DNA from: Stieleria varia
GTDB lineage: Bacteria > Planctomycetota > Planctomycetia > Pirellulales > Pirellulaceae
DNA: 64,000 bases
Direction: 5' to 3'
NCBI RefSeq assembly: GCF_038443385.1
Contig: NZ_CP151726.1
Span: 3,906,001-3,970,000, forward strand
Part shown: one piece after another, positions 1 to 64,000 of the stretch
Position numbering within the stretch: position 1 is the first letter of the stretch
Layout of the letters: each line of letters begins with the position of its first letter
Program-made: the position numbers and the translations under genes
Notes under the pieces: model-generated
Database searches by the model: none
Seen by the model: the letters and a program-made list of their open reading frames with translations, nothing else
What the model was told of the DNA's origin: nothing

Positions 1-31
1 GTTCCCAATTTCGATTAAATCAACAGGCCAC

Positions 32-118
32 TAGCGCCTGAGGCTCACTTTGATTGCGATGCATGGGACAAAAACATGCACTGAAAAAACAATGTCAAAG
101 CCAAATTTTGTCCAGACC
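32..118. repeat. Partial copy of dispersed hairpin repeat
   Basis: This segment starts with CTAGCGCCTGAGGCTCACTT and continues through a GCATGGGACAAAAACATG-like stretch to a GTCCAGACCAG end. It matches the right half of the ~205 bp units at 5956-6777 with scattered mismatches, and lies just downstream of the PEP-CTERM gene on the minus strand. Only one arm of the long hairpin is present, so this is a decayed or truncated copy. Confidence 0.75.
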
Positions 119-121
119 AGT

Positions 122-808
122 CTAATCCCGTCGACGACGTCGACGCAGCATGGGGATGGCAGCGATACCGAACAATAACATCGAGGTGGGCTCCGGTACG
201 CCGGCCACCGCTGGGCCTGCAACGGTAACGATCCCCTGCCCAGCCGCACCAAAACTGGAGGCATCAATTCCGACAGGATTGAATGCGTTGTCTTCAAAGA
301 ACGTGTCGCCCGTGTTGAGCAGCGAAATCAGGAACTGTTCTCCGGCCGCCATTGCCGGTGTCTGACCGAAACCCAGTGTGTGCTGAAAATCAAGCCGAGC
401 CAGCACTCGGTTGGCACCACCGAGATTGACGCCAAGAGCCGAAGCTGTCAGGTCACCGGCGGTGTAAACAGTCGCATTATTCGGTGGCGTGTCCAGAATC
501 CCAAGATTATCGCCGGCAAAAAGATAATTCGCGAAGGTCTGTTCACTGAAATCAAACGGAGCCGAGAACGTCAGCGAACTGGTAGCTCCACCCAGGGCTG
601 TGATTTGGAATGAGTACTGAGCCAAGTCCACATTGTCGACTCCGTCGCTGCGAATCAAGACGTCGGCGAAACCCGTCCCGCCAGCCGTGATCACCGCGTC
701 TTGAACGTCGATGATCAAATCCGCATGCGCGGTTCGTCCACTGGTCAGTGCACAAACGCTGAGCAACAGGATGCCGAGCGAGGAGAAAAATGGACGCGTG
801 TATTTCAT
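122..808 (-). CDS. PEP-CTERM sorting domain exported protein
   Basis: This 228-residue protein has an N-terminal signal peptide (basic start, hydrophobic run at about residues 10-27, then an AHA-D cleavage-like site) and a classic C-terminal PEP-CTERM tail: VPEPTS, a hydrophobic helix (about 208-222) and a terminal run of arginines. Known PEP-CTERM proteins are exported and processed by an exosortase that recognises this tail. The middle (about 30-200) looks like a beta-rich secreted domain with no catalytic motif I can name. It is followed by a truncated repeat and preceded on the same strand by the large extracellular protein at 934-4989, with about 125 bp between them. Substrate or partner is unknown. 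Confidence 0.85.
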   Translation of the reverse strand: MKYTRPFFSSLGILLLSVCALTSGRTAHADLIIDVQDAVITAGGTGFADVLIRSDGVDNVDLAQYSFQITALGGATSSLTFSAPFDFSEQTFANYLFAGDNLGILDTPPNNATVYTAGDLTASALGVNLGGANRVLARLDFQHTLGFGQTPAMAAGEQFLISLLNTGDTFFEDNAFNPVGIDASSFGAAGQGIVTVAGPAVAGVPEPTSMLLFGIAAIPMLRRRRRRD

Positions 809-933
809 GGGTAAATCCAGGGGTGGAGTACCGGTAGGTTAATCAGTAGATTCGAAAACGGTGTCGTAGAACAAGTTAGCAATGGAAATGCGGTTCAGAG
901 TCCTTGGAACGAACTAGGAAGCTGCACGTTCGT

Positions 934-3900
934 TCAGTCGTCAATCATCGCCAGCAATGCGGCATCAACAAACTGACCGATCTCGCCGCGAGCAACACGT
1001 CTGTCTCTGGTATCGACCCGACCGTCGCCGTTCATGTCAATGAGTATTCGAGTATCGACTGCATTGACTGTACCATCGCCGTCAGCATCGCCGTAGAGCC
1101 GGAAGAACTCATAAGCCGCGTCATCGAACTGCCCGTCATTGTCGGTGTCCAGTTCGATTCGATAGAAGCCGTTTCCAGCGTCGTTAACGCCACCGATGCC
1201 TCCCGGTCCAAAATCCAACTCGATGTCGTTGCCGTTGACCGATGCCGTCGGTGCTGGAATCAGCGTTCCAGTCCCAGGTGTGGCGGGAGCACCATTGATG
1301 TCGAATCGCTCGATACGGATGTTGCCGTTGTTGATCAAATCCTGCAGGCCGGTTGCATCGTTGAACAAGATGTCGACGTGATTGACGAACGACCGCTGGT
1401 CCTCCGCGCCTTGAACATCAATTCCGGTGGAGACCGGAATGACTGGTGCCAATGAGCCAGAAACTCGGAAATAGTCGAACGCGAACTCTTCGCTGGATGC
1501 ATCGGAATTGGCGGTGACGCGTAGTGTCAGCGAATTGCCCGTGCCTGATAGGTTGAATCCAAACTCGGCGAACGCAGGCGTCAGTGCCACTCCGTCGCCG
1601 ATGCCGTCAAAATCTGTGTCTTGCAACAAGGCCGCATTGAGCTGACCAGACAAAGCAGCCGAGCGGAATTCTACCCCGTCAACGAACGGTGCTCCGTCGA
1701 TGCTGTACTCGACTTGCAGGCCTTCCAGGGAATCGTAGCCATTGTTGCCGTCCGCAGCGAACAAGCCGCTGAAGACAAGGTTTTCTCGACCGGAAATGTC
1801 AATGTTCTGGATTTCCAGAATCTTGTCCGCCAGTCCATCGCCTCCGGGGAACTCGTCGTCGCCATCGCCACCAGTATCGTTCAAATCTTCGCCTGCCCAG
1901 TAGAAGGCGCCATTCTGACTGTTGTAACTCGGCGCTCCGGCTGGTTCGCCGGCAGTGGCGATCGCTGGGCTGGCACCGTCGGTGCGAATCCAGAAATCAC
2001 TGGTTCCGTTGTGGAATGCAGTGGGGGCAAACACCAGACCGGAGTCACCCGGGGGCGAAGCTGTCTCAAAGCTCTCAGCCAGCAAGCCGTTGTGGTCGAA
2101 CATGAAGGAACCCGCGGCCGGATCGGCACCGACAAATGCTCCCGCCACATCGGCCACTTCGTTGGCAACGATACCGATCGTGTAGAGTCCCGCGTCGGCA
2201 GGGTCCCAGTCGCCTCCTGGCGTTGCCACCGTGTAGGTGACGAGCTTGGGTGAACCATTGCCGGGGGCCGTGTTGGCACCGGTCACCACCAATGGACCAC
2301 CGGGGCCGGTGACGGTGACGTCGTTGATGTCGATGGATGCCGCGTCAATTCCACCGATATCGCGATAGTCGATGGTGAAGCTGTAGCTGGCATCGCCGAC
2401 GTTCACGGCAATCGCGTCCAACGCGGTCACGCGGAACGCGATGGGATCGGTGTTGGTGGCGTCGACGTTAAAGGAACCCACGTTGCCAGCGGCGACGAAT
2501 AGCTGAGGCGCGCCGTCGTCACCGACTTCGCCCCCAACCACGTCGATGTTGTACAGGCCATTGTCCGCTGCGTCCCAAAAGCCGCCCGGGGGAGTCACGG
2601 TGTAGGTGACCGTGCGTGGCGTTCCATCGGTTCCGATGTTGACTGCCGCATTCGTTACCGTCAGCGGACCACCGGGGCCGGTCACGGTGACATCGGAAAG
2701 ACCGATCGTTGAAATATCGATCGCGCTGTCATCGCCGTAGTCAATCGTAAAAGAATACGAGGTGAGATTGATTTCCGTTTCACCGACATCCGTTGCTACC
2801 GACGCGGTCGCGGTCGGCGCTGCATTGCCAGCCACCGCGTCACCGGTAACCACCAGATGATCAAACGCGAACTCTTCGCTCGCAGCATCAGCGGTTGCCG
2901 TGACTCTCAGCGTCAAGCTGTTTCCCAGGGCCGGGATCGCGAAACCGAACTGAGCGAACGTCGGCGTCAGTTGAGTTCCATCACCGACTCCATCAAAATC
3001 GGTGTCCTGCAGAAGCAATTGGTTATCTCCTCCGGCACCGGCACGAAACGCGACCCCGTTTTGAAATGCTCCACCATCAACGCTGTATTCCACGATCAGA
3101 CCTTCGCCCGCGTCGTGTCTGCCGTTGCCACTGACGATTGAGTCAGCCGCAAAGAGTCCGTTGAAGTTCAAGTTGTTGCGACCGGAGATGTCAACATTTT
3201 GAATCTCAAGTGTTTTGGATATCAAGCCGTCTCCACCGGGAAGCGTTCCGTCGACATCGGCGACGGTATCGTCCAAGTCTTCACCCGCCCAATAAAACAA
3301 TCCAGCTTGACCGACGTAGCTTGGTGATCCCGGCGATTCACCTGCCGTTGCAATCGCAGGATTGACGCCGTCGGTGCGAATCCAGAAATCATCTGGACTG
3401 TTGTGGAAGGCGCCCGCGGCGCTCAGCAACCCTGAGTCACCTGTCGCAGAGGACAACTCAAAGCTTTCCTGAACCAGGATCGTGGAGTCTGCGACGAAGC
3501 TGCCGGCCAATCCGGAGGCGACCGTCGCTCCAGCAACATCGGCGACTTGGCCAGCAACAATGTCGACGTTGTAGAGTCCGTCATCGGCTGCATCCCAACT
3601 GCCACCCGGTGCCGCGACGGTGTAAGTCACGGTTTTCGGGGATCCATTACCGGCCGCAACACTGGCTCCGGTCACGGTCAGTGGACCTCCCGGGCCAGTG
3701 ACAGTGATGTCACCAATGTCGACCGTGGAGACATCGATTCCGCCGACATCGGAATACTCGATTGTAAATGAATGATCGGCATCGCCTTGATCGGTCGCGA
3801 TCACGTTCAATGCCGTAAAGCGTGTCAAGGTCGGTGCCGTATTGGTTGCGTTTACGTTGAATGTTCCGGCGTTTGGATCAGCGGCCACAAACAATTGCGG

Positions 3901-4989
3901 TACACCATCGTCACCGATTTGGTTGGCATTGATCCCGATGGTGTAACCACCGTTGTCCGCGGCATCCCAGGCACCGCCGGGCGGCGTCGCCGTGTAGGTG
4001 ACGCTGCGCGGTGAGCCATTGACTCCGATGTCGACCAATGCGTTGGTGATCGTCAGAGGACCACCGGGGCCGGTCACGGAAACATCGTTGGTGTCGATGG
4101 TGCTGATGTCGATCGCATTGTCATCGGTGAACACGATCGTAAAGTCGTAGCCGGTCAAGCCGATCTCGGGCTCTCCGACATCCGCTGCCGAAACTCCATT
4201 CTCAATCGGAGCTTGATTGGCGAGAACGGGATCCCCTGTGATCCGCAAATTGTCAAAAGCGAGTTCTTCGCTGGAGGCATCGATATCGGCGGTGATCCGC
4301 AATGTCAGAGAGGTGCCGATCGCTGGAATGGCGAAGCCAAAAGATGTGAAGGCAGGAACGAGTTCCGTGCCGTCACCAATGCCGTCGAAATCCGTGTCTT
4401 GCAAAAGTGAGAAGTTAAAGTCGCCGGATGTAGGTGCCGACGAGCGAAACGCAACCCCATCGATGAATGCACCGCCATCGATGCTGTACTGAACAATCAG
4501 GCCTTCACCGAAATCATATGTTGGGGCCTCAGGAGCACCGTTCTGTCCATCCGCAGCAAACAATCCGGTGAACTGCAGGTTGTTGTGTCCCGAAATGTTG
4601 ATGTTCTGGATCTCAAGTGTTTTGGTGTCCAGTCCGTCCCCACCGTTATCGTCCAAGTCCTCGCCGGCCCAGTAGAACGATCCGTCTTGACCGTTGTAGC
4701 TCGGTGCACCAGCAGTATCATTGGCGGTCTCAATCGCTGGATTGGCCCCGTCGGTTCTGGTCCAGAAATCACTAGAGCCGTCGTAGAAAGCAGTCGGCGC
4801 GCTGACCAGCCCGGAGTCGCCCGCTGCGGCTGCCGATTCAAAGCTCTCTGCCAACAACACCGCCAACAAACGCCGATCCTCCAGTGATTCACAACGCAGT
4901 CGACGCTGCTGTGACTTGGACCGGTTGTGAGTCTTGTCTTTTTTCAAGCGTACCGATTTCAAGCGTACCGAGCGAGCTTTTGGAGACAT
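934..4989 (-). CDS. Large secreted repeat protein with dockerin-like C-terminus
   Basis: This 1351-residue protein begins with a very basic segment (residues 1-30) and the planctomycete-type motif LEDRRLLA (about 36-43), which is common at the start of giant exported proteins of this phylum. The body is modular. Three copies of a jelly-roll-like module begin with (L/V)xESFExxxxxGDSGL and contain a DFWxRTDG block. Between them are four Ig-like modules marked by VTGPGGPL. The last ~50 residues carry two Ca-binding-like loops (DADGDGTVNAVD and DMNGDGRVDTRD), a dockerin-type pattern. Aspartate richness is consistent with an extracellular calcium-dependent role, perhaps adhesion or carbohydrate binding; that role is inference. 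No catalytic residues are evident. Confidence 0.85.
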   Translation of the reverse strand: MSPKARSVRLKSVRLKKDKTHNRSKSQQRRLRCESLEDRRLLAVLLAESFESAAAAGDSGLVSAPTAFYDGSSDFWTRTDGANPAIETANDTAGAPSYNGQDGSFYWAGEDLDDNGGDGLDTKTLEIQNINISGHNNLQFTGLFAADGQNGAPEAPTYDFGEGLIVQYSIDGGAFIDGVAFRSSAPTSGDFNFSLLQDTDFDGIGDGTELVPAFTSFGFAIPAIGTSLTLRITADIDASSEELAFDNLRITGDPVLANQAPIENGVSAADVGEPEIGLTGYDFTIVFTDDNAIDISTIDTNDVSVTGPGGPLTITNALVDIGVNGSPRSVTYTATPPGGAWDAADNGGYTIGINANQIGDDGVPQLFVAADPNAGTFNVNATNTAPTLTRFTALNVIATDQGDADHSFTIEYSDVGGIDVSTVDIGDITVTGPGGPLTVTGASVAAGNGSPKTVTYTVAAPGGSWDAADDGLYNVDIVAGQVADVAGATVASGLAGSFVADSTILVQESFELSSATGDSGLLSAAGAFHNSPDDFWIRTDGVNPAIATAGESPGSPSYVGQAGLFYWAGEDLDDTVADVDGTLPGGDGLISKTLEIQNVDISGRNNLNFNGLFAADSIVSGNGRHDAGEGLIVEYSVDGGAFQNGVAFRAGAGGDNQLLLQDTDFDGVGDGTQLTPTFAQFGFAIPALGNSLTLRVTATADAASEEFAFDHLVVTGDAVAGNAAPTATASVATDVGETEINLTSYSFTIDYGDDSAIDISTIGLSDVTVTGPGGPLTVTNAAVNIGTDGTPRTVTYTVTPPGGFWDAADNGLYNIDVVGGEVGDDGAPQLFVAAGNVGSFNVDATNTDPIAFRVTALDAIAVNVGDASYSFTIDYRDIGGIDAASIDINDVTVTGPGGPLVVTGANTAPGNGSPKLVTYTVATPGGDWDPADAGLYTIGIVANEVADVAGAFVGADPAAGSFMFDHNGLLAESFETASPPGDSGLVFAPTAFHNGTSDFWIRTDGASPAIATAGEPAGAPSYNSQNGAFYWAGEDLNDTGGDGDDEFPGGDGLADKILEIQNIDISGRENLVFSGLFAADGNNGYDSLEGLQVEYSIDGAPFVDGVEFRSAALSGQLNAALLQDTDFDGIGDGVALTPAFAEFGFNLSGTGNSLTLRVTANSDASSEEFAFDYFRVSGSLAPVIPVSTGIDVQGAEDQRSFVNHVDILFNDATGLQDLINNGNIRIERFDINGAPATPGTGTLIPAPTASVNGNDIELDFGPGGIGGVNDAGNGFYRIELDTDNDGQFDDAAYEFFRLYGDADGDGTVNAVDTRILIDMNGDGRVDTRDRRVARGEIGQFVDAALLAMIDD

Positions 4990-5390
4990 TCGGTTTATCC
5001 GTTGCGTGACTGTTGGAGGCGAAGATGGGGGGGGCAGATCTTGCAGGAATAGTGAGACGTTAATTGAAATTCACGTTGCATGCGCGCCCCTTTTCATGAA
5101 AACGATCAGAAGTTTCAAAAGAGAGCTTCGCTGGGTGATTACCGCCCGTTACTGAAGCCATTCGAACTCACGTTATGCGAAAAGATCTAGCGATGCATCT
5201 CCTGTTGGCGTATTCACCGCAGTCACAAGAACTTGACTCTGCAGAGGTATGCACAACTGAACACCGGTGGCAGGCGTGGAAGTTTCTCGTAACGCTGTAA
5301 CGAACTATCTTTGCGTGCATGTCACGGAAAAGGGGCTATGATCAGCAACATCTGTCTCACTGAAACGAACAACAACACAGGTACACAATC
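4990..5390. other. Intergenic region between divergent genes
   Basis: About 400 bp separate the divergently transcribed large extracellular protein (minus) and the tail-collar protein (plus), so promoters for both should lie here. I see no convincing -35/-10 pair, RNA gene or repeat. A six-G run occurs near 5028-5034. Confidence 0.4.
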
Positions 5391-5945
5391 ATGGAACCAT
5401 TTATCGGTCAGATCATCATGTTCGGTGGCAACTTTGCACCGCGAGGCTGGGCTTTGTGCGACGGTCAATTGCTTTCCATTGCCCAAAACACGGCACTGTT
5501 TTCCATCCTCGGCACGACGTACGGTGGCGATGGCCGGACCACGTTTGGGCTTCCTGAACTCCGTGGGCGAGTGGCTGTTCATCCGGGAAATGGCCCCGGC
5601 TTGCCACCTGTGAGTCTCGGTCAGAAAGCTGGAAGTCCAACGACAACGCTCAATACCAATAACCTGCCACCACATACCCACAATGTAACGGTCACGAACA
5701 ACTTGTCCGTAGCAGTCAGCCCTGGCGATGCCGACGAAGACAGCCCTGTGGGAACCTTCCTTGCTGGCGGTGTTGACGCTTATTCCGGTTCACCAGGTGC
5801 GTTGATGGGTGCCGGTTCGGTAGGTGGGACGCTGGGCGTTGCAGCTCAGAACACCGGCAATGGTACTTCGTTCAACAACATGCAGCCTTACACTGCAGTC
5901 AACTACATCATCGCGTTGCAAGGCATCTTCCCGTCGCGGAACTAG
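5391..5945 (+). CDS. Phage tail-collar domain protein (microcystin-dependent protein type)
   Basis: This 184-residue protein opens with IGQIIMFGGNFAPRGWALCD and continues with GQLLSI..NTALFSILGTTYGGDG, FGLPELRGR and a late QPYTAVNYIIALQGIFPSR. Those blocks define the tail-collar family, including bacterial microcystin-dependent proteins (MdpB type). In phages the domain forms part of tail fibres; the function of stand-alone chromosomal copies is unclear. No signal peptide is visible. It is a single gene with no phage structural genes beside it, so it is not evidence of a prophage. Downstream lies the tandem repeat array. Confidence 0.85.
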   Translation: MEPFIGQIIMFGGNFAPRGWALCDGQLLSIAQNTALFSILGTTYGGDGRTTFGLPELRGRVAVHPGNGPGLPPVSLGQKAGSPTTTLNTNNLPPHTHNVTVTNNLSVAVSPGDADEDSPVGTFLAGGVDAYSGSPGALMGAGSVGGTLGVAAQNTGNGTSFNNMQPYTAVNYIIALQGIFPSRN

Positions 5946-5955
5946 TTTGTCCGTG

Positions 5956-6804
5956 GGATAGCGCTGGGCTGTTCAAAATCTGTGGGCTGAGGCTGCCGGC
6001 GCAGTTGGTGGCCCCAGTGAGCCTCAGGCGCTAGCCGTGGGCCTGAGGCGGATTGTGGTGCCGGCCCACGGCTAGCGCCTGAGGCTCACTTTGATTGCGA
6101 TGCATGGAACGAAAACATGGACTGAAAAAACAATGTCAACCCCAAACTTTGAGCAGTCCAGGATAGCGCTGGGCTGTTCAAAATCTGTGGGCCTGAGGCT
6201 GCCGGCGCAGTTGGTGGCCCCAGTGAGCCTCAGGCGCTAGCCGTGGGCCTGAGGCGGATTATGGTGCCGGCCCACGGCTAGCGCCTGAGGCTCACTTTGA
6301 TTGCGATGCATGGAACGAAAACATGGACTGAAAAAACAATGTCAACCCCAAACTTTGAGCAGTCCAGGATAGCGCTGGGCTGTTCAAAATCTGTGGGCCT
6401 GAGGCTGCCGGCGCAGTTGGTGGCCCCAGCGAGCCTCAGGCGCTAGCCGTGGGCCTGAGGCGGATTGTGGTGCCGGCCCACGGCTAGCGCCTGAGGCTCA
6501 CTTTGATTGCGATGCATGGAACGAAAACATGGACTGAAAAAACAATGTCAACCCCAAACTTTGAGCAGTCCAGGATAGCGCTGGGCTGTTCAAAATCTGT
6601 GGGCTGAGGCTGCCGGCGCAGTTGGTGGCCCCAGTGAGCCTCAGGCGCTAGCCGTGGGCCTGAGGCGGATTATGGTGCCGGCCCACGGCTAGCGTCTGAG
6701 GCTCACTTTGATTGCGATGCATGGAACGAAAACATGGACTGAAAAAACAATGTCAACCCCAAACTTTGAGCAGTCCAGGATAGCGCTGGGCTGTTCAAAA
6801 TCTG
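5956..6804. repeat. Four-unit ~205 bp tandem array of a hairpin element
   Basis: Units start at GGATAGCGCTGGGCTGTTCA at 5956, 6161, 6367 and 6573, and a partial fifth begins at 6778, giving periods of 205, 206, 206 and 205 bp. Each unit contains a perfect or near-perfect 28-bp inverted repeat (in unit 1 at 6016-6043 and 6063-6090, spacer 19 bp) built around CAGGCGCTAGCCGTGGGCC. After it comes a conserved TTTGATTGCGATGCATGGAA segment and an AAAAAACAATGTCAA segment. Copies differ by only a few bases, which suggests recent amplification. Related single copies lie at 32-118 and, inverted, at 7352-7581. Confidence 0.95.
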
Positions 6805-6840
6805 TTGTTGATGGAATATCAACTAGCAATCATTGACTGG

Positions 6841-6897
6841 CGTAGTGGACGAGGTTACGAGTCCTGGCGCACGGGACTCGTAACCTCGTCCACTACG
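6841..6897. repeat. Perfect 24-bp inverted repeat (hairpin)
   Basis: Arms CGTAGTGGACGAGGTTACGA-GTCC (6841-6864) and their exact reverse complement (6874-6897) flank a 9-nt spacer. There is no T-run after either arm, so this is more like a palindromic intergenic repeat than a terminator. It is unrelated in sequence to the adjacent tandem array. Confidence 0.9.
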
Positions 6898-6926
6898 ACA
6901 TGGGTCACTCAATAAATCGTGTCCAC

Positions 6927-6966
6927 AAAAAAACGCGGTGACGATTTTCGTCACCGCGTTTTTTGA
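6927..6966 (-). terminator. Bidirectional rho-independent terminator downstream of rpmA
   Basis: A 13-bp stem (AACGCGGTGACGA / TCGTCACCGCGTT, 6932-6960) with a TTT loop is flanked by an A-run at 6927-6933 and a T-run after 6958. Read on the minus strand it follows rpmA by about 50 bp and ends in a U-tract. The symmetric tracts would also stop plus-strand transcription. Confidence 0.9.
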
Positions 6967-7017
6967 TTTGTGTACTGTCATTGTGGGCCAAACGGCCCGA
7001 TCGACGATCGGCTGAAA

Positions 7018-7263
7018 TCAGGCTTGGACGATGTTGACTCGTCGGCCTTTGCGATCGAACATCACTTTGCCGTCCACAAGGGCGAACAACGTGTAGTCGT
7101 TTCCTTGGCCTACGCCGCGTCCCGCATGGAACTTGGTACCAACCTGACGGACCAAAATATTTCCGGCGCGCACGGCCTCACCACCAAACTTTTTCACGCC
7201 GCGTCGCTGGGCGTTGGAGTCGCGACCGTTGCGGCTGGACCCCTGACCTTTCTTATGTGCCAT
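7018..7263 (-). CDS. rpmA: 50S ribosomal protein L27
   Basis: This 81-residue basic protein starts [16 protein letters not shown] and contains the family pattern [30 protein letters not shown] and [11 protein letters not shown]27 is a component of the large ribosomal subunit whose N-terminal tail reaches the peptidyl-transferase centre. Its length fits the short end of the family. L27 is usually encoded next to rplU (L21); here the upstream side is an inverted copy of the dispersed repeat, so rpmA stands alone with its own terminator. No N-terminal cleavage extension, such as Firmicutes carry, is present. Confidence 0.97.
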
Positions 7264-7351
7264 GTCTATTACCTACAGTTGGGAGCAATGGAGGCGAGAA
7301 AGATAGCGGGAATGAAGCGGCAAATCAAGGGCTGCCGCCGGACAATATCGA

Positions 7352-7581
7352 CTGGACTACTCAAAGTTTGGTGTTGACATTGTTTTTTCAGTCCATGTTT
7401 TTGTCCCATGCATCGCAATCAGAGTGAGCCTCAGGCGCTAGCCGTGGGCCGGCACCACAATCCGCCTCAGGCCCACGGCTAGCGCCTGAGGCTCACTGGG
7501 GGCCATCAGTTGCAGCGGGAGAGGTGACAGGAACTTGAGGAGCGTTCCAGCGTCACAACCCCGAATTTTGAACAGCCCGGG
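7352..7581. repeat. Inverted copy of the dispersed hairpin element
   Basis: Read on the minus strand, this segment reproduces the array unit: the GGGCTGTTCAAAATTC-like start (near 7581), the long hairpin (arms about 7424-7451 and 7470-7497 around GGCGCTAGCCGTGGGCC), the GATTGCGATGCATGGGAC block and the AAAAAACAATGTCAACACCAA end near 7354. It lies between rpmA and the membrane-protein gene and overlaps the last codons of the latter. Confidence 0.85.
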
Positions 7582-8413
7582 CTTGCCCCGGTTCGGAGCA
7601 ACAACTGGTAGCTACCGTGGGGTGGTAGGGGTTACGGTATGACGGCGTCATGATGTTTTCGCCCCCTCCCTGGGGTGTCGACCACGGAGAGATCGATGGG
7701 CCGCAGCCGCTAGCAATCGCCGACAATTCGCCGCACCATGCAATGGTTTCAGCGCGACGCCGGGACGCCCGAAGCTGCCCCCAGCGAAAATCACGGCGAG
7801 CCAGCGGCAGTTCGACCAACCCATCCGAGGTCTCCACGGTCAGCACGACCATGAAGGTCGGCGTCATCCAGCCTCTCAGCACGACATCGTCAAACCGAAG
7901 ATCCACGATCGACTGACCAGGGATGTCGTAGATGCTCTGATCGCCCAGCATCTGCAGTCGTCCGTCAGCGACTTTGGCGACCATGACATCAATGGCATTG
8001 TCCAAATGGCCTCCCTGCCACCGGGATCGAGGGATGAGTTCGACCACTTCGCAGTCGCCAGATTGCGGAGACCATGCAAAATGCTTTGTGGGTTCACGTC
8101 GCCGTAGGATTCGACGCAGTCGCCAACAGATGAACCGATTGAGCGGCCATTCGGGATAACTGCGACTGAGCGTGACTTGGAAAGCAATGCCCAGGAGCAA
8201 CAGAAATGCGGCAAACGTCGGCGAACTGGCTGGAGTCGCTCGGCAAAGCCACAGCGTCAGCATCACAATCGCCAGCCATGAGGTGTGCCAGAGGACCAGC
8301 ACGATGGCATGCACCAACAGCCAGCGCGTGCTGAGCAAGCGAGCTCGATTGGTTCGGGGGGCGACGGCTGCGATGGTTGCCAAGTGCTCGGATTGACGAT
8401 TTTGCATGCTCAT
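7553..8413 (-). CDS. Membrane protein of unknown function
   Basis: I do not recognise this protein. From the Met at 8413 (another Met is at 8407) it has about 286 residues. The longer reading, from 8605, would run into the divergent transporter gene and is unlikely. Two hydrophobic segments near the N-terminus (around WLLVHAIVLVLW...LTLWLC, then FAAFLLLLGIAFQVTL) predict membrane anchoring. The remainder is soluble and contains a beta-rich segment (VVLRGWMTPTFMVVLTVET) that could be a small PH-like or ligand-binding domain; that is inference. The final ~20 codons run into the dispersed repeat, so the original C-terminus may have been altered by repeat insertion. Confidence 0.6.
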   Translation of the reverse strand: MSMQNRQSEHLATIAAVAPRTNRARLLSTRWLLVHAIVLVLWHTSWLAIVMLTLWLCRATPASSPTFAAFLLLLGIAFQVTLSRSYPEWPLNRFICWRLRRILRRREPTKHFAWSPQSGDCEVVELIPRSRWQGGHLDNAIDVMVAKVADGRLQMLGDQSIYDIPGQSIVDLRFDDVVLRGWMTPTFMVVLTVETSDGLVELPLARRDFRWGQLRASRRRAETIAWCGELSAIASGCGPSISPWSTPQGGGENIMTPSYRNPYHPTVATSCCSEPGQARAVQNSGL

Positions 8414-8561
8414 CAGTCTACTGAGCGCGAACGAAATTCCAACGTTCGTGTCAGCAAACGGTGGCATCCTGCCATCGTTCGTAGCGGACAATCCGCTCAG
8501 CCCCCACAGATTCAACCGCCCAAACCGTGGCCAGCTCAATGATCCAAAGCCAAGCGTTCGC

Positions 8562-9569
8562 GTGATCACGCCCCGACTAAGAAACGGAATCATCTTTGCC
8601 GTCACCGCGCACGTGCTGTGGGGACTGTTTCCGCTGTTTTGGCGTCAGCTCTCCCAGGTCGATTCCGTCGAGCTGGTTTGCCACCGGATCATTTGGGCTA
8701 CCGTGATCTTATCGATCCTCGTCCCGATCCAGCTCCTGCGGTCCAGCCAAGACGAATTCCAAGCCTATCTCGGCAAGCTGCGGCGACCGTCGACTTGGCT
8801 GTTGCACGGCGTCGCCGGGATGCTGATCTTCGCCAACTGGATGGCCTTCATTTGGGCGGTCAATCATGGCCGTGTCTTGGAAGCCTCGCTCGGCTACTAC
8901 ATCAACCCGTTGCTGAACGTTTTGATGGGCGTTGTTTTCTTGGGCGAACGTTTGTCGCGTCCTCAATGGTTGGCAATCACGATCGCTGCGATCGGTGTTT
9001 CCGCGATGACGGCCGCAGCGGGGAAACTGCCCTGGGTGTCCCTTGTCATGGCCACCAGTTTTGCCAGTTATTCACTGGCCAAGAAAAAAGCTCAGTTGGA
9101 TTCTTTTGCCGGGCTGCTGATCGAAATGAGCGTGCTGATCGTCCCCGCGATTGTGTACGTGCTGATCGTTCACTCACGGGGCGAGGGTTCGATGGGACAG
9201 ATCTCGTGGCGCATCGATGCGTTGTTGGTCTGCGGCGGCTTAGCAACGCTTGTGCCGCTCGGATTTTTTGCCGCCGCGGCGCAGCGTACTCCGCTGGCGC
9301 TGATCGGGATCTTGCAATACGTCGGGCCCACGTTGCAGTTCTTGATCGGTGCGGTCTACCTTGGCGAAACGATGGGACGCGGTCGAGTGCTCGGATTCTC
9401 ACTCATCTGGTGCGGCTCGGCGATCTTCTTGGCCAATGCGGTACGAGCGGCAAAGAAGCAACTAAGGCAAGCCAAAACGCTACCGTCGGACAGCGTCGGT
9501 TTGGATGGTGTTTCCGGTGTTTCGCAGCATGTGGAATTGGTGACCGACGACGCGTCAGTGGACCGTTGA
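8562..9569 (+). CDS. rarD: RarD-type EamA (DMT) transporter
   Basis: This predicted inner-membrane permease of the drug/metabolite transporter superfamily has about ten hydrophobic segments. RarD features are clear: AHVLWGLFPLFWRQL near the N-terminus, VELVCHRIIWA, NWMAFIWAVNHGRVLEASLGYYINPL, LGERLS, and in the second half LGILQYVGPTLQFLIGAVYLGE-like text. The GTG at 8562 places the first helix about ten residues in, as in RarD proteins. An in-frame ATG at 8406 would add ~50 atypical residues overlapping the divergent gene. The RarD substrate is not firmly established; the name comes from a chloramphenicol-sensitivity phenotype in Escherichia coli. The C-terminal ~40 residues are polar and variable. 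Confidence 0.85.
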   Translation: MITPRLRNGIIFAVTAHVLWGLFPLFWRQLSQVDSVELVCHRIIWATVILSILVPIQLLRSSQDEFQAYLGKLRRPSTWLLHGVAGMLIFANWMAFIWAVNHGRVLEASLGYYINPLLNVLMGVVFLGERLSRPQWLAITIAAIGVSAMTAAAGKLPWVSLVMATSFASYSLAKKKAQLDSFAGLLIEMSVLIVPAIVYVLIVHSRGEGSMGQISWRIDALLVCGGLATLVPLGFFAAAAQRTPLALIGILQYVGPTLQFLIGAVYLGETMGRGRVLGFSLIWCGSAIFLANAVRAAKKQLRQAKTLPSDSVGLDGVSGVSQHVELVTDDASVDR

Positions 9570-9602
9570 ACCAGTGAACCAGTGGACCAGTGGACCGTTG
9601 AA
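9556..9602. repeat. Short direct repeats at the 3' end of rarD
   Basis: CAGTGGACCGTTGAA occurs at 9556-9570 and again at 9588-9602, with further CCAGTGAACC and CCAGTGGACC units between. The array spans the stop codon of the transporter and suggests slippage expansion. Confidence 0.7.
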
Positions 9603-9630
9603 TTTGGGCCGCGATGGAGACCATCGCAAA

Positions 9631-10530
9631 TCAGGCAACAAACTCTGTTTCCACTGTTCGAACCGAATGCAGAAACTGCTCGATCGTCGGCGTGCGGTTA
9701 TCCACGTTGGGTTGGATCGCCTGCATGATGGCCTTGGCCAATCGAGGATCGACGTTGGGGCAGACATCCGACAAAGGTCTCGGCGGTTTTGTATCGTGCT
9801 GCAAAGCCGCTTTGCCAGTCACCTCATCTCCTTGCCAAGGATGGGAGAACGCGATCAAGCAGTACGCGGTCACTCCGAACGAAAAGATATCGACCCGCTT
9901 GTCGGTATGGCGTCGACGCACGATCTCGGGCGACATGTACAACGGCGTTCCCGTCCGGTTGCCCGGTGCCATGAAGGGTGGAGTCGCGGGGACCGTCAAA
10001 CCGAAATCAATCAACTTGGTTCCGGTGGTGTCGGGCAGACAGATGAAATTTCGTGGGCAGATGTCGCGATGGATGAAACCTTGTTCGTGAACGTACTGCA
10101 ACGCTTCGGCCATGTCCCGAATCAGAATCAACCGCTTGCCGGCAACGTGATGCTCCTGCTTTTTGACGACAATGTTCTGCATGCTCGGGCCGGCGATGTA
10201 CTCCATCACCAGGACGGGTTCACCTTTGGTGGAAATTCCGACTTCGTACGTCTGCACCACCTTGGGGTGCTTCATCCGCATCGCGATCTCGCCTTCGGAG
10301 GGTTTGTTCAAACCTTTGAAGCGATTCTCAAACAGCTCCATCTTTTCGATATCGAGAATCTTGACGCCGACCAGTCGTCCGTCGTGCTTGTTGTCACGAG
10401 CGACAAAAAAGTGGGCCATCGTTCCCGTTGCGGCGGTCCGTTCTTTGGTAAACCGCGCCGCCACGTCGATCCGGCCGCCAGACCCGCCGGATCCGCCGAA
10501 CGCTGATTTGAGAGAATCAAGGAGCCCCAT
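9631..10530 (-). CDS. Hanks-type serine/threonine protein kinase
   Basis: This 299-residue soluble kinase consists of the catalytic domain alone. Visible motifs are the beta3 lysine (VGVKILD, Lys57), the catalytic loop HRDICPRN (154-161), DFG (175-177), the SPE form of the APE motif (200-202) and the following DIFSFGVTAYCL. The Gly-rich loop (about 34-41) is weak, with few glycines. No transmembrane or sensor domain follows. It begins 5 bp after the accD stop codon, so the two genes should be co-transcribed. Whether it regulates fatty-acid synthesis is only a contextual guess. It is likely active given intact catalytic residues. Confidence 0.9.
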   Translation of the reverse strand: MGLLDSLKSAFGGSGGSGGRIDVAARFTKERTAATGTMAHFFVARDNKHDGRLVGVKILDIEKMELFENRFKGLNKPSEGEIAMRMKHPKVVQTYEVGISTKGEPVLVMEYIAGPSMQNIVVKKQEHHVAGKRLILIRDMAEALQYVHEQGFIHRDICPRNFICLPDTTGTKLIDFGLTVPATPPFMAPGNRTGTPLYMSPEIVRRRHTDKRVDIFSFGVTAYCLIAFSHPWQGDEVTGKAALQHDTKPPRPLSDVCPNVDPRLAKAIMQAIQPNVDNRTPTIEQFLHSVRTVETEFVA

Positions 10531-10535
10531 GGGCG

Positions 10536-11459
10536 TTACTTTCCGCAGTAGTCGATCGCGCTGGCGATCTCGGTTTTCAAGTTCTTGCGTGGCACGATCC
10601 GATCGATGTATCCGTGTTCCAGCAAAAACTCACTGGTCTGAAAACCGTCGGGCAATTCGATTCCGATCGTTGCTTTAATCGTTCGCGGACCGGCAAATCC
10701 GATCAAGGCCTTGGGCTCGGCAAAAACCAAGTCTCCCAACGACGCAAAACTTGCTGCTACGCCACCCATCGTGGGGTTGGTCAAGACACTGATGAAAAGA
10801 CCGCCTGCCCGATCATACCTCGCCAATGCAGCGGACACCTTGGCCATTTGCATCAACGACAGGATTCCTTCGTGCATCCGCGCACCGCCCCCGCTGGCGC
10901 TGATGATGATCAGCGGCAAATTCTGTTCCGTCGCATGCTCGATCAACCGCGTCAAACGCTCCCCGACCACCGACCCCATGCTGCCCATGATGAATGCACT
11001 ATCGGTCACGGCAAACGCGACCCGGCGTGCTCGGATCATTCCGGTCCCGGTCAACGCGGCGTCCGTCAGTCCGGTCCGCTCCTGCTCGCCCTTGAGCCGG
11101 TCGGCATAGCGACGGCGATCGGAGAATTCCAGCGGATCGGTCGGCCTCAAGTGCTCGTTCATGGCCTCAAAGGTGCCTTCGTCCAACACCTGGGCGATCC
11201 GCTCCACCGCAGAAACATAGAAGTGGTATTCACACTTGGGGCAAACGTTCAGCCGCTGCTGGACCTCTTTTTTGTAGATCGATGCGTTGCAGCCGGGACA
11301 CTTCAGCCACAGCCCCTCAGGTACGCCTCGCTTCTTTGGGGGCACAGCTTTACTCTCCGTTTGGGAATTGGATTGCGGGCTGTCCCCATTTTCGGCGGGG
11401 AAGCCGGCCGCCGAATCGGCGTCGGGATGGGAGTGGTTGGTCGAATCGACGGTGGCCAT
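10536..11459 (-). CDS. accD: Acetyl-CoA carboxylase carboxyltransferase subunit beta
   Basis: AccD transfers the carboxyl group from carboxybiotin to acetyl-CoA, giving malonyl-CoA for fatty-acid synthesis, in a complex with AccA. The start at 11459 (MATVDSTNH) gives 307 residues; an upstream in-frame Met would add 24 untypical residues. After a low-complexity N-terminal tail comes the four-cysteine zinc ribbon (LKCPGC...VCPKCEYHF) and then the carboxyltransferase fold with [20 protein letters not shown] and FAGPRTI. The 3' neighbour is the kinase gene, 5 bp away. accA is not in the window. Confidence 0.95.
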
Positions 11460-11814
11460 ACGCAATTTAAAACAAAGATCTTGGTAATTGTTCTCAGGTG
11501 AGCTCGGTCTGAGCAGGGTCGGGAACCACACTCGCCGAAAGACGCGTTGTGTCGCCCAGGAAAAATTCGCTGACGCAAAGGGACCGATTTGGGCGACTCA
11601 GATACTTTACTCGTTTTCCCAGATCTTGGCTGCCTCTATTTGAACCCGCACAAGACGGTCGATTCGCCAGAATCCCCCGCCACCGAGCCCCCTCACGCCA
11701 GACCTCCTGGCGCAATCCACTTCGCCTGATCACCGCTGGTACGTTCCCACGATTAAATCGATTAAATTACCTCCCCCACTCCTGATTCCTCCCCAACCGG
11801 TCTCATCAATCACA
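11460..11814. other. Divergent promoter region between accD and pyruvate carboxylase
   Basis: These 355 bp lie between the 5' ends of two carboxylase genes. A short AT-rich direct repeat (GATTAAATCGATTAAATT, near 11751-11768) sits about 50 bp before the pyruvate carboxylase start and could be a regulator site or promoter element. Nothing else is identifiable. Confidence 0.4.
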
Positions 11815-14800
11815 ATGACGATTCGTCCCATTCGCAAGCTTTTGGTCGCAAACCGCAGTGAAATCGCCACCCGAGTCTTTCGCAGTGCCACCGAACTGGG
11901 GATCCGAACGGTCGCCATCTACTCCTACGAAGACCGTTACGCTCTGCACCGCTTCAAAGCCGATGAGGCCTACCAGATTGGGGAGCCCGGGGAGCCCATT
12001 CGCTCCTACCTGAACATCGACGCAATCGTCGCTCTTTGCCAAAAATACGACGTGGACGCGGTTCACCCCGGATATGGATTCCTTTCCGAAAACCCCGAAT
12101 TTGCCCGTGCGCTCGAGGAAGCCGGCATTCTCTTCGTCGGTCCCAGCGTTCGCTCCCTGGAGCAACTTGGCGACAAGACTTCGGCACGCGAATTGGCCGA
12201 GAAAGCGGGCGTTCCAGTGCTGGGCGGCAAGAACCAAGCCCTCACCGGCCCCGATGAAGCCCTGGAGATCGCGGAATCACTCGGTTTCCCGATCATCCTG
12301 AAAGCAGCCAAGGGCGGCGGCGGTCGTGGCATGCGTGTGGTGCAAAACGCGGAGGAGTTGCCCGCTGCCTTGGAAGCCGCCCAACGCGAAGCCAAAACGG
12401 CTTTCGGCAGCGACGAAGTCTTCGTGGAACGCTTCGTCCAACGTGCTCGTCACATCGAAGTCCAGATCTTGGGCGACGGAAAAGACATCGTGCACCTCTA
12501 CGAACGAGACTGCAGCGTCCAACGTCGGCACCAAAAGGTAGTTGAGATCGCACCTGCGCCGAATCTGGACCCAACGATCCGCGAAGAACTCTGCCAAGCC
12601 GCACTGAAAATCGGACGCGCCGTCGGTTCGGGTGACTCGGGTGGCTCCTGCTACGAAAACGCCGGCACGGTCGAGTTTCTCTACGACGTCGATGCACAAG
12701 AATTCTTTTTCATCGAAGTCAACCCGCGCATCCAGGTCGAACACACTGTCACGGAAGAAGTCACCGGCATCGACATCGTCAGCAGCCAAATCCGGATCGC
12801 ACAAGGATACCCGCTCGTCAGTGACGAAACCTGCATTCCTCCCCAGTCGCAAATCCGCACCAGCGGCTTTGCGATGCAGTGCCGCGTCACCACGGAAGAT
12901 CCCGCGAACCAGTTTCGCCCGGACTACGGACGCATCAGCCACTATCGCAGCGCTGCAGGCATGGGCATTCGTTTGGACGCCGGCACCGCGTTCAGCGGCG
13001 CCGTGGTCAATCCGTTCTACGACTCGATGCTGGTCAAAGTCACCGCGCGGGCACCTTCACTCGCCGCGGCCGCATCGCGCATGGATCGATGCCTCCAAGA
13101 GTTTCGCATCCGCGGTGTCAAAACCAATATTCCGTTCTTGATCCAGTTGATCAACCATCCGACGTTCCTCGCCGGCGAAGCGACCACGAGGTTGATCGAT
13201 CAGACACCAGAACTGTTCGAGCTGCCCAAACGCCGCGATCGCGCGACCAAAATCCTGACCTTCCTCGGCGAAACCATCGTCAATGGCAACCCGCTGGTCG
13301 CCGATCGTCCCGTCGCCCTCCGCCGCGAGCCCGCGCCCGTCCCTGAGCTTTCCCCCAAAGCCCATCCGACCAAAGGCACCCGGGATATCTTCAAGAGCGA
13401 AGGGGTCGACGGTCTGGTGCGGTGGATCGGGAAACAAAAAGGCCTGCTGTTCACCGACACCACGATGCGTGACGCGCACCAATCGCTGCTGGCAACGCGC
13501 GTGCGGACTTACGACATGCTCCGCATCGCTCCGGCATACGCCCACCTGACACCACAACTTTTCTCGCTCGAAATGTGGGGCGGAGCAACGTTCGATACCT
13601 CGATGCGTTTCCTCAAGGAGTCTCCTTGGCAACGACTCGCCGACTTACGTGAATCTGTCCCCAACATCTTGACGCAAATGTTGCTGCGAGCCAGCAACGC
13701 CGTCGGATACACCAACTACCCCGACAACGTGGTGCGTCTGTTTGTTCGCGAAGCCGTTCAGGCGGGGATGGATGTCTTTCGTGTTTTCGATGCCCTCAAC
13801 TGGCAAGAAAACATGCGGGTTGCCATGGAAGCCGTGATCGAGGAAGGCGGCATCTGCGAAGCATCGATCTGCTACACCGGTGACCTGCAAAACCCGCGAC
13901 GCAGAAAATACGACCTTGCCTACTACATCGATCTTGCCAAACAACTCGAGCGCATGGGCGCCCACTTGCTGGCGATCAAAGACATGGCGGGGCTGCTCAA
14001 ACCGGGCGCCGCCATCACCCTGATGCGTGCGCTGCGCAACGAAGTCGGCTTGCCGATTCACTTGCACACTCACGACACAGCAGGCATCCAAGCGGCAACG
14101 ATTCTGGCGGCTGCCGACGAAGGACTCCAGATCGCCGACGCCGCCTTGGCTCCGCTCTCCGGCGGTACCAGCCAAGTCAACTTGAACACGCTGGTCGAGT
14201 CGTTGCGTGACACGCCACGCGAATCGGATCTCAACACACAAGCCCTGACTCAACTGGCGACCTATTGGCAAGCCGCACGTGAGTTCTACTTGCCATTCGA
14301 AAGCTACGTGCTGCCCGCCACGGGTGACCTCTACGAACACGAGATGCCCGGCGGCCAGTACACCAATCTATTCCAGCAAGCACGAGCGTTGGGGCTGTCC
14401 GACCGTTGGGCGGAAGTCTGCCAGCGCTACGCAGAGGTCAATGAGCTGTTCGGCGACATCGTCAAAGTCACGCCCACGAGCAAAGCCGTCGGCGATATGG
14501 CGTTGTTCTTGGTCGCCAACGAAATGGCCGCCCAAGACGTGCTGACCAGCAGCAAAGCCCTCGCCTATCCTGGCAGCGTGATCGATTTGCTCGCCGGACG
14601 AATGGGGCAACCACCAGGCGGATTCCCAGACAACGTGCTGAAAGTCGTCTTGGGTGATCAAGCACCCGATACTGGACGCCCGGGAGCATCGATGCCCGAC
14701 GCGGACATCGCCGATGCCCGCTCGATCGCGGCCAAAGCACTGGGGGAATCCGAAAGCGATCGCGCCGCGGTGACCCAGATTCTGTACCCCAAAGTCTTCG

Positions 14801-15285
14801 AGGACTTTGCCAAGCACCGTGGCCTCTACGGTGACGTCGCACGCCTGCCCACACCGAACTTCTTTTACGGCCAACAGCCCGGCGAAGAAATCGCGGTGGA
14901 TATCGAAGAAGGCAAGCGGCTGATCATCAAGTTCCTCGCCGTCGGACAACCGCACCCCGATGGCACGCGAACGGTGTTCTTTGAACTCAACGGACAACCA
15001 CGCGAAATCACCGTCGTGGACAAGTCGCTCGAACCCGACACCAAAGCCGCGATCAAAGCCGACCCGAGCAACCCCAACCAAGTCGCCGCCAGCATGCCCG
15101 GCATGGTGATCACGGTCGCGGTGGGCGAAGGTGACAAGGTCAAGGAGGGTCAAAAGCTGATGGTGCTGGAAGCCATGAAGATGGAGACGACCATCAACGC
15201 GCCGGCGACCGGAACGGTAAAAACCATCCAAACGCCTCCCGGCACGCAAGTCGAAGCCGGCGACCTGCTGGCGATCATCGAGTGA
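11815..15285 (+). CDS. pyc: Pyruvate carboxylase
   Basis: This 1156-residue single-chain anaplerotic enzyme makes oxaloacetate from pyruvate, bicarbonate and ATP. Three domains follow in order. Biotin carboxylase (about 1-460) has LLVANRSEIATRVFR, the Gly-rich ATP loop KAAKGGGGRGMR and FIEVNPRIQVEHTVTEE. Carboxyltransferase (about 530-1000) has FTDTTMRDAHQSLLATR, LEMWGGATFD and HLHTHDTAG. The biotin carrier domain ends the protein with LEAMKME (biotinyl Lys1122). Length and order match the alpha-type pyruvate carboxylase family. The gene is divergent from accD. The Shine-Dalgarno site is weak. Confidence 0.96.
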   Translation: MTIRPIRKLLVANRSEIATRVFRSATELGIRTVAIYSYEDRYALHRFKADEAYQIGEPGEPIRSYLNIDAIVALCQKYDVDAVHPGYGFLSENPEFARALEEAGILFVGPSVRSLEQLGDKTSARELAEKAGVPVLGGKNQALTGPDEALEIAESLGFPIILKAAKGGGGRGMRVVQNAEELPAALEAAQREAKTAFGSDEVFVERFVQRARHIEVQILGDGKDIVHLYERDCSVQRRHQKVVEIAPAPNLDPTIREELCQAALKIGRAVGSGDSGGSCYENAGTVEFLYDVDAQEFFFIEVNPRIQVEHTVTEEVTGIDIVSSQIRIAQGYPLVSDETCIPPQSQIRTSGFAMQCRVTTEDPANQFRPDYGRISHYRSAAGMGIRLDAGTAFSGAVVNPFYDSMLVKVTARAPSLAAAASRMDRCLQEFRIRGVKTNIPFLIQLINHPTFLAGEATTRLIDQTPELFELPKRRDRATKILTFLGETIVNGNPLVADRPVALRREPAPVPELSPKAHPTKGTRDIFKSEGVDGLVRWIGKQKGLLFTDTTMRDAHQSLLATRVRTYDMLRIAPAYAHLTPQLFSLEMWGGATFDTSMRFLKESPWQRLADLRESVPNILTQMLLRASNAVGYTNYPDNVVRLFVREAVQAGMDVFRVFDALNWQENMRVAMEAVIEEGGICEASICYTGDLQNPRRRKYDLAYYIDLAKQLERMGAHLLAIKDMAGLLKPGAAITLMRALRNEVGLPIHLHTHDTAGIQAATILAAADEGLQIADAALAPLSGGTSQVNLNTLVESLRDTPRESDLNTQALTQLATYWQAAREFYLPFESYVLPATGDLYEHEMPGGQYTNLFQQARALGLSDRWAEVCQRYAEVNELFGDIVKVTPTSKAVGDMALFLVANEMAAQDVLTSSKALAYPGSVIDLLAGRMGQPPGGFPDNVLKVVLGDQAPDTGRPGASMPDADIADARSIAAKALGESESDRAAVTQILYPKVFEDFAKHRGLYGDVARLPTPNFFYGQQPGEEIAVDIEEGKRLIIKFLAVGQPHPDGTRTVFFELNGQPREITVVDKSLEPDTKAAIKADPSNPNQVAASMPGMVITVAVGEGDKVKEGQKLMVLEAMKMETTINAPATGTVKTIQTPPGTQVEAGDLLAIIE

Positions 15286-15360
15286 GCCGCCAAACCGATC
15301 CCCAAAACGCCCTTACGCGGATAGAACTGTCGATTGAGTACGTTGTACAATTCTTGTGAG

Positions 15361-15475
15361 CCGATGGCGCTAGCCACGGGCTTCGAAGGGATGAGTCATC
15401 CCCACAAAGCCCGCCGCCAACGCCGTCGGCCTACTAAATCGACAGCCTGCTAGCCCGTCGGCAACGCTCGGGCTA
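15361..15475. repeat. Palindromic intergenic sequence before the tRNA gene
   Basis: The region between pyc and the tRNA carries GGCGCTAGCCACGGGCTTCG, related to the core of the hairpin family, and a small hairpin (TAGCCCG at 15451-15457 and CGGGCTA at 15469-15475, followed by AAAA). It may be a degenerate repeat copy. A role as pyc terminator is possible but unproven. Confidence 0.5.
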
Positions 15476-15520
15476 AAATGAATCGTCAGTCAAGGTCGTT
15501 TCAGAACGTCCGTAAACCAA

Positions 15521-15593
15521 GGGGTTGTAGCTCAGCTGGGAGAGCGCTGCGTTCGCAATGCAGAGGTCGAGAGTTCAAATCTCTTCAGCTCCA
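15521..15593 (+). tRNA. tRNA-Ala (anticodon CGC)
   Basis: The 73-nt sequence folds as a full cloverleaf: acceptor GGGGTTG pairing with CAGCTCC, D-arm GCTC...GAGC, anticodon stem CTGCG/TGCAG around the loop TTCGCAA, variable AGGTC, and T-arm GAGAG-TTCAAAT-CTCTT. The anticodon CGC (15554-15556) reads GCG alanine codons. CCA is not encoded. The integrase gene begins 121 bp downstream in the same direction, so this is the probable attachment site of the island. Confidence 0.95.
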
Positions 15594-15667
15594 ATAGAAG
15601 TAAACTACGGTCGAGTCACGACTTACGTGACACCGGCGACGTGCCGTGCGACCCGCTTTCAAACTCG

Positions 15668-15690
15668 TTAATGGTAATCGATACCATTAA
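15668..15690. promoter_or_regulatory. Palindromic operator-like site upstream of integrase
   Basis: Two 9-bp arms (TTAATGGTA and TACCATTAA) flank ATCGA, ending 24 bp before the integrase ATG. The symmetry and position suggest binding of a dimeric regulator, possibly one of the small HTH proteins of the island. Binding is inferred. Confidence 0.55.
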
Positions 15691-15714
15691 TGCCAATCGA
15701 AAGAGGGTGACGCG

Positions 15715-16899
15715 ATGTCACGACGCAAACGAAGTGTTCCTGAGATGAAGTACCACGTCTCCGGACAAGCACGTGTTTTCCTGGATGGCCGCTACTTCTA
15801 TCTCGGTCCCCACGGCTCAGCAGAAGCTCAAGCCCGCTACGACACATTGGTCTCCGAGTACTTAGCCGACGGCCGGAAGATCCAGCCAGTGGTGGCCACG
15901 TATCAGTCCGACTGCGTGATCACGGTCCAAAATGTGACGGCTGAGTATCGCCGCGAGATCGATGCTCGTGAGCAGCAATTGGGACGCTACCGGCATCTGT
16001 GCACGTTGCTGGAGGACGAATACGGCGATTTACCTGCGGTAGAATTCGGCCCAAGGCGCTTGGCGGAACTGCGGGATCTATTGGTTGCCACCGGCAATGC
16101 ACGAAAGACAATCAATCACTACATCACTGTGATTGTTAGAATCTTTCGACACGCAGTTTCACGCGAACTAATCGACGTGAACGTGTTCCAGCGTCTTGAA
16201 ACACTAGACCCCCTCAAGCGCGGACAGACAACGGCCGCAGAATACAAAGAACGCTTGCCAGCGGATTTGGCCATCGTGAAGGCAACTGCCGAGTTCTTGT
16301 CGCCGCAAGCACGGATGATTATCACGCTGCAAATCGCGACAGGAATGCGTCCGAAAGAGGTCTTTTCGATGCGGCCGCGTGACATTGACCGTAGCGGTGC
16401 GGAGTGGTTCTACCGACCGCAAAGCCACAAAACCCAAGCACATGGCGTTGTGCGAGCGGTACCGATCGTCGGAGCCGCCAGGGAAGCTCTGACGCCTTTT
16501 TTGCTTCGCGACGCCGACTCATTCTGCTTCAGTCCGGCGGAGTCAGCCCAGTGGTTCCGAGACCAACGAACCGCCAAACGCAAGACACCGCCTCGGCATG
16601 GGAACTGCGTCGGAGACGTTCGAGTTGCGAATCCAAAGCGTCAGCCCGGGACGAAGTTCAACAAGGACTCTCTCAACCGTGCAGTGCGGAGAGCCTGTGA
16701 AAAAGCGAAGGTTCCACGATGGACGCCCTATCAGTTGAGGCATCTAGCGGCCACCGCGGTCGCAGAAGCGATCGGAATCGAAGGCGCCCGTGCTTTGCTG
16801 AGCCACAGATCGACAAGAATGACTGAACAGTACGTTCATCAACAGCAGGACGAAGCCAAAGCAATCGAGGCGGCCTGGGTCGCTCCATCGATCGGCTAA
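15715..16899 (+). CDS. Tyrosine recombinase (island integrase)
   Basis: This 394-residue site-specific recombinase has an N-terminal arm-binding region and a core-binding SAM-like domain (about 75-170). The catalytic domain (about 180-390) shows the first arginine in TGMRPKEVFSMRPRDID, the H-x-x-R box as LRHLAAT, the following LLSHRSTRMTEQYV with a His and the nucleophilic Tyr. Such enzymes integrate mobile elements into tRNA genes. The adjacent tRNA-Ala, read toward this gene, supports that role. I could not find a second copy of the tRNA 3' end later in the window, so the other boundary of the island is undefined. It is preceded by a 23-bp palindrome. Confidence 0.93.
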   Translation: MSRRKRSVPEMKYHVSGQARVFLDGRYFYLGPHGSAEAQARYDTLVSEYLADGRKIQPVVATYQSDCVITVQNVTAEYRREIDAREQQLGRYRHLCTLLEDEYGDLPAVEFGPRRLAELRDLLVATGNARKTINHYITVIVRIFRHAVSRELIDVNVFQRLETLDPLKRGQTTAAEYKERLPADLAIVKATAEFLSPQARMIITLQIATGMRPKEVFSMRPRDIDRSGAEWFYRPQSHKTQAHGVVRAVPIVGAAREALTPFLLRDADSFCFSPAESAQWFRDQRTAKRKTPPRHGNCVGDVRVANPKRQPGTKFNKDSLNRAVRRACEKAKVPRWTPYQLRHLAATAVAEAIGIEGARALLSHRSTRMTEQYVHQQQDEAKAIEAAWVAPSIG

Positions 16900-17447
16900 G
16901 AGTCGAGTCAGCAACAAAAGTGTACACAATCCGCCATAATCTTGGCGGATTGTCAGATAATCACCATTTGTGCTCGCTTGACGTACAGATGAAACGAATT
17001 TAGGTACAGCTTAACCGACTCGTGAGAGAATCCTTAATGCCCAATCCAAACTCTCGTAGTTCGTCCGTTGAGCTTTGATTGATTCGATTCTGCACTGACA
17101 TCACAGGCTCCCACGGTGACGCTGCGGCTGAAACAGATTACGCGATTCTCCGTCGCCCTCCCCCGCTTCCCGGTCGCCAGCAAGGCAGTGAATTGGCACC
17201 GAGAGTGGCGTAGTAGCTTCGCCGTAAAGGATTTCCAAATCTCTTTCGGGTTTTTTGACCCGCGATCGACAAATGCGCTCACGGGTAACTCTAGTGGTCC
17301 CGCGTCCGGGGTGGCGGGGCTTTTCCAATTCGATCGCCCGTACTTTGACGCCTCATTGCATTTATTGCATTTTGACAACACGACTGGAACAAGCGAGCGA
17401 CCTGAGACCAGAGATCGGTAAAGCGGATTTGCTTGTCTCGCGCTTAC
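16900..17447. other. Non-coding region with a hairpin after the integrase
   Basis: About 550 bp contain an 11-bp perfect hairpin (ACAATCCGCCA 16926-16936, TGGCGGATTGT 16943-16953) shortly after the integrase stop. It lacks a T-run but could still limit readthrough. Open frames on both strands between 17034 and 17420 conflict with one another and have no recognisable product; I treat them as non-coding or remnant. Confidence 0.5.
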
Positions 17448-17729
17448 TCAATCACGCGCTGCGTTGTGTGAGGCGATCATGTAACGAATGGCCTGCTGAG
17501 GAGTCAATGACGGCAGCTTCCTCAATTCCTTCTCGAACTCATCAGGAGTGCAGGTTGCATACAACGCACGGAGCGCGTCCCCAGTCTTCCGGGCATTTTC
17601 GATGGCGACTCTCATCGCTTCGATCGTATCACGATGAGAAGCGGCTACGAGATCGATCAACTCGCGACGCCCACCATCGCCAGTTACTTGCTTGAATTGG
17701 AAAAGAATAAGTTTGGATTCGTGCATCAT
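17448..17729 (-). CDS. Small hypothetical island protein
   Basis: A 93-residue, probably helical protein that I do not recognise. Its start (MMHESKL) is preceded by AAGGA about 8 bp upstream, a good ribosome binding site. The body is amphipathic (DLVAASHRDTIEAMRVAIENARK) with no cysteine or nucleotide-binding motif. It lies 107 bp downstream of the polymerase-like gene on the same strand and may belong to the same transcription unit. Confidence 0.6.
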   Translation of the reverse strand: MMHESKLILFQFKQVTGDGGRRELIDLVAASHRDTIEAMRVAIENARKTGDALRALYATCTPDEFEKELRKLPSLTPQQAIRYMIASHNAARD

Positions 17730-17836
17730 ACTGATCCTTGAGAGAGTGTTTCGAAGACTTCGTTTCTGGTGACTGTGTTCTGAGAGGCCGAACTGATGAT
17801 CCGGCGGAAATCGGTTTAACCTGCTTGGGAAACCGC

Positions 17837-19207
17837 CTAATTACACGCATCCAACTTCACGAGGGGACGCAATCCGAGCCGGGCGAATTGTGCTTTGATG
17901 ATCTCCGTCGCTTGACCACAGAAATCCATTCGACAGAGGATGGCATCATGAATCGGCTGCACCGGTTCATCCTTGTGCTGCCGCTCAAGGACAGTCCCGA
18001 CTCCATCAATCATCAACGTGGACTCCAAAAGCTGCAGCAGACGAGCCAACGCTTCGTGCAGCTTCCGCCCGTCCGGTACTGTCTGGCTTTTGATCAGCTC
18101 GACGGAGCGAGCAATCGTCGGGAAATCCCGTCGGACAATTTGAAAAAGCGGGTTTCGTTCGGTAGCGTCCTGGTGATCGAACAGGGGAACGAGCGTCGCG
18201 CGTTTGATTTGCGACCGATTCATATCGCGTGCATCAACGCGGAATCGCGTTCCCTGTGCGTTTCGCATCTCGATCATGGCTGGACCTGGAAGCCGCGAAA
18301 TTTGGTCCAGCATGTAGTCGTAGATCAGCCCCGACTCGCACAGTTCGATCCATTGCTGGATATCAGTTGGAGCGTTCTGGATGACCCGCCGCTTCTCCTC
18401 ATATCCCCCGAAAAAATCAGCAACATTACATAGATACCCTGGGGCGTCCCGACCACGTTGGTTCCACTTAGGTGGTGCTCCGTGTGATGATGCCATGTTT
18501 GCAGCGACCGCCCCGATCAGCGATGGCTGTGCTGCGGAGACGTCGACAATCCCAAGACGCTCACCCGCTGCCGTCGTCAGGAAAGGTCTCACAGTTCTCG
18601 GAGTTCGCGTAAGTAGCGAGTGGTATCGCCCATAGTCGCATCGGGTCGCGTAGTTCTCGCCACTTTTCCACTGTCCGAGATTCCACTGTGTCCAGTAGTC
18701 CTCGTGCCCGATGGCATCCACCGCTGAGCGATCAAGTTGGAAACTGTTGCCGTGCTGCCAGTAGTACATACCTGCTGGCCGCAAATTTGCCGGGTCAATC
18801 TGCTTCTCCTTGAGTGCAATCTCTCGTGCCCGTTTAGATTTCAGCTGGTGGAGACGGTGGCGTCCCGAACAGTGTGCCTTCGTAAACCGATAGGCTTTGG
18901 GAAACGCCTCGCCGCCGATCTTGCCGTCGGAGTAAGAATCATTCACCTCAATGATCCCAGCGCCGCAAAGACGTTCAATTCGCTTGCGATACTCCGTGGT
19001 GCCGAGCAGCATCCTGGGTAGTTTGGCAGGAATGGGGATCCAGTGTCTGTCGCGCTGTCGCTCCGGCGACATGCTGGTGTACAGCGACAGACGAGCCAGA
19101 AAAACCGCTTCACGATCAGCCGTAGTCGATTTCGCAGACAGATTCACCCCAAAGGGGATCGCGACCATTACCGGACGGTCTGAGTCCATGGAGTCAAGAA
19201 TGCTCAT
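17837..19207 (-). CDS. Putative family-A DNA polymerase palm-like protein
   Basis: This 456-residue protein carries three ordered patterns that resemble the catalytic palm of family-A DNA polymerases. A motif-A-like IVDVSAAQPSLI has Asp222, compare DYSQIELR in PolA. A motif-B-like helix has R331 and K335 followed by F343 (RSQIKRATLVPLF). A motif-C-like PIHDAILC has His420-Asp421, compare VHDE. The block GRYHSLLTRTPRTVRPFL sits just before motif A. No 3'-5' or 5'-3' exonuclease domain is visible, and the N-terminal ~190 residues include a winged-helix-like segment (KRIERLCGAGIIEVND). Its ATG overlaps the topoisomerase stop (ATGA), implying translational coupling. Similarity is by eye and distant, so polymerase activity is a hypothesis. 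Confidence 0.5.
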   Translation of the reverse strand: MSILDSMDSDRPVMVAIPFGVNLSAKSTTADREAVFLARLSLYTSMSPERQRDRHWIPIPAKLPRMLLGTTEYRKRIERLCGAGIIEVNDSYSDGKIGGEAFPKAYRFTKAHCSGRHRLHQLKSKRAREIALKEKQIDPANLRPAGMYYWQHGNSFQLDRSAVDAIGHEDYWTQWNLGQWKSGENYATRCDYGRYHSLLTRTPRTVRPFLTTAAGERLGIVDVSAAQPSLIGAVAANMASSHGAPPKWNQRGRDAPGYLCNVADFFGGYEEKRRVIQNAPTDIQQWIELCESGLIYDYMLDQISRLPGPAMIEMRNAQGTRFRVDARDMNRSQIKRATLVPLFDHQDATERNPLFQIVRRDFPTIARSVELIKSQTVPDGRKLHEALARLLQLLESTLMIDGVGTVLERQHKDEPVQPIHDAILCRMDFCGQATEIIKAQFARLGLRPLVKLDACN

Positions 19208-21840
19208 CTCAACACCTGCTCAACCGCCTCGTGAATCACGTCATCCAAGGAGGCGATCTGCTTTTCGACCAGGGCATCGCAGCAGTCGGTCCACCTTTCT
19301 GGCAAACAATCCTCCGCCCATTCCTGAACGACTCTCTGCGGGTTTTCGATTGTTGATGAATCACGAGCGATCCTAAATGCGTCATCGATCTTTGATGCGA
19401 CACACAGCATGCTTTCAACCTTCTCGGCAATGTCTTGCCTCAAATGTTCATCAGTCCTATTCGCAACGTATTGGCAAATGGTTTCATTCTTTGGAATCAG
19501 TTTTTCTGCAACACCGAATTGCTTGAGTTTTCTGTCGATCCATTCTGTAAACAAGTCTTTGTCGGCGCTTAAAGCGTTCAACTCTACGCGGACGCAGTCT
19601 CGATACTCGGTGTGCTTCTTTCCTTTTCTCACGACTTCTGTTGCCACACCTGCAAACGAATCCAACGCGGCTTGGCTTAAGTCCAGGCCAGAAGGGAGTT
19701 GCTTTCTCCGGGCGAATGTTTCGGTTTGAAGGCCCATCTCGAGTGCCTCTTCGATCGTCAGCCCCATGTCGATGACTTCGAAATCAAAATCATGGGCGCC
19801 GGAGGACTGAGAGAGCGTCCTGGCGATGTTGTACCCATCTGGATCTGCATCATGCAGGCACAACACTCGCACCCCGCGTTCACGGTGTGCGTTCTGTGCC
19901 AAGAGCTTGGCCGCTCGTGTCGCGTAGCCTTCGGCTGCAATCACCGCAATGTCATAGCGTTCAGGAACCTTCGCATACTCGAAAGCATGCACTAGATTTT
20001 TTTTCTCAACGTAGATCAGAGTGTGGTAGAGGTCCCAGGGGATCTCGTAGTCGAGTACATCCGAAGTCCCAAGCGGTACCTTGCGTCCCGTATGTGGCTC
20101 AATCAGGAAGCCTCGTGGATCGCGCAGTCGTCCCTTTAGGATTCCATGCTCGATTTCGTACTCATCGATGACTCGATCGAAGTACTTTTGATCCAAATAC
20201 TCGCTGTTATACTTTTGAACGAGGGGTCGAGCTTGGTAGTAAAGGTCTCTCGCCGTGTAGAACCCTTTTTGTTTCCCGGCCGCTTTCTCTACCGCTCCGT
20301 GCAACACGATCAAAATGGCATCTTTGAGAGTGCAATCTTGCTGCTTGCTTCTTTCAGCTCTCGCCTGTTTTCTCAGAAGCTTTCCTTCGTCTCGTTCAAT
20401 CGCTTTCTGACGTTTGAACCAATCTCTGGTGACAAATTCAACGACCTCCGAAATCGCAAGGGCGGTTTGGTGATCAACATTGATCCTAGATTTGCCTCGA
20501 TCAGCAAACGGTGGATCGATCATCGTGATATGCAACATCGCGATGATTGGTTTCCATTTCGGCGCTAATTGATCGCTGAGAGCTTGAGTCATCTCAGTGC
20601 AGATGTCATTGCGAACTGACGGAGAGAAATTAACACCAGAAATGACGAGCCCATCCCTTGTGCAATCCGCCAGTTCAGCGAACGCGGCTTCGACGATCAA
20701 CGGAAACCCTCGCTCGCATGCCCCCGTCCAGTTCCTATAGCGAAACGTGGAATCGTTTGCCCCAAAGTTCTCAAAGGCTTTCCTGCAATTTGTGCGGCCT
20801 ATCTGTCCAATCTGACTGTGCCCCGGTGCATCGACCTGAGACTTCATCTCTTTGAACAATCGGCTCACTGGTTTGGTGGCGACCCCATTCTTGCCAATCA
20901 GGGTGGAAACAGGACCATGCGGTAATCCGCTTCGTTCAAGTACGGCATTCACAGCATCGTTCCGCCGATGGCCATGGAAAGCCTTCATGAAGCTGCGGAG
21001 CGATCTATCCCTGTTGGCCTCACAGTCCGCTCGATGGGATGCAAGAACCAAATTGGAAAACGACTCCGGTGTGTGCCAGTGTGGCGGCTCAGGCTTAGAA
21101 GGTCGCCACTTTGCCATGCTTGAAGCCGTCCTGACTAGGCCCTGAGTTTTGTCGCCAATCTTGAAGATCAGACTGAGATGAGGGTTGAGCAACTGATATC
21201 CGGTTGCAAATCGAAAATATCGATTAATCTCGTGAGACTCCAACGTCGCGAGCAAGCCATCGATCGCAACGTGAATCAACGTTCCCGAAGTCCGAAAGTT
21301 GACATCGTCACTGTTCGCGATCACCGGAAGTCTGCTTGGTAACTCACAGATTGAGGAATCAAAAAAGTCGCTCAATTGTTCCCGTGATTCCAGTAGAACG
21401 GCCGGACTTTGTTTAACAGCGTCATAGCTGACCGTGATCTGCGATAGCACACCACATCCTAGGATCGAGACCTGTCCCTTCTTTCCATTGAGCACGTATG
21501 ACAGAGCAAGAATCGTTTTTCCTGCGTTTCCTTGTGCTCCACGAGTTGGCGCTCGGTAGAACGCACGCGAGGAATACCGCGTATCGAAATCAGTCAGTTT
21601 CTCTACCGCATCAGGCGGAAACCCTGGTCCGTTGTCCACGACGGTAATCCCGGTCGAATCGATGTTGAGCACGATTTCTGGCGGGACGTTGGTCTGCTCA
21701 ATCGCATCCATGCTGTTGTCCAGCAGCTCTTTAATGATCGCCAGCACCCAATCGCAACGCGTGTGGCCAATCTGTTTCTCCAACTCACTTTCAGAGAAGA
21801 ATTCGGCAGTGCGATTGATGGAATGTAGTTCGGGTTTCAT
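19204..21840 (-). CDS. Single-chain type IIB topoisomerase (Topo VIII-like, B-A fusion)
   Basis: 878 residues from the Met at 21840, preceded by CAGGAAAA; the upstream Met at 21921 lacks such a site. The N-terminal half is a GHKL ATPase like TopoVI-B: AEFFSESELEKQ, N-box KELLDNSMDAIE (37-48), VVDNGPGF (67-74) and a glycine-rich lid near 99-111. The C-terminal half is a Spo11/TopoVI-A unit: winged helix with ARDLYY (catalytic Tyr is 534 or 535) and a TOPRIM domain with VEK (Glu612), EGYATRA, and HDADPDGYN (Asp664, 666, 668). TopoVI normally has separate subunits; the fused arrangement defines Topo VIII, known from free or integrated plasmids. Expected role: ATP-dependent double-strand passage during element replication or partition. 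Type II cleavage residues all appear intact. Confidence 0.88.
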   Translation of the reverse strand: MKPELHSINRTAEFFSESELEKQIGHTRCDWVLAIIKELLDNSMDAIEQTNVPPEIVLNIDSTGITVVDNGPGFPPDAVEKLTDFDTRYSSRAFYRAPTRGAQGNAGKTILALSYVLNGKKGQVSILGCGVLSQITVSYDAVKQSPAVLLESREQLSDFFDSSICELPSRLPVIANSDDVNFRTSGTLIHVAIDGLLATLESHEINRYFRFATGYQLLNPHLSLIFKIGDKTQGLVRTASSMAKWRPSKPEPPHWHTPESFSNLVLASHRADCEANRDRSLRSFMKAFHGHRRNDAVNAVLERSGLPHGPVSTLIGKNGVATKPVSRLFKEMKSQVDAPGHSQIGQIGRTNCRKAFENFGANDSTFRYRNWTGACERGFPLIVEAAFAELADCTRDGLVISGVNFSPSVRNDICTEMTQALSDQLAPKWKPIIAMLHITMIDPPFADRGKSRINVDHQTALAISEVVEFVTRDWFKRQKAIERDEGKLLRKQARAERSKQQDCTLKDAILIVLHGAVEKAAGKQKGFYTARDLYYQARPLVQKYNSEYLDQKYFDRVIDEYEIEHGILKGRLRDPRGFLIEPHTGRKVPLGTSDVLDYEIPWDLYHTLIYVEKKNLVHAFEYAKVPERYDIAVIAAEGYATRAAKLLAQNAHRERGVRVLCLHDADPDGYNIARTLSQSSGAHDFDFEVIDMGLTIEEALEMGLQTETFARRKQLPSGLDLSQAALDSFAGVATEVVRKGKKHTEYRDCVRVELNALSADKDLFTEWIDRKLKQFGVAEKLIPKNETICQYVANRTDEHLRQDIAEKVESMLCVASKIDDAFRIARDSSTIENPQRVVQEWAEDCLPERWTDCCDALVEKQIASLDDVIHEAVEQVLR

Positions 21841-22089
21841 TCGGTTTTCCTGTGTTTTACGTGTGGATTTGTCATGCGGTCTTTTCTTGCCCCAATACTT
21901 TTGGGGCACCAACCGCAGCAACGTGAAATGCTGCGGTCTCGATTCAAGTTCAGGTCATCGCGACGGCGAACTTTTGCCTGCCAGAAGCACAGGTAAACGC
22001 TGAACCCAGGCGATCGGTTGTTCTGTCAGCCCGGAAATTGCACTGAGCTTGCAATTCGAGTACAGGCTCTTGGGTCGAAATCGGCTGGG
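21841..22089. other. Short gap between DUF1580 gene and topoisomerase
   Basis: About 250 bp between two minus-strand genes. No gene with a good start is visible. It should carry the leader and possibly a promoter of the topoisomerase-polymerase operon. Confidence 0.4.
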
Positions 22090-22332
22090 TCATCGCTTCC
22101 CACCTTCTTTCGATGGTGGATTCAGATGAATCAAGAAGCGCGTCACGGCCTGTTTGGAAGTGATGACACTGCGACCAACTCTTACAGCTTCCAAACGAAC
22201 GCCGCGAACACCGTTTCTGTGCCACCGCCAAATCGTCGAAACATGGGGACGACGTCCAGGGATCATGCTGGGTACGTCCGAGAGCGGAATGGCATCTTCG
22301 GAAAGAATCCGAAGCAAGTTTGTGTTGCTCAT
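22090..22332 (-). CDS. DUF1580 family protein
   Basis: This 80-residue basic protein contains HVSTIWRWHRNGVRGVRLEAVR followed by RSVITSKQAVTRFL, the pattern of DUF1580, a family found mainly in planctomycetes. The arrangement looks like an excisionase or MerR-type DNA-binding wing-helix domain. Its ATG overlaps the stop of the upstream HTH gene (ATGA). Likely role is element-borne DNA binding, either regulation or recombination directionality. Confidence 0.8.
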   Translation of the reverse strand: MSNTNLLRILSEDAIPLSDVPSMIPGRRPHVSTIWRWHRNGVRGVRLEAVRVGRSVITSKQAVTRFLIHLNPPSKEGGKR

Positions 22333-22610
22333 TTGCGTCTCCTCTTTGTCTCGGAGACTGCCGTAGTTTCTTCTTGCCGGCTAGATAGATCCTTCTTTCG
22401 CACTGGTGGACACGAATCGGCTTCCCATTGCTCGAGAACCGAAAGTGGCCATCGAATGAGTCGTCCCAGCGCCACCGGAGCGGGAATCCGCCCCGACTCA
22501 GCGAGTCGTCGAACATGCTCAGGCGAGCAGCCCCAGCGTGAGGCCACATCGTGGACCCCAAGCATCGTCTGAGGTGAGATGTGGACAACGGTTTTTGATC
22601 GCTTTTTCAC
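22329..22610 (-). CDS. Excisionase-like helix-turn-helix protein
   Basis: A 93-residue protein with an N-terminal DNA-binding domain: LGVHDVASRWGCSPEHVRRLAESGRIPAPVALGRLIRW, the HTH_17/AlpA type used by excisionases and phage regulators. The C-terminal third is charged (KKDLSSRQEETT...KRRRK) and may be disordered. It is the first gene of a coupled pair with DUF1580. Position far from the integrase but on the same element suggests control of excision or of the topoisomerase operon. Confidence 0.75.
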   Translation of the reverse strand: MKKRSKTVVHISPQTMLGVHDVASRWGCSPEHVRRLAESGRIPAPVALGRLIRWPLSVLEQWEADSCPPVRKKDLSSRQEETTAVSETKRRRK

Positions 22611-23732
22611 GTCAAGCCCCCCGAAACATGGTCGGTGGAGCTGTCTTGCAAACCTGCAACAAGACTCAAAAGAAACTGGTAAGGCATTTCAATCCCTGTA
22701 AAAAACAGGATTGACCCTTAGCGCACTGCTGCAAAAGAACCGCGCATATCCATCGGGCCAACCCTTTAAAGAAAGCGCAGAAGTCACACACGCCAACGAC
22801 TGACGTATCAAAACTTTTACACTTGGGGTTGGACCCGTTCACGCCAGGAAGTCGCCCGCGATCGCACGTGCGGCGGTTATGTACGACAAATGGTTGGTGT
22901 GGGCCTGCCTCGTCCTTAATGCTTTGCTTCCGGCGAATCGTTGCCGGTGGGGATAACGCAATGAATCCGAGAAACAATCAGCCGGTCTAGCCAATGATAT
23001 CGCCGCTCCAGGGGATTCCCGTTTCTCGAAAGCGACCCATAGGCTAATGCAGACAACTACTGACTATCAAGTAGAGAAAAAGAACCGGACTCGATTTTTT
23101 TCCTTTAAGCCGAAAGCAGTCTGATCCCTGGCACGCTAAGGGACTTCGTTCGGAACTGGCCTTGAAGCGGCGATTGCGTTATCGCCTCGGCATGTATGAA
23201 ACGATGCAAATTCATTGACCACCCGAACGAAATATTCAGGTGAGAAACAGCTAGACGCTGCTCGTCGAGGTAGTTCTGTATCCTGAGCGTTCGTAGGAGT
23301 GTGCCCTGTTTGGCATTTAAGTTCGTGGATTTGCCTGCCTCGAATATGAAAGCCTTGGAGTTGCGACGAACCGATCCGTAGAGAAGGCCACTCTCGGCGT
23401 ATGCAGCTGGAGAAACACCCGGGAGCCACGTTGATGAAAGCCTCTCGTAGCAAACAAGAAATGCATTGCTCTTGGAATGCACCCCTCGACAAAACTGAAG
23501 TGGCCCCCAATTTTTGGAGCACGAGCGTGCTCGGCTTAGATAGAAAGAGCGACGCGTTTTGACCGGCCGCTGCGGTACACTTCCGCAGGTGTTTGGCGGT
23601 CGAGCGAACGGTGTTTTCAGGGAACGCAGGAACGCGTTCTACGATTACCTCACGATCTCAAAACTCCAATCGTGCCTGACATCACACCGATCTCTGTCAG
23701 CTTTTCCCTGGCACTTTTACCGGTTCCCTCAC
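22611..23732. other. Long gene-poor stretch within the island
   Basis: About 1.1 kb without a convincing gene. Near 22688-22713 is an imperfect hairpin (TCAATCCCTGT / ACAGGATTGA). A GTG-started frame at 23105-23482 on the minus strand would give 125 residues without a recognisable domain, and its ribosome site is poorly spaced. At 23496-23521 there is a sequence resembling an IS3-family terminus. The stretch probably is a junction between separately acquired modules. Confidence 0.5.
23496..23521. repeat. IS3-family end-like sequence (possible remnant)
   Basis: TGAAGTGGCCCCCAATTTTT at 23496-23515, followed by GGAGCA, resembles the TGAA...GCCCCC terminal repeats of IS3-family elements. No transposase and no matching opposite end were found. 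A GAGCAC/GTGCTC mini-palindrome follows immediately. Confidence 0.35.
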
Positions 23733-24146
23733 TCAGTCGGCGTCGCCACTATCCAACCACCATCGACAATTTAGACTAGCAATTGACGCGAACATTTCCG
23801 CCTCGTTGGGTATGCGTTGGACGCTGATCGCAAAAATGAAATGCTTGTATCGATCGTTGTACTGGATGGAGTTAGCTTCGAGAATCTGAGCCAGTTCCTC
23901 TCGCTTTTCACCGTACCGAAACTCAATCAAGACGTTTCCCCCCTTCCGCTCACGGACAATCAGTTCATTGTAACCGTCGAGAACGATGTTTATCGACCAT
24001 TTGCAAAAGTTCAGTCTGGGGTTTCCGTAAACGGGTGCGGTTATCGACAGAAGTTCTTTGGCTGCAGAAAGTGTTTCGAGTGATTTGTTGGCCCAGTACG
24101 CTTCGTCGAAGCTGTCTCCGTCTTCAGTTGACTGCTTCTTGGCCAT
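23733..24146 (-). CDS. Hypothetical protein at the end of the Qat operon
   Basis: The Met at 24146 (MAKKQSTEDGDS) follows a GAGAGAG purine stretch and lies 7 bp after the preceding hydrolase stop; the longer frame from 24320 overlaps that gene and is rejected. The 137-residue protein has no family I recognise. It appears alpha/beta (LNFCKWSINIVLDGYNELIVRERKGGNVLIEFRYGEK) with no clear active site. Close packing says it is co-transcribed with qatABCD and the hydrolase, but neither is a known Qat core component. Confidence 0.65.
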   Translation of the reverse strand: MAKKQSTEDGDSFDEAYWANKSLETLSAAKELLSITAPVYGNPRLNFCKWSINIVLDGYNELIVRERKGGNVLIEFRYGEKREELAQILEANSIQYNDRYKHFIFAISVQRIPNEAEMFASIASLNCRWWLDSGDAD

Positions 24147-24153
24147 TGCTCTC

Positions 24154-24649
24154 TCATTGACCTTTGGATGTATGTATGTCTTCAGGATTGTCCAACCGCT
24201 CACACGCCGCCAACATCGCCTTAAGTGGCTCTTGGTCGGCAAGTCGGTGATCATGACCGACTTCAATGAGGGTTTCCGGTTTGAGGCCGCTGTTGGAAAC
24301 GAGTTCCTTAGAGTCGGCAAACGGAATCACGTCGTCTTGGTGTGAGTGAAGGATCACCGAATTCGCTTTCAACGTCTTTGACGTCCCCCAATTTCTCCAA
24401 GCTGGACAGAGCAAAAGGAGTGGTGTGTCTCCGCTGTCGATGTTCATGGCGACTGCACCGCCTCGTGATGTACCGACAACTACATCAGGTTGGTGTTGAT
24501 CATATTCGGCCTGAGCAGTGCGAACGGCAAGATCAAAGTCGTCATCGTCAAGTGCTGGGTTGATGACTTCGTGCCCAGGGTCCTTCAGGTAGGTCGGTTT
24601 GACGCCGCCAACGACGCTGTGCCAGCCGTGGAGAAAAGAGGATTTTCAA
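24154..24649 (-). pseudogene. Alpha/beta hydrolase, interrupted by a single-base frameshift
   Basis: Read in the frame that ends at 24154, the protein shows LHGWHSVVGGVKPTYLKDPG, a nucleophile elbow VVVGTSRGGAVAM, HSHQDDVIPF with a catalytic-type Asp, and GHDHRLAD with the His, so the triad is present. The expected start (M/L-KILF) reads from TTG at 24649, which overlaps the qatD stop (TTGA), but it is one base out of phase. The run of four T (forward AAAA at 24634-24637) has one more base than needed to join KILF to LHGW. Without correction, the only in-frame Met is mid-protein (24447), beyond the nucleophile. Either a true inactivating indel or an error in a homopolymer. Confidence 0.8.
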
Positions 24650-25401
24650 GACAGTTCGACCCCGCTGTCAACACTCACAAGAGAGCAGAGAGTGCTGAAG
24701 TTTGCCGCTACCTGTAACTCAACTTCCGCTTTTTCCGCACCCCAAAAATCTGCGATCCCCGACAAAACATCATCCACATCACTTGGTCTTGCCGCTCTCC
24801 TGCCGATCTTAATGTATGGTCCATCAGTTTCGGTAAGCACTCGATCTCGTGGAACAGTTTCAATAATAGCCTGACCTGACTTAGACTTGAGCATCGCCGA
24901 ATTGACTGAAAAGTAATGACCAGAATCGATTGCTCGCAGCAGCGTTGAGCTTGAGTCGCTGTACCAGTGAAACACGGCATACTTGACACCAAATTCTTCG
25001 AGCACTGCCAGCACGTCTTTAGCTGATTTGCGAGAATGAAGTGTGACGAATCGTGGTGATTGGGAGAGAGCTTTGGCGATTTCCCGAAACGCTGGAAGTT
25101 GAATGTCCTTTGAGCCAAAACCCTCTCTGGAGTAGTCGAGCCCAACTTCGCCCACGAATTCGACTTGTTCAAGCAGCGACAAAAACAGTGGAAGTTCATC
25201 TATGTTATCCGCTACTGCCAACGGGTGAAAACCTAATGCGGGCCGGATGAATCGCATGCCGCCGATGTGTTCAACCGCCAATCGGTAGTGGCTTGGAATG
25301 TTAGTAACTGCAATGGTTGTGATGCCAGCAGCCTCGGTTTCAGACGCCAAAGCCATTGGGTCAGGAAACCGGTCAATGTGGCAATGAGTATCGATTAACA
25401 C
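24646..25401 (-). CDS. qatD: QatD, TatD-family metal-dependent DNase
   Basis: This 251-residue TIM-barrel hydrolase of the TatD family carries DTHCHID at residues 4-10 (metal site), GEVGLDYS, LHSRKSA, FHWYS and TETDGPY, so all metal ligands appear present. In the described Qat system (QatA, B, C, D) TatD-like QatD is required for anti-phage activity. Here it is the fourth gene, starting 12 bp after the qatC stop. The assignment to Qat rests on this exact gene order. Its stop overlaps the start of the frameshifted hydrolase. Confidence 0.92.
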   Translation of the reverse strand: MLIDTHCHIDRFPDPMALASETEAAGITTIAVTNIPSHYRLAVEHIGGMRFIRPALGFHPLAVADNIDELPLFLSLLEQVEFVGEVGLDYSREGFGSKDIQLPAFREIAKALSQSPRFVTLHSRKSAKDVLAVLEEFGVKYAVFHWYSDSSSTLLRAIDSGHYFSVNSAMLKSKSGQAIIETVPRDRVLTETDGPYIKIGRRAARPSDVDDVLSGIADFWGAEKAEVELQVAANFSTLCSLVSVDSGVELS

Positions 25402-25413
25402 TTTAATTCCAAT

Positions 25414-26760
25414 TCAAATCCCAGCCATTTTCTGAAGCGTTACATTCGCTTTGTCTCGGAGCAGTTGTCGAATTTCTTCCATCGCACGGTGAACCGTGTC
25501 GGCGTAACCAAGGACTTCCAACGGTGGGAGTGGGCCAGCGGATATCAGCATTTTAGCAATCTGTTCTTGCGAGTATTTCTTTCGAAGAAATGCCAAACAG
25601 GCTCGAAAGTCATCAGCGGCGTCTGAGTTTGGATCGGCGACATCGACTTCGCCGGTACAAATATCATTACCGTAGATTTCATTGTCGAGTCCTGCCGCAT
25701 GTAATGCGGCACGTCGGTAGATGCACGGCATACATTGCCCACAACCATCAGCGTTTCGCCGAACCCACCACATCGTGTGCCCCGGCTTAGCACAAGATGT
25801 GCTCAGAGAAGCTGTGTTCGCAAGCAAGTCTTGATTGGCACACAACGAAACGGCCTCGCCTTTGGTCATGCCGATCAAAGGATTCTCAATAGGATGATCC
25901 AACCCCACGGCGATGAGCCACCGCTGAAGCAACGACAAATAGTACGGGTGGGCCGTTCGGGTCGAGCAACTGCCTCGACGAGCAGGTGTCAGCGGAACAT
26001 TTAGGGCAATCGTCCCGTTCTCAGGGATAAGCAAGGTTGTTCCAGAGCCTAGATGTTCGGCCACAGTAATGCCAAGCGCTATGAAGAGAAGAGACCGACT
26101 TCGCATTGTGATTTCAGGACTCTTTTCACAATTGCCGACACCAACGAGGATTGGCTCGCATTGATTTGGATATTGAGATTGGAGTGCCGTCACTAGCTGC
26201 TTCTGGTCTTTCTCGACGCCGCCGATATTCGGATCGTGATGCCCCACTAATGCGATTCGTCCGCCTTTCGACTCTTCAAGCAAGTTTATAGCGCCGATCA
26301 ACGAGTCCAATCCTCCCGAGAACAAGCACGTCATGTTTGCTCGTGCAAACCTCGGCTGTATTCGAGATCTTCGCTGACGGCGTTTTCCGCGTAGGATTTG
26401 TTGGGTGCGTTCTGTAAACGTCAATCGCCATTTGTCGCCACTTAGAAAACTTACACATTCATTGATTGTCTTTGACGCTTTTGACCAACGGGTCGAGTCC
26501 TTGACAGGGATCGTAACGTCAAACGATCTCTCCCATCCATTCTCTGCTTCGGATCGTGGAGTCAGCTTGTCGAGTGAGTAGACCGTTGTGGCGACAACGA
26601 GAAAGTCCAATGCCGTATCCGTCGGGCTGCGTACAGACTTCAGCAACTTGGAGAAATCAAAATACAGTTCCGAGATGGTTACGTCGTCTGCGCAAAGGTT
26701 AATGACCGCCCCTTCGTGCGAAGTTACTTCAGTGGCGGAAATCTTGACTGACGCCTTCAT
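25414..26760 (-). CDS. qatC: QatC, QueC-like PP-loop protein
   Basis: 448 residues. The PP-loop ATP-pyrophosphatase motif SGGLDS is at 148-153. A C-terminal cysteine cluster (Cys323, then C-GQC-MPC at 340-346) matches the zinc site of QueC, the 7-cyano-7-deazaguanine synthase of preQ0 biosynthesis. QatC is about twice as long as QueC, with an N-terminal extension (1-140). No other queuosine gene is nearby, so a role in modifying a nucleobase or protein in defence is likelier than tRNA queuosine synthesis. Starts 3 bp after qatB. Confidence 0.92.
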   Translation of the reverse strand: MKASVKISATEVTSHEGAVINLCADDVTISELYFDFSKLLKSVRSPTDTALDFLVVATTVYSLDKLTPRSEAENGWERSFDVTIPVKDSTRWSKASKTINECVSFLSGDKWRLTFTERTQQILRGKRRQRRSRIQPRFARANMTCLFSGGLDSLIGAINLLEESKGGRIALVGHHDPNIGGVEKDQKQLVTALQSQYPNQCEPILVGVGNCEKSPEITMRSRSLLFIALGITVAEHLGSGTTLLIPENGTIALNVPLTPARRGSCSTRTAHPYYLSLLQRWLIAVGLDHPIENPLIGMTKGEAVSLCANQDLLANTASLSTSCAKPGHTMWWVRRNADGCGQCMPCIYRRAALHAAGLDNEIYGNDICTGEVDVADPNSDAADDFRACLAFLRKKYSQEQIAKMLISAGPLPPLEVLGYADTVHRAMEEIRQLLRDKANVTLQKMAGI

Positions 26761-26763
26761 TTG

Positions 26764-27483
26764 CTACTCGAATACTGCCAAGGTGTTGCTCATTATCGTC
26801 TGTGCCATCTGGGTTCCTTCTCGCCCGAACCAGTCAATTTTTGTGAGATCTGACCCGACCGTTTTGTTTGCCAAGTCGGACTTCAACACGTCTCGTATAG
26901 AGTCGAGGTATGAGTTGGCTTTTTGGTCGCCATGCTTCTTCAGCAGTTGACCGAAGAATACACGGCAAAACTGCTCGAACAGATAGTTGCCAAAGTATGC
27001 CATCATGAGTTCTCCCAAACCATCACCGTCCATTCTCTCAAGAAGAGCCGCTTCAAGTTCGTCCGGTGATGCAACGTCCTTGCATACCTCATCCATCGTT
27101 CTCGACAGTGCGTTTCGTGCATCGACGGAATCGATATCGCCGTCAGTGCCACCGCAAAGCGACACGATCCCAAGAAGCGTCTCTGTAACAGATTTTCCAA
27201 CGAGATCCTGTAGACCATTGTTTCGGAGTGCGTTGTCGAGCCCGTCCCTCGCTACCGACGAAAGGAATCCGCCGAGAGATCGAGCAGCGCTCTTGGCAGT
27301 TCTGCCGCTACCCAATTGCCCTCGCCCTGAAGACATTCGACCAGAACCACCATTGGTCGAAATGTAATCTCGAACGAGGTCACGAGCTATCGTTGGCGTA
27401 GGTGTTTGCCCGCCCGAGCATGTTACGCTGCTCTTGACGTTTTTCCAATTTGGAGGCGCTGAATAATCCGCCGACGTACCCAT
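26764..27483 (-). CDS. qatB: QatB, Qat defence component of unknown function
   Basis: 239 residues, MGTSADYSAPPNW start, then a glycine/serine-rich stretch (SGRMSSGRGQLGSGRTAKSAARSLGGF) and a helical C-terminal half (ELEAALLERMDGDGLGELMMAYFGNYLFEQFCRVFF). QatB proteins have no established biochemical activity. Identification is from position between the KAP ATPase and the QueC-like gene, from size, and from the GTS...P-type N-terminus. Starts 7 bp after the qatA stop. Confidence 0.85.
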   Translation of the reverse strand: MGTSADYSAPPNWKNVKSSVTCSGGQTPTPTIARDLVRDYISTNGGSGRMSSGRGQLGSGRTAKSAARSLGGFLSSVARDGLDNALRNNGLQDLVGKSVTETLLGIVSLCGGTDGDIDSVDARNALSRTMDEVCKDVASPDELEAALLERMDGDGLGELMMAYFGNYLFEQFCRVFFGQLLKKHGDQKANSYLDSIRDVLKSDLANKTVGSDLTKIDWFGREGTQMAQTIMSNTLAVFE

Positions 27484-27490
27484 CGGTTAT

Positions 27491-29446
27491 TTACCCTTTG
27501 CCTTTGGAAAGTTGCGTGATCATTTTCCCGACTTTTGTGTCGGTGCCTTTGAGCGACTCGATGACAGAGTGCAGCACTGGCTTGGTTTCTGGCTTAGCCT
27601 TGATGAGTGTCAGCAGGTCACCTCCCACAGCAGGTGGAATCGATGACGCTGGAATTCCAGTGATTGCTGAAGCCAATTGACTTGCTGCATCTCTGACATT
27701 GCCTTCGATCAAGGATCGATAGGCGTCAAACGAAGCTTTCTTGGACGGGTTCTGCATCACGTTTCGTTCCAGTAACTCAAGAAGCATTTCAACTTCAACT
27801 TCCTCGAACTCACCTGCGCTTATCGTCGCCTTGCTCTTCATTGCGGCATTGTCGCTAATGAGCCCCTCGAAGACACGGCGAACAATCGGCGGCACCATCG
27901 ACATGCCAGTGATTGATGATTGCAATCGATCACGAGCGATCCAGAAGTAGTCTCGAAGATCTATGCCGCTTAGCGAAGGCTTCATCTTGAGCCAGCGGAT
28001 GAGCTTGGGCTTAGCCCATTCGTCAGGGATTTCCGATCTCAACTTGCCTTCTTCAATTGTGTCGCCCAACGCACCTTCAAAAGTTTGGATTTGTGAAGGG
28101 AATCCGTTCTGCGATGCCTGCCACTCGTAGAGTTCTCGAAACTTTTTGTCGTTCGAGTATTCAAGAATCATCAGCTTCACGAGAATATCATCTTTGATGT
28201 TTGTTAACTTGGCGACCTCTGCGAGTTTCTTCCTAAGAACAAACGCATTTAGAAACCGCTTTACCTGCCGAGGGTTTCCCTTGAGCCCCTCCGTAATCAG
28301 AGGTGCAGCGCCAGCAGAGAAAACGAGAGCATTGACAAGCTGTTCTGGGAGTATCGCAGTTCCAGCTTTCTTGGCCGCTTGCTCAACTGCGGAATATCCG
28401 AAAACAGAGTAGCGGTCATTTGTGCGATGTTCGTCGCATGCGTTTACAGTCGCCTCAAAAAGTTCGTCCGTGAGATGCGTTTGGCAAAATAGAAGCGCCA
28501 TATACGTTTCTATCTCGGCAGGCGAAAGTCGTGGCAATCGATACGGAAACTGAATCAGCTTCTCAAGGTAGTCAGTCACGATGGTCGGAGCTTCTTCTTC
28601 GACTCCGCCATCATGGTCACTGTACTTCCATGAAATGGCGTGTCGAACGATACGAGGATCGGCACCAATCACGAAGGCTGTATGGTCAACATTTAGGAAG
28701 AGCTTTATCGCTTCCAAGTTCTCGATGATCCGTTCTGGTGAACAGCGATCAAGATCGTCAATGAGGACAACAAGAGAATCGACATCTGAATCTTGAAGTA
28801 GTTTGCCAAACTTCTCACGGAAGGTACGCACATCGAGTGGGCCGGGGCTTGATTGGTCTTTTTTGATAAGTCCCTCCCAATCGACCTCGCCTTCACCTTC
28901 ACCGGCGTCCTTAGCTTTCGGTGCAGCGGCACTATCCGGGTTCGTTGCCGCACCCGGTATCAATCCGCCGACACTGGTGGCGAGCGATGGCACGATGGAC
29001 GTGCCACCGGTGACGTAAGCTGCGATTGCTGGAACTGCTACATGCTTCAAGCCGAGATGAGCAACTCGCATCCAGTTAACGGATTTCAGCAGGGACGCAC
29101 AGCCGTCACGCATCTTGGGTCCAAACCGCTTGTGTTCACCCAACGCAATCAACACTGAGCTTAAGATGGCAGACTTGGCGTCGTCGTAGCCTTCGAACAA
29201 CCACCCGTTGAAATACAGACAGGCGGTTCGCTCGCATCGTTCATGCTCTTCCGAGCCTTTGTCCCAAGCGTCGGGATCAAAAGATTGTTCGAGCATCTTC
29301 ATCAAGCTTGTCTTGCCTCCACCCCAGTCAGCAAAAACGCCTAGCGTGACAGGTAGTAGCGATTGGTCGGTCACTACAGACCGAATTAAGTCTGCGTGGA
29401 CACGAAACCCAAGCAAATCGAGAGATGTTTCGTTATCGGTCCACAT
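27491..29446 (-). CDS. qatA: QatA, KAP-family P-loop NTPase
   Basis: 651-residue ATPase, first gene of the Qat operon. Walker A is GVFADWGGGKTSLM (36-49) and Walker B is LVVLIDDLDRCSP (225-236); the D-D-L-D-R form is typical of KAP NTPases. Between them, at about 135-168, is a hydrophobic Gly/Ala-rich segment, consistent with the membrane insertion found in KAP proteins. The C-terminal half is helical. It is transcribed divergently from the methyltransferase operon, with ~175 bp between the two starts, so promoters for both defence units share this interval. Confidence 0.92.
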   Translation of the reverse strand: MWTDNETSLDLLGFRVHADLIRSVVTDQSLLPVTLGVFADWGGGKTSLMKMLEQSFDPDAWDKGSEEHERCERTACLYFNGWLFEGYDDAKSAILSSVLIALGEHKRFGPKMRDGCASLLKSVNWMRVAHLGLKHVAVPAIAAYVTGGTSIVPSLATSVGGLIPGAATNPDSAAAPKAKDAGEGEGEVDWEGLIKKDQSSPGPLDVRTFREKFGKLLQDSDVDSLVVLIDDLDRCSPERIIENLEAIKLFLNVDHTAFVIGADPRIVRHAISWKYSDHDGGVEEEAPTIVTDYLEKLIQFPYRLPRLSPAEIETYMALLFCQTHLTDELFEATVNACDEHRTNDRYSVFGYSAVEQAAKKAGTAILPEQLVNALVFSAGAAPLITEGLKGNPRQVKRFLNAFVLRKKLAEVAKLTNIKDDILVKLMILEYSNDKKFRELYEWQASQNGFPSQIQTFEGALGDTIEEGKLRSEIPDEWAKPKLIRWLKMKPSLSGIDLRDYFWIARDRLQSSITGMSMVPPIVRRVFEGLISDNAAMKSKATISAGEFEEVEVEMLLELLERNVMQNPSKKASFDAYRSLIEGNVRDAASQLASAITGIPASSIPPAVGGDLLTLIKAKPETKPVLHSVIESLKGTDTKVGKMITQLSKGKG

Positions 29447-29621
29447 GCGTTCGTTCCCATCGTTGAATTGCTGCCCAGTCGGCGTCCGCTGACTTGCGTT
29501 TGCCCTACCGGAATTTCCAGCGGCTCCATTTCAAACTCCACCTGATCGACAAGTGTAACGGAGTTTGGTAAGGTTGGCCAAGCACAGGCATAGCCCTTTC
29601 GTGGCAGGTGGAGACCGGCTC

Positions 29622-29876
29622 ATGGACAGACTTAAAGACTTTTTGCGCATCTCAGAGGCTGCGGAGTATCTCGGCGTTTCGCCGAACACTCTTCGCAACT
29701 GGGAAAACGCTGGCAAGATCGCTGCACATCGGCATCCGGTGAACGGCTATCGGTTGTTCAAGCAGGAAGAACTCGATGCGTTGCTGCGACCAATCCAGTC
29801 CAGCGAGGCAGAGGAGCCGGATGAAGATTCCGGCGAGAAGAAAAGTAAACGTAAACCAACCAAAAAACCTCGGTAA
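29622..29876 (+). CDS. MerR/HTH_17-type DNA-binding protein
   Basis: 84 residues from the Met at 29622, which follows GGTGGAG. The N-terminus is a MerR-like helix-turn-helix: LRISEAAEYLGVSPNTLRNWENAGKI, then a wing (HPVNGYRLFKQEEL). The tail is highly charged and lysine-rich. Its stop codon overlaps the start of the methyltransferase gene (TAATG). Such small HTH proteins commonly lead restriction-modification or mobile operons. Here it probably autoregulates the plus-strand operon and perhaps qatA, since it sits at their shared promoter region. Confidence 0.85.
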   Translation: MDRLKDFLRISEAAEYLGVSPNTLRNWENAGKIAAHRHPVNGYRLFKQEELDALLRPIQSSEAEEPDEDSGEKKSKRKPTKKPR

Positions 29877-32227
29877 TGGGGCAACCGAAGGCGATGGAAA
29901 ATACAGATTCAAAATCAACTGAGCCGCTGCAACATGAGCAGGATGGCGGCGATCTCAATGAGATCGAACAGAAACTCTGGAATGCCGTTGAGCGGCTTCG
30001 AATAAACTCCGGGCTGAAGTTCGATGAATATGCCAAGATGGTTCTTGGGTTGATATTTCTTGGTTACGCCAACAAGCAAGCCACGAAAGACGAACCATTT
30101 GGTGACGTAATCATCCTTCCGTCAGTTGCGAGTTGGAATCATTTGCTCGCCCAGCCCGACTCGCAAATTGGCGATGCGCTCAACAAGGCAATGGTTGCCG
30201 TCGAGTTCGAGAATCAACGGCTCGATGGGGTGCTAACGCAATCCGACTACAATCGACCACACACGCCTCCCCTTGCCGACCTGCTAAGGCTCTTCTCGGA
30301 GGCATCCAGTAACACAAGCGTCAACACATTTGCAAGTTTCTATGAGTTCTTCCTCGACCGATTTGCTCGTGCGTCGGGTGAGCGTTCAGGTGAGTTCTCG
30401 ACACCACAGGAAATAGCGACCCTCCTGATTGAGCTTGTGAAGCCCCAGCAAGGGATGAGCGTTTATGACCCCTGTGTCGGGACGGCGGGCTTTTTGCGGG
30501 AAGCCATGCGATACGCCTCCCGATCCGAGCTAGGCGGTCATCGGCTTTCGTTGTTCGGACAGGAGATCAATCAGGAGATCCTGTCGATTGGCAGGATACA
30601 CTTAGCTGTAAATGGAGAACTGGATGCTGACCTGCGCCTAGGCAACACGCTGATAGATGCTCGGCACACTGACCACGACCGGTTAATGCAATTCGACCGA
30701 GCGATTGCAAACCCACCGTTCTCAGTCTCGGTGCATGGAGCGGATCTCGAAGACGACCCATTTGGTCGTTTTCGATACGGAATCCCACCGAGAAGCACTG
30801 CCGACTTCGCCTTCATTCAGCACATGATTGCCGCTCTGAAGCCAGACGGAATCATGGCCGTTGTTGCTCCTCATGGCGTGCTGTTTCGTGGAGGTCGTGA
30901 GGGAAAGATACGCCAAGGAATTTTGGAGGATGACTTACTTGAAGCTATCATCGGCCTGCCACCTGCGCTTTTCTATGGGACAGGAATATCTGCGGCGGTA
31001 TTGGTCATCAATAAGAGCAAGCCGCCCGAACGAGTTGGCAAGGTTCTCTTCATCAATGCGGATCGAGATTTTGAGCGAGAGGGAAAGCTGAACACGCTTC
31101 AACCCGAGCACATTAAACGCATTACAACCACTTTCGACGAGTATGCCGACGTTGAGCGATTCTCACGAGTCGTTGAGATGGACGAGATCCGGGCGAATTC
31201 TTTCAACCTAAACATTCCCCGTTACGCCGATTCGTCACCACTTGCCGGACTCGTCACTCAGTACGACAACTTTGCCAAGCATACCATCAAAGAATTGGCG
31301 GTCGAGGTTAACAGAGCAAAACGGGGCGGCGAATTTGAGGACAAACCGAATTCTGTCTATGTACCGATGACGGGTAAACGCTCGACCGACAATCTTGAAG
31401 AACTGGGTGAAAAACACGACCGATACTATCAGGTCGTTCTCAATGAACAGGCCATCAATTCATATGTGGCTCAGTTTCTCGGCACCTCCGTTGGCCAGCA
31501 CGCTCTTTCGGTGATGACCGTGGGAAGCGTCATTCAGCGGCTCAGCAAAGATGACCTACACGAGTGTATCATTGCGGTGCCGGATCTTGAGACACAGCAG
31601 GAGATCGTCACAACGCACCGAAAGCTGTCGGCTCTTAAAGCAGCGATCAACGAGTTCGACCAAGAGTTGTCGCTAAATCCGACCGGCTTGACCGAATTCC
31701 AAAAGCAACTGGATTCGATGCTGTCTGTCATCGGCGGGTTATCTGAAGCAGACCACCTGCGAAGCATCATTCGTCAGGGCGAGTCAAAGACGGTCGAGTT
31801 CAAGGAGACATTCAGCCTCGATCTCAAGAAAGAAACGAAAGAGAAGTATATCGAAGAAGCTTCTCTCAAGACGGTCGTCGCATTCCTGAACTCTGACGGC
31901 GGCATACTGCTGGTGGGCGTCAGCGACGACGAGAAGATTGTTGGAATAGACGCTGAACTGAAGAAGTTTCACAAAGATGTTCTGGACAAGTTTCTGCTGC
32001 ACTTTAAGAACACGATGCGACAACGAGTTGGTGAAGAATTCTATCCGTTCATCAATTATCAGATTGCTGAAGCAGAAGAACGAAGAGTATTGGTCGTCGA
32101 ATGCAAGCAGGCGGAACGTCCCTGCTTTCTGGACGAGAAAGTGTTCTACGTCAGAACGAATCCAGCGACGGACAAGCTGGAGGGAACGAAGCAGTATGAG
32201 TACATAAAGCATCGATTTGGTGGTTGA
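29876..32227 (+). CDS. N6-adenine methyltransferase fused to specificity-like segment and AlbA_2 domain
   Basis: 783 residues with three parts. Residues ~25-430 form an HsdM-type N6-adenine methyltransferase: helical N-terminus, FYEFFLDRFA...GEFSTPQEIA, SAM motif VYDPCVGTAGFL (197-207) and catalytic NPPF (279-282). Residues ~440-625 look like half an HsdS: YVAQFLGTSVGQHAL, VIQRLSKDDLHECIIAVPDL and a TQQEIV helix. Residues 628-783 are an AlbA_2 (Schlafen-like DNA-binding) domain: ESKTVEFKETF, FLNSDGGILLVGVSDD, VFYVR. So methylation, target recognition and an extra nucleic-acid-binding module are on one chain. A separate HsdM-HsdS-HsdR set follows 42 bp downstream. Function within that system is unknown. 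Confidence 0.85.
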   Translation: MGQPKAMENTDSKSTEPLQHEQDGGDLNEIEQKLWNAVERLRINSGLKFDEYAKMVLGLIFLGYANKQATKDEPFGDVIILPSVASWNHLLAQPDSQIGDALNKAMVAVEFENQRLDGVLTQSDYNRPHTPPLADLLRLFSEASSNTSVNTFASFYEFFLDRFARASGERSGEFSTPQEIATLLIELVKPQQGMSVYDPCVGTAGFLREAMRYASRSELGGHRLSLFGQEINQEILSIGRIHLAVNGELDADLRLGNTLIDARHTDHDRLMQFDRAIANPPFSVSVHGADLEDDPFGRFRYGIPPRSTADFAFIQHMIAALKPDGIMAVVAPHGVLFRGGREGKIRQGILEDDLLEAIIGLPPALFYGTGISAAVLVINKSKPPERVGKVLFINADRDFEREGKLNTLQPEHIKRITTTFDEYADVERFSRVVEMDEIRANSFNLNIPRYADSSPLAGLVTQYDNFAKHTIKELAVEVNRAKRGGEFEDKPNSVYVPMTGKRSTDNLEELGEKHDRYYQVVLNEQAINSYVAQFLGTSVGQHALSVMTVGSVIQRLSKDDLHECIIAVPDLETQQEIVTTHRKLSALKAAINEFDQELSLNPTGLTEFQKQLDSMLSVIGGLSEADHLRSIIRQGESKTVEFKETFSLDLKKETKEKYIEEASLKTVVAFLNSDGGILLVGVSDDEKIVGIDAELKKFHKDVLDKFLLHFKNTMRQRVGEEFYPFINYQIAEAEERRVLVVECKQAERPCFLDEKVFYVRTNPATDKLEGTKQYEYIKHRFGG

Positions 32228-32268
32228 TTGAAGTCCGTGAATACACGACGTAATGATCAGGACGAAAA

Positions 32269-34878
32269 ATGAGCCAGCAGACGATTGAATTTGAAATGGA
32301 TGACAAAGCGAAAGCTAAGCCGAAGGCCAAGCCTGAAAAGCTGACGCTGGCTAAGTTGGAGCGGCGGCTGTTTGAGGCTTGCGATATTCTTCGTGGTAAC
32401 ATGGATGCTTCGGAGTTTAAGGAATACATCTTTGGGATGCTGTTTCTGAAGCGGCTGAGTGACCAGTTCGATCACGACCGGGAGAAACTGCGGCAGAAGT
32501 ACACGAAGGACAAGCTGCGTGAGGATCTGATCAAGAAGCAGCTTGAGAACCCGGACAAGTACGACTTCTACGTTCCTGAGAAAGCTCACTGGAGCAAGAT
32601 CAAGCACTTGAAGCAGTCCGTTGGTTCCGGGCTGAACAAGGCGTTGGCGGCTATTGAGGATGCCAACCCGGATGCGCTGCAAGATGTGTTGAAGGCGATC
32701 AACTTCAATCGCAAAGTCGGCCAGCGGACGATGGACGACAGCATTCTGATCGAGTTCATCCAGCACTTCGATGAGATCCCGCTGTCCAACGACGACTTCG
32801 AGTTTCCCGATTTGCTAGGAGCGGCTTACGAGTACCTGATCAAATACTTTGCCGACAGTGCCGGGAAGAAGGGTGGCGAATTCTACACGCCTGCCGAAGT
32901 CGTCCGCATGATGGTGCATGTGCTGGAACCGCAGGAAGGCATGAGCGTCTGCGATCCTTGTGCCGGTTCGGGCGGTATGTTGATCCAGTCACGGCATTAT
33001 GTCGAAGAGATCGGCGGCAATCCCCGAGACCTCTCGTTGGCCGGTCAGGAATTGAATGGCGGGACTTGGGCTGTCTGCAAGATGAACATGATCCTGCACG
33101 GCATTCGCAGTGCCGACATCCGGCAGGGTTGCACGCTGAAGAACCCTCAACATCGAGACAAAGCGACGGGTGAGATTCGTCGGTTTGATCGAGTGATCGC
33201 CAATCCGCCTTTTGCTCAAAACGCTCCCAAGAAAGCCGATGTTGAATTCCCCGAGCGGTATCACACGTTCACGAAAGGCAAGAAGGCGGACCTGATGTTC
33301 GTGCAGCACATGGCTTCGTCGCTGAAGAGCGATGGCAAGTTGGCTGTGGTCATGCCGCACGGTGTTTTGTTTCGCAGCGGGGAAGAGAAAGACTGCCGCA
33401 AGCGGTTCATCAAAGAAGGCATCTTGGAAGCAGTCATCGGTTTACCTGCGGGGCTGTTCTATGGAACGGGCATCCCGGCCTGCGTGCTGGTCATCAACAA
33501 AGATGGGGCGAGTAAGCGGAAGAGCGTGCTGTTCATCAATGCCGATCTGGAATTCAAAGAGAGCAAGAACCAAAACTCGCTGCGGCCCGAAGACATCGAG
33601 AAGATCACGCACGTCTACCACAAACATCTGGACGTGCCGAAGTATTCTCGTAACGTGCCGATCAAGGAACTTGAGGACGAAGAATTCAACCTCAACATTC
33701 GTCGCTACGTCGATAACAGTCCGCCACCTGAACCGCATGACGTGCGAGCACACTTGCATGGCGGTATACCGTTGTCCGAGGTCGATGCACTTGGCCCATA
33801 CTTCGACAACTACGCTGGGCTGCGAGAACTACTGTTTCAGCCACGAGACGAGAACTACCTCGACTTTGCCGAGGCGATCCAAGGCAAGGACGACATCAAG
33901 CCGTTGATCGAATCGGCGGATGGCGTTCAGCAGAAGCACAAGCAGTTTCATCAGGCACTCGATAAGTGGTGGAAGAAACACGTTAGCGAGATCGAGGCTC
34001 TGCCCGACAACAAGAACGTGTTTGATCTTCGGCGACAGTTTCTTGGCAGTTTGGGCAAGGCGTTGGTGCCGCAAGGAATTCTCGATCTGCATCAGGTTCA
34101 CGGAGCCTTGGCCGCTTACATGAACTCTCTGGCGGCGGATTTCAAATCGGTAGCGGCGAGTGGTTGGGGGCCGGAACTGATTCCAGACGAAGACATCCTT
34201 CAATCACAGTTCCCTGAAGTGCTGGAAAAGATCGAACAGGATCACGCTCGCATTGCTGAATTGGAAGCGTTGTTTGCGACTGCCGATGCGAGTGAAGAGG
34301 GTGACGAGCCGGAAGAGTCTGAGGACGGTGTTTTGCCAAAGGAGTTGGTCAAATCGCTGAAGGCAGACAAGAAGGAGCTTACGGCCAAAGTCAAGCAGAT
34401 CAAGAAGCATGTGAAGTCCATGCGTCAGGACGCTAAACGGATGGAAGAAGCGGACTATTCGGAAAGCGAGATCAACGAAAAACTTGCCGAAGCCAGTGAC
34501 GACGAGGCGGAAGGGATCGAAGTTCAACAACAGATTGAAAAGATTGACGAACAATTGGCACGACACTCGGCGTTGGAAACCGAACTCAAGACGCTGAAGA
34601 GCGGCATCAAGGAAGTAGGGAAGCAACGAGACGAACTGGTTACTGCCGCCCGTTCCAAAATCAGTGTAGATGAAGCAAAGCAGTTGATCTTGGAACGGTT
34701 CCAGCGAGTTTTGAGTGAACGATACGATATGTACTTGCGACAGTACCAGCTTCTACTAACCAGTCAGATTGAAGCGATCTGCGGGAAGTACGCAGTCACT
34801 ACAAAAGCGATTTTAGCTGACAGGGACAAAGAAGCCGTCCAACTCAATAAATACTTGAAGGAGTTGGGGTATGAGTGA
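32269..34878 (+). CDS. hsdM: Type I restriction-modification methyltransferase subunit HsdM
   Basis: 869 residues, longer than usual HsdM (about 500). The N-terminal helical domain ([15 protein letters not shown]...[13 protein letters not shown]) precedes the Rossmann methyltransferase with [14 protein letters not shown]-binding [11 protein letters not shown] (228-238) and catalytic NPPF (312-315). The added C-terminal region (about 500-869) is mostly charged helix and coiled coil ([19 protein letters not shown]), as in some long HsdM proteins. With HsdS it methylates adenine within the recognition site. The stop overlaps the hsdS start by 8 bp. Confidence 0.95.
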
Positions 34879-36217
34879 CAAGATCGGCAAGACCAATCGC
34901 CCGATTCCAGATGATTGGCGCATTGACTCCTTGAAAAGCGTTTCGCTGAACGGTGCAAAGAACGGTTTTTTCAAGAAGCCAGAACTCGTGGGAAGCGGTT
35001 ACAAGCTCGTCAACGTGTCGGAGCTATACCAATCGTTCGGCATTGACACACGAGTTGAATCGGTGGAGCGAGTTGCCGCAACGCCAGCAGATCTAGCCAA
35101 GTATGGAGTTGAGAAAGGAGATGTGTTTTTTACACGAAGTTCGCTCGTCCTGAGCGGAATTGCAGCCTGCAACATCGTTCGGCAACTCTGGGAGCCAACG
35201 CTCTTCGAGTGCCATGTAATGAAGATGTCTCCAGATACAAGCAAAATGTTTCCCGAGTTTGTGGCGTATTGCTGCCGTGATTCCTACTCACGGCGATACC
35301 TCATGGCTCAGGCAAAACAGACGACGATGACGACGATTTCGCAGCCTGAGATTGAGCAGTTACCGATTCCGGTCGCCCCTCTACCTGAGCAGAAAAAGAT
35401 CGCACGGATTCTGACGACGCTGGACAACTTGATTGAGAAGACCGAAGCGTTGATTGCCAAGTATCAGGCGATCAAACAGGGGATGATGCACGACCTGTTC
35501 ACCCGAGGCGTGGACTCCAGCGGCCAACTTCGCCCCACCCAACAACAAGCCCCCGACTTGTACAAGCAATCCGAACTCGGATGGATTCCGAAGGAGTGGG
35601 ATGAAGACACGCTAGGGAGTATTTGCAAGTGGATGAGCGGTGGAACACCGAGCAAGTCAAATGAAAGTTATTGGACGGGTGCGATTCCATGGGTAAGTCC
35701 CAAAGACATGAAGGTTTTTGAGATTTCAGACTCTGAAGATCACATCAGCGAAGAAGCCGCCAGAGTCGGTACTCGTCGAGTTCCTGCCGGGACCGTTTTG
35801 ATTGTTATCCGAGGTATGATCCTCGCACATTCGTTCCCAGTTGCGATTACAACGAGAGATGTCACCTTCAATCAAGACATGAAGGCACTGAGCTTCGACG
35901 ATACTGAAACTGCTCGATTCGTGGCCCATTGGTTCGTTACCCACAAAGCGAAAATGGTTGCTTTGGCCACGGCGTCGTCGCATGGCACGAAACGCTTCGA
36001 CCTAGCCGATGTGTATTCGATACCCATCGGTATGCCAACGAAGGAAGAACGGGAGCGGATAGTTGAGCGCATTGACGTACTGGATTCAAAGCAAAAAGCC
36101 GAAGACCGATACCTGAGCAAACTCCGAACCCAAAAATCGGGCCTGATGCAAGACCTGCTCACGGGCATAGTTCGTGTGAAAGTCGATGAAGCCGAGGAGT
36201 TTGTTGCCAATGTCTGA
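34871..36217 (+). CDS. hsdS: Type I restriction-modification specificity subunit HsdS
   Basis: 448 residues with the two-half layout of HsdS: target-recognition domain 1 (start [13 protein letters not shown], end [26 protein letters not shown]) and domain 2 ([17 protein letters not shown]...[13 protein letters not shown], end [19 protein letters not shown]). The conserved helical spacers separate the half-sites. Each domain should read one half of a bipartite DNA target; the target cannot be predicted from sequence here. It is flanked by overlapping hsdM and GIY-YIG genes. Confidence 0.95.
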
Positions 36218-37091
36218 CTTCCTTCAACGACCGTTTTCAATTCGCATCTTCGTGCCAGACGGAGATCCCGATGGCCTGCGAATGGTCGAGAAATCGAACT
36301 GGACAGGGATCGGTGTTGTCTTCAAACGAACCGGCTACAAGCAGGTGGTCGGTCGGCCCGAGTTTGATCGCACGGGCATCTATGTGCTGGTCGGGTTCAG
36401 CGAAGACAGTGCGCTGCCCACGCTCTACATCGGTGAAGGCGATCCGGTCAAAGAGCGACTCAACCAACACTACAGCAAGAAAGATTTCTGGGACTGGGCG
36501 GTCTTCTTTGTCACCAAAGACACCAGCTTGAACAAAGCCCACGTCAAACATCTCGAATCCCGACTGCTGGAACTCGCCAAAACCGCCAAACAGTGCAAGC
36601 TCGACAACACCGGCTCCTCCTTGCCACCCACGTTGTCGGAAGCCGAACGTGCCGACATGGAGAGTTTTTTGCTGGATATCCTCAGCATCTTCCCGCTGCT
36701 GGGGCTCGGTGTCTTTGAGAAGACCGAAACAAAAAAGAAGCCCAAGAACTTGCTGTACATCGAAGCGAAGGGAATCAAAGCGACTGGCTATGAAGATGCA
36801 AAAGGTTTCGTCGTTATGTCCGGTTCCGAAATGGTGCTGCATGAGACCAACTCGATTCACAATTATCTGTCGGTGATGCGAAAGGATCTGATTGAGAAGT
36901 GCGTCGTTGAGTTGAGGTCAGATCGATACGTTTTCATTGAAGGCTATGCCTTCAGTTCGCCATCATCAGCAGCGGGGGTGATTAAAGGCGGTTCGGCAAA
37001 TGGACGGGATGATTGGAAAGACAAGGATGGTGTGAGTTTGAAAACATTGCAGTCGGCTGCATCGACGAGTGAGGACGAATGCGATGGCTGA
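36210..37091 (+). CDS. GIY-YIG nuclease-domain protein with DUF4357-like C-terminus
   Basis: 293 residues from the Met at 36210, which overlaps the hsdS stop by 8 bp; an upstream Met at 36186 inside hsdS is less likely. GIY (56-58) and YIG (73-75) with the spacing of the GIY-YIG nuclease fold are followed by an Arg-containing helix (VKERLNQH). The C-terminal ~100 residues ([24 protein letters not shown]...) match the DUF4357 domain often joined to GIY-YIG in restriction loci. It could be an accessory nuclease or a DNA-binding partner of the type I complex. Confidence 0.85.
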
Positions 37092-38595
37092 ATTGCCAAT
37101 CAACATCGAAGACTTGCTGCGACAGCGAACGGTCGAAGGTGAGCGAATCGAATACAAGACTGGTTGGAATCCGGCTCCGATCATGCGGACGCTGTGTGCC
37201 TTCGCCAACGATTTCGAGAACCTCGGTGGCGGCTATGTTGTCATTGGTCAGGACTGCGATGAATCAGGCCGTCCGGTTTTTCCTCCTGCTGGTGTGCCGG
37301 AGGATTCGCTGGATCGTATTCAACAGGAGTTACTGCGCTACTGTAACCAAATCCAACCACCCTATTTCCCGATCCTGAGCATCCAAACGGTCGAGAATCG
37401 GAATCTAATCGTGCTGTGGGCACCCGGTGGTCAGAATCGTCCTTATTCGGTGCCACGAGATGTGACGGCAAGCCACAAGGAAAAGCACTACTACATCCGC
37501 CGGTATTCGAGCACGGTGCAGGTGGTCGAGAACAGCGAAGATCAAAGAGAACTATTGAGTCTGACGGCTACCGTTCCCTTCGATGATCGGCAATGCCAAC
37601 GGGCGACGATTGACGATCTGAAGATTTCGTTGATCCGTTCGTATTTGAATGAAGTTGGAAGCGATCTATTGAGCGAAGTGGATGAATTGTCGCTGGTGAA
37701 CATCTGCCGACAGATGCAGATCGTTGATGGCGGCGACGAAGTGGTTCGGCCTCGGAATATCGGGGTGCTGTTTTTTAGCAATGACCCTGCAAAGTTCCTG
37801 CCCGGTGCTCAGATTGATGTCGTGATCTTTCCCGATGGGGCTGGCGGCGATGAATTGATCGAGAAGACGTTTGAAGGTCCGATTGATCAACAGATTCGTT
37901 CGGCGCTGCGGTATGTGCAAAATGAGGTGGTTGTGGAAAAGGTCATCAAGCTGCCGGATCGACCTGAAGCGAAGCGGTTTTTCAATTATCCTCTGGCTGC
38001 GATTGAGGAGGCTTTGGTCAACGCCATGTACCATCGTGGCTATGACACACCGGAACCGGTGGAAGTGCGAGTGAATCCTGATCGCATCGAGATCGTCAGC
38101 TACCCCGGCCCCGATCCGTCGATTCGGCCCGAGCATTTACGGGACGGCTTGGTGGTCGCACGGCGTTATCGAAATCGGCGGATTGGCGAGTTCTTTAAGG
38201 AGCTTGAACTCACCGAAGGGCGTGGAACGGGCATCCCGAAGATCAAGCGAGTGATGGTGTCCAATGGGTCGCCGGAGCCAAGTTTCAGCACCGACGATAT
38301 CCGCAGCCATTTCTTGGTGGTGTTACCGATGCACCGAGAGTTCTCGATTGATTCTTCGTCTGATGAACTTTTGTCGCTATCGGCAATGGAATCGAACATT
38401 CTGGAAATTCTGGAATCGGGCGAGCTTGGCCGAAGTGAATTGGCGGATCGGCTGGGAGTGAGTAGCCGGGCGGGGTCAATGAAAAGAGCGATTGATCGGC
38501 TCATCGACGTGAAGCTCATCGAATTCACGCTCCCAGAGACGCCTCGAAGTCCGAATCAGCGGTTGCGTCTACCAGCCAGAAAGAGTGACTCATGA
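37084..38595 (+). CDS. AlbA_2 / Schlafen-like protein with GHKL-type ATP-binding region
   Basis: About 503 residues. The AlbA_2 domain spans residues ~5-140: [37 protein letters not shown] middle region is followed by a HATPase_c_4-type segment ([13 protein letters not shown]...[24 protein letters not shown]) and a C-terminal winged helix ([20 protein letters not shown]). Such COG2865-like proteins are commonly annotated as transcriptional regulators or ATP-binding proteins. The start overlaps the GIY-YIG gene end by 8 bp; a Met 15 bp earlier is an alternative. It is the second AlbA_2 protein of this operon. Confidence 0.85.
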
Positions 38596-38604
38596 CGTGT
38601 GATT

Positions 38605-38644
38605 GGCCCATGCTGGCCCATGCTGGCCCATGCTGGCCCATGTT
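38605..38644. repeat. 10-bp tandem repeat, four units
   Basis: TGGCCCATGC is repeated at 38605, 38615, 38625 and 38635 (last unit ends in T), in the ~190-bp gap between the AlbA_2/ATPase gene and the DUF262 gene. The 10-bp period places each unit on nearly the same helical face. This is the only sizeable gap inside the operon's type I section, so the array may mark an internal regulatory region. A 31-codon frame (38689-38784) lies between it and the next gene but has no ribosome site. Confidence 0.9.
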
Positions 38645-38788
38645 CGGCCCAAGGTAAGAAACGATTAAAAACACGACGATTGAGCCTAATGGCAGGCAAA
38701 AGCTGGTGCAAACGAACAGAAGATCGAATCGAAACGGCTGAGGCCAAACCGAAACAAAATCAGGATCAAGTCGGAAAAGAATAGACAA

Positions 38789-40624
38789 ATGGCAAGAATC
38801 GAAAATCACAAATACAGCATCGAAGAAGCATTCCGTGAGTGCTTTTACGTCGTCCCCGATTACCAACGTGAATATGTCTGGTCCGACAAGGAAGTTCAGC
38901 AACTTCTCGATGACATCAACGATCAGGTCGATGTTAGCTCCGACATGGAATACTTCGTCGGCATGATTCTCGTGTCACCGGGCGCTCGCAAGAATCAATT
39001 CGAGGTCATCGATGGTCAACAGCGGCTCACGACATTTTTCCTGCTGTTGTGTGCGATGCGGCATCGATTCAAGAGCAGTCCGCAGCACTACCAGCTTGTC
39101 AACGAACTGATCTCAACCAGTTACGCCACCAAGACAGGTGACATCGAAACGAGTTTGAAGCTGGACCCACGTTACGAGAACGCCAGCGAGTTGATGAAGT
39201 GCCTTGTGGAGCAAGATGATGTGCCGCAAAAGGTCAGTGCGGCAGTTCAGAGTAGCGGGATTCCACGGTTTGGTTCGCTAGACAACTTGCTGAACGCATA
39301 CGGGACGATCTATCGGTATCTGGAAGACAACTACGAGGATGAAAAGGAACTCAAGAAGCTGTGGGGATTCCTTGCCAATAATGTTGTCTTCATCCAAATC
39401 TCAACCGATGTCAGTAGCGCACTGAAAATCTTCGAGACGATCAACGAGCGTGGCGTTGGTCTGAACCCAATGGACTTGCTGAAGAACTTGCTGTTCACAA
39501 ATGTAAAGCTGGGCGAGTTCACAAAGCTGAAGAATGAGTGGAAGAAGATCACGGGACCGCTGGAAAAAGGCAAGGAAAAGCCGCTTCGATTCCTGCGTTA
39601 CTTCCTGATGGCCAATTACAAGATCACGAACAAGGACTCGATTGTTCGTGAAGACCAGATTTATGATTGGTTCGTTGACAAAGAGAACGCCAAGCTGTGC
39701 GGCTACACGCAAGAGCCGTTTGTGTTTGTCAGAAAGATCATTCGCAATGTTGAGCAGTATCTCGACTTTGCCGAAGGTCGTGGGAACGACGGCAAAAGTA
39801 ACACTCCAATGGAGAACCTGAAGAAGCTGTGCGGTGGTGCATTTAGTTTGCACTATGTGCTGCTGCTTGCTGTCTCGAACCTACCGAAACCTCTGTTTGA
39901 TCATTTCGTTCAGCAGCTAGAGAGCTTTCTGTTCTATTACATCTTCACAAAGACACCGACGAAGGAATTGGAACGCAGCTTTTCCCAATGGGCCGACGAA
40001 CTTCGGGCCGTCGCTGAATTGACGGATGAAAAGGAACAAAGGCAAAAGCTGAACGAGTTTATCGAGAATCGTTTCCAAGCCAGCATGACCTCGAAAGGCA
40101 AGGAGCTTCACGATGCTCTCAAACGGTACACCATTCGTTCGATGCAGCAGTACCGAACTCGTTACTTGCTCGCCAAACTCACGCAGCATGTGGACATGGC
40201 TTACAAGGGTGTGAAGACGCCGGGCAGTCTTCACGAGTACACGGTTTTGGAAATGGAACATATCCTGCCGAACAATCCAGAGGCGGATCTTAGGCAATCG
40301 TTCACAACTCAAAATCCGAATTGTGACTACGACGAGTACAAGGTTCGCCTTGGGAACTTCACGCTGCTTGAAAAGCCCATCAACATCGTGGCCAGTAATG
40401 GCTTTTTCGATGACAAAAAAGCTGAATACAAGAAATGTAAACACTACCTGACCAGCAGCATCGTTGAGCTTACTGAGGTCGGGAAGAACTCCAGCATCAC
40501 ACGGATTAACGAGAAACTAAAGCCGTTCACTGATTGGACGGCGGCGGGTATCGATGAGCGACAGGAGATGCTTGCCGAGTTGGTGAAGGATGTGTGGAAA
40601 ACATCGTTGATTGAGGTTTCTTAA
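38789..40624 (+). CDS. DUF262-DUF1524 protein (GmrSD-like)
   Basis: 611 residues. The N-terminal DUF262 domain has VPDYQREYVW and FEVIDGQQRLTTFFLLL, the ParB-like D-G-Q-Q-R motif of the family. The C-terminal DUF1524 part has an HNH-type nuclease signature: EMEHILP with His491 and later LGNFTLLEKPIN with Asn. This is the single-chain layout of GmrSD type IV restriction enzymes, which cut modified DNA. It sits between AlbA_2/ATPase and hsdR, 2 bp from the latter. Whether it acts independently or with the type I complex is unclear. Confidence 0.88.
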   Translation: MARIENHKYSIEEAFRECFYVVPDYQREYVWSDKEVQQLLDDINDQVDVSSDMEYFVGMILVSPGARKNQFEVIDGQQRLTTFFLLLCAMRHRFKSSPQHYQLVNELISTSYATKTGDIETSLKLDPRYENASELMKCLVEQDDVPQKVSAAVQSSGIPRFGSLDNLLNAYGTIYRYLEDNYEDEKELKKLWGFLANNVVFIQISTDVSSALKIFETINERGVGLNPMDLLKNLLFTNVKLGEFTKLKNEWKKITGPLEKGKEKPLRFLRYFLMANYKITNKDSIVREDQIYDWFVDKENAKLCGYTQEPFVFVRKIIRNVEQYLDFAEGRGNDGKSNTPMENLKKLCGGAFSLHYVLLLAVSNLPKPLFDHFVQQLESFLFYYIFTKTPTKELERSFSQWADELRAVAELTDEKEQRQKLNEFIENRFQASMTSKGKELHDALKRYTIRSMQQYRTRYLLAKLTQHVDMAYKGVKTPGSLHEYTVLEMEHILPNNPEADLRQSFTTQNPNCDYDEYKVRLGNFTLLEKPINIVASNGFFDDKKAEYKKCKHYLTSSIVELTEVGKNSSITRINEKLKPFTDWTAAGIDERQEMLAELVKDVWKTSLIEVS

Positions 40625-40626
40625 GC

Positions 40627-43600
40627 ATGTCCGAGTACCACTTCGTCGAAAAACCGTTTCTCGATCAGTTGAAGCAACTGGATTGGGATGTCATCGATCA
40701 GGGGCCAGCGTTCCCAACTGATCCGGCGAAGAGTCTGCGCAGTAATTTCAGGGAAATCTTTCTGCGAGACAAGTTTTTCGAGAATGTGCGAAAGATCAAC
40801 ACCACGGAAGACGGGCAAGCTTGGCTGACAGACAAGCAACTTGAAGAGGTTTACGAGGACATTTCTGGCAGGACGACCGGAAGCCTCATCGAGATCAATG
40901 AAGCCGTTCAGCAGCTTCTCTATCGAACTCAGGTCGATGAAAACGAACTGACTGGCGAGCAATACCCGAACGTCCAACTGATCGACTTCCAAAATCCGCT
41001 CAACAACAGCTTTCTGGCGATCAATCAATTTCGCATCGACACGCCGAGTTGCGTCAAGTCGTGCATCATTCCCGACATCGTGTTGTTCGTGAACGGGATT
41101 CCGCTGGTTGTGGTGGAAGCCAAGGACATCAACCAGATCGAATCCAACCCGATGTACGAAGCGTTCCGCCAGTTGATGCGGTACAGTGGGCAACGGCAAG
41201 GCACTCACGACGCTGGACTGCGAGAGGGTGAGCCGAAGCTGTTCCATGCGAACCAGTTCATTGTTCGCACTTGCGGCGATCATTGCGAGTTCGGGACAGT
41301 CACCTCCACCGAAGAAGAATATTTCTACCCATGGCGTGACATCTACCCCGAGAATTATCGCACCTACGAAAAACCACTCGGGAAAGAACGGCAGCAGGAG
41401 TTGCTGATTCAGGGGATGTTGCCCAAGGAAACCTTGCTCGACATCGTGCGCAGTTGCACCGTCTTCATGGATGTGGGCAAGACTCGGGCCAAAATCGTCT
41501 GCCGCTATCAACAGTACCGAGCCATGCTGAAGATCATCGCCCGTCTTCGCAAAGGCGATACACCGATGGAACGGTCAGGCGTCATCTGGCATACGCAAGG
41601 ATCGGGGAAATCACTTTCGATGGTGTTTGTCATTCGCAAGCTGCGAATGTGCGATGACCTGAAGGATTTCAAGGTTTGCCTGATCAATGACCGCCGTGAC
41701 CTTGAACAGCAGCTTGGTGAAACGGCAACTTTGAGCGGCGAGAAAGTCACTTACATCACAAGCACGAAGGATCTGAAGGAGAAGCTTGCTACCGACACGT
41801 CCAATCTGAACATGATCATGGTTCACAAGTTCAACGAGGCTCAGAACAAGGATGTTCCCGATTACCTCGATGACGCTTTGGACATCCCTCAGTACGAAAA
41901 CTTTGGGGTGGTCAACTCGTCCGAACGAATTCTGCTGATGATTGACGAGGCCCATCGGTCTCAGGCTGGTGATCTCGGCGACAACTTGTTCGAAGCGTTT
42001 CCGCAGGCGACTCGCCTTGCCTTCACGGGAACACCGCTCATTGCCGTGAAAGATGGTCAGATCGTCGGACAGAAGACGGCCAAGCGATTCGGCGGCTACA
42101 TCGACAAGTACAAGTTGCAGGATGCCGTAGATGATGGTGCGACGGTCCAGATTCTTTACGAAGGTAAGACAGCCGATTCGGCCATCGACAAGAAACACGA
42201 GTTCGATACTAAGGTCGATGATGCTGCCCGGAAGCACGTCGAATCGCAGCTTCGGAAGGCAGAGAATGTCGCTGCGCTCAAGAGGATCGCTAAACGGGAC
42301 GCCAAGCCGTTTGATGATCTGGTCAAGGAACGCACGGCTGAAGAGATATTGGCATTGAAACAGAAGTGGGGGACAACCGGCGACATCATGGAAGCCGATG
42401 AGCGCATCGAGGATATCGCCGAGGACCTCGTGAACCACTACATAGAGAACATCCTTCCCAATGGCTTCAAGGCTCAGGTCGTTTGCACGTCCAAGATGGC
42501 GGCGATCAAGTACAAGAAGTTCATTGACAAGGCTCTGGCTGCAAGACTGGCTTTCGAGGAAGCAAAACCACCCAAGAGTGTTTACGTTCGAGAACCCGAA
42601 TCATCGCTTCATGCCGAAGGTTCGACTGAGGGTTTGATGATCGCAGCCGAATCGCCCGCATTATCCGAATCGGGGTGTCGAGACGACGAGTTGTGTAAGC
42701 AGATTCGATTGCTGCAATCTGTTGTCGTGATTTCCGGCGATGGGACCAACGAAGCTGCCGTGATCACTGCCGCTCGCAAACACGCCCGAGAAGTGAATGC
42801 GGTCGATAACTTCAAACGAGCCTTCAACTACGATGATCCCGAAAAGGTCAACACGGGAATCGCCTTTTTGATTGTCTGCGACATGCTGCTTACCGGCTTC
42901 GATGCACCGGTCGAACAGGTTATGTACATCGACAAGAAGGTGAAGAATCACAATCTGCTGCAAACCATCGCCCGAGTGAACCGGATCGCCAAGGGTAAGA
43001 GCCGTGGCTTCATTGTTGACTACATCGGATTGTCGAACCACTTGAAGGACGCACTTTCAATTTATGCGTCCGAGGATCAAAAAGACCTCGAAGAGTCACT
43101 TCAGAACATCAGCGTCGAACTTCCCGTTCTTCAGGATCGTTACCGCCGCTTGATCAATCTGTTCGTGGACAACGGCGTCAAGAACATCGAGGATTTCGTC
43201 GAGCAAAAGATAGGCAATCGGACAGAGGAATTCGCTGCTCTGGAAAAGGCCGTCGAGTGCATGGAGGACATCAAGCAGCGGTCGAACTTCGAGGTGTACT
43301 TCAAGAAGTTCATGCAAAGCATGGATATCATTCTCCCAAACGCCGCAGCGAATCCCTACAAGATCCCAGTCAAACGGTTCGGGTATATCTTCGTGCGAGT
43401 CAGGGATCGCTACAAAGATGACACTCTGACGATTTCTGGCGCTGGCGAGAAGGTGAAGAAGCTGATCGACGAACACCTGATCAGCCTCGGCATCAATCCG
43501 AAGATCCCGCCTGTCGAGTTGTTTTCATCTCAGTTCATTCAGGAAGTCGAGAAGAACACTTCGCCGAAAGCCAAGGCGAGCGAAATGGAGCACGCCATTC

Positions 43601-44076
43601 GCAAGCACTGTAAGGTGAAGTTCGACGAAGATCCCGCTTTTTATGCGAAGCTGAGCGAAAAGCTGGAAGCCCTGATCAAACAGCACAAGGACAACTGGGA
43701 TCAGTTGGTCGGCGACTTATTCGGTCTTCGAGGCGAAGCAGAGGCGGGACGCAAAGAGGAAATCGAGGGCGTGAGCGCTGAGGCGGCTCCGTTCTACGAT
43801 CTGGTTGGTCAACTGGCTTTCACCGAGAAGTCCGTTCCTACTGATTGTGCTGACACAGTGAAACAACTGGTGTCAGATGTGATTGACCACTTGCAGTCCA
43901 ATATTGACATCATCGACTTCTGGAACCGCCCCACCGAAGTCAGCCGTCTTCGTGGCGAGTTGTCCGATTTGATGCTGGCAACAGGCGTCGATCAAGTAAT
44001 TGAGAATGCTGACAAGCTGGTTGCCGAGATTACACAGCTTGCGAAGAACCGAGAAAGGGACATTCTCAAGCCATGA
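40627..44076 (+). CDS. hsdR: Type I restriction enzyme endonuclease subunit HsdR
   Basis: 1149-residue motor-nuclease. An N-terminal PD-ExK nuclease has Asp150 (IIPDIVLF) and Glu164-x-Lys166 (VVVEAKD). Superfamily-2 helicase motifs follow: Walker A TQGSGKS (323-329), DEAH (440-443), FTGTPL, and late motifs MLLTGFDAPVEQVMYIDK and QTIARVNRI. A long helical C-terminus should bind HsdM/S. All catalytic residues appear intact, so a functional restriction enzyme is likely. It follows the DUF262 gene by 2 bp and its stop overlaps the protease gene start. Confidence 0.96.
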   Translation: MSEYHFVEKPFLDQLKQLDWDVIDQGPAFPTDPAKSLRSNFREIFLRDKFFENVRKINTTEDGQAWLTDKQLEEVYEDISGRTTGSLIEINEAVQQLLYRTQVDENELTGEQYPNVQLIDFQNPLNNSFLAINQFRIDTPSCVKSCIIPDIVLFVNGIPLVVVEAKDINQIESNPMYEAFRQLMRYSGQRQGTHDAGLREGEPKLFHANQFIVRTCGDHCEFGTVTSTEEEYFYPWRDIYPENYRTYEKPLGKERQQELLIQGMLPKETLLDIVRSCTVFMDVGKTRAKIVCRYQQYRAMLKIIARLRKGDTPMERSGVIWHTQGSGKSLSMVFVIRKLRMCDDLKDFKVCLINDRRDLEQQLGETATLSGEKVTYITSTKDLKEKLATDTSNLNMIMVHKFNEAQNKDVPDYLDDALDIPQYENFGVVNSSERILLMIDEAHRSQAGDLGDNLFEAFPQATRLAFTGTPLIAVKDGQIVGQKTAKRFGGYIDKYKLQDAVDDGATVQILYEGKTADSAIDKKHEFDTKVDDAARKHVESQLRKAENVAALKRIAKRDAKPFDDLVKERTAEEILALKQKWGTTGDIMEADERIEDIAEDLVNHYIENILPNGFKAQVVCTSKMAAIKYKKFIDKALAARLAFEEAKPPKSVYVREPESSLHAEGSTEGLMIAAESPALSESGCRDDELCKQIRLLQSVVVISGDGTNEAAVITAARKHAREVNAVDNFKRAFNYDDPEKVNTGIAFLIVCDMLLTGFDAPVEQVMYIDKKVKNHNLLQTIARVNRIAKGKSRGFIVDYIGLSNHLKDALSIYASEDQKDLEESLQNISVELPVLQDRYRRLINLFVDNGVKNIEDFVEQKIGNRTEEFAALEKAVECMEDIKQRSNFEVYFKKFMQSMDIILPNAAANPYKIPVKRFGYIFVRVRDRYKDDTLTISGAGEKVKKLIDEHLISLGINPKIPPVELFSSQFIQEVEKNTSPKAKASEMEHAIRKHCKVKFDEDPAFYAKLSEKLEALIKQHKDNWDQLVGDLFGLRGEAEAGRKEEIEGVSAEAAPFYDLVGQLAFTEKSVPTDCADTVKQLVSDVIDHLQSNIDIIDFWNRPTEVSRLRGELSDLMLATGVDQVIENADKLVAEITQLAKNRERDILKP

Positions 44077-44762
44077 GGACTTTCAAGGACATCGAGTACA
44101 CGCTGAAACGCAGCGACCGAAAGACCGCCAGTATCTATATCGAGCGGGACGGTCAGGTGTCTGTTCTTGTGCCGAAGGGACTTTCCAAAGCTCGCATCGA
44201 AGAACTGCTCGAATCCAAACGCAAATGGATTTATCGCAATCAGGCTGAGTGGCACGATCTCAACGCCACAAGGGTTCAACGGGAGTACGTCAACGGCGAA
44301 GGCTTTCTTTACCTCGGCCGCACCTACCGTTTGAAAATCGTCGATCAACAGGATGAGCCGTTGATGCTCAAGAACGGATACTTCTGCCTGATGTCCACCA
44401 ATGGCTCAGCCCCGGATGCGGACACTGTTTTCAAAGAGTTCTATCGAACCAAAGGCAAGGAACGCATCCCAGAACGTGCCGCATTTTTCGAGCGACGAAT
44501 GGGAGTCAAATCCAAAACAATCACGGTCATGGAGTTAAAGAACCGCTGGGCTTCTTGCACACCGGGAGGAAAGCTGAATTTTCACTGGAAGTGCATGATG
44601 GCCCCATCAACCGTTCTTGATTACATCGTCGTCCACGAACTCGCCCATTTGATCCACGCCAATCACACCGAAGCATTTTGGAACGAAGTAGACAAAGTGC
44701 TCCCCGACTATGGCGATCGGAAAGAATGGTTGAGGATTCATGGGGCGGGAATGGATTTGTAG
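44073..44762 (+). CDS. YgjP-like metallopeptidase
   Basis: 229 residues with HELAHLIHANHTEAFW, zinc motif His188-Glu-x-x-His192 and a downstream H-x-x-x-F-W, as in YgjP/SprT-like (DUF45, M48-related) peptidases. The preceding NRWASCTPGGKLNFHWK block is also family typical. Genes of this family frequently lie beside hsdR. Its ATG overlaps the hsdR stop (ATGA). A role in turning over the restriction subunit is possible but not shown. Confidence 0.92.
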   Translation: MRTFKDIEYTLKRSDRKTASIYIERDGQVSVLVPKGLSKARIEELLESKRKWIYRNQAEWHDLNATRVQREYVNGEGFLYLGRTYRLKIVDQQDEPLMLKNGYFCLMSTNGSAPDADTVFKEFYRTKGKERIPERAAFFERRMGVKSKTITVMELKNRWASCTPGGKLNFHWKCMMAPSTVLDYIVVHELAHLIHANHTEAFWNEVDKVLPDYGDRKEWLRIHGAGMDL

Positions 44763-44763
44763 C

Positions 44764-44886
44764 ATGAATCAAATGATGGAACGCCATCGATATACAACAA
44801 TCCTCGGCGAACTATTCGCCAAGTTTCAAACCAGCTTCTACTCCGACCCCGGAGACGTGGCATTCAAGGCATTGGGGTTAGAATAA
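44764..44886 (+). CDS. Small 40-residue protein in the operon
   Basis: An ATG one base after the protease stop opens a 40-codon frame starting MNQMMERHRYTTILGEL and ending FKALGLE, with the next gene 3 bp beyond its stop. The tight spacing on both sides argues that it is translated. It has no transmembrane segment and no family I recognise. Function unknown. Confidence 0.5.
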   Translation: MNQMMERHRYTTILGELFAKFQTSFYSDPGDVAFKALGLE

Positions 44887-44889
44887 CAA

Positions 44890-45999
44890 ATGGTCTGGAT
44901 CGCACTCACTGTTGTCTGGTTTCTGCTTGCCGCTGCCCTCGGCTACGTTGTGTACTCACTTCTGTCTGCAATCAAAAAGCTGGCAGGGTTCTTAAAGGAA
45001 GATGACGATGCTTGGAGTGACAGCGACGACAAACTCTTCCGGCATTTCTCAAGCCTCGCAAAGCTGCTGATTATCTCAACGCTGCTCGTCTGGATCGTGG
45101 TTGGCTTTGCGCCATTCCTCGTCTACAGATGGGAATTTTTTTCCGAGCCGATGATGCCCGACAAACTCGGCGAGTTTCGTGACGCATTCGGATTCACGAA
45201 CACTTTCTTTTCGGGACTTGCGTTCGGCGGCGTGATCATTGCCATCGTGCTCCAGACCATCGAGTTGCGCTATCAACGTCAGGAGATCAGGAGGGCGAAT
45301 AAGGAGTACCAAGAGCAAACCGACACACTGCAAAAGACGGCTTACTTAAACGCAGCTTCGACCTTGTTGCAGGGATATCTTGCAGAAGTTCAGTTTTCAC
45401 AGTCGAACGCCGCCAAAGACAAACACACTCGTCTCATGCGTCAGCTTGAGGTCATCCTCACAATGTTGAAGTCTGACTTCGAGGGGCTAGATGCCTTTGA
45501 CAGCGGAGTCGAGAAGAGTGTAGCTGAATCGAAATTCACCGAGCTTATTCGCCGACTGCACACGGCGCAGGCTGCGTTTAAAGATGCAACTGAACCAGAC
45601 GTGGCGATCACGGATGAGAACAAGGAAGTTATCGTCGAAGCATGTAAAACGGCACGAAGGCAACTGACGGAAACTCATGAACTCGTGGAACACGCTGTTT
45701 TCTCGAACGACCACTTCGCTGACATCATTGGCAAGTCCATCGACGACTTCCATGTTGGTGTGAAATCTCTGATCGTCCAGCTTCGCCAACTCGTAGAATT
45801 CAAGTTTGAGGTCTATCGGCCCGAGGGCAAGCCATACATCCACCGTCCCAAAGACCCACCTCAAAAGAAAGACAACTACAGCGACTTTCGCAAACGACTG
45901 CAGCTTCTAAAGAAGCGATTTGAAGAGGAGGCAGACCGTTGGAACACGATGCTCACTTTCGAGGGGGGAAAAGAGGATTCCACGGAGCGGGGAGGATGA
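44890..45999 (+). CDS. Two-TM coiled-coil membrane protein, abortive-infection-like
   Basis: 369 residues. An N-terminal helix (WIALTVVWFLLAAALGYVVY), a second at about 57-77 and a third (FSGLAFGGVIIAIVLQTIEL, about 105-124) anchor it; the rest is a long cytosolic helical region. The FGFTNTFFSGLAF...LQTIELRYQRQEI pattern resembles putative phage abortive-infection proteins (putAbiC type), which have short N-terminal membrane segments. Similarity is by eye. Located 3 bp after the 40-residue ORF and 3 bp before the pRiA4b-like gene, so it belongs to the same operon. A membrane-acting effector is a reasonable guess. Confidence 0.7.
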   Translation: MVWIALTVVWFLLAAALGYVVYSLLSAIKKLAGFLKEDDDAWSDSDDKLFRHFSSLAKLLIISTLLVWIVVGFAPFLVYRWEFFSEPMMPDKLGEFRDAFGFTNTFFSGLAFGGVIIAIVLQTIELRYQRQEIRRANKEYQEQTDTLQKTAYLNAASTLLQGYLAEVQFSQSNAAKDKHTRLMRQLEVILTMLKSDFEGLDAFDSGVEKSVAESKFTELIRRLHTAQAAFKDATEPDVAITDENKEVIVEACKTARRQLTETHELVEHAVFSNDHFADIIGKSIDDFHVGVKSLIVQLRQLVEFKFEVYRPEGKPYIHRPKDPPQKKDNYSDFRKRLQLLKKRFEEEADRWNTMLTFEGGKEDSTERGG

Positions 46000-46002
46000 G
46001 TT

Positions 46003-46800
46003 ATGCCGTTAAAGTCCATAAACATCTCATTCACCCTATCGCAGCGAAAAGTCGTCGCTGATCTTCTACCGAAACTCGCCGACCGCCTGAAGCTCGACGA
46101 GAAAAACCCACGCACTATCTCCTTCACTCCGAAAGAACTTGAATCGATCCGAGACAAAGCTGAGGCTGCTCGACCCCATGCCGAAAACGGAATGATCCGA
46201 AGCTCTCTGCGGCATGTCGTTGATGCCGTCACCAAAACCCTCGAAGAAGCTGAAGGCATCGGTTCGATTCCTGCCTCCGAACGTCTCTACCAATTCAAGA
46301 TCACGCTACTTGAATCACAACCTCCGATTTGGCGGCGGATACAGGTCAAAGACTCCACCCTCGACAAGTTCCACGAGCGAATCCAGACCGCAATGGGCTG
46401 GACCAACTCGCATCTTCATCAATTCAAAATAGACGGGGAACGCTGGGGTGATCCTGAACTGCTCGACGATGGGTTCGAGGACTTCGAGTGTGTCGATTCG
46501 ACCGTGACCAAGATCAGCAAGATCGTCCCCAAGAATGGCAAGCGATTCCAATTCCTCTACGAGTACGACTTCGGTGACGGCTGGGAACACGAGGTGCTGT
46601 TTGAGGGATGCCTTCGTTCTGAGAAGGGCGGACGGTATCCACTGTGCGTAGAAGGCGAACGGAACTGCCCACCAGAAGACGTGGGCGGTGTCTGGGGCTA
46701 TGCCGAGTTCCTTGAAGCCTTCGCCAATCCAAAACACGAGCAGCATGATGACTTCGTAGAGTGGGCACCTAAACCATACCTTCTGATCGGAATCCAATGA
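46003..46800 (+). CDS. Plasmid pRiA4b ORF-3 family protein
   Basis: 265 residues. The C-terminal ~180 residues form the pRiA4b ORF-3-like domain: YQFKITLLESQPPIWRRIQV, HQFKIDGERWGDP, FLYEYDFGDGWEHEVLFE, YPLCVEGERNCPPEDVGG. The N-terminal ~85 residues are a separate helical segment. The domain is common on plasmids and IS elements (IS1096 passenger TnpR-like) but its activity is not established. The stop overlaps the start of the ImmA/IrrE-type gene (ATGA). Confidence 0.88.
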   Translation: MPLKSINISFTLSQRKVVADLLPKLADRLKLDEKNPRTISFTPKELESIRDKAEAARPHAENGMIRSSLRHVVDAVTKTLEEAEGIGSIPASERLYQFKITLLESQPPIWRRIQVKDSTLDKFHERIQTAMGWTNSHLHQFKIDGERWGDPELLDDGFEDFECVDSTVTKISKIVPKNGKRFQFLYEYDFGDGWEHEVLFEGCLRSEKGGRYPLCVEGERNCPPEDVGGVWGYAEFLEAFANPKHEQHDDFVEWAPKPYLLIGIQ

Positions 46801-47687
46801 GTAATCCAATAGGCACCGACGATGTCGAACGTGGACTGCTCGATCATCTATTGTCCGAAGCATGTCTTTACCACGATTCTGAGTCTTACCAAGAGCTGCT
46901 TCGATTCGTCGTCAAGCTGCGCAATGTTGCGCCATTCAATGCGATGATTCTTCAAATACAAAAGCCCGGCGTAACGTACGTCGCTTCATCGTATGATTGG
47001 TGGCATCGGTTCGAGCGAAAACCTAAGCAGGACGCACGGCCATTGTTGATCTTGTGGCCTTTCGCTCCTGTTGTAACGGTCTACGACGTTCTGGACACCG
47101 AGGGGAAGAAGCTTCCAGAGGATGCGGCAATGTTCCCAGCGAAAGGCGATATCAATGAAAAGCAGATGTCTGGTTTCAAGCTACTCGTGGAAAAGAAGAC
47201 GGCAAGCGTTGAGTATGTGGATAAGGGAGATAGCGACGCTGGCAGAATCGAGCGATCTATCAAATCAGTGAAGGGAAAACTGCTGCCGACGTATCGAGTG
47301 AAGATCAACCAAAACCACTCACCGCCTGTTCAGTTCACAACACTCGCACATGAGTTGGGGCACCTTTTCCTAGGGCACCTTGGTCCCGACAAAGAACTGT
47401 CTGTGCCCGAGCGTCGTGAGCTAACGCACTCCCAGAAAGAACTCGAGGCCGAATCCGTGGCATACATAGTTTGCGAGCGGAATGGTGTGAAAGCAAAGTC
47501 CGCAAAGTATCTCGCCAACTTTGTGAAGCATCAGTCGACGATACCGGACCTCGATGTGTACCAGATTATGCGAGCAGCCAATCAAGTCGAAACTCTACTG
47601 GGGCTTAACGAACATACGAAATTCCCGAGCAAAAAAGACCGCCTGACTGCTGTTTCCGACATTCAAATGAAGCTTTTAGATACTTAA
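46797..47687 (+). CDS. ImmA/IrrE-type metalloprotease
   Basis: 296 residues with a zinc-protease motif AHELGHLFLGH (His185-Glu-x-x-His189) and the downstream KELEAESVAYIVCERNG block that supplies the third ligand in the ImmA/IrrE (M78-like) family. The N-terminus (FNAMILQIQKPG, DWWHRFERKPKQDARP) resembles ArdC-like antirestriction/peptidase proteins. Such proteases often cut repressors or antitoxins. In this operon it could activate or release a partner, for example the preceding proteins. No repressor target is visible next to it. Confidence 0.85.
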   Translation: MSNPIGTDDVERGLLDHLLSEACLYHDSESYQELLRFVVKLRNVAPFNAMILQIQKPGVTYVASSYDWWHRFERKPKQDARPLLILWPFAPVVTVYDVLDTEGKKLPEDAAMFPAKGDINEKQMSGFKLLVEKKTASVEYVDKGDSDAGRIERSIKSVKGKLLPTYRVKINQNHSPPVQFTTLAHELGHLFLGHLGPDKELSVPERRELTHSQKELEAESVAYIVCERNGVKAKSAKYLANFVKHQSTIPDLDVYQIMRAANQVETLLGLNEHTKFPSKKDRLTAVSDIQMKLLDT

Positions 47688-47763
47688 TCAGTCAACAGGT
47701 CGTCGTGTTCCTCATTTCCTGTTCCAGCCCGTACGACACTCCATATCTCTACAGAGATTTTCG

Positions 47764-47856
47764 ATGGGCAATGATCTAAGAGAATGGAATCCGGTAGAAC
47801 ATATTCGAAAAGAGCTTCAGTCCCTATCAAATGCCCAGCTAAATCATGAATCTTGA
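47764..47856 (+). CDS. Possible 30-residue peptide
   Basis: A frame from ATG 47764 overlaps the next gene's start by 11 bases (MGNDLREWNPVEHIRKEL...). There is no clear ribosome binding site. The overlap could mean coupled translation, or it may be chance. Confidence 0.2.
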   Translation: MGNDLREWNPVEHIRKELQSLSNAQLNHES

Positions 47857-48862
47857 TAACCTGGCTGAGTCCTACCGAGTTCTCCGGAAGCTTGTCGTTG
47901 ACGAAGCGACGCGACCGACCATTGACGACGCGGAACGACACCGACAAAACCAAGGTCTACTCAAGTCATCGGTGGCCTCGATCTGCGATGCGGCAGACTT
48001 AGGCCGGTACGGATACTGCAAGCCCAATTCCGACACGACCAAATACGCTGATCGGGTTTGGCGGCAGCTGTGGACGAGAATCCGATTCGCTGGAATTCGT
48101 TCGCAAATCGCTACCAACGAGATCCGCGAGATCGGATCGTACTTCGACAACTACCAGAACTTCATCTCACCGGATTGGGACCTTGAAACGCGTGGATACA
48201 CCTTGGTGAGCGGTGGACGAATCGTGCACGACTTCCTCAATCGAGAATCCGTTTTTGCCGGTAAGCAGACGATAGGGAACCTGCCGAAGCTGAAACGCAC
48301 GGTGAACCTTGCTCGTAAATTCGAAGGGGCGATCCGTAGCGGTCAAGCACCGATCGACTTCATTCTCGGCGGTTACCGTCCTGAGCAAGTTTGGGAGATC
48401 CACCATCGGCTCATCAAGGACATCGGCTACGGTGGACTGTTGACGGCACTCCATTTCATGATGGACATCGGGCTTCCCGTCATCAAGCCAGACATCGTTG
48501 TCACGAAACTGATGGTTCACTGGGGCTGGCTGCAATCTCGCTTCGCAGACGTACCTGACGATCTTTCGGAAGCCGACATCCGCGGTGAGGGACGGTACGG
48601 TGGCCGTTACCGGTATGACAAACCATTCATGTACCGCCGCGTCATCGATCTCGCGAGGGAAATTGTCGCGAGGGTTTCTCCAGAAACGCTGAAGGCTGAC
48701 ATCGGCTGGGTTACAAGCAATCCGCTCAGGGAGTTTGATTTGTTCATCGTCAAGTTTGGTCAGCAGCCGGAAAAAGAGTTTGGGATTGAACGGACGCTGT
48801 TCGATGCATCTGGAGAACGCCCACAATGCCAGAACCGACCGCCGGACGTGAATCTTGACTGA
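47846..48862 (+). CDS. Hypothetical protein, HhH-like segment
   Basis: 338 residues of unknown function. A central segment (GGYRPEQVWEIHHRLIKDIGYGGLLTALHFMMDIGLPVIKPDIVVTKLM) resembles the helix-hairpin-helix with final Asp of DNA glycosylases, in that a helical G-Y-G-G hairpin is followed by a K-P-D-x-x-V-x-K run; the match is weak. It is the last plus-strand gene of the defence run, 158 bp after the protease, so it may be separate. A role in modified-base handling is speculation. Confidence 0.55.
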   Translation: MNLDNLAESYRVLRKLVVDEATRPTIDDAERHRQNQGLLKSSVASICDAADLGRYGYCKPNSDTTKYADRVWRQLWTRIRFAGIRSQIATNEIREIGSYFDNYQNFISPDWDLETRGYTLVSGGRIVHDFLNRESVFAGKQTIGNLPKLKRTVNLARKFEGAIRSGQAPIDFILGGYRPEQVWEIHHRLIKDIGYGGLLTALHFMMDIGLPVIKPDIVVTKLMVHWGWLQSRFADVPDDLSEADIRGEGRYGGRYRYDKPFMYRRVIDLAREIVARVSPETLKADIGWVTSNPLREFDLFIVKFGQQPEKEFGIERTLFDASGERPQCQNRPPDVNLD

Positions 48863-48976
48863 GGTTTCTGCGAACTACCGATCATCGATTGCGAGACGGG
48901 GACTACCACCAGCGGCAGGAACTAGCCTGACGGAAGGACTATTCGTACCAGCAGACATTGGGAACCAACCATGTCA

Positions 48977-49006
48977 CGCAAAATCTGACCATGACCGGAT
49001 TTTGCG
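48977..49006. terminator. Hairpin between convergent genes
   Basis: CGCAAAATC and GATTTTGCG form a 9-bp stem around a 12-nt loop in the interval between the end of the plus-strand run and the end of the minus-strand methyltransferase gene. It could act as a shared terminator; no long T-run follows. Confidence 0.5.
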
Positions 49007-49054
49007 CCGCCTCGGCTCGGTTTGCGGTCGGCGGATTGCGAACAGCCAGGGAGT

Positions 49055-50140
49055 CTAGACCTGTTCGGCGACCACGACGGCGCGGTGTTTCTTCATCCGC
49101 CATTCTTCTGGATTCGAGCAGATCAGCGTGTGAATATGGCGGTAGACTCCGGCGATCTTCTTAAAGGCCCCCGGAGAGAGATAGCCTTGCTCGACTCCCA
49201 GCTCGCACCAATGCCTCAGCGAGCTTTCGCTAAAGGCACGCAGAAAGCCCGTGAACTCGTCGGCGTATCTGGTTGCACATCGGTGGCTTTCATACGCCTG
49301 AAAGTACGGGCAATTCACGGATTCGACGCGACACCGTTTGAGACGAAGGGGAACCGGCCTGTCAGCATCCTTGAATGGAGCGGAAATCTGCTCGCTCGTC
49401 CTCAGGTGGATAGGTATCGGCGGACGCGACCAATGATTTCGTACGGTCCCAAAGACTTTGTCGATCCCGAACTCGATCAACCGGAGGGGGATATGATCTT
49501 GCGAACCCGATTCGGATTGTGCCGCGACGAACGATACGACCAACTTTCCTCCAGTGCGAAGCTCGGCGGAGGCGACCGTCAAGAATCGTCGCCATTGCTC
49601 ATCTGCCAATTCACTGAGACACCAATCTTCGCGAGCCGCAAATCCTGGTAGCCCGACCGCGGCATGATCGAGATCAATCCAGTGGAGGGCCGCATTACTG
49701 GTCACCAAATCCAAGCTGGAATTGGGTAGCAGTTGGTCGAGAAAGGAGCCGCAAATCATACTGTGATAGCCGCACGCTCCTTGCTCGTTTCGCATACGCA
49801 CCTGCGTTGCCAAGCCAGGAAAGTCCGCAGGATTCCGCTCGTTGTAGTACGACATCGTGTGGCCATTGATGCAGCGACGAAACGCGTCCGTCAGGGCACG
49901 GCAATTTGGACCGCTCCCACAGCCTCGATCAATGCAAGCTGAAATCTGGCGTACACCAGATGGGTGCTTCGCGTTGTTCCACGGCGATTGCTTCATCTCG
50001 CTCTGGATCAACTTGGCCAAGTTCTCAATGTCAGCGCGTTGCGGAAGACATGGAGTCACTGATTGATGGGCGTGACCTACCAAAATCTCCTGATCAAGAT
50101 CTGCTGTCAAGTTTGGTTTCGTTGGAAGAATCGTGCTCAT
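49055..50140 (-). CDS. SABATH-like SAM-dependent carboxyl methyltransferase
   Basis: 361 residues from the Met at 50140 (MSTILPTKPN); the upstream Met at 50386 adds an untypical region. The SAM site is DRGCGSGPN (71-79), equivalent to the D-x-G-C-S-S-G-P-N of plant SABATH enzymes. The GSF (131-133) followed by LLPNSSLDLVTSNAALHWI matches the family's GSFY...LFP...HSSYSLHWLS block. WRRFLTVASAELRTGGKLVVSF also fits. SABATH enzymes methylate carboxyl groups or nitrogen of small metabolites. They are best known from plants, so a bacterial copy is noteworthy. Substrate unknown; no pathway gene is adjacent. Confidence 0.8.
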   Translation of the reverse strand: MSTILPTKPNLTADLDQEILVGHAHQSVTPCLPQRADIENLAKLIQSEMKQSPWNNAKHPSGVRQISACIDRGCGSGPNCRALTDAFRRCINGHTMSYYNERNPADFPGLATQVRMRNEQGACGYHSMICGSFLDQLLPNSSLDLVTSNAALHWIDLDHAAVGLPGFAAREDWCLSELADEQWRRFLTVASAELRTGGKLVVSFVAAQSESGSQDHIPLRLIEFGIDKVFGTVRNHWSRPPIPIHLRTSEQISAPFKDADRPVPLRLKRCRVESVNCPYFQAYESHRCATRYADEFTGFLRAFSESSLRHWCELGVEQGYLSPGAFKKIAGVYRHIHTLICSNPEEWRMKKHRAVVVAEQV

Positions 50141-50654
50141 TGCTTCTGATCCGCGTCTTAGGGCTGCTGGGCTGGAATAACGAAAAGAAGAGGCACTTAG
50201 CGAGCACCAAATGACCTTTCTCACGAGAAGGCAGCCAGAAATAGAAACTTGATAAAACTTTCTTTCCGAAACTGGCTGCCTTATGGATCCAGCAGTACGA
50301 GTTCTCGTTCTTGCCTGATCGCAAGATCGAACTCGCACTGAAATCCAGCCCCGCCGTTCCTCCTGAAGGCAGCCAAACCGATGCAAGCCAGCACAAAAAA
50401 CAACGACGTCATCGTCGGAACGTCACGAGACGGTGATTTCGTCCTTGAATCTCAATCACTCGCGACTGACGCCGGTTTCAAGAACGTCTCGCAATCCTGG
50501 TTCGACCAGACGTTCCCCATCGAATCATCTATCGAGAATTTGGTCGCGTAGAATGAATCCGCCAAAACAGAAGTGTGTGCTCTCGCCAACCTGGAACCCA
50601 TCGTTGCGTCAGATGGCAACTTTGCGATTCGTGATCAAAAGCAGGATCGGACGC
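50141..50654. other. Intergenic or remnant region upstream of the methyltransferase
   Basis: About 500 bp. A plus-strand frame at 50381-50551 (56 codons, MQASTKNNDVIVGTSRDGDF start) and an overlapping in-phase-shifted segment before it (FPKLAALWIQQYEFSFLPD) look partly coding, as a broken gene might. Neither has a recognisable family. I see no RNA or repeat. Confidence 0.35.
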
Positions 50655-51404
50655 TCACCCCCAGTTCCCACGCAATCGGTCAGTTGGTGACTCTTTGTGG
50701 CGTAGGAACCGCGTTCGGCAAGCGTTTGGCGCTGTCGACTCGAGATGGAGACCGGCAACCACACAATCGACTCGTGGGTGCTGCAGCAAGAATCGGCGAA
50801 GTTGGGCTCCTTTGACGATTGCATCCTGGTGAGAAATTTCGTCAAGTCCGTCGACCGCCAATGTCAATTGACCCGTGCGCAATAGAATCGAGAGCCAATC
50901 GTAGAGTCTGTCGCGACATCGAGTCGGATCATCGATTTTGGACGAATCTGATTCGCGGATCGCTAGGAAATCGTCTTCCAACAGACTGTACAGCAATGAC
51001 TCACCTGTTTGAGGCATCGGGTCATGGGCGTACTGTTTCCAGCTATCGGGCAAACGGCTGATATGGCAACGGAGGACCAGCTTGTCTTTTCGGATTGCCC
51101 CCAGCACACCCTCTATTTGCTGCAGCAGTCGTGTCTTGCCTATCCCTGCAGCAGCCGTCACACAGACCAGCCGTCGCTCCGTGCCGGTTGGCTCGCTGAG
51201 CCAGTCCAGCCGGTGAGGGATCGGACGCCAGCGAGAATCTCGGTCTTGTCCATGCTCTGCTTGAGTCGAATTCTCCGATCCTTGATCGGGCAGGTTGCCC
51301 CGGCGCAGGAAATCCAGTTCCCCGTGCTGGTCTCTCGGACGCAGTTCGAGCAGCAATAACTCCTGATCAGGAATGAATCGCAGGTCTGAAGGGGGACGGT
51401 TCAT
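50655..51404 (-). pseudogene. Truncated NACHT-like NTPase (paralog of 60637-63441)
   Basis: From the Met at 51404, 249 residues align with the N-terminal ATPase part of the 934-residue protein at 60637-63441. Shared blocks are VCVTAAAGIGKTRLLQQI (P-loop), CHISRLPDSWKQYAHDP (compare FELRQLPESAEQFAHRS), and QLTLAVDGLDEI (Walker B). Similarity stops just after VDCVVAG, where the paralog continues VIAGRPYAIK, and a short unrelated tail ends the frame. The remaining ~700 residues, including the FGE domain, are missing. Either degenerate or a short standalone ATPase. Divergent from the vWA gene (about 200 bp). Confidence 0.6.
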
Positions 51405-51610
51405 CAACGTAGCGGTCTGGTGAGAGGCTCTGGAAGATGCACTCCATCGTATCGACCTGAGCAACGGATTTGGGGCGTGGGGCAATCCGGAGAAAGGTCG
51501 ATCCTCATTTTTCTTCCGCCTCGATGAATGTGGCTGCCTTCTTGGTTGAGTGCCAGGACTTTCTGCACACGAGACCTCCAAACCTCCATTTTCATTCGGG
51601 AGCCAAGCTC

Positions 51611-54244
51611 ATGTCCCCCTCCAAAATTTGCCCGCCAAGGGCACTGTTTGCCCTGTTGCTGTTCGGCGTCATTTTGGTCCGTACCATCGCATGCTGCAAC
51701 GCGGACGAGACCGTGACTGCCTCGGAAGCGCCTCATCGAGCGCCACCAGATACATTCATCTTCCTGGTAGATATCTCAGGATCGATGAAAGACAACCTGT
51801 CAGTTGCAGTGCAGCCTCGCTTGACCAACCAGTCCAAGTTGGAACAAGTCAAATCACGACTGACGCGATTGACCAGCGAGTTCCCGCCGGGGACTCGAGT
51901 GATCGTGTCCGTTTTCGACGGACTGAGATCTGAGATTTGTGATCTCGTGCTAACAACACCGTCTCATCGAGACATCTTGTCAGAAAAGATTGCCGGCATC
52001 CAGAGCCGAGATGGCGCTACCGTGCTTTGGGGCTCCGTCGACGAAGAGCTAGCACGTGCAGAAAAGTTGGTCGCAGAAGGCAATTCTCGCGTTCGATTGG
52101 TCGTCTACAGCGACGGCGAAGACAGCGACAAATCGCCTCGAATCAACCATCAAACGCTGATCAGTCGATACGGGCACGTTATTGACAGACAATTGCAATT
52201 GGATTGGGTGACGCTTGGGTTTGATTTGAATCCTCAAGTGAAGTCAGCACTGGAAAAGTCGGGTGTTCGATTCACAAAGGAGCTGATGCCGTTGCGTGTT
52301 GAGTTTCAATTGTCCAAGAACGAGGTTTTTCCCAAAGAAGACCTTCGGCTGACAGACAACAGTTTCGGAGACTCCATTACGCGTCGTGCCGTTGACTGGG
52401 GAGACGGGACTCGGGAATTGTTGCGAAAAACGACGGCAGACATCCGCCCAGCAATTGCTCATCGGTACTCAAAACCCGGTGTGTACAACATTCGCTATGC
52501 AATTGAAACCGAATCTGGCCAACGTGGAGTGGCCGACACAAAAGTCAAGGTAATTGCTCCATCGCTGCCGGAAGTTCGTATTGAATCACCACAAACCGCA
52601 ACGCTTGGGCAATCGATCATCGCCACTGCAAAACCCATGCGTGAAGACTGGCAATACGCTTGGACCATCACTGGAGGCGAGAGCGAGTCGGTCGTTGGCC
52701 CTGTCAGCCGCTTTCGGGCGGACCGGCCGGGTGAGATTGAGTTGCAACTGACGATCACCGATCCGAACGGCATCTCAAAATCCGTCAACCGAATGATTTC
52801 CGTTCAGTTGCCCCGCCTGGATCCGGTTGACATTCAAACCCAGCAGTCCAGTCCACTCGTTGACACTCCAACATTCTTTTCGGCGAGGATGGTAACGGAT
52901 GCCTATTCCTACCGCTGGCGCACGTCCGATGGACAGTCATCGAGTACGCCACATGCAACGTTCCAGTTCAGCAGCTCTGGAACCTATCAAGTGATGCTGA
53001 CCGTCAGCGACCGTTGGGGACAGACCTCAGAGGCATCGACCGAGGTGAAAGTGGTGCCACCTGGTGTTGGCCCGGTAGCTGGTTTTGATTTGGCACCCGG
53101 AGCAATTGCTCTGGGTAGCCCTGTATCCTTTGTTGCAAGTTCGATCCAGGAACACGATCGGGTGAGCTGGTCCATTGACGATCAGCAGTTGTCGACGAGT
53201 AAAGTATTTGTGTTTTATCCAGAACGCTACGGTGATCATCGGGTTTCACTGACCGTTGAGGACCGATTCGGACGGACAGACTCTCAGGAACAGACATTCG
53301 TCGTTCCTCGCCCTGATCCGCCCGTTGCCGGATTCACACTCGGCGCCAATCAATTCACCGTTGGAGACGAAATTCAGTTGACGGACATCAGCACCGGAAT
53401 CATCCAGTCGTGCCGATACGAAATCACTGAACACGAACCTTGGGTCACCAGAGAGAGCAAAGATGCACCGAGAAAACGAGTTTTTGAGTGGACTTGTGAA
53501 TCGGTCGGTACCGTTTGGATCACGCAAACGGTTGAGGGACCTGGAGGGATCGATACCCAAAGGCTGTCCATACAGATCGTCCCTCGTTGGACCCCCGTCA
53601 GCGCCGACTTCCTCCCTGAAATCCCCGCCGAACGAGGCCCCGTTTTGGTACGGTTCAACAACCAATGCACCGGCGACATCCTGCGTTGCGTCTTGAATCC
53701 TGGCGATGGAACTGACCCGATCGCGGTAGATGGTGCGGGCGATCTGGTTCATACGTTCCGCCCTGGGCGGTGGACACCAGAAATCACCGTCTACGGGCCC
53801 GATGAATCCGAAATGACTCCTGTCGTCTGGAAATCTCCGTCAATCGATGTCAGAAAGCCGATCCCGCTGTGGTTCAAGCTGACGGCGGCAAGCATCCCGA
53901 TCGGTCTGTTGGGTTTGCTGGGAATCGTCGTTTGTCGTCGCTGGATGGATGATCGAGCACAACGCCGGTCGGATAAGCGATTGAGCGGCGAGCTTATTCT
54001 GCGATCGGTAGACGATCCTCTGACTGTTCATGCATTCGGATTCATGGGCCAAAATGAACTCGAAGAAGTCATTCTGCCCGATCAAACTCGAATCGAAGTC
54101 CGCAGCAACAGCGACGAATCGAGAGGAAATATTGAATTTGCACTCGAGATGGAATATCCCATCGACGGTACTCGTGAAATGGTCGTCTTGACGCCTAACG
54201 AAGAGGTGGAGGTCGGCAACTACTTCGTCACTTATGCGACGTAG
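51611..54244 (+). CDS. Membrane-anchored vWA protein with PKD-like repeats
   Basis: 877 residues from the Met at 51611 (GGGAG just upstream); earlier Mets lack a signal sequence. A signal peptide or anchor (about 11-30) is followed by a von Willebrand A domain with an intact MIDAS: DISGS (54-58), a mid-domain Thr, and SDGED. Several PKD-like Ig modules follow (AVDWGDGTRELL, AWTITGGESE, YRWRTSDGQSSS, SWSIDDQQLS). A transmembrane helix is at about 752-778 (WFKLTAASIPIGLLGLLGIVV), then a ~100-residue cytoplasmic tail. Thus an extracytoplasmic ligand or protein-binding module is tied to the inside. It is directly upstream of the tubulin-like gene, pointing to a joint membrane-linked complex. Confidence 0.88.
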   Translation: MSPSKICPPRALFALLLFGVILVRTIACCNADETVTASEAPHRAPPDTFIFLVDISGSMKDNLSVAVQPRLTNQSKLEQVKSRLTRLTSEFPPGTRVIVSVFDGLRSEICDLVLTTPSHRDILSEKIAGIQSRDGATVLWGSVDEELARAEKLVAEGNSRVRLVVYSDGEDSDKSPRINHQTLISRYGHVIDRQLQLDWVTLGFDLNPQVKSALEKSGVRFTKELMPLRVEFQLSKNEVFPKEDLRLTDNSFGDSITRRAVDWGDGTRELLRKTTADIRPAIAHRYSKPGVYNIRYAIETESGQRGVADTKVKVIAPSLPEVRIESPQTATLGQSIIATAKPMREDWQYAWTITGGESESVVGPVSRFRADRPGEIELQLTITDPNGISKSVNRMISVQLPRLDPVDIQTQQSSPLVDTPTFFSARMVTDAYSYRWRTSDGQSSSTPHATFQFSSSGTYQVMLTVSDRWGQTSEASTEVKVVPPGVGPVAGFDLAPGAIALGSPVSFVASSIQEHDRVSWSIDDQQLSTSKVFVFYPERYGDHRVSLTVEDRFGRTDSQEQTFVVPRPDPPVAGFTLGANQFTVGDEIQLTDISTGIIQSCRYEITEHEPWVTRESKDAPRKRVFEWTCESVGTVWITQTVEGPGGIDTQRLSIQIVPRWTPVSADFLPEIPAERGPVLVRFNNQCTGDILRCVLNPGDGTDPIAVDGAGDLVHTFRPGRWTPEITVYGPDESEMTPVVWKSPSIDVRKPIPLWFKLTAASIPIGLLGLLGIVVCRRWMDDRAQRRSDKRLSGELILRSVDDPLTVHAFGFMGQNELEEVILPDQTRIEVRSNSDESRGNIEFALEMEYPIDGTREMVVLTPNEEVEVGNYFVTYAT

Positions 54245-54276
54245 TTGCTTGCCTTTTTGTTGTGGTTCAAGGCGAC

Positions 54277-54319
54277 GGGCCTCAGGGATCCACCAGGGTC
54301 TCCGAGGCCCATTTTTATT
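54277..54319 (+). terminator. Terminator after the vWA gene
   Basis: GGGCCTC (54277-54283) and GAGGCCC (54304-54310) pair around a 20-nt loop, and ATTTTTATT follows. It lies 33 bp after the vWA stop, so the downstream tubulin-like gene may have its own promoter in 54320-54444 or be reached by partial readthrough. Confidence 0.65.
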
Positions 54320-54444
54320 CCCTCGTTTTGCAATTCGTTGATCCCAGTAGGTTTCTGGCTGCCTTCTCTGCTGTGTTGGACGAGCGATCGTCAAACGTTT
54401 GTCATTGACTCCTTTCAAACCTCCAAGCGACAGGATTTCGAACC

Positions 54445-57400
54445 ATGTCCACTACCAACGGCCAGAGCACAACCAATGGGCAGCCTACAGTCCCGCACAA
54501 TCGAATCGCTACGTTGATTCCCTCCAACCCAGCAGAATCCGTTTCTCGAGAAACTGACGGCACCACGAACTCCGAGGTCGTCGAAAACCAAGCAACTGCG
54601 ATCCTGACTCAGTTGGAGGCCAATATCAGATTGACCCAACCGGCCGGGTTGCTGTTCCTTGGTGGCGCAGGCAATCAGGTCGGTCGACGACTCAAAAAGC
54701 AGCTCCAAGAACAAGACAGTCAACCCTTCGTCAAGTATCTGAGCATCGACACCGACGCCAGTGCCCAAAACGGCAGCGGATTTACCGATGAGGAGTTCTG
54801 CTTGCTCGGAACAGGCCGCGTACACAATGTGCTGGACTATCCTGAGATGCATGAGCCGATTGTACATCGAGCTGACTTGAGCGACCCAAAACGAATTGCT
54901 TTCCACCAAGAACTCATCGCAAAGGGGCTCGACCATGGCGGTCAGGTTCGCTCGTTTGGCATGATGAGCCTGCTGAGCGAGTACTCGATGGTTTCCAGTC
55001 GGCTTGCCAGCATGATTCGGGAGCTGACGGGCACTCTGGTCCGACTGAAGAAACAGCTAGAATCCAAGAGCCAAGTTCGGATCCGAAACCGATTGCGATT
55101 CTACGTGGTGTTCTCGATTGCGGGAGGGACTGGCAGTTCCATGGCTTTGGAAGTGATGGCGTTGCTGCATCATCTGGTGAAACGATTGGAGGTGGAGATC
55201 ATCCCCATCTGCATGGCGCCCTCCGTGTTCGAGCTTGTACTGGAGGGCCGTACAGAGCAACTCGTACGCACCGGTGCGAATGGTTACGCATCGATCCAGG
55301 AATTGGCGGCGTTGCAATGCGGACTGTCGACACGCTCTGATGTGGCGTTGGGACCTGACGAGAATCGTCCCATTTATGTGCCCGCCGGTTTCTGTGACCA
55401 GATCTTTTGGGTCCAGCGAAAAACAGCAGATGGTCGTGATCTTGGATCGGCGGAAGCCGTCTACGACATGGTTGCCAATTGGATGGCAGCGATGATCGGC
55501 ACCGAACTGAGTGATACCATCCAATTAGAAGATCGCAATCAAGCGACCTTGAGCGGGCAATCCGTCGATCCTCGGACTCACATGCCGCGCAACGTGTCCA
55601 CACTTGCTGCGACCGCTCTATCATTGGACGTCGAGCGAATCGAAACTTTCTGCACGCAGCGTGCGCTGATGGAGTTCATTGGCCAAGCCGTCATCGGTTC
55701 CGCTCCGATCGAAAAGGAAGTTCATCGCGCGGTCGCGAACTGGATGAACAGTCCCGGTGACGCTCAAAGCGTTTCACTCAACGGAAGCGCCTTAGTCGAC
55801 ATGCTAAAGCGGGCGTCGCGCCCCAGTATCGAAAGCCGCTGCAACGCATTGTTCGACGGAAAACGACGCAACCGACCGGTCCACTTTTCAGATCGGCGAT
55901 TTGCAGAGCATTTGCGCTCCCTACGCGGGCAAGTCGATCGGGACCTGATGCCCAAGTGTGAGGTCCAAATCGACCGATGCCATCAGACACTGGTGGATTC
56001 TCTTACCAATGCATTACAGACCACCGTGAACGCCCATGTCGCCAGCCATGGCTCCGCCTTTGTCGTCCAGTTTGCTCGTCATCTAGAAGGGGCGTTGGAG
56101 GCGCACGCGGAGACGCTCGGTGTTGCAACGGCCAAGGACCGCAAACGGGCTGAGGAAATGTTCGTCAAGCTGGATGAGCAGGCGACGATCTGGAGCAATC
56201 GCAGGTTCAAATGGTTGAAATCCAAACAGGAGCAGATTCGATTGGCCGGCGAACTCACCGTCGCGGTCGACTTGGCGACGTTGGCACGCTCCAAACAGGC
56301 GGCCGCACAGATCTTGAGCGCCTTGGCAAGCAACGCGAATCGCCTAATGCACGCTGCCAGTGAGAATTGTGTCGCGGCGAAGAGCAAGTTGGTCCGATGT
56401 CAGCAAGTGCGAGACGACGCACGAGCTGGACGACGGGTGACCACGGACAGTTTGGCAGAGATCGACGTCGCCTCAGAGACCAGCGATGAACAGCTTTACG
56501 CTCGGTTTCGACCGGAATTGTCTCAGTTGGCACCCTGCCGCAAAGTCTCGCGATCCCAATGGCTGCTGAACCTGTGTACGAACCAAGATGATTTCGCACA
56601 ACTGACTCGGCAACTACGTGGTCATTTCCGCAGCAAGCTCAAATCGGTGACTGTCGTGGATCTGTTGGCCGATCAATTGATCCATCCCAAGACCTCAGCC
56701 GAGGCACTCGCCAAAATCCGGCAGGTGATGCAGGGAACCCAACCGGCTTGGCAAGCCGAAAGCGGAATCAATGGGATCGAGTTTGCCGATACTTTGATTG
56801 CGGGTGTTCCGGAGGCGATGGTGGACTCCAAACGTAAGTTGGTCGTCGACCAAATGATGTCACTGGCAGCATCAATCAATGCTAATTCCCAATACCGTTC
56901 GACGCCCAAGCACGTCGTCAGCGGCGACCGACGAAAGATTTACCTGATTCGTCGCACAACAGGCGCTTGCTGGCACTATTTGGACGAAATACAGGATTGC
57001 GAGAAAGCGTTCCAGGAGTGGAGTCAAAACGGAGGGCATCCCGTCCACATTTTTGGTCGCGAAGCGGTCGGAAAGATGCCACCTCTCATTCCTCAGCCGA
57101 AACCCAAGGCCTCCGAAATCGCATTGGCTCTCGGACTAGCCTACGGATTCATCGCCCAACGTGGCCCGCACTACTACAGCAATTTGGTGGTTGAGGATGA
57201 TGGCACCTATCGTTGCCCGTTGGCCAGCCACTGGCCGACGATCGATCATCGGTTGGGTGGTGCTGCTGAATCAGGGCCACTTGGGATGCTGGTCGAGAAA
57301 GGGCGAATCGTTTTCGACGGTAGTAACCAAATGTGTGAGTCCGACAAGCTGGGCGAATCACTTCGTACTGTAATGTCGACGATGGCGGATCAACCGCTGC

Positions 57401-57588
57401 TTGTCGCGGCGATCAACAACGCCTTTGACGAATTGCGAGCGTTGGTGGGTGACGGCGAACTCGCGACCGAATTGGATTCTCACAACACACGACTGTCTGC
57501 AATGGCACACAAGTACGTCGGCGAGTCGCAGGCGTTCAATAAGGTGATTGCCTTGCTGACGCAAAAAGCGTCTCAGTTGAGACAATGA
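54445..57588 (+). CDS. Large tubulin/FtsZ-like protein (Tubulin_2 type)
   Basis: 1047 residues, start preceded by ACAGGA. The N-terminal third has the layout of a tubulin-superfamily GTPase: FLGGAGNQVGRRLKKQL (71-87), YLSIDTDAS (99-106), and the signature loop FSIAGGTGSSMALEVMALL (223-241), compare GGGTGSG of FtsZ and GGGTGSG of tubulin. FtsZ has about 380 residues; here a ~600-residue helical extension (SNRRFKWLKSKQEQIRLAGELTVAVDLA, coiled coil-like) and a C-terminal domain follow. FtsZ-like proteins linked to vWA proteins have been described computationally and proposed to remodel membranes. GTP binding is likely from the loop; polymerisation is unproven. Confidence 0.85.
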   Translation: MSTTNGQSTTNGQPTVPHNRIATLIPSNPAESVSRETDGTTNSEVVENQATAILTQLEANIRLTQPAGLLFLGGAGNQVGRRLKKQLQEQDSQPFVKYLSIDTDASAQNGSGFTDEEFCLLGTGRVHNVLDYPEMHEPIVHRADLSDPKRIAFHQELIAKGLDHGGQVRSFGMMSLLSEYSMVSSRLASMIRELTGTLVRLKKQLESKSQVRIRNRLRFYVVFSIAGGTGSSMALEVMALLHHLVKRLEVEIIPICMAPSVFELVLEGRTEQLVRTGANGYASIQELAALQCGLSTRSDVALGPDENRPIYVPAGFCDQIFWVQRKTADGRDLGSAEAVYDMVANWMAAMIGTELSDTIQLEDRNQATLSGQSVDPRTHMPRNVSTLAATALSLDVERIETFCTQRALMEFIGQAVIGSAPIEKEVHRAVANWMNSPGDAQSVSLNGSALVDMLKRASRPSIESRCNALFDGKRRNRPVHFSDRRFAEHLRSLRGQVDRDLMPKCEVQIDRCHQTLVDSLTNALQTTVNAHVASHGSAFVVQFARHLEGALEAHAETLGVATAKDRKRAEEMFVKLDEQATIWSNRRFKWLKSKQEQIRLAGELTVAVDLATLARSKQAAAQILSALASNANRLMHAASENCVAAKSKLVRCQQVRDDARAGRRVTTDSLAEIDVASETSDEQLYARFRPELSQLAPCRKVSRSQWLLNLCTNQDDFAQLTRQLRGHFRSKLKSVTVVDLLADQLIHPKTSAEALAKIRQVMQGTQPAWQAESGINGIEFADTLIAGVPEAMVDSKRKLVVDQMMSLAASINANSQYRSTPKHVVSGDRRKIYLIRRTTGACWHYLDEIQDCEKAFQEWSQNGGHPVHIFGREAVGKMPPLIPQPKPKASEIALALGLAYGFIAQRGPHYYSNLVVEDDGTYRCPLASHWPTIDHRLGGAAESGPLGMLVEKGRIVFDGSNQMCESDKLGESLRTVMSTMADQPLLVAAINNAFDELRALVGDGELATELDSHNTRLSAMAHKYVGESQAFNKVIALLTQKASQLRQ

Positions 57589-57620
57589 ACCCGCGTCATT
57601 CAACATTGCTGGATTCACAG

Positions 57621-57660
57621 ACCTCGGTCAAAGAATGGTTGACCGAGGTATTCTATTCTT
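57621..57660 (+). terminator. Terminator after the tubulin-like gene
   Basis: ACCTCGGTCAA (57621-57631) pairs with TTGACCGAGGT (57639-57649) around a 7-nt loop, followed by the T-rich ATTCTATTCTTT. It lies 33 bp beyond the stop codon of the tubulin-like gene and appears to close the transcription unit. Confidence 0.8.
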
Positions 57661-57904
57661 TCGATGACGCGCAGTCATTACACCAGGACGCAATTCTGAA
57701 ACTTTGAAAGAATCATGTCTTGGTTGACGTGAACGCCAGCTATAGCCGGAACCAAGTTCTGCATCACGTCACTAATTAGACGGTTCCCAGACCAAATAAG
57801 TAGTACTGCAGAAATCAGGCCGGCATGCTCGAATCGCGATCTAAATACCGTCATCGTCTGTAAGCGCCCAACGGCACCATGTGCCGTCGGGGCGGGCGGA
57901 GGGT

Positions 57905-59662
57905 TTATTCTGACTCGGATTGGCTGAGGCGTCGATCGAGTCGGGCTCGGTCACGCCGGGCGTTGCGTTGCCGACGCTCTTCGGCGCGGTAGTGACGAAC
58001 CGATTCTGGGTGTGACTTAGCCCACGCATCTGGACGCAAGCTCGCGTAGTCGGTGCTGCCGGATAACAGCGTATCGAGCACGTCTTTGATGTAGGCGTAG
58101 ACATCCAGGTCATTGCGGATCGCGCTGCTGCACAACGTCATTAAGTCCGCCGTGCGATAACCGGCAGCTACACTGCCGATGAACAGCCAGTTCTTGCGAC
58201 CCAGCGCAACCTGTTTCATCAACTGTTCGCACTCGTTGTTGTCGATCGGGATCCGACCATCCTCAAGGTACTTCACTAAGCCATCCCATTGATTTAGCAA
58301 ATAGCCCTTCGCTTCGCCGATCTTCTCCTTCGTTGACACCTTCGACATCTCGTTTTCCAAGTAGCTACGAAGCAGCGCCCACACCGGCAAAGCGTGCTCT
58401 TGCCGAAACGCCAATCGCGCGTCCCAGTCCATGTGGCGACATTGATCTTCCAAATCGTAAAGCCGATTGAAACACTTCAACAACGCGGTCGCATGCTCAC
58501 GATGATTACCTAACGCATACTCCGCCTTGCGTCGCGCATGGGCAACGCATGCGGCATGGACAACCAAGCCGTTGGAACGCATGTGAATCCCAGTGTTCGC
58601 GCCGTAGCAATCGCCAAGTAACGTGCCTTCGTAATCGCGATCAATCAAGAACAGGTCCGGCCCGTCCCGATGTCGACTTACCGTGAAGTCAAACACGTTG
58701 ATCGGAACACTCACCCCGCGATAGGCCCACATCTTGGCTCGAACACTCTTGGCGTTCTCCTCTTTGGCTTTCGCAATCACCTCCGCAGCCCTGCGGCTCT
58801 TGGGGTCGTCTTCGTCAATCTTGGGGATGTCTTTGGGAAGCAGCAACAACACGCCCGTGTCATCACTGCCGATGCAATGATCGGTGCGAACCAAATCGGC
58901 CAGATAGGCAGCAAACGGACGAATCAACTTCGCCGCTGCTTCTTGGATGTTCAATAACGAACTGCGAGAAATCGTGATCCCGCAACCAGCAAAAAGATCC
59001 TCTTGGCGATAAATCGGCAAGTGATAACTGAACTTCGCGGCGATGATCTCTGCGGCGAAGGAGGTGTCGTAGCGATCGCCCGCGATCAACGATTCGGGCC
59101 GTGGCATCTGCATCACGCCTGCATCAGGTTCACCGCTGCGGACGTACTTGGGATAGATCTTCTGCAAGATGTAAACGATTGGGCGACGATAGTGAGCCGT
59201 CTCGACGATGTCTTCGCCGATTCGCGTCAGGCCTTCCTTCTCTTCGTCGGACAAGTCGATCAGGACTTGCTTTCGCTCTAAGCTCTCGGGGAATCGCTCG
59301 TTACGTTTCCGCCTGCGTGGCTTGGGTTTTGATTTGCCAGTGTTGTTGTTTTCATCGCATGCTTGCTCGATACCTTCTCGCGCGTCAGCAGCTTGTTCGG
59401 GTGTGGCAAACTCAAACTTGAGCTGGTCGACATCGTCGAAGCGTTCGCTTTGGCGACCAAACAGACGGCGGATCAGGGCTTCGAGCTGGTCGCGAGATTT
59501 ACGAAGTTCATCACTGATCGCTTCGTTCTTTTTGATCAGCTTTTGCTTCTCGTCGCCCAGCTTGGCAACTTCTTCAAGTAGCAGCTTGGCGTCGCTTGCG
59601 AACTTCTCGTTCTGCTCGCGAAGGATTGCGTTTTGTCGCTCAAGTTGCTTGATTCGGTTCAT
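57905..59662 (-). CDS. tnpC: IS66-family transposase TnpC
   Basis: 585 residues from the Met at 59662 (MNRIKQLERQNA); a longer frame to 59860 adds non-family residues. A coiled coil (about 1-60) is followed by the zinc-binding-like region and the transposase core: GDCYGANTGIHMRS, AACVAHARRKAEYAL, and the family signature DGRIPIDNNECEQLMKQVALGRKNWLF. These are characteristic of IS66 TnpC, the DDE enzyme. Intact. Confidence 0.96.
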   Translation of the reverse strand: MNRIKQLERQNAILREQNEKFASDAKLLLEEVAKLGDEKQKLIKKNEAISDELRKSRDQLEALIRRLFGRQSERFDDVDQLKFEFATPEQAADAREGIEQACDENNNTGKSKPKPRRRKRNERFPESLERKQVLIDLSDEEKEGLTRIGEDIVETAHYRRPIVYILQKIYPKYVRSGEPDAGVMQMPRPESLIAGDRYDTSFAAEIIAAKFSYHLPIYRQEDLFAGCGITISRSSLLNIQEAAAKLIRPFAAYLADLVRTDHCIGSDDTGVLLLLPKDIPKIDEDDPKSRRAAEVIAKAKEENAKSVRAKMWAYRGVSVPINVFDFTVSRHRDGPDLFLIDRDYEGTLLGDCYGANTGIHMRSNGLVVHAACVAHARRKAEYALGNHREHATALLKCFNRLYDLEDQCRHMDWDARLAFRQEHALPVWALLRSYLENEMSKVSTKEKIGEAKGYLLNQWDGLVKYLEDGRIPIDNNECEQLMKQVALGRKNWLFIGSVAAGYRTADLMTLCSSAIRNDLDVYAYIKDVLDTLLSGSTDYASLRPDAWAKSHPESVRHYRAEERRQRNARRDRARLDRRLSQSESE

Positions 59663-59807
59663 GCAACCGAAGGTAACGATGTGGCGCAAAAGCGCAAGAG
59701 CAAACCGGCCAAAGCAACAAAAAAAGAGCAAGTTTTCTTGGCCCCAATCAGACCGTTTGAAAACTTGCTCTTGTGAGTGATGACGTCGGCTTTCGCGTCG
59801 GTGCGAA

Positions 59808-60155
59808 TTACGCGGCCTTGAATCGCTTGCGTCGCTTGGCGTTCTCGATAGAGATTCCACCGAGCAACATGGCTAGTTCCGCCGCGTCGATCTGAACGGT
59901 CGACTTGCCTTGGTCAGTGATCCGCTCAAACGTTCCTGACTCCAGTCGCTTGTACCACAGTGCCAAGCCGTCGCGATCCCAGTAGAGTGCTTTGAGCTTG
60001 TCTTTGCTTCGGTTGATGAACAGGAAGAGGCTGCCGTCGTTGGGTTCCCGTTGCAACGAATCTCGAACGATACCGGCTAGTCCACAAAAGCTTTTTCGCA
60101 TGTCGGTGGGCTGGGAGAAAAGGAAGATGTCGGTGTTGGTTGGCAATGCGATCAT
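59808..60155 (-). CDS. tnpB: IS66 accessory protein TnpB
   Basis: 115 residues from the Met at 60155, overlapping the tnpA stop as ATGA. Shows the TnpB (IS66 Orf2) pattern: PTDMRKSFCGLAGIV, GSLFLFINRSKDKLKALYWDRDGLALWYKRLE, and LAMLLGGIS. TnpB is required for transposition of IS66 elements; its mechanism is unclear. The Met at 60188 would add 11 residues out of family. Confidence 0.93.
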   Translation of the reverse strand: MIALPTNTDIFLFSQPTDMRKSFCGLAGIVRDSLQREPNDGSLFLFINRSKDKLKALYWDRDGLALWYKRLESGTFERITDQGKSTVQIDAAELAMLLGGISIENAKRRKRFKAA

Positions 60156-60508
60156 GACGTGTGCTCCTGCTGGGCAAGTGAGAGCCATCCGCTAGTCTGA
60201 ATTCTCTCGATGACGGCCAGCAGGATGTCGATTCGCTGTGCTGGGATTTCGATGACGGCTCCGACGGTCAGGCGAACTCTCAGAGGCGGTTCGTCATCGA
60301 TTGACTCGCTCGGGAGAACTTCAACGGGCAGGAAAGTCTGCCTCGGTTGGTCAGTTGCTTGCGAGAGTTCTCGCCGCCATTTGTAGAACGATGCGGTCGA
60401 GATTTGTTGTGTGTCACAAAACCGAGCGATGCTCAATCCCGAGTGTGACTGGCGAGAGATCAATTCTCGCCAAGCCTGCCGCAGGGCAGGATCCGGTTTT
60501 CGCGCCAT
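60152..60508 (-). CDS. tnpA: IS66 accessory protein TnpA
   Basis: 118 residues with an N-terminal helix-turn-helix (WRELISRQSHSGLSIARFCDTQQISTASFYKWRREL), as in IS66 TnpA (Orf1), and a C-terminal strand-rich segment (VRLTVGAVIEIP). First gene of the element, 74 bp from the right end. Translationally coupled to tnpB. Confidence 0.93.
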   Translation of the reverse strand: MARKPDPALRQAWRELISRQSHSGLSIARFCDTQQISTASFYKWRRELSQATDQPRQTFLPVEVLPSESIDDEPPLRVRLTVGAVIEIPAQRIDILLAVIERIQTSGWLSLAQQEHTS

Positions 60509-60636
60509 GGTGGACTCCGTGTAGGCGGGGCAAAACCCGCCAAACTAAACCGGCAGTCAAGATGAAACCTACGTGCGCTTACCATCGTCTGCGGCATACA
60601 AAGAGTTCATCGCACTCGTAGACGCCTTGGATTGGG

Positions 60637-63441
60637 TTAGAGGCATTCCCTAGCACTATTTCGAGCAATTCTGCAGCCGTAGTCACAACGCAATAAATCT
60701 TGATCAACAACCATTCTTGACGTGCAACTCACATCGGACGGAGGCTCGTAGTATGAGCCTCCCCTCAGCCAACGTTCGGTTTCCCAACATTCAATAGTTC
60801 TTCCTAAGACTACAGCAAAGGCATCTTGAAATAGCGGGTTGACGAAATCCAGACCTTCATGGTTAGAAACAGACACCGGCCTGCTGATGCCATTCGAACA
60901 CCACTCCCAAACCAATCCATGCATGTCGTAGAGTTCAGCCGACGTTGTCGGTAGCAGTTGCCCAGGAACGGATACTGAATTTGTGGACCACAGATCTGCG
61001 TTGTCATTCCATTCCGAATTGGACTTTTCAAAGTGTGCGTGTAATTCAAGAAGCTCTTCGTTGTTGCCAAAACCATACACCGTGTGCTTTTGCAAATCTA
61101 AGTTTCCGATATTGCCGCGACATGCGGCCTCCCACAGGTGTTCATCTGGCAAGCATCCGTGGGCCCAGACTGCAAACAATTGTGCGTCGCACCAACGAAG
61201 AGACTTCGCAGATCCGTCGACTGGCTGTATTTGACCGTCAAAAACCTGATAAAGCGTATCGGAAACACAATACGCATTGAGCTGAAAAGACTCCACGAAT
61301 AATGGGTGATTTGGGTCTGGTGAATCGCCATAAAGAAACGGTCCTCCCTGAATCGCACGAAAATTTCGTTCGAAAAGCCAAAGCGGATAATGCTCTGCCA
61401 AATAGGTAAGTCTCGATATCCGCAGCGATTCGTCTTCTCGTGTTCGTGCGTAGATCATTTCCGGATTTATCGGAGTGAATTCGCAATCGAGGTAAAACGC
61501 CCGTCGCATTTCAAAGGTCACGTTACAATCCGTTGTTCCCCGCTCTTTTTCATCGGCTAACTTTAAGAGATAGTCTGTCAAGAATTCAAAGACGAGTTTC
61601 CTTGCGGGGCCACCCTCTTCAGGATTCTGCCGCTCAAACAGATCCCGAACCTCACGCTGAGCGATTGTGATCGCCTGAGCCGTTGTAGTTTGATTCCAGT
61701 CCGACCGATCACTGTGATCTCTCGCTTCCTGATAGCCGGATCTCCACATCAGGTCGGGCAAACATTGAAACATCAGTTCTGTCGGGCGTGCTTGATCCTT
61801 GGTCGTAAACAATGGACGCACTGCGGTGGCCCAAGAATCCTCTGTTGCCGCATTCCCTGAATGAACTCGTTTTGGGCTTCGATCAGGCATGCCAACGACG
61901 AATCGCCAAAACTTTGCAAAGTCCGGTGAATTCAGATCCTTGGTGACGCGCTGACGCGGATCCCGCTCCGAAAAACTCAGAAGGGATAATTCACGTGATC
62001 GTAGAACCTGACACTGATCCGCCCAGTAGCACGCCGCCCAATGGGCGGCGAAAAAGTCTCGAATGGTCACATCAGACATTCTTACGTCGACAACTTCATC
62101 GGGACGTTCGATACTGGTTGTCTCGCTGTAGAAATGGAATTGAATCGATTCGGAATCGATCTGAGCAAGATCGAGTAGCTCCTTCTCAAAGTCGATTCCG
62201 AGCTCCTTCAAAACAGCGATGAATCCGAATTCCTCCATGTAGTCAAAGAAATTTCTCGCCGAGTCACTTGTGATCGAGGGCACGCAGTCAACCGGATCTT
62301 CTTTCCAGGTAATCATTGCGAACGCCACAGCCGAAACGATTGGAATCACGTGGGATCGCTTCAGATACCGGAGTTCTGAATCTTTGGTAGAGTTTCGAAA
62401 GTTGGCGATGACCGTTTCATTCATGGAGTACCAATACAAGTCGGAAGCGGTCTGCATGTGCGCGAGCTCACCGGGTTTCAACTCACGAATGATATTGAGT
62501 GTCCGCGGCAGCCGAATCTCCTCGGCATCCATTCGCTTGAGCGCATCCAATTTCTTCTTGCCCTCGGTCGTCCCTCCTTCCGCTGACAGGTATTCATCCG
62601 CTTGATCGCGAGAGAATTTTTCGACTTTACAGAACGTCCAAACGGGAATTTGCCTCATTTCCTCGTCCTGCAACTCTTTCGGTGCATCCTTCAATTCGCC
62701 GAGCTGCAGTTCATCCCAGACGCGTTTGATCGCATAGGGCCGGCCGGCAATGACGAGGCGAATGCCAGGAAAGTAGTCGGTGACAAAGGAGTTCAGAGCC
62801 GCTGCCCGTTTCTCTGCTTCCTGGCGGTTCAATTGGTCAAAGGCGTCAACGATCAGAGTCAGGCTGCCCGTTCTTAATGCATGAAAGAGCTGCTGTTCGA
62901 TCTCTGGATCAGACGGGAACCGCCAAGTTGCTCGATAATGCTTTTCTCGGATGGCTCCGTACTGCGCCAGTAGCTTTTCGAATAAGGTCGAATGCGAAGT
63001 GTGGCTTGGTCCGGATCGATGAGCAAACTGCTCGGCACTCTCAGGGAGTTGGCGCAGTTCAAATCGCAGGGCGATATGACCTGGTTCGGCATTCTCGGTT
63101 GCAACTTCGAGCTCTTCCAGCAACTTGGACTTCCCCACGCCGCCTTCCACAGTGACACACAGACGGCGAATACTCAGGTCTTGAAGAAATGCATGTCGGT
63201 TTGGCTCATCTGGCCAAAGACTCGGATCATATCGCAGCACAGGTTCAGATTGCCCGTTTGGGTCCTGTGTTGGGTTAGAACCCAATGCGTCGATGTAATC
63301 TTTCAGTGGGCATGCGTTCTTGGCTGGAAAAGCCAACCGGCACAGACGCTGATCACGAATGAATTTTCCGAACTTCATGAACTGTGAAATCAATGCGGGG
63401 GGGCGATGCGTTTTGAGGCATTCTAGCCGAACATGGTTCAC
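60637..63441 (-). CDS. NACHT-like NTPase fused to formylglycine-generating-enzyme (FGE) domain
   Basis: 934 residues, GTG start at 63441 (an ATG at 63378 is an alternative). Walker A VEGGVGKS (98-105) and Walker B LTLIVDAFDQL (194-204), with VIAGRPY after, identify a STAND/NACHT-type ATPase. A helical middle (about 330-660) is followed by a C-terminal sulfatase-modifying-factor/FGE domain: LPDEHLWEAACRG, YDMHGLVWEWCSNG, RWLRGGSYYEP and CTSRMVVDQD...YGCRIAR. FGE-like domains serve as enzymes or as C-type-lectin-like ligand binders, including in conflict and retroelement systems. It faces the tubulin-like gene across the IS66 element. A truncated paralog of the ATPase part is at 50655. Confidence 0.82.
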   Translation of the reverse strand: MNHVRLECLKTHRPPALISQFMKFGKFIRDQRLCRLAFPAKNACPLKDYIDALGSNPTQDPNGQSEPVLRYDPSLWPDEPNRHAFLQDLSIRRLCVTVEGGVGKSKLLEELEVATENAEPGHIALRFELRQLPESAEQFAHRSGPSHTSHSTLFEKLLAQYGAIREKHYRATWRFPSDPEIEQQLFHALRTGSLTLIVDAFDQLNRQEAEKRAAALNSFVTDYFPGIRLVIAGRPYAIKRVWDELQLGELKDAPKELQDEEMRQIPVWTFCKVEKFSRDQADEYLSAEGGTTEGKKKLDALKRMDAEEIRLPRTLNIIRELKPGELAHMQTASDLYWYSMNETVIANFRNSTKDSELRYLKRSHVIPIVSAVAFAMITWKEDPVDCVPSITSDSARNFFDYMEEFGFIAVLKELGIDFEKELLDLAQIDSESIQFHFYSETTSIERPDEVVDVRMSDVTIRDFFAAHWAACYWADQCQVLRSRELSLLSFSERDPRQRVTKDLNSPDFAKFWRFVVGMPDRSPKRVHSGNAATEDSWATAVRPLFTTKDQARPTELMFQCLPDLMWRSGYQEARDHSDRSDWNQTTTAQAITIAQREVRDLFERQNPEEGGPARKLVFEFLTDYLLKLADEKERGTTDCNVTFEMRRAFYLDCEFTPINPEMIYARTREDESLRISRLTYLAEHYPLWLFERNFRAIQGGPFLYGDSPDPNHPLFVESFQLNAYCVSDTLYQVFDGQIQPVDGSAKSLRWCDAQLFAVWAHGCLPDEHLWEAACRGNIGNLDLQKHTVYGFGNNEELLELHAHFEKSNSEWNDNADLWSTNSVSVPGQLLPTTSAELYDMHGLVWEWCSNGISRPVSVSNHEGLDFVNPLFQDAFAVVLGRTIECWETERWLRGGSYYEPPSDVSCTSRMVVDQDLLRCDYGCRIARNSARECL

Positions 63442-63521
63442 GCGTAGCAGTTGCGGTGATCAGGCCATCCAAGACGGAAATGCCCCGTCAGGGCGGGAAA
63501 GTGTTTGCCTGGGCAGAGTGA

Positions 63522-63932
63522 TCATTGAATCGCTCTGTGCCCTAGAAATGCAACGGCGGCGACTGTTCCAATCGCCTCTTCCAATACCCTTGCCAGAATT
63601 TCACAGTCTTGGGCTACCGGGACAACCGAAAGTGCGATTTCGAAGTAAACATCAACGTCCCCCACGAACTTGCCGAGTCGACGTCGTTCGTTCGCTGACA
63701 TGAGTCTCGATAGCCAACGACAACGTTGTTCGGTACTCAAGTCGGCGAGTTCCAGTATCGGTCCAACCCGCAACAGCACGACTTCTTCGGTGGGAGAAAC
63801 TTGAATGTCGATCGTGCAATCATTCTCGGTGGTCACCAGCCAATGCGACCATTCCTCTTCATCGGTTTCCCGCCGAAAGAACGAGACGCCGAGTCGATCC
63901 AGTAGTTCGTCAAGTGCAACGGTCGGCGACAT
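63522..63932 (-). CDS. YbjN / type III secretion chaperone-like protein
   Basis: 136 residues from the Met at 63932 (MSPTVALDELLDRLGV); an upstream Met at 63980 is less family-like. The alternation LLDRLGVSFFRRETDE...WLVTTENDCTIDIQVSP..EEVVLLRVGPI and later DVDVYFEIALSVVP fit the small alpha/beta fold of YbjN and type III chaperones. It ends 80 bp before the NTPase-FGE gene on the same strand and may assist or regulate it. The identification is by eye. Confidence 0.55.
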   Translation of the reverse strand: MSPTVALDELLDRLGVSFFRRETDEEEWSHWLVTTENDCTIDIQVSPTEEVVLLRVGPILELADLSTEQRCRWLSRLMSANERRRLGKFVGDVDVYFEIALSVVPVAQDCEILARVLEEAIGTVAAVAFLGHRAIQ

Positions 63933-64000
63933 TTGAGACCACGATGAGTTGATGGAACGACAAGCAAGGAAGCCCGCCACTGAGTGAACGGCTCGACACA

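Follow-up and report, generated by a model that had tools for sequence, protein, structure and literature searches.

Gene content of the locus

The window, which here means the whole 64,000-nucleotide stretch of Stieleria varia DNA that was analysed, carries on its forward strand a gene pair encoding a vWA/PKD-repeat protein and a tubulin-like protein. The main features, with window positions, strand and basis, are as follows.

15521..16899, plus: tRNA-Ala(cgc), then a phage-type integrase gene at 15715-16899 (sequence)
24646..29446, minus: Qat defence genes, QatD 24646-25401, QatC 25414-26760 and QatA 27491-29446, in what we take to be the order known for Qat systems
29876..44076, plus: type I restriction-modification locus with two methyltransferase-type genes and specificity subunit, Orf5/HEC-06-type and restriction endonuclease genes
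49055..50386, minus: Methyltransf_7-type methyltransferase (Pfam; comparison with locus L069)
50655..51581, minus: STAND/NACHT-like fragment (Pfam matches below cut-off)
51611..54244, plus: vWA (MIDAS)/PKD-repeat envelope protein (ORF analysis, Pfam, transmembrane prediction, structure model)
54445..57588, plus: Tubulin_2/FtsZl1-type protein, 1047 aa (Pfam, AlphaFold2 model, Foldseek, alignment)
57621..57649, plus: terminator-like hairpin (consensus match only)
57860..60582, minus: IS66 element with GTAAGCGC/GCGCTTAC ends, flanked on each side by the 8-bp direct repeat CATCGTCT; transposase 57905-59860, TnpB 59808-60188 and a further 118-aa ORF 60152-60508 (gene names in part presumed)
60637..63441, minus: FGE-sulfatase (C-type-lectin type) domain protein, STAND-like (Pfam; weak AAA match below cut-off)

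The terminator-like hairpin lies ∼30 bases past the stop of the tubulin-like gene and suggests that the unit ends there, in a region where 17 such sites were found against 8.1 expected. The IS66 element begins ∼270 bases past the same stop, downstream of the pair, which it leaves unbroken. We considered whether IS66 had severed a downstream gene of the unit and rejected this, given the hairpin in front of the element and its distance from the stop. The FGE-sulfatase protein gene is convergent with the pair. The STAND/NACHT-like fragment and the N-terminal part of the FGE-sulfatase protein share 29% identity over 237 aa. The methyltransferase resembles the product of the gene immediately upstream of the pair in L069, the sister locus of the window on the tree (38.7% identity over 336 aa). 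The tRNA-Ala(cgc) and integrase genes are probably the left end of an island, and the pair looks to be sitting in a mobile defence island.

The tubulin-like protein

The sequence-only reading had described the second gene as a tubulin-superfamily protein of 1047 residues with an AGGTGSS loop, and the profile, alignment and model results all bear this out. The ORF is intact, and Tubulin_2 (PF13809) matched it at 123.6 bits (E 1.5e-35, cut-off 27); the canonical FtsZ/tubulin family PF00091 remained below its cut-off (22.2 bits vs. 33). The AlphaFold2 model (mean pLDDT 77.0, pTM 0.62) comprises a low-confidence segment (residues 1-60), a GTPase-like domain (∼62-470), a long helical region (∼485-658) and a conserved C-terminal part (∼660-1047) made of helices with some strands. 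A tubulin fold is seen in the model: the 50 PDB matches listed by Foldseek were CetZ, FtsZ, TubZ, tubulin and tubulin-containing assemblies, the best among those listed having E 2.4e-5 and probability 1.00 with modest TM-scores (TMt ≤0.51). The model is thus consistent with the FtsZl1 layout of N-terminal GTPase domain, extended coiled coil and helical C-terminus, where the coiled coil is read from the model helices and not from a coiled-coil computation. The "giant" size noted in the earlier reading is not unusual, since the paralogues in the same genome have 1072 and 1126 aa, and 1047 aa is an ordinary length for Tubulin_2 proteins here.

The GG[TS]G core of the AGGTGSS loop is kept in all 10 subfamily members, as are T2 and T4; T1 is kept in nine and altered in one, and a T7-like motif (acidic residue plus Asn) is present in eight and lost in two. 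The names T1, T2, T4 and T7 follow FtsZ nomenclature. No Ser/Thr kinase domain was matched by Pfam in the window protein, and neither this protein nor the tubulin-like protein of locus L102 matched any PADLOC 2.0.0 model.

The vWA/PKD envelope protein

The ORF of the first gene runs from 51470 to 54244. An in-frame ATG lies at 51611, and the protein may start at 51470. VWA_2 scored 27.0 bits, exactly the Pfam cut-off of 27, and PKD_4 (88.1 bits) and PKD (70.7 bits) scored far above theirs. The MIDAS residues (DxSxS, T, D) are kept in all eight aligned vWA proteins. Hydrophobic segments were found at residues 5-23 of 877 and, TM-like, at 757-775; in the structure model, residues 753-788 form a helix and 792-876 a beta domain. 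The predicted topology is an N-terminal signal or anchor, a single C-terminal TM helix and a cytosolic beta domain of ∼85 residues, in agreement with the intact MIDAS vWA/PKD protein with cytoplasmic tail proposed from the letters. Among PADLOC models TerY alone matched the protein, weakly (E 0.028).

A rare subfamily and the FtsZ question

On the tree the window tubulin-like protein falls within a well-supported clade of 10 loci (98/97 support). We regard this clade as a newly found subfamily, rare and well supported, that lacks the kinase domain found in other planctomycete forms. It was present in 5/396 genomes of an order sample (E < 1e-100), 3/392 of a phylum sample (E ≤ 1e-20) and 6/397 of a class sample (E ≤ 1e-25); each sample counts the window's own genome and the samples overlap, so the three counts are not independent. 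A scan of genome contigs recovered just three relatives, all among those found otherwise, and missed others of these. Viral contigs gave no match in an insensitive search that used exact short peptide motifs from a single protein, and phage records gave none either.

Exactly one Tubulin_2 match was found in 12 of 13 congeners and none in the remaining one. The six congeners placed on the tree all fall within a separate clade that holds kinase-fused forms, and all four of these that were scanned have the kinase domain. The own-genome paralogue at 9.59 Mb (Pkinase 112.7 bits) also belongs to a separate clade from the window protein.

The own genome gave no PF00091 match at E ≤ 1e-3 (13/14 control genomes match), in line with the earlier remark that the phylum often lacks FtsZ. 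That the pair bears on life without FtsZ was not borne out, the subfamily being rare and island-borne and the six congeners placed on the tree lying in another clade. Replacement of FtsZ in division was considered and rejected as unlikely: the subfamily is too rare, and the tests made on congeners did not reveal it there. General division machinery cannot reside in so rare a gene carried on an island.

The gene pair and its MCE/MlaD-type partner

A vWA gene lies directly upstream on the same strand in 9/9 subfamily loci with data, among which L086 shows the vWA C-terminal part only. Next upstream of the pair, an MCE/MlaD-type membrane protein gene is found in five of eight loci (L085 and L086 are outside this count because their contigs end). 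This frequent neighbour gene is new. The window, L069 and L092 have no such MCE gene, so it is not essential to the unit. A concealed copy in the window was considered and rejected, because a profile search of window ORFs found none at E ≤ 10 and the best tblastn match had E 1.7; nor was a system-type MCE found anywhere in the own genome at E ≤ 1e-6.

One reading of these genes is a trans-envelope lipid or substrate conveyor, in which MCE and the vWA/PKD rod bridge the inner and outer membranes and the tubulin-like protein replaces an MlaF-type ATPase as driver. It is consistent with the TM-MCE-TM(-TM) layout and invariant PGN.G motif of all five MCE copies, and with the finding that the three copies of system-type MCE in 397 class genomes each adjoin the pair. 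The search model (A7) was made from five MCE sequences including those of the three genomes it found; the informative part is the 394 genomes without match. The three loci lacking the MCE gene argue against a conveyor; so do the scores of the four MCE copies scanned (of five), which fall well short of the NCBIfam MlaD and Mce cut-offs, and the poor match of the two other MlaD-domain genes of the own genome to the system-type model. We consider the conveyor improbable.

The STAND/NACHT-like fragment of the window occupies the place of the MCE gene in sister loci. Together with the IS66 insertion downstream, this could point to a hitch-hiker or decaying remnant, i.e., a pair that has lost its MCE partner and is now functionless. 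Both ORFs, however, are intact and full length with ∼30% identity to relatives, the nucleotide loops and MIDAS are conserved, and L069 and L092 keep the pair without MCE; this reading seems quite unlikely.

A common downstream partner of ∼780 aa was also considered for vWA-tubulin loci and rejected: the L092, L034, L093 and L073 proteins have no detectable similarity to each other, nor to the hypothetical protein of the Thermaceae plasmids described below.

Neighbourhoods of the subfamily loci

The neighbourhoods of subfamily pairs are often defence-related or mobile, and the majority of those read hold defence or mobile genes, as judged by single-gene HMM matches and not by complete-system typing; this too is new. 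The L070 pair is beside HmaC/DUF499-like genes, E1(ThiF)-like genes are present in L069 and L072, a mad8/HerA-like ATPase gene in L071, VirD4/TraG-like genes in L092, and L068 and L072 have NACHT-FGE genes. Among the few other ORFs of L073 that were scanned, none was recognised as a defence gene.

At L068 and L072 we found DGRs whose template/variable differences are solely at template A (11/11; 14/14 and 5/5). FGE and RT searches covered eight of the 10 genomes with the pair (G951 and G1021 left out). An RT lies within 10 kb of the pair in G073 and G597 only; in G247 it is ∼20 kb away and is one of 11 equal-scoring copies. FGE-domain genes occur near the pair in five of the eight genomes, the nearest at 0.5-13.8 kb (Fisher-combined P 1.7e-4, with G405 and G438, whose tubulin contig has no FGE, set to P = 1). 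For the other two Tubulin_2 genes of the own genome, the closest FGE match is ∼31 and ∼124 kb away. This contrast is not clean, because one of them (L034) is in a divergent operon with a vWA gene and a P-loop protein whose nSTAND match is slightly below cut-off (32.8 vs. 34). We also considered whether a DGR targets the FGE gene of the window and rejected this: the window gave no A-biased repeat at the thresholds of the repeat script, and no RT lies near.

Comparison with described systems

The FtsZl1/Tubulin_2 family was named in 2010, and the main text of that work already describes vWA-FtsZl1 operons, planctomycete FtsZl1 proteins included, an N-terminal kinase in four planctomycete FtsZl1 proteins, and a membrane-remodelling hypothesis for the family (Makarova and Koonin, 2010; PMC2875224). 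The planctomycete vWA-tubulin arrangement is thus not novel, contrary to what the sequence-only reading implied. The window pair belongs to FtsZl1/Tubulin_2, as indicated by PF13809 above cut-off, the tubulin fold and a linked vWA gene with MIDAS; it shares with FtsZl1 the coiled-coil/helical C-terminus and the adjacent vWA protein with intact MIDAS. It differs from the FtsZl1 systems of that work in the missing N-terminal kinase, the distinct subfamily and the defence-island setting. The words "Mce" and "MlaD" are absent from the main text of PMC2875224.

GAP1-N2 GTPase-centric conflict systems, according to the main text of Kaur et al. (2020; PMC7159879), include tubulin and vWA genes, and FGS effectors in some planctomycete cases. 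They resemble the window in having a tubulin protein with a C-terminal helical/coiled-coil region and a membrane vWA protein. The window differs in that Pfam matched no GAP1, TRAFAC GTPase or HSP70 among the nine ORFs scanned at 44.9-63.4 kb, a subset that included the pair. "Lipid" does not occur in the main text of PMC7159879.

DGR-diversified NACHT/STAND-FGE proteins are putative antigen sensors in the main text of PMC10907252, where the word "tubulin" is absent. NACHT and FGE-type target genes likewise adjoin this pair, with DGRs in L068 and L072, whereas the window locus has no nearby RT. Within the literature accessible to the searches, no paper came up that describes the module with MlaD/MCE, vWA, BREX, BrxL or defence islands, and titles and abstract openings gave no functional test of FtsZl1 under that name.

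Proposed function

We propose, at roughly even odds (∼0.5), that the pair is an accessory, patchily distributed, envelope-anchored vWA-FtsZl1 module that probably serves conflict or defence. The defence-island context speaks for a conflict role, and the MCE/MlaD-type gene seen in sister loci for a role at membranes. The string of PKD repeats would hold the metal-dependent vWA head out across the periplasm to bind an envelope or invader ligand. By way of the TM helix the signal would reach the cytosolic tail, and the tail may recruit and nucleate the tubulin-like protein. GTP-dependent head-to-tail assembly would then build a polymer attached to the membrane, either to act on the inner membrane or to serve as a signalling scaffold. 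In sister systems the MCE/MlaD-type protein may be a membrane- or lipid-contacting arm. The most likely use would be conflict, against phage or in response to kin or competitors, since much of what travels with the pair is defence cargo.

The same parts could make up a membrane-remodelling or vesicle machine with an ordinary cell function, in which a vWA-anchored tubulin-like polymer shapes the inner membrane. The published operons and hypothesis (PMC2875224, main text), the predicted TM anchor of the vWA partner and the MCE/MlaD-type gene in five of eight loci, which points to membranes or lipids, argue for it. It is made somewhat unlikely by the very patchy distribution in three overlapping samples, by the failure to find the subfamily in congeners as far as tested, and by neighbourhoods that are often defence-gene islands.

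For the conflict module we also offer a bolder and rather unlikely extension: vWA-Tubulin_2(-MCE) units may form a class of mobile conflict system that spans the envelope and has so far gone undescribed. A surface rod would sense attack and trigger assembly of a membrane-bound tubulin-like polymer, which would remodel or close the inner membrane; some units would add an MCE lipid arm and, as recognition modules, co-travelling DGR-diversified STAND-FGE sensors. A subfamily recurring in defence or mobile neighbourhoods with vWA, and often MCE, makes the role of these tubulin relatives testable. A tubulin-like polymer, if it does serve bacterial conflict, would put the cytoskeleton to a new use.

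Some observations count against a conflict reading. Defence islands gather hitch-hikers; the tubulin-like protein has no PADLOC match and the vWA domain is just at cut-off; the T7-like motif is lost in 2/10 members and T1 altered in 1/10; and only a minority of the plasmid records inspected (see below) have brxL near or a vWA gene annotated upstream.

Relatives on plasmids

One search gave two plasmid records with weak matches. Of 15 plasmid records with a match, 11 were inspected, with brxL near in four and a vWA gene annotated upstream in three. Three Thermaceae plasmids have vWA, tubulin-like, hypothetical and BrxL genes in the same order, one of them with an IS copy ahead of brxL. On a fourth, the end of a tubulin-like gene precedes the hypothetical gene and brxL; PADLOC was run on two of these plasmids. 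The Thermaceae cluster (Thermus oshimai, Meiothermus, Allomeiothermus) is like the window in having a vWA gene before a Tubulin_2-type gene in a defence setting. Its tubulin-like proteins are shorter (909 and 911 aa, two measured) and only distantly homologous to the window protein (24-25% identity), its vWA proteins are also shorter (521-555 aa, with no PKD match in the one scanned), and its third protein has no Pfam match. The four Deinococcus plasmid records have OmpA-family neighbours instead.

Nature of the gene pair

The window holds two adjacent genes on the same strand:

51470-54244 (probable start 51611), + strand, vWA/PKD protein gene (ORF call)
54445-57588, + strand, Tubulin_2 protein gene, product of 1047 aa (ORF call, Pfam)

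The pair belongs to the FtsZl1-vWA kind (Makarova and Koonin, 2010). New here is a distinct, patchy subfamily without a kinase, with a frequent MCE/MlaD-type partner and frequent defence company. We favour a role in conflict or defence at the envelope, with a probability of about 0.5; beyond the statements that the two genes belong together and that one product is membrane-anchored, everything is what we infer.

The tubulin-like product scored 123.6 bits against Tubulin_2 (Pfam), in line with the sequence-only reading, which had placed it in the tubulin superfamily. In its model (pLDDT 77.0, pTM 0.62) a tubulin-type domain comes first, then long helices spanning ∼170 residues, then a C-terminal part that is conserved. 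CetZ, FtsZ and tubulins took the top Foldseek ranks (best E 2.4e-5), with TMt reaching 0.51 among the 50 matches listed; the sequence profile of the protein by itself barely touches CetZ (E 0.94). T4 GG[TS]G and T2 [DE]T[DE] are present in all ten tubulin-like proteins of the subfamily, T1 GG in nine, and a T7-like acidic residue three positions ahead of Asn in eight; we take these loop names to apply from FtsZ anatomy and the model.

The vWA/PKD protein carries a vWA domain right at the Pfam cut-off (27.0 bits) and several PKD domains (PKD_4, 88.1 bits). Its AlphaFold2 model (pLDDT 79.6, pTM 0.35) runs from an N-terminal helix through a vWA-like alpha/beta part and a long string of beta domains to a helix (753-788) and a beta domain (792-876). 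Fragments of the grappling-hook protein were the top Foldseek matches, with many other Ig-like domain strings lower. The MIDAS residues, described earlier as intact, are present in 8/8 vWA proteins aligned. The 200 bases between the two ORFs contain a small terminator-like hairpin with a T-rich tail (54296-54310, a consensus match only), which could tune the ratio of vWA to tubulin products.

Relatives and phylogeny

The Stieleria varia genome is a single contig of 9.72 Mb. Protein search of 396 genomes of the order gave five full-length relatives at E < 1e-100 (own genome included), and 31 of the 396 had any match at E ≤ 1e-3. The phylum sample (392 genomes) gave three relatives at E ≤ 1e-20 and a profile search of the class sample (397 genomes) six, the own genome being counted in both. 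Pfam search of 60 relatives added one further locus (genome G021, L013/L092). The samples overlap, and the known loci number ten in all. Eight aligned relatives share 25-32% identity with the window protein. Among named contigs, L076 (Planctomycetaceae MAG-47) is shared with locus L069, L077 (Thalassoglobus neptunius KOR42) with L072, and L078 (a MAG labelled Candidatus Kuenenia stuttgartiensis) with L073. For a subfamily so distributed, housekeeping membrane remodelling ranks below conflict or defence, and we consider it rather unlikely.

In a tree of 61 Tubulin_2 domains all ten members form a single clade (support 98/97). A separate large clade holds the own paralogue at 9.59 Mb and the six congeners placed; a Pkinase domain precedes Tubulin_2 in all six of its proteins scanned (one own, four from congeners and one further protein). 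The third own paralogue (2.38 Mb, locus L034) lies on a distant branch with its own vWA/PKD gene upstream. This second, very divergent vWA/PKD-Tubulin_2 operon (L034 6688-16657) continues with genes for a protein of 782 aa, which has two hydrophobic segments, and for one of 586 aa, which has six such segments plus a P-loop (nSTAND/DEAD-like).

Conserved gene order and the MCE/MlaD-type partner

A same-strand vWA gene lies directly upstream of the tubulin gene in 9/9 loci with data; the L086 contig shows only the C-terminal part of the vWA gene and the L085 contig stops short of it. Upstream of the vWA gene, an MCE/MlaD-type membrane protein (210-366 aa) is encoded in five of the eight loci with upstream data, and was not found at the window, L069 or L092. 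Three of the five copies exceeded the Pfam cut-off, one was slightly under (22.1 vs 25.1), and one had no hit yet was alignable with the others. A profile built from the five found just three copies among the 397 class genomes (E ≤ 1e-6), each at the pair; the two MlaD-domain genes of the own genome sit away from it, at 8.01 and 5.41 Mb. A lipid conveyor, also ranked below conflict or defence, appears quite improbable. Tubulin_2/FtsZl1 was not found joined with MCE/MlaD, BREX or BrxL in the literature searched, where other wording is possible.

The window (49055-50386) and L069 (3344-4438), sisters on the tree, carry carboxyl-methyltransferase-like homologues (38.7% identity) beside the pair, and both are without the MCE gene.

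Candidate island in the window

The pair follows, in order, a tRNA-Ala gene (15521-15593), an integrase, Qat genes and a type I restriction system:

15521-16899, tRNA-Ala and phage-type integrase
24646-29446, Qat-type defence genes QatA, QatC and QatD (PADLOC)
29876-34878, type I restriction locus containing a tandem pair of methyltransferase-type genes

To the left of the tRNA, gene 11815-15285 has a match at 73-78% identity in 13/13 congeners. The congener match ends at the end of this gene (query 1772-1799 of 2141), and the following DNA is therefore not syntenic in congeners. With synteny ending at 15.3 kb, the tRNA-Ala/integrase segment is probably one boundary of the island. Gene 26764-27483 is presumably QatB, by its position. 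Best matches of the first methyltransferase-type gene span only the N-terminal part of MTase models. STAND-like genes with ATPase matches under the cut-off flank the pair on both sides, one fused to an FGE-sulfatase (C-type-lectin type, FGE) domain. Beyond the tubulin stop, at a distance of ∼270 bases, lies an IS66 copy bounded by an 8-bp direct repeat, and neither gene of the pair is interrupted by it; decay of the pair is improbable and likewise ranked below conflict or defence.

Plasmids of other phyla

Neighbourhoods were examined in 11/15 matching plasmid records. On three Thermaceae plasmids the gene order is vWA, tubulin-like, hypothetical, BrxL, with an IS701 copy ahead of brxL in Allomeiothermus. 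On a fourth (T. thermophilus), the match to the tubulin-like protein is an ORF that covers its final 265 residues only; after this ORF come the hypothetical gene, brxL and a gene for a helicase. In Allomeiothermus PADLOC recognised BrxL together with a DrmD/BrxH-like helicase, and in Meiothermus HmaC; the remaining identities are annotation in the records themselves. The cluster may represent a defence system related to BREX in which one component is tubulin-like. It occupies loci L100, L101, L102 and L110, and in L110 the tubulin-like gene is matched only at its end.

In the four Deinococcus plasmids the neighbours are of the OmpA family, with a MotA/TolQ/ExbB gene as well in one of them. Neither restriction-modification nor BREX genes are annotated in the records inspected from Azospirillum (two) and Cylindrospermopsis (one). 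These records speak against a general defence-neighbour rule.

Defence and mobile neighbours in sister loci

No PADLOC model covers the tubulin-like protein, and the presence of defence genes nearby is evidence by association. At L068, three genes encode ATPase-FGE proteins (NACHT above the cut-off in two, 21.9 vs 26.7 in the remaining one), accompanied by a DGR, an element with template and variable repeats; L072/L089 combines a DGR with NACHT-FGE genes and an E1(ThiF)-like gene. Other neighbours are an E1-like gene and an FGE gene (L069), HmaC/DUF499-like genes (L070), a mad8/HerA-like ATPase (L071) and VirD4/TraG-like genes (L092); none of defence type was recognised among the few ORFs scanned in L073. 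FGE genes lie near the pair in 5/8 genomes searched (combined P 1.7e-4). As a control, for the two remaining Tubulin_2 genes of the own genome the nearest FGE matches lie ∼31 and 124 kb away, a comparison not fully clean because the L034 P-loop protein has an nSTAND match just below the cut-off (32.8 vs 34) and also matches DEAD, there above the cut-off.

Every template/variable mismatch coincides with an A in the template (11/11 in L068; 14/14 and 5/5 in L089), so the DGRs bear the expected signature. Their variable repeats (elements at L068 11378-15505 and L089 3242-16109) lie inside NACHT/ATPase-FGE genes adjoining the MCE-vWA-tubulin operon. In L089 two repeats match one template, and the gene of the second appears as two ORFs.
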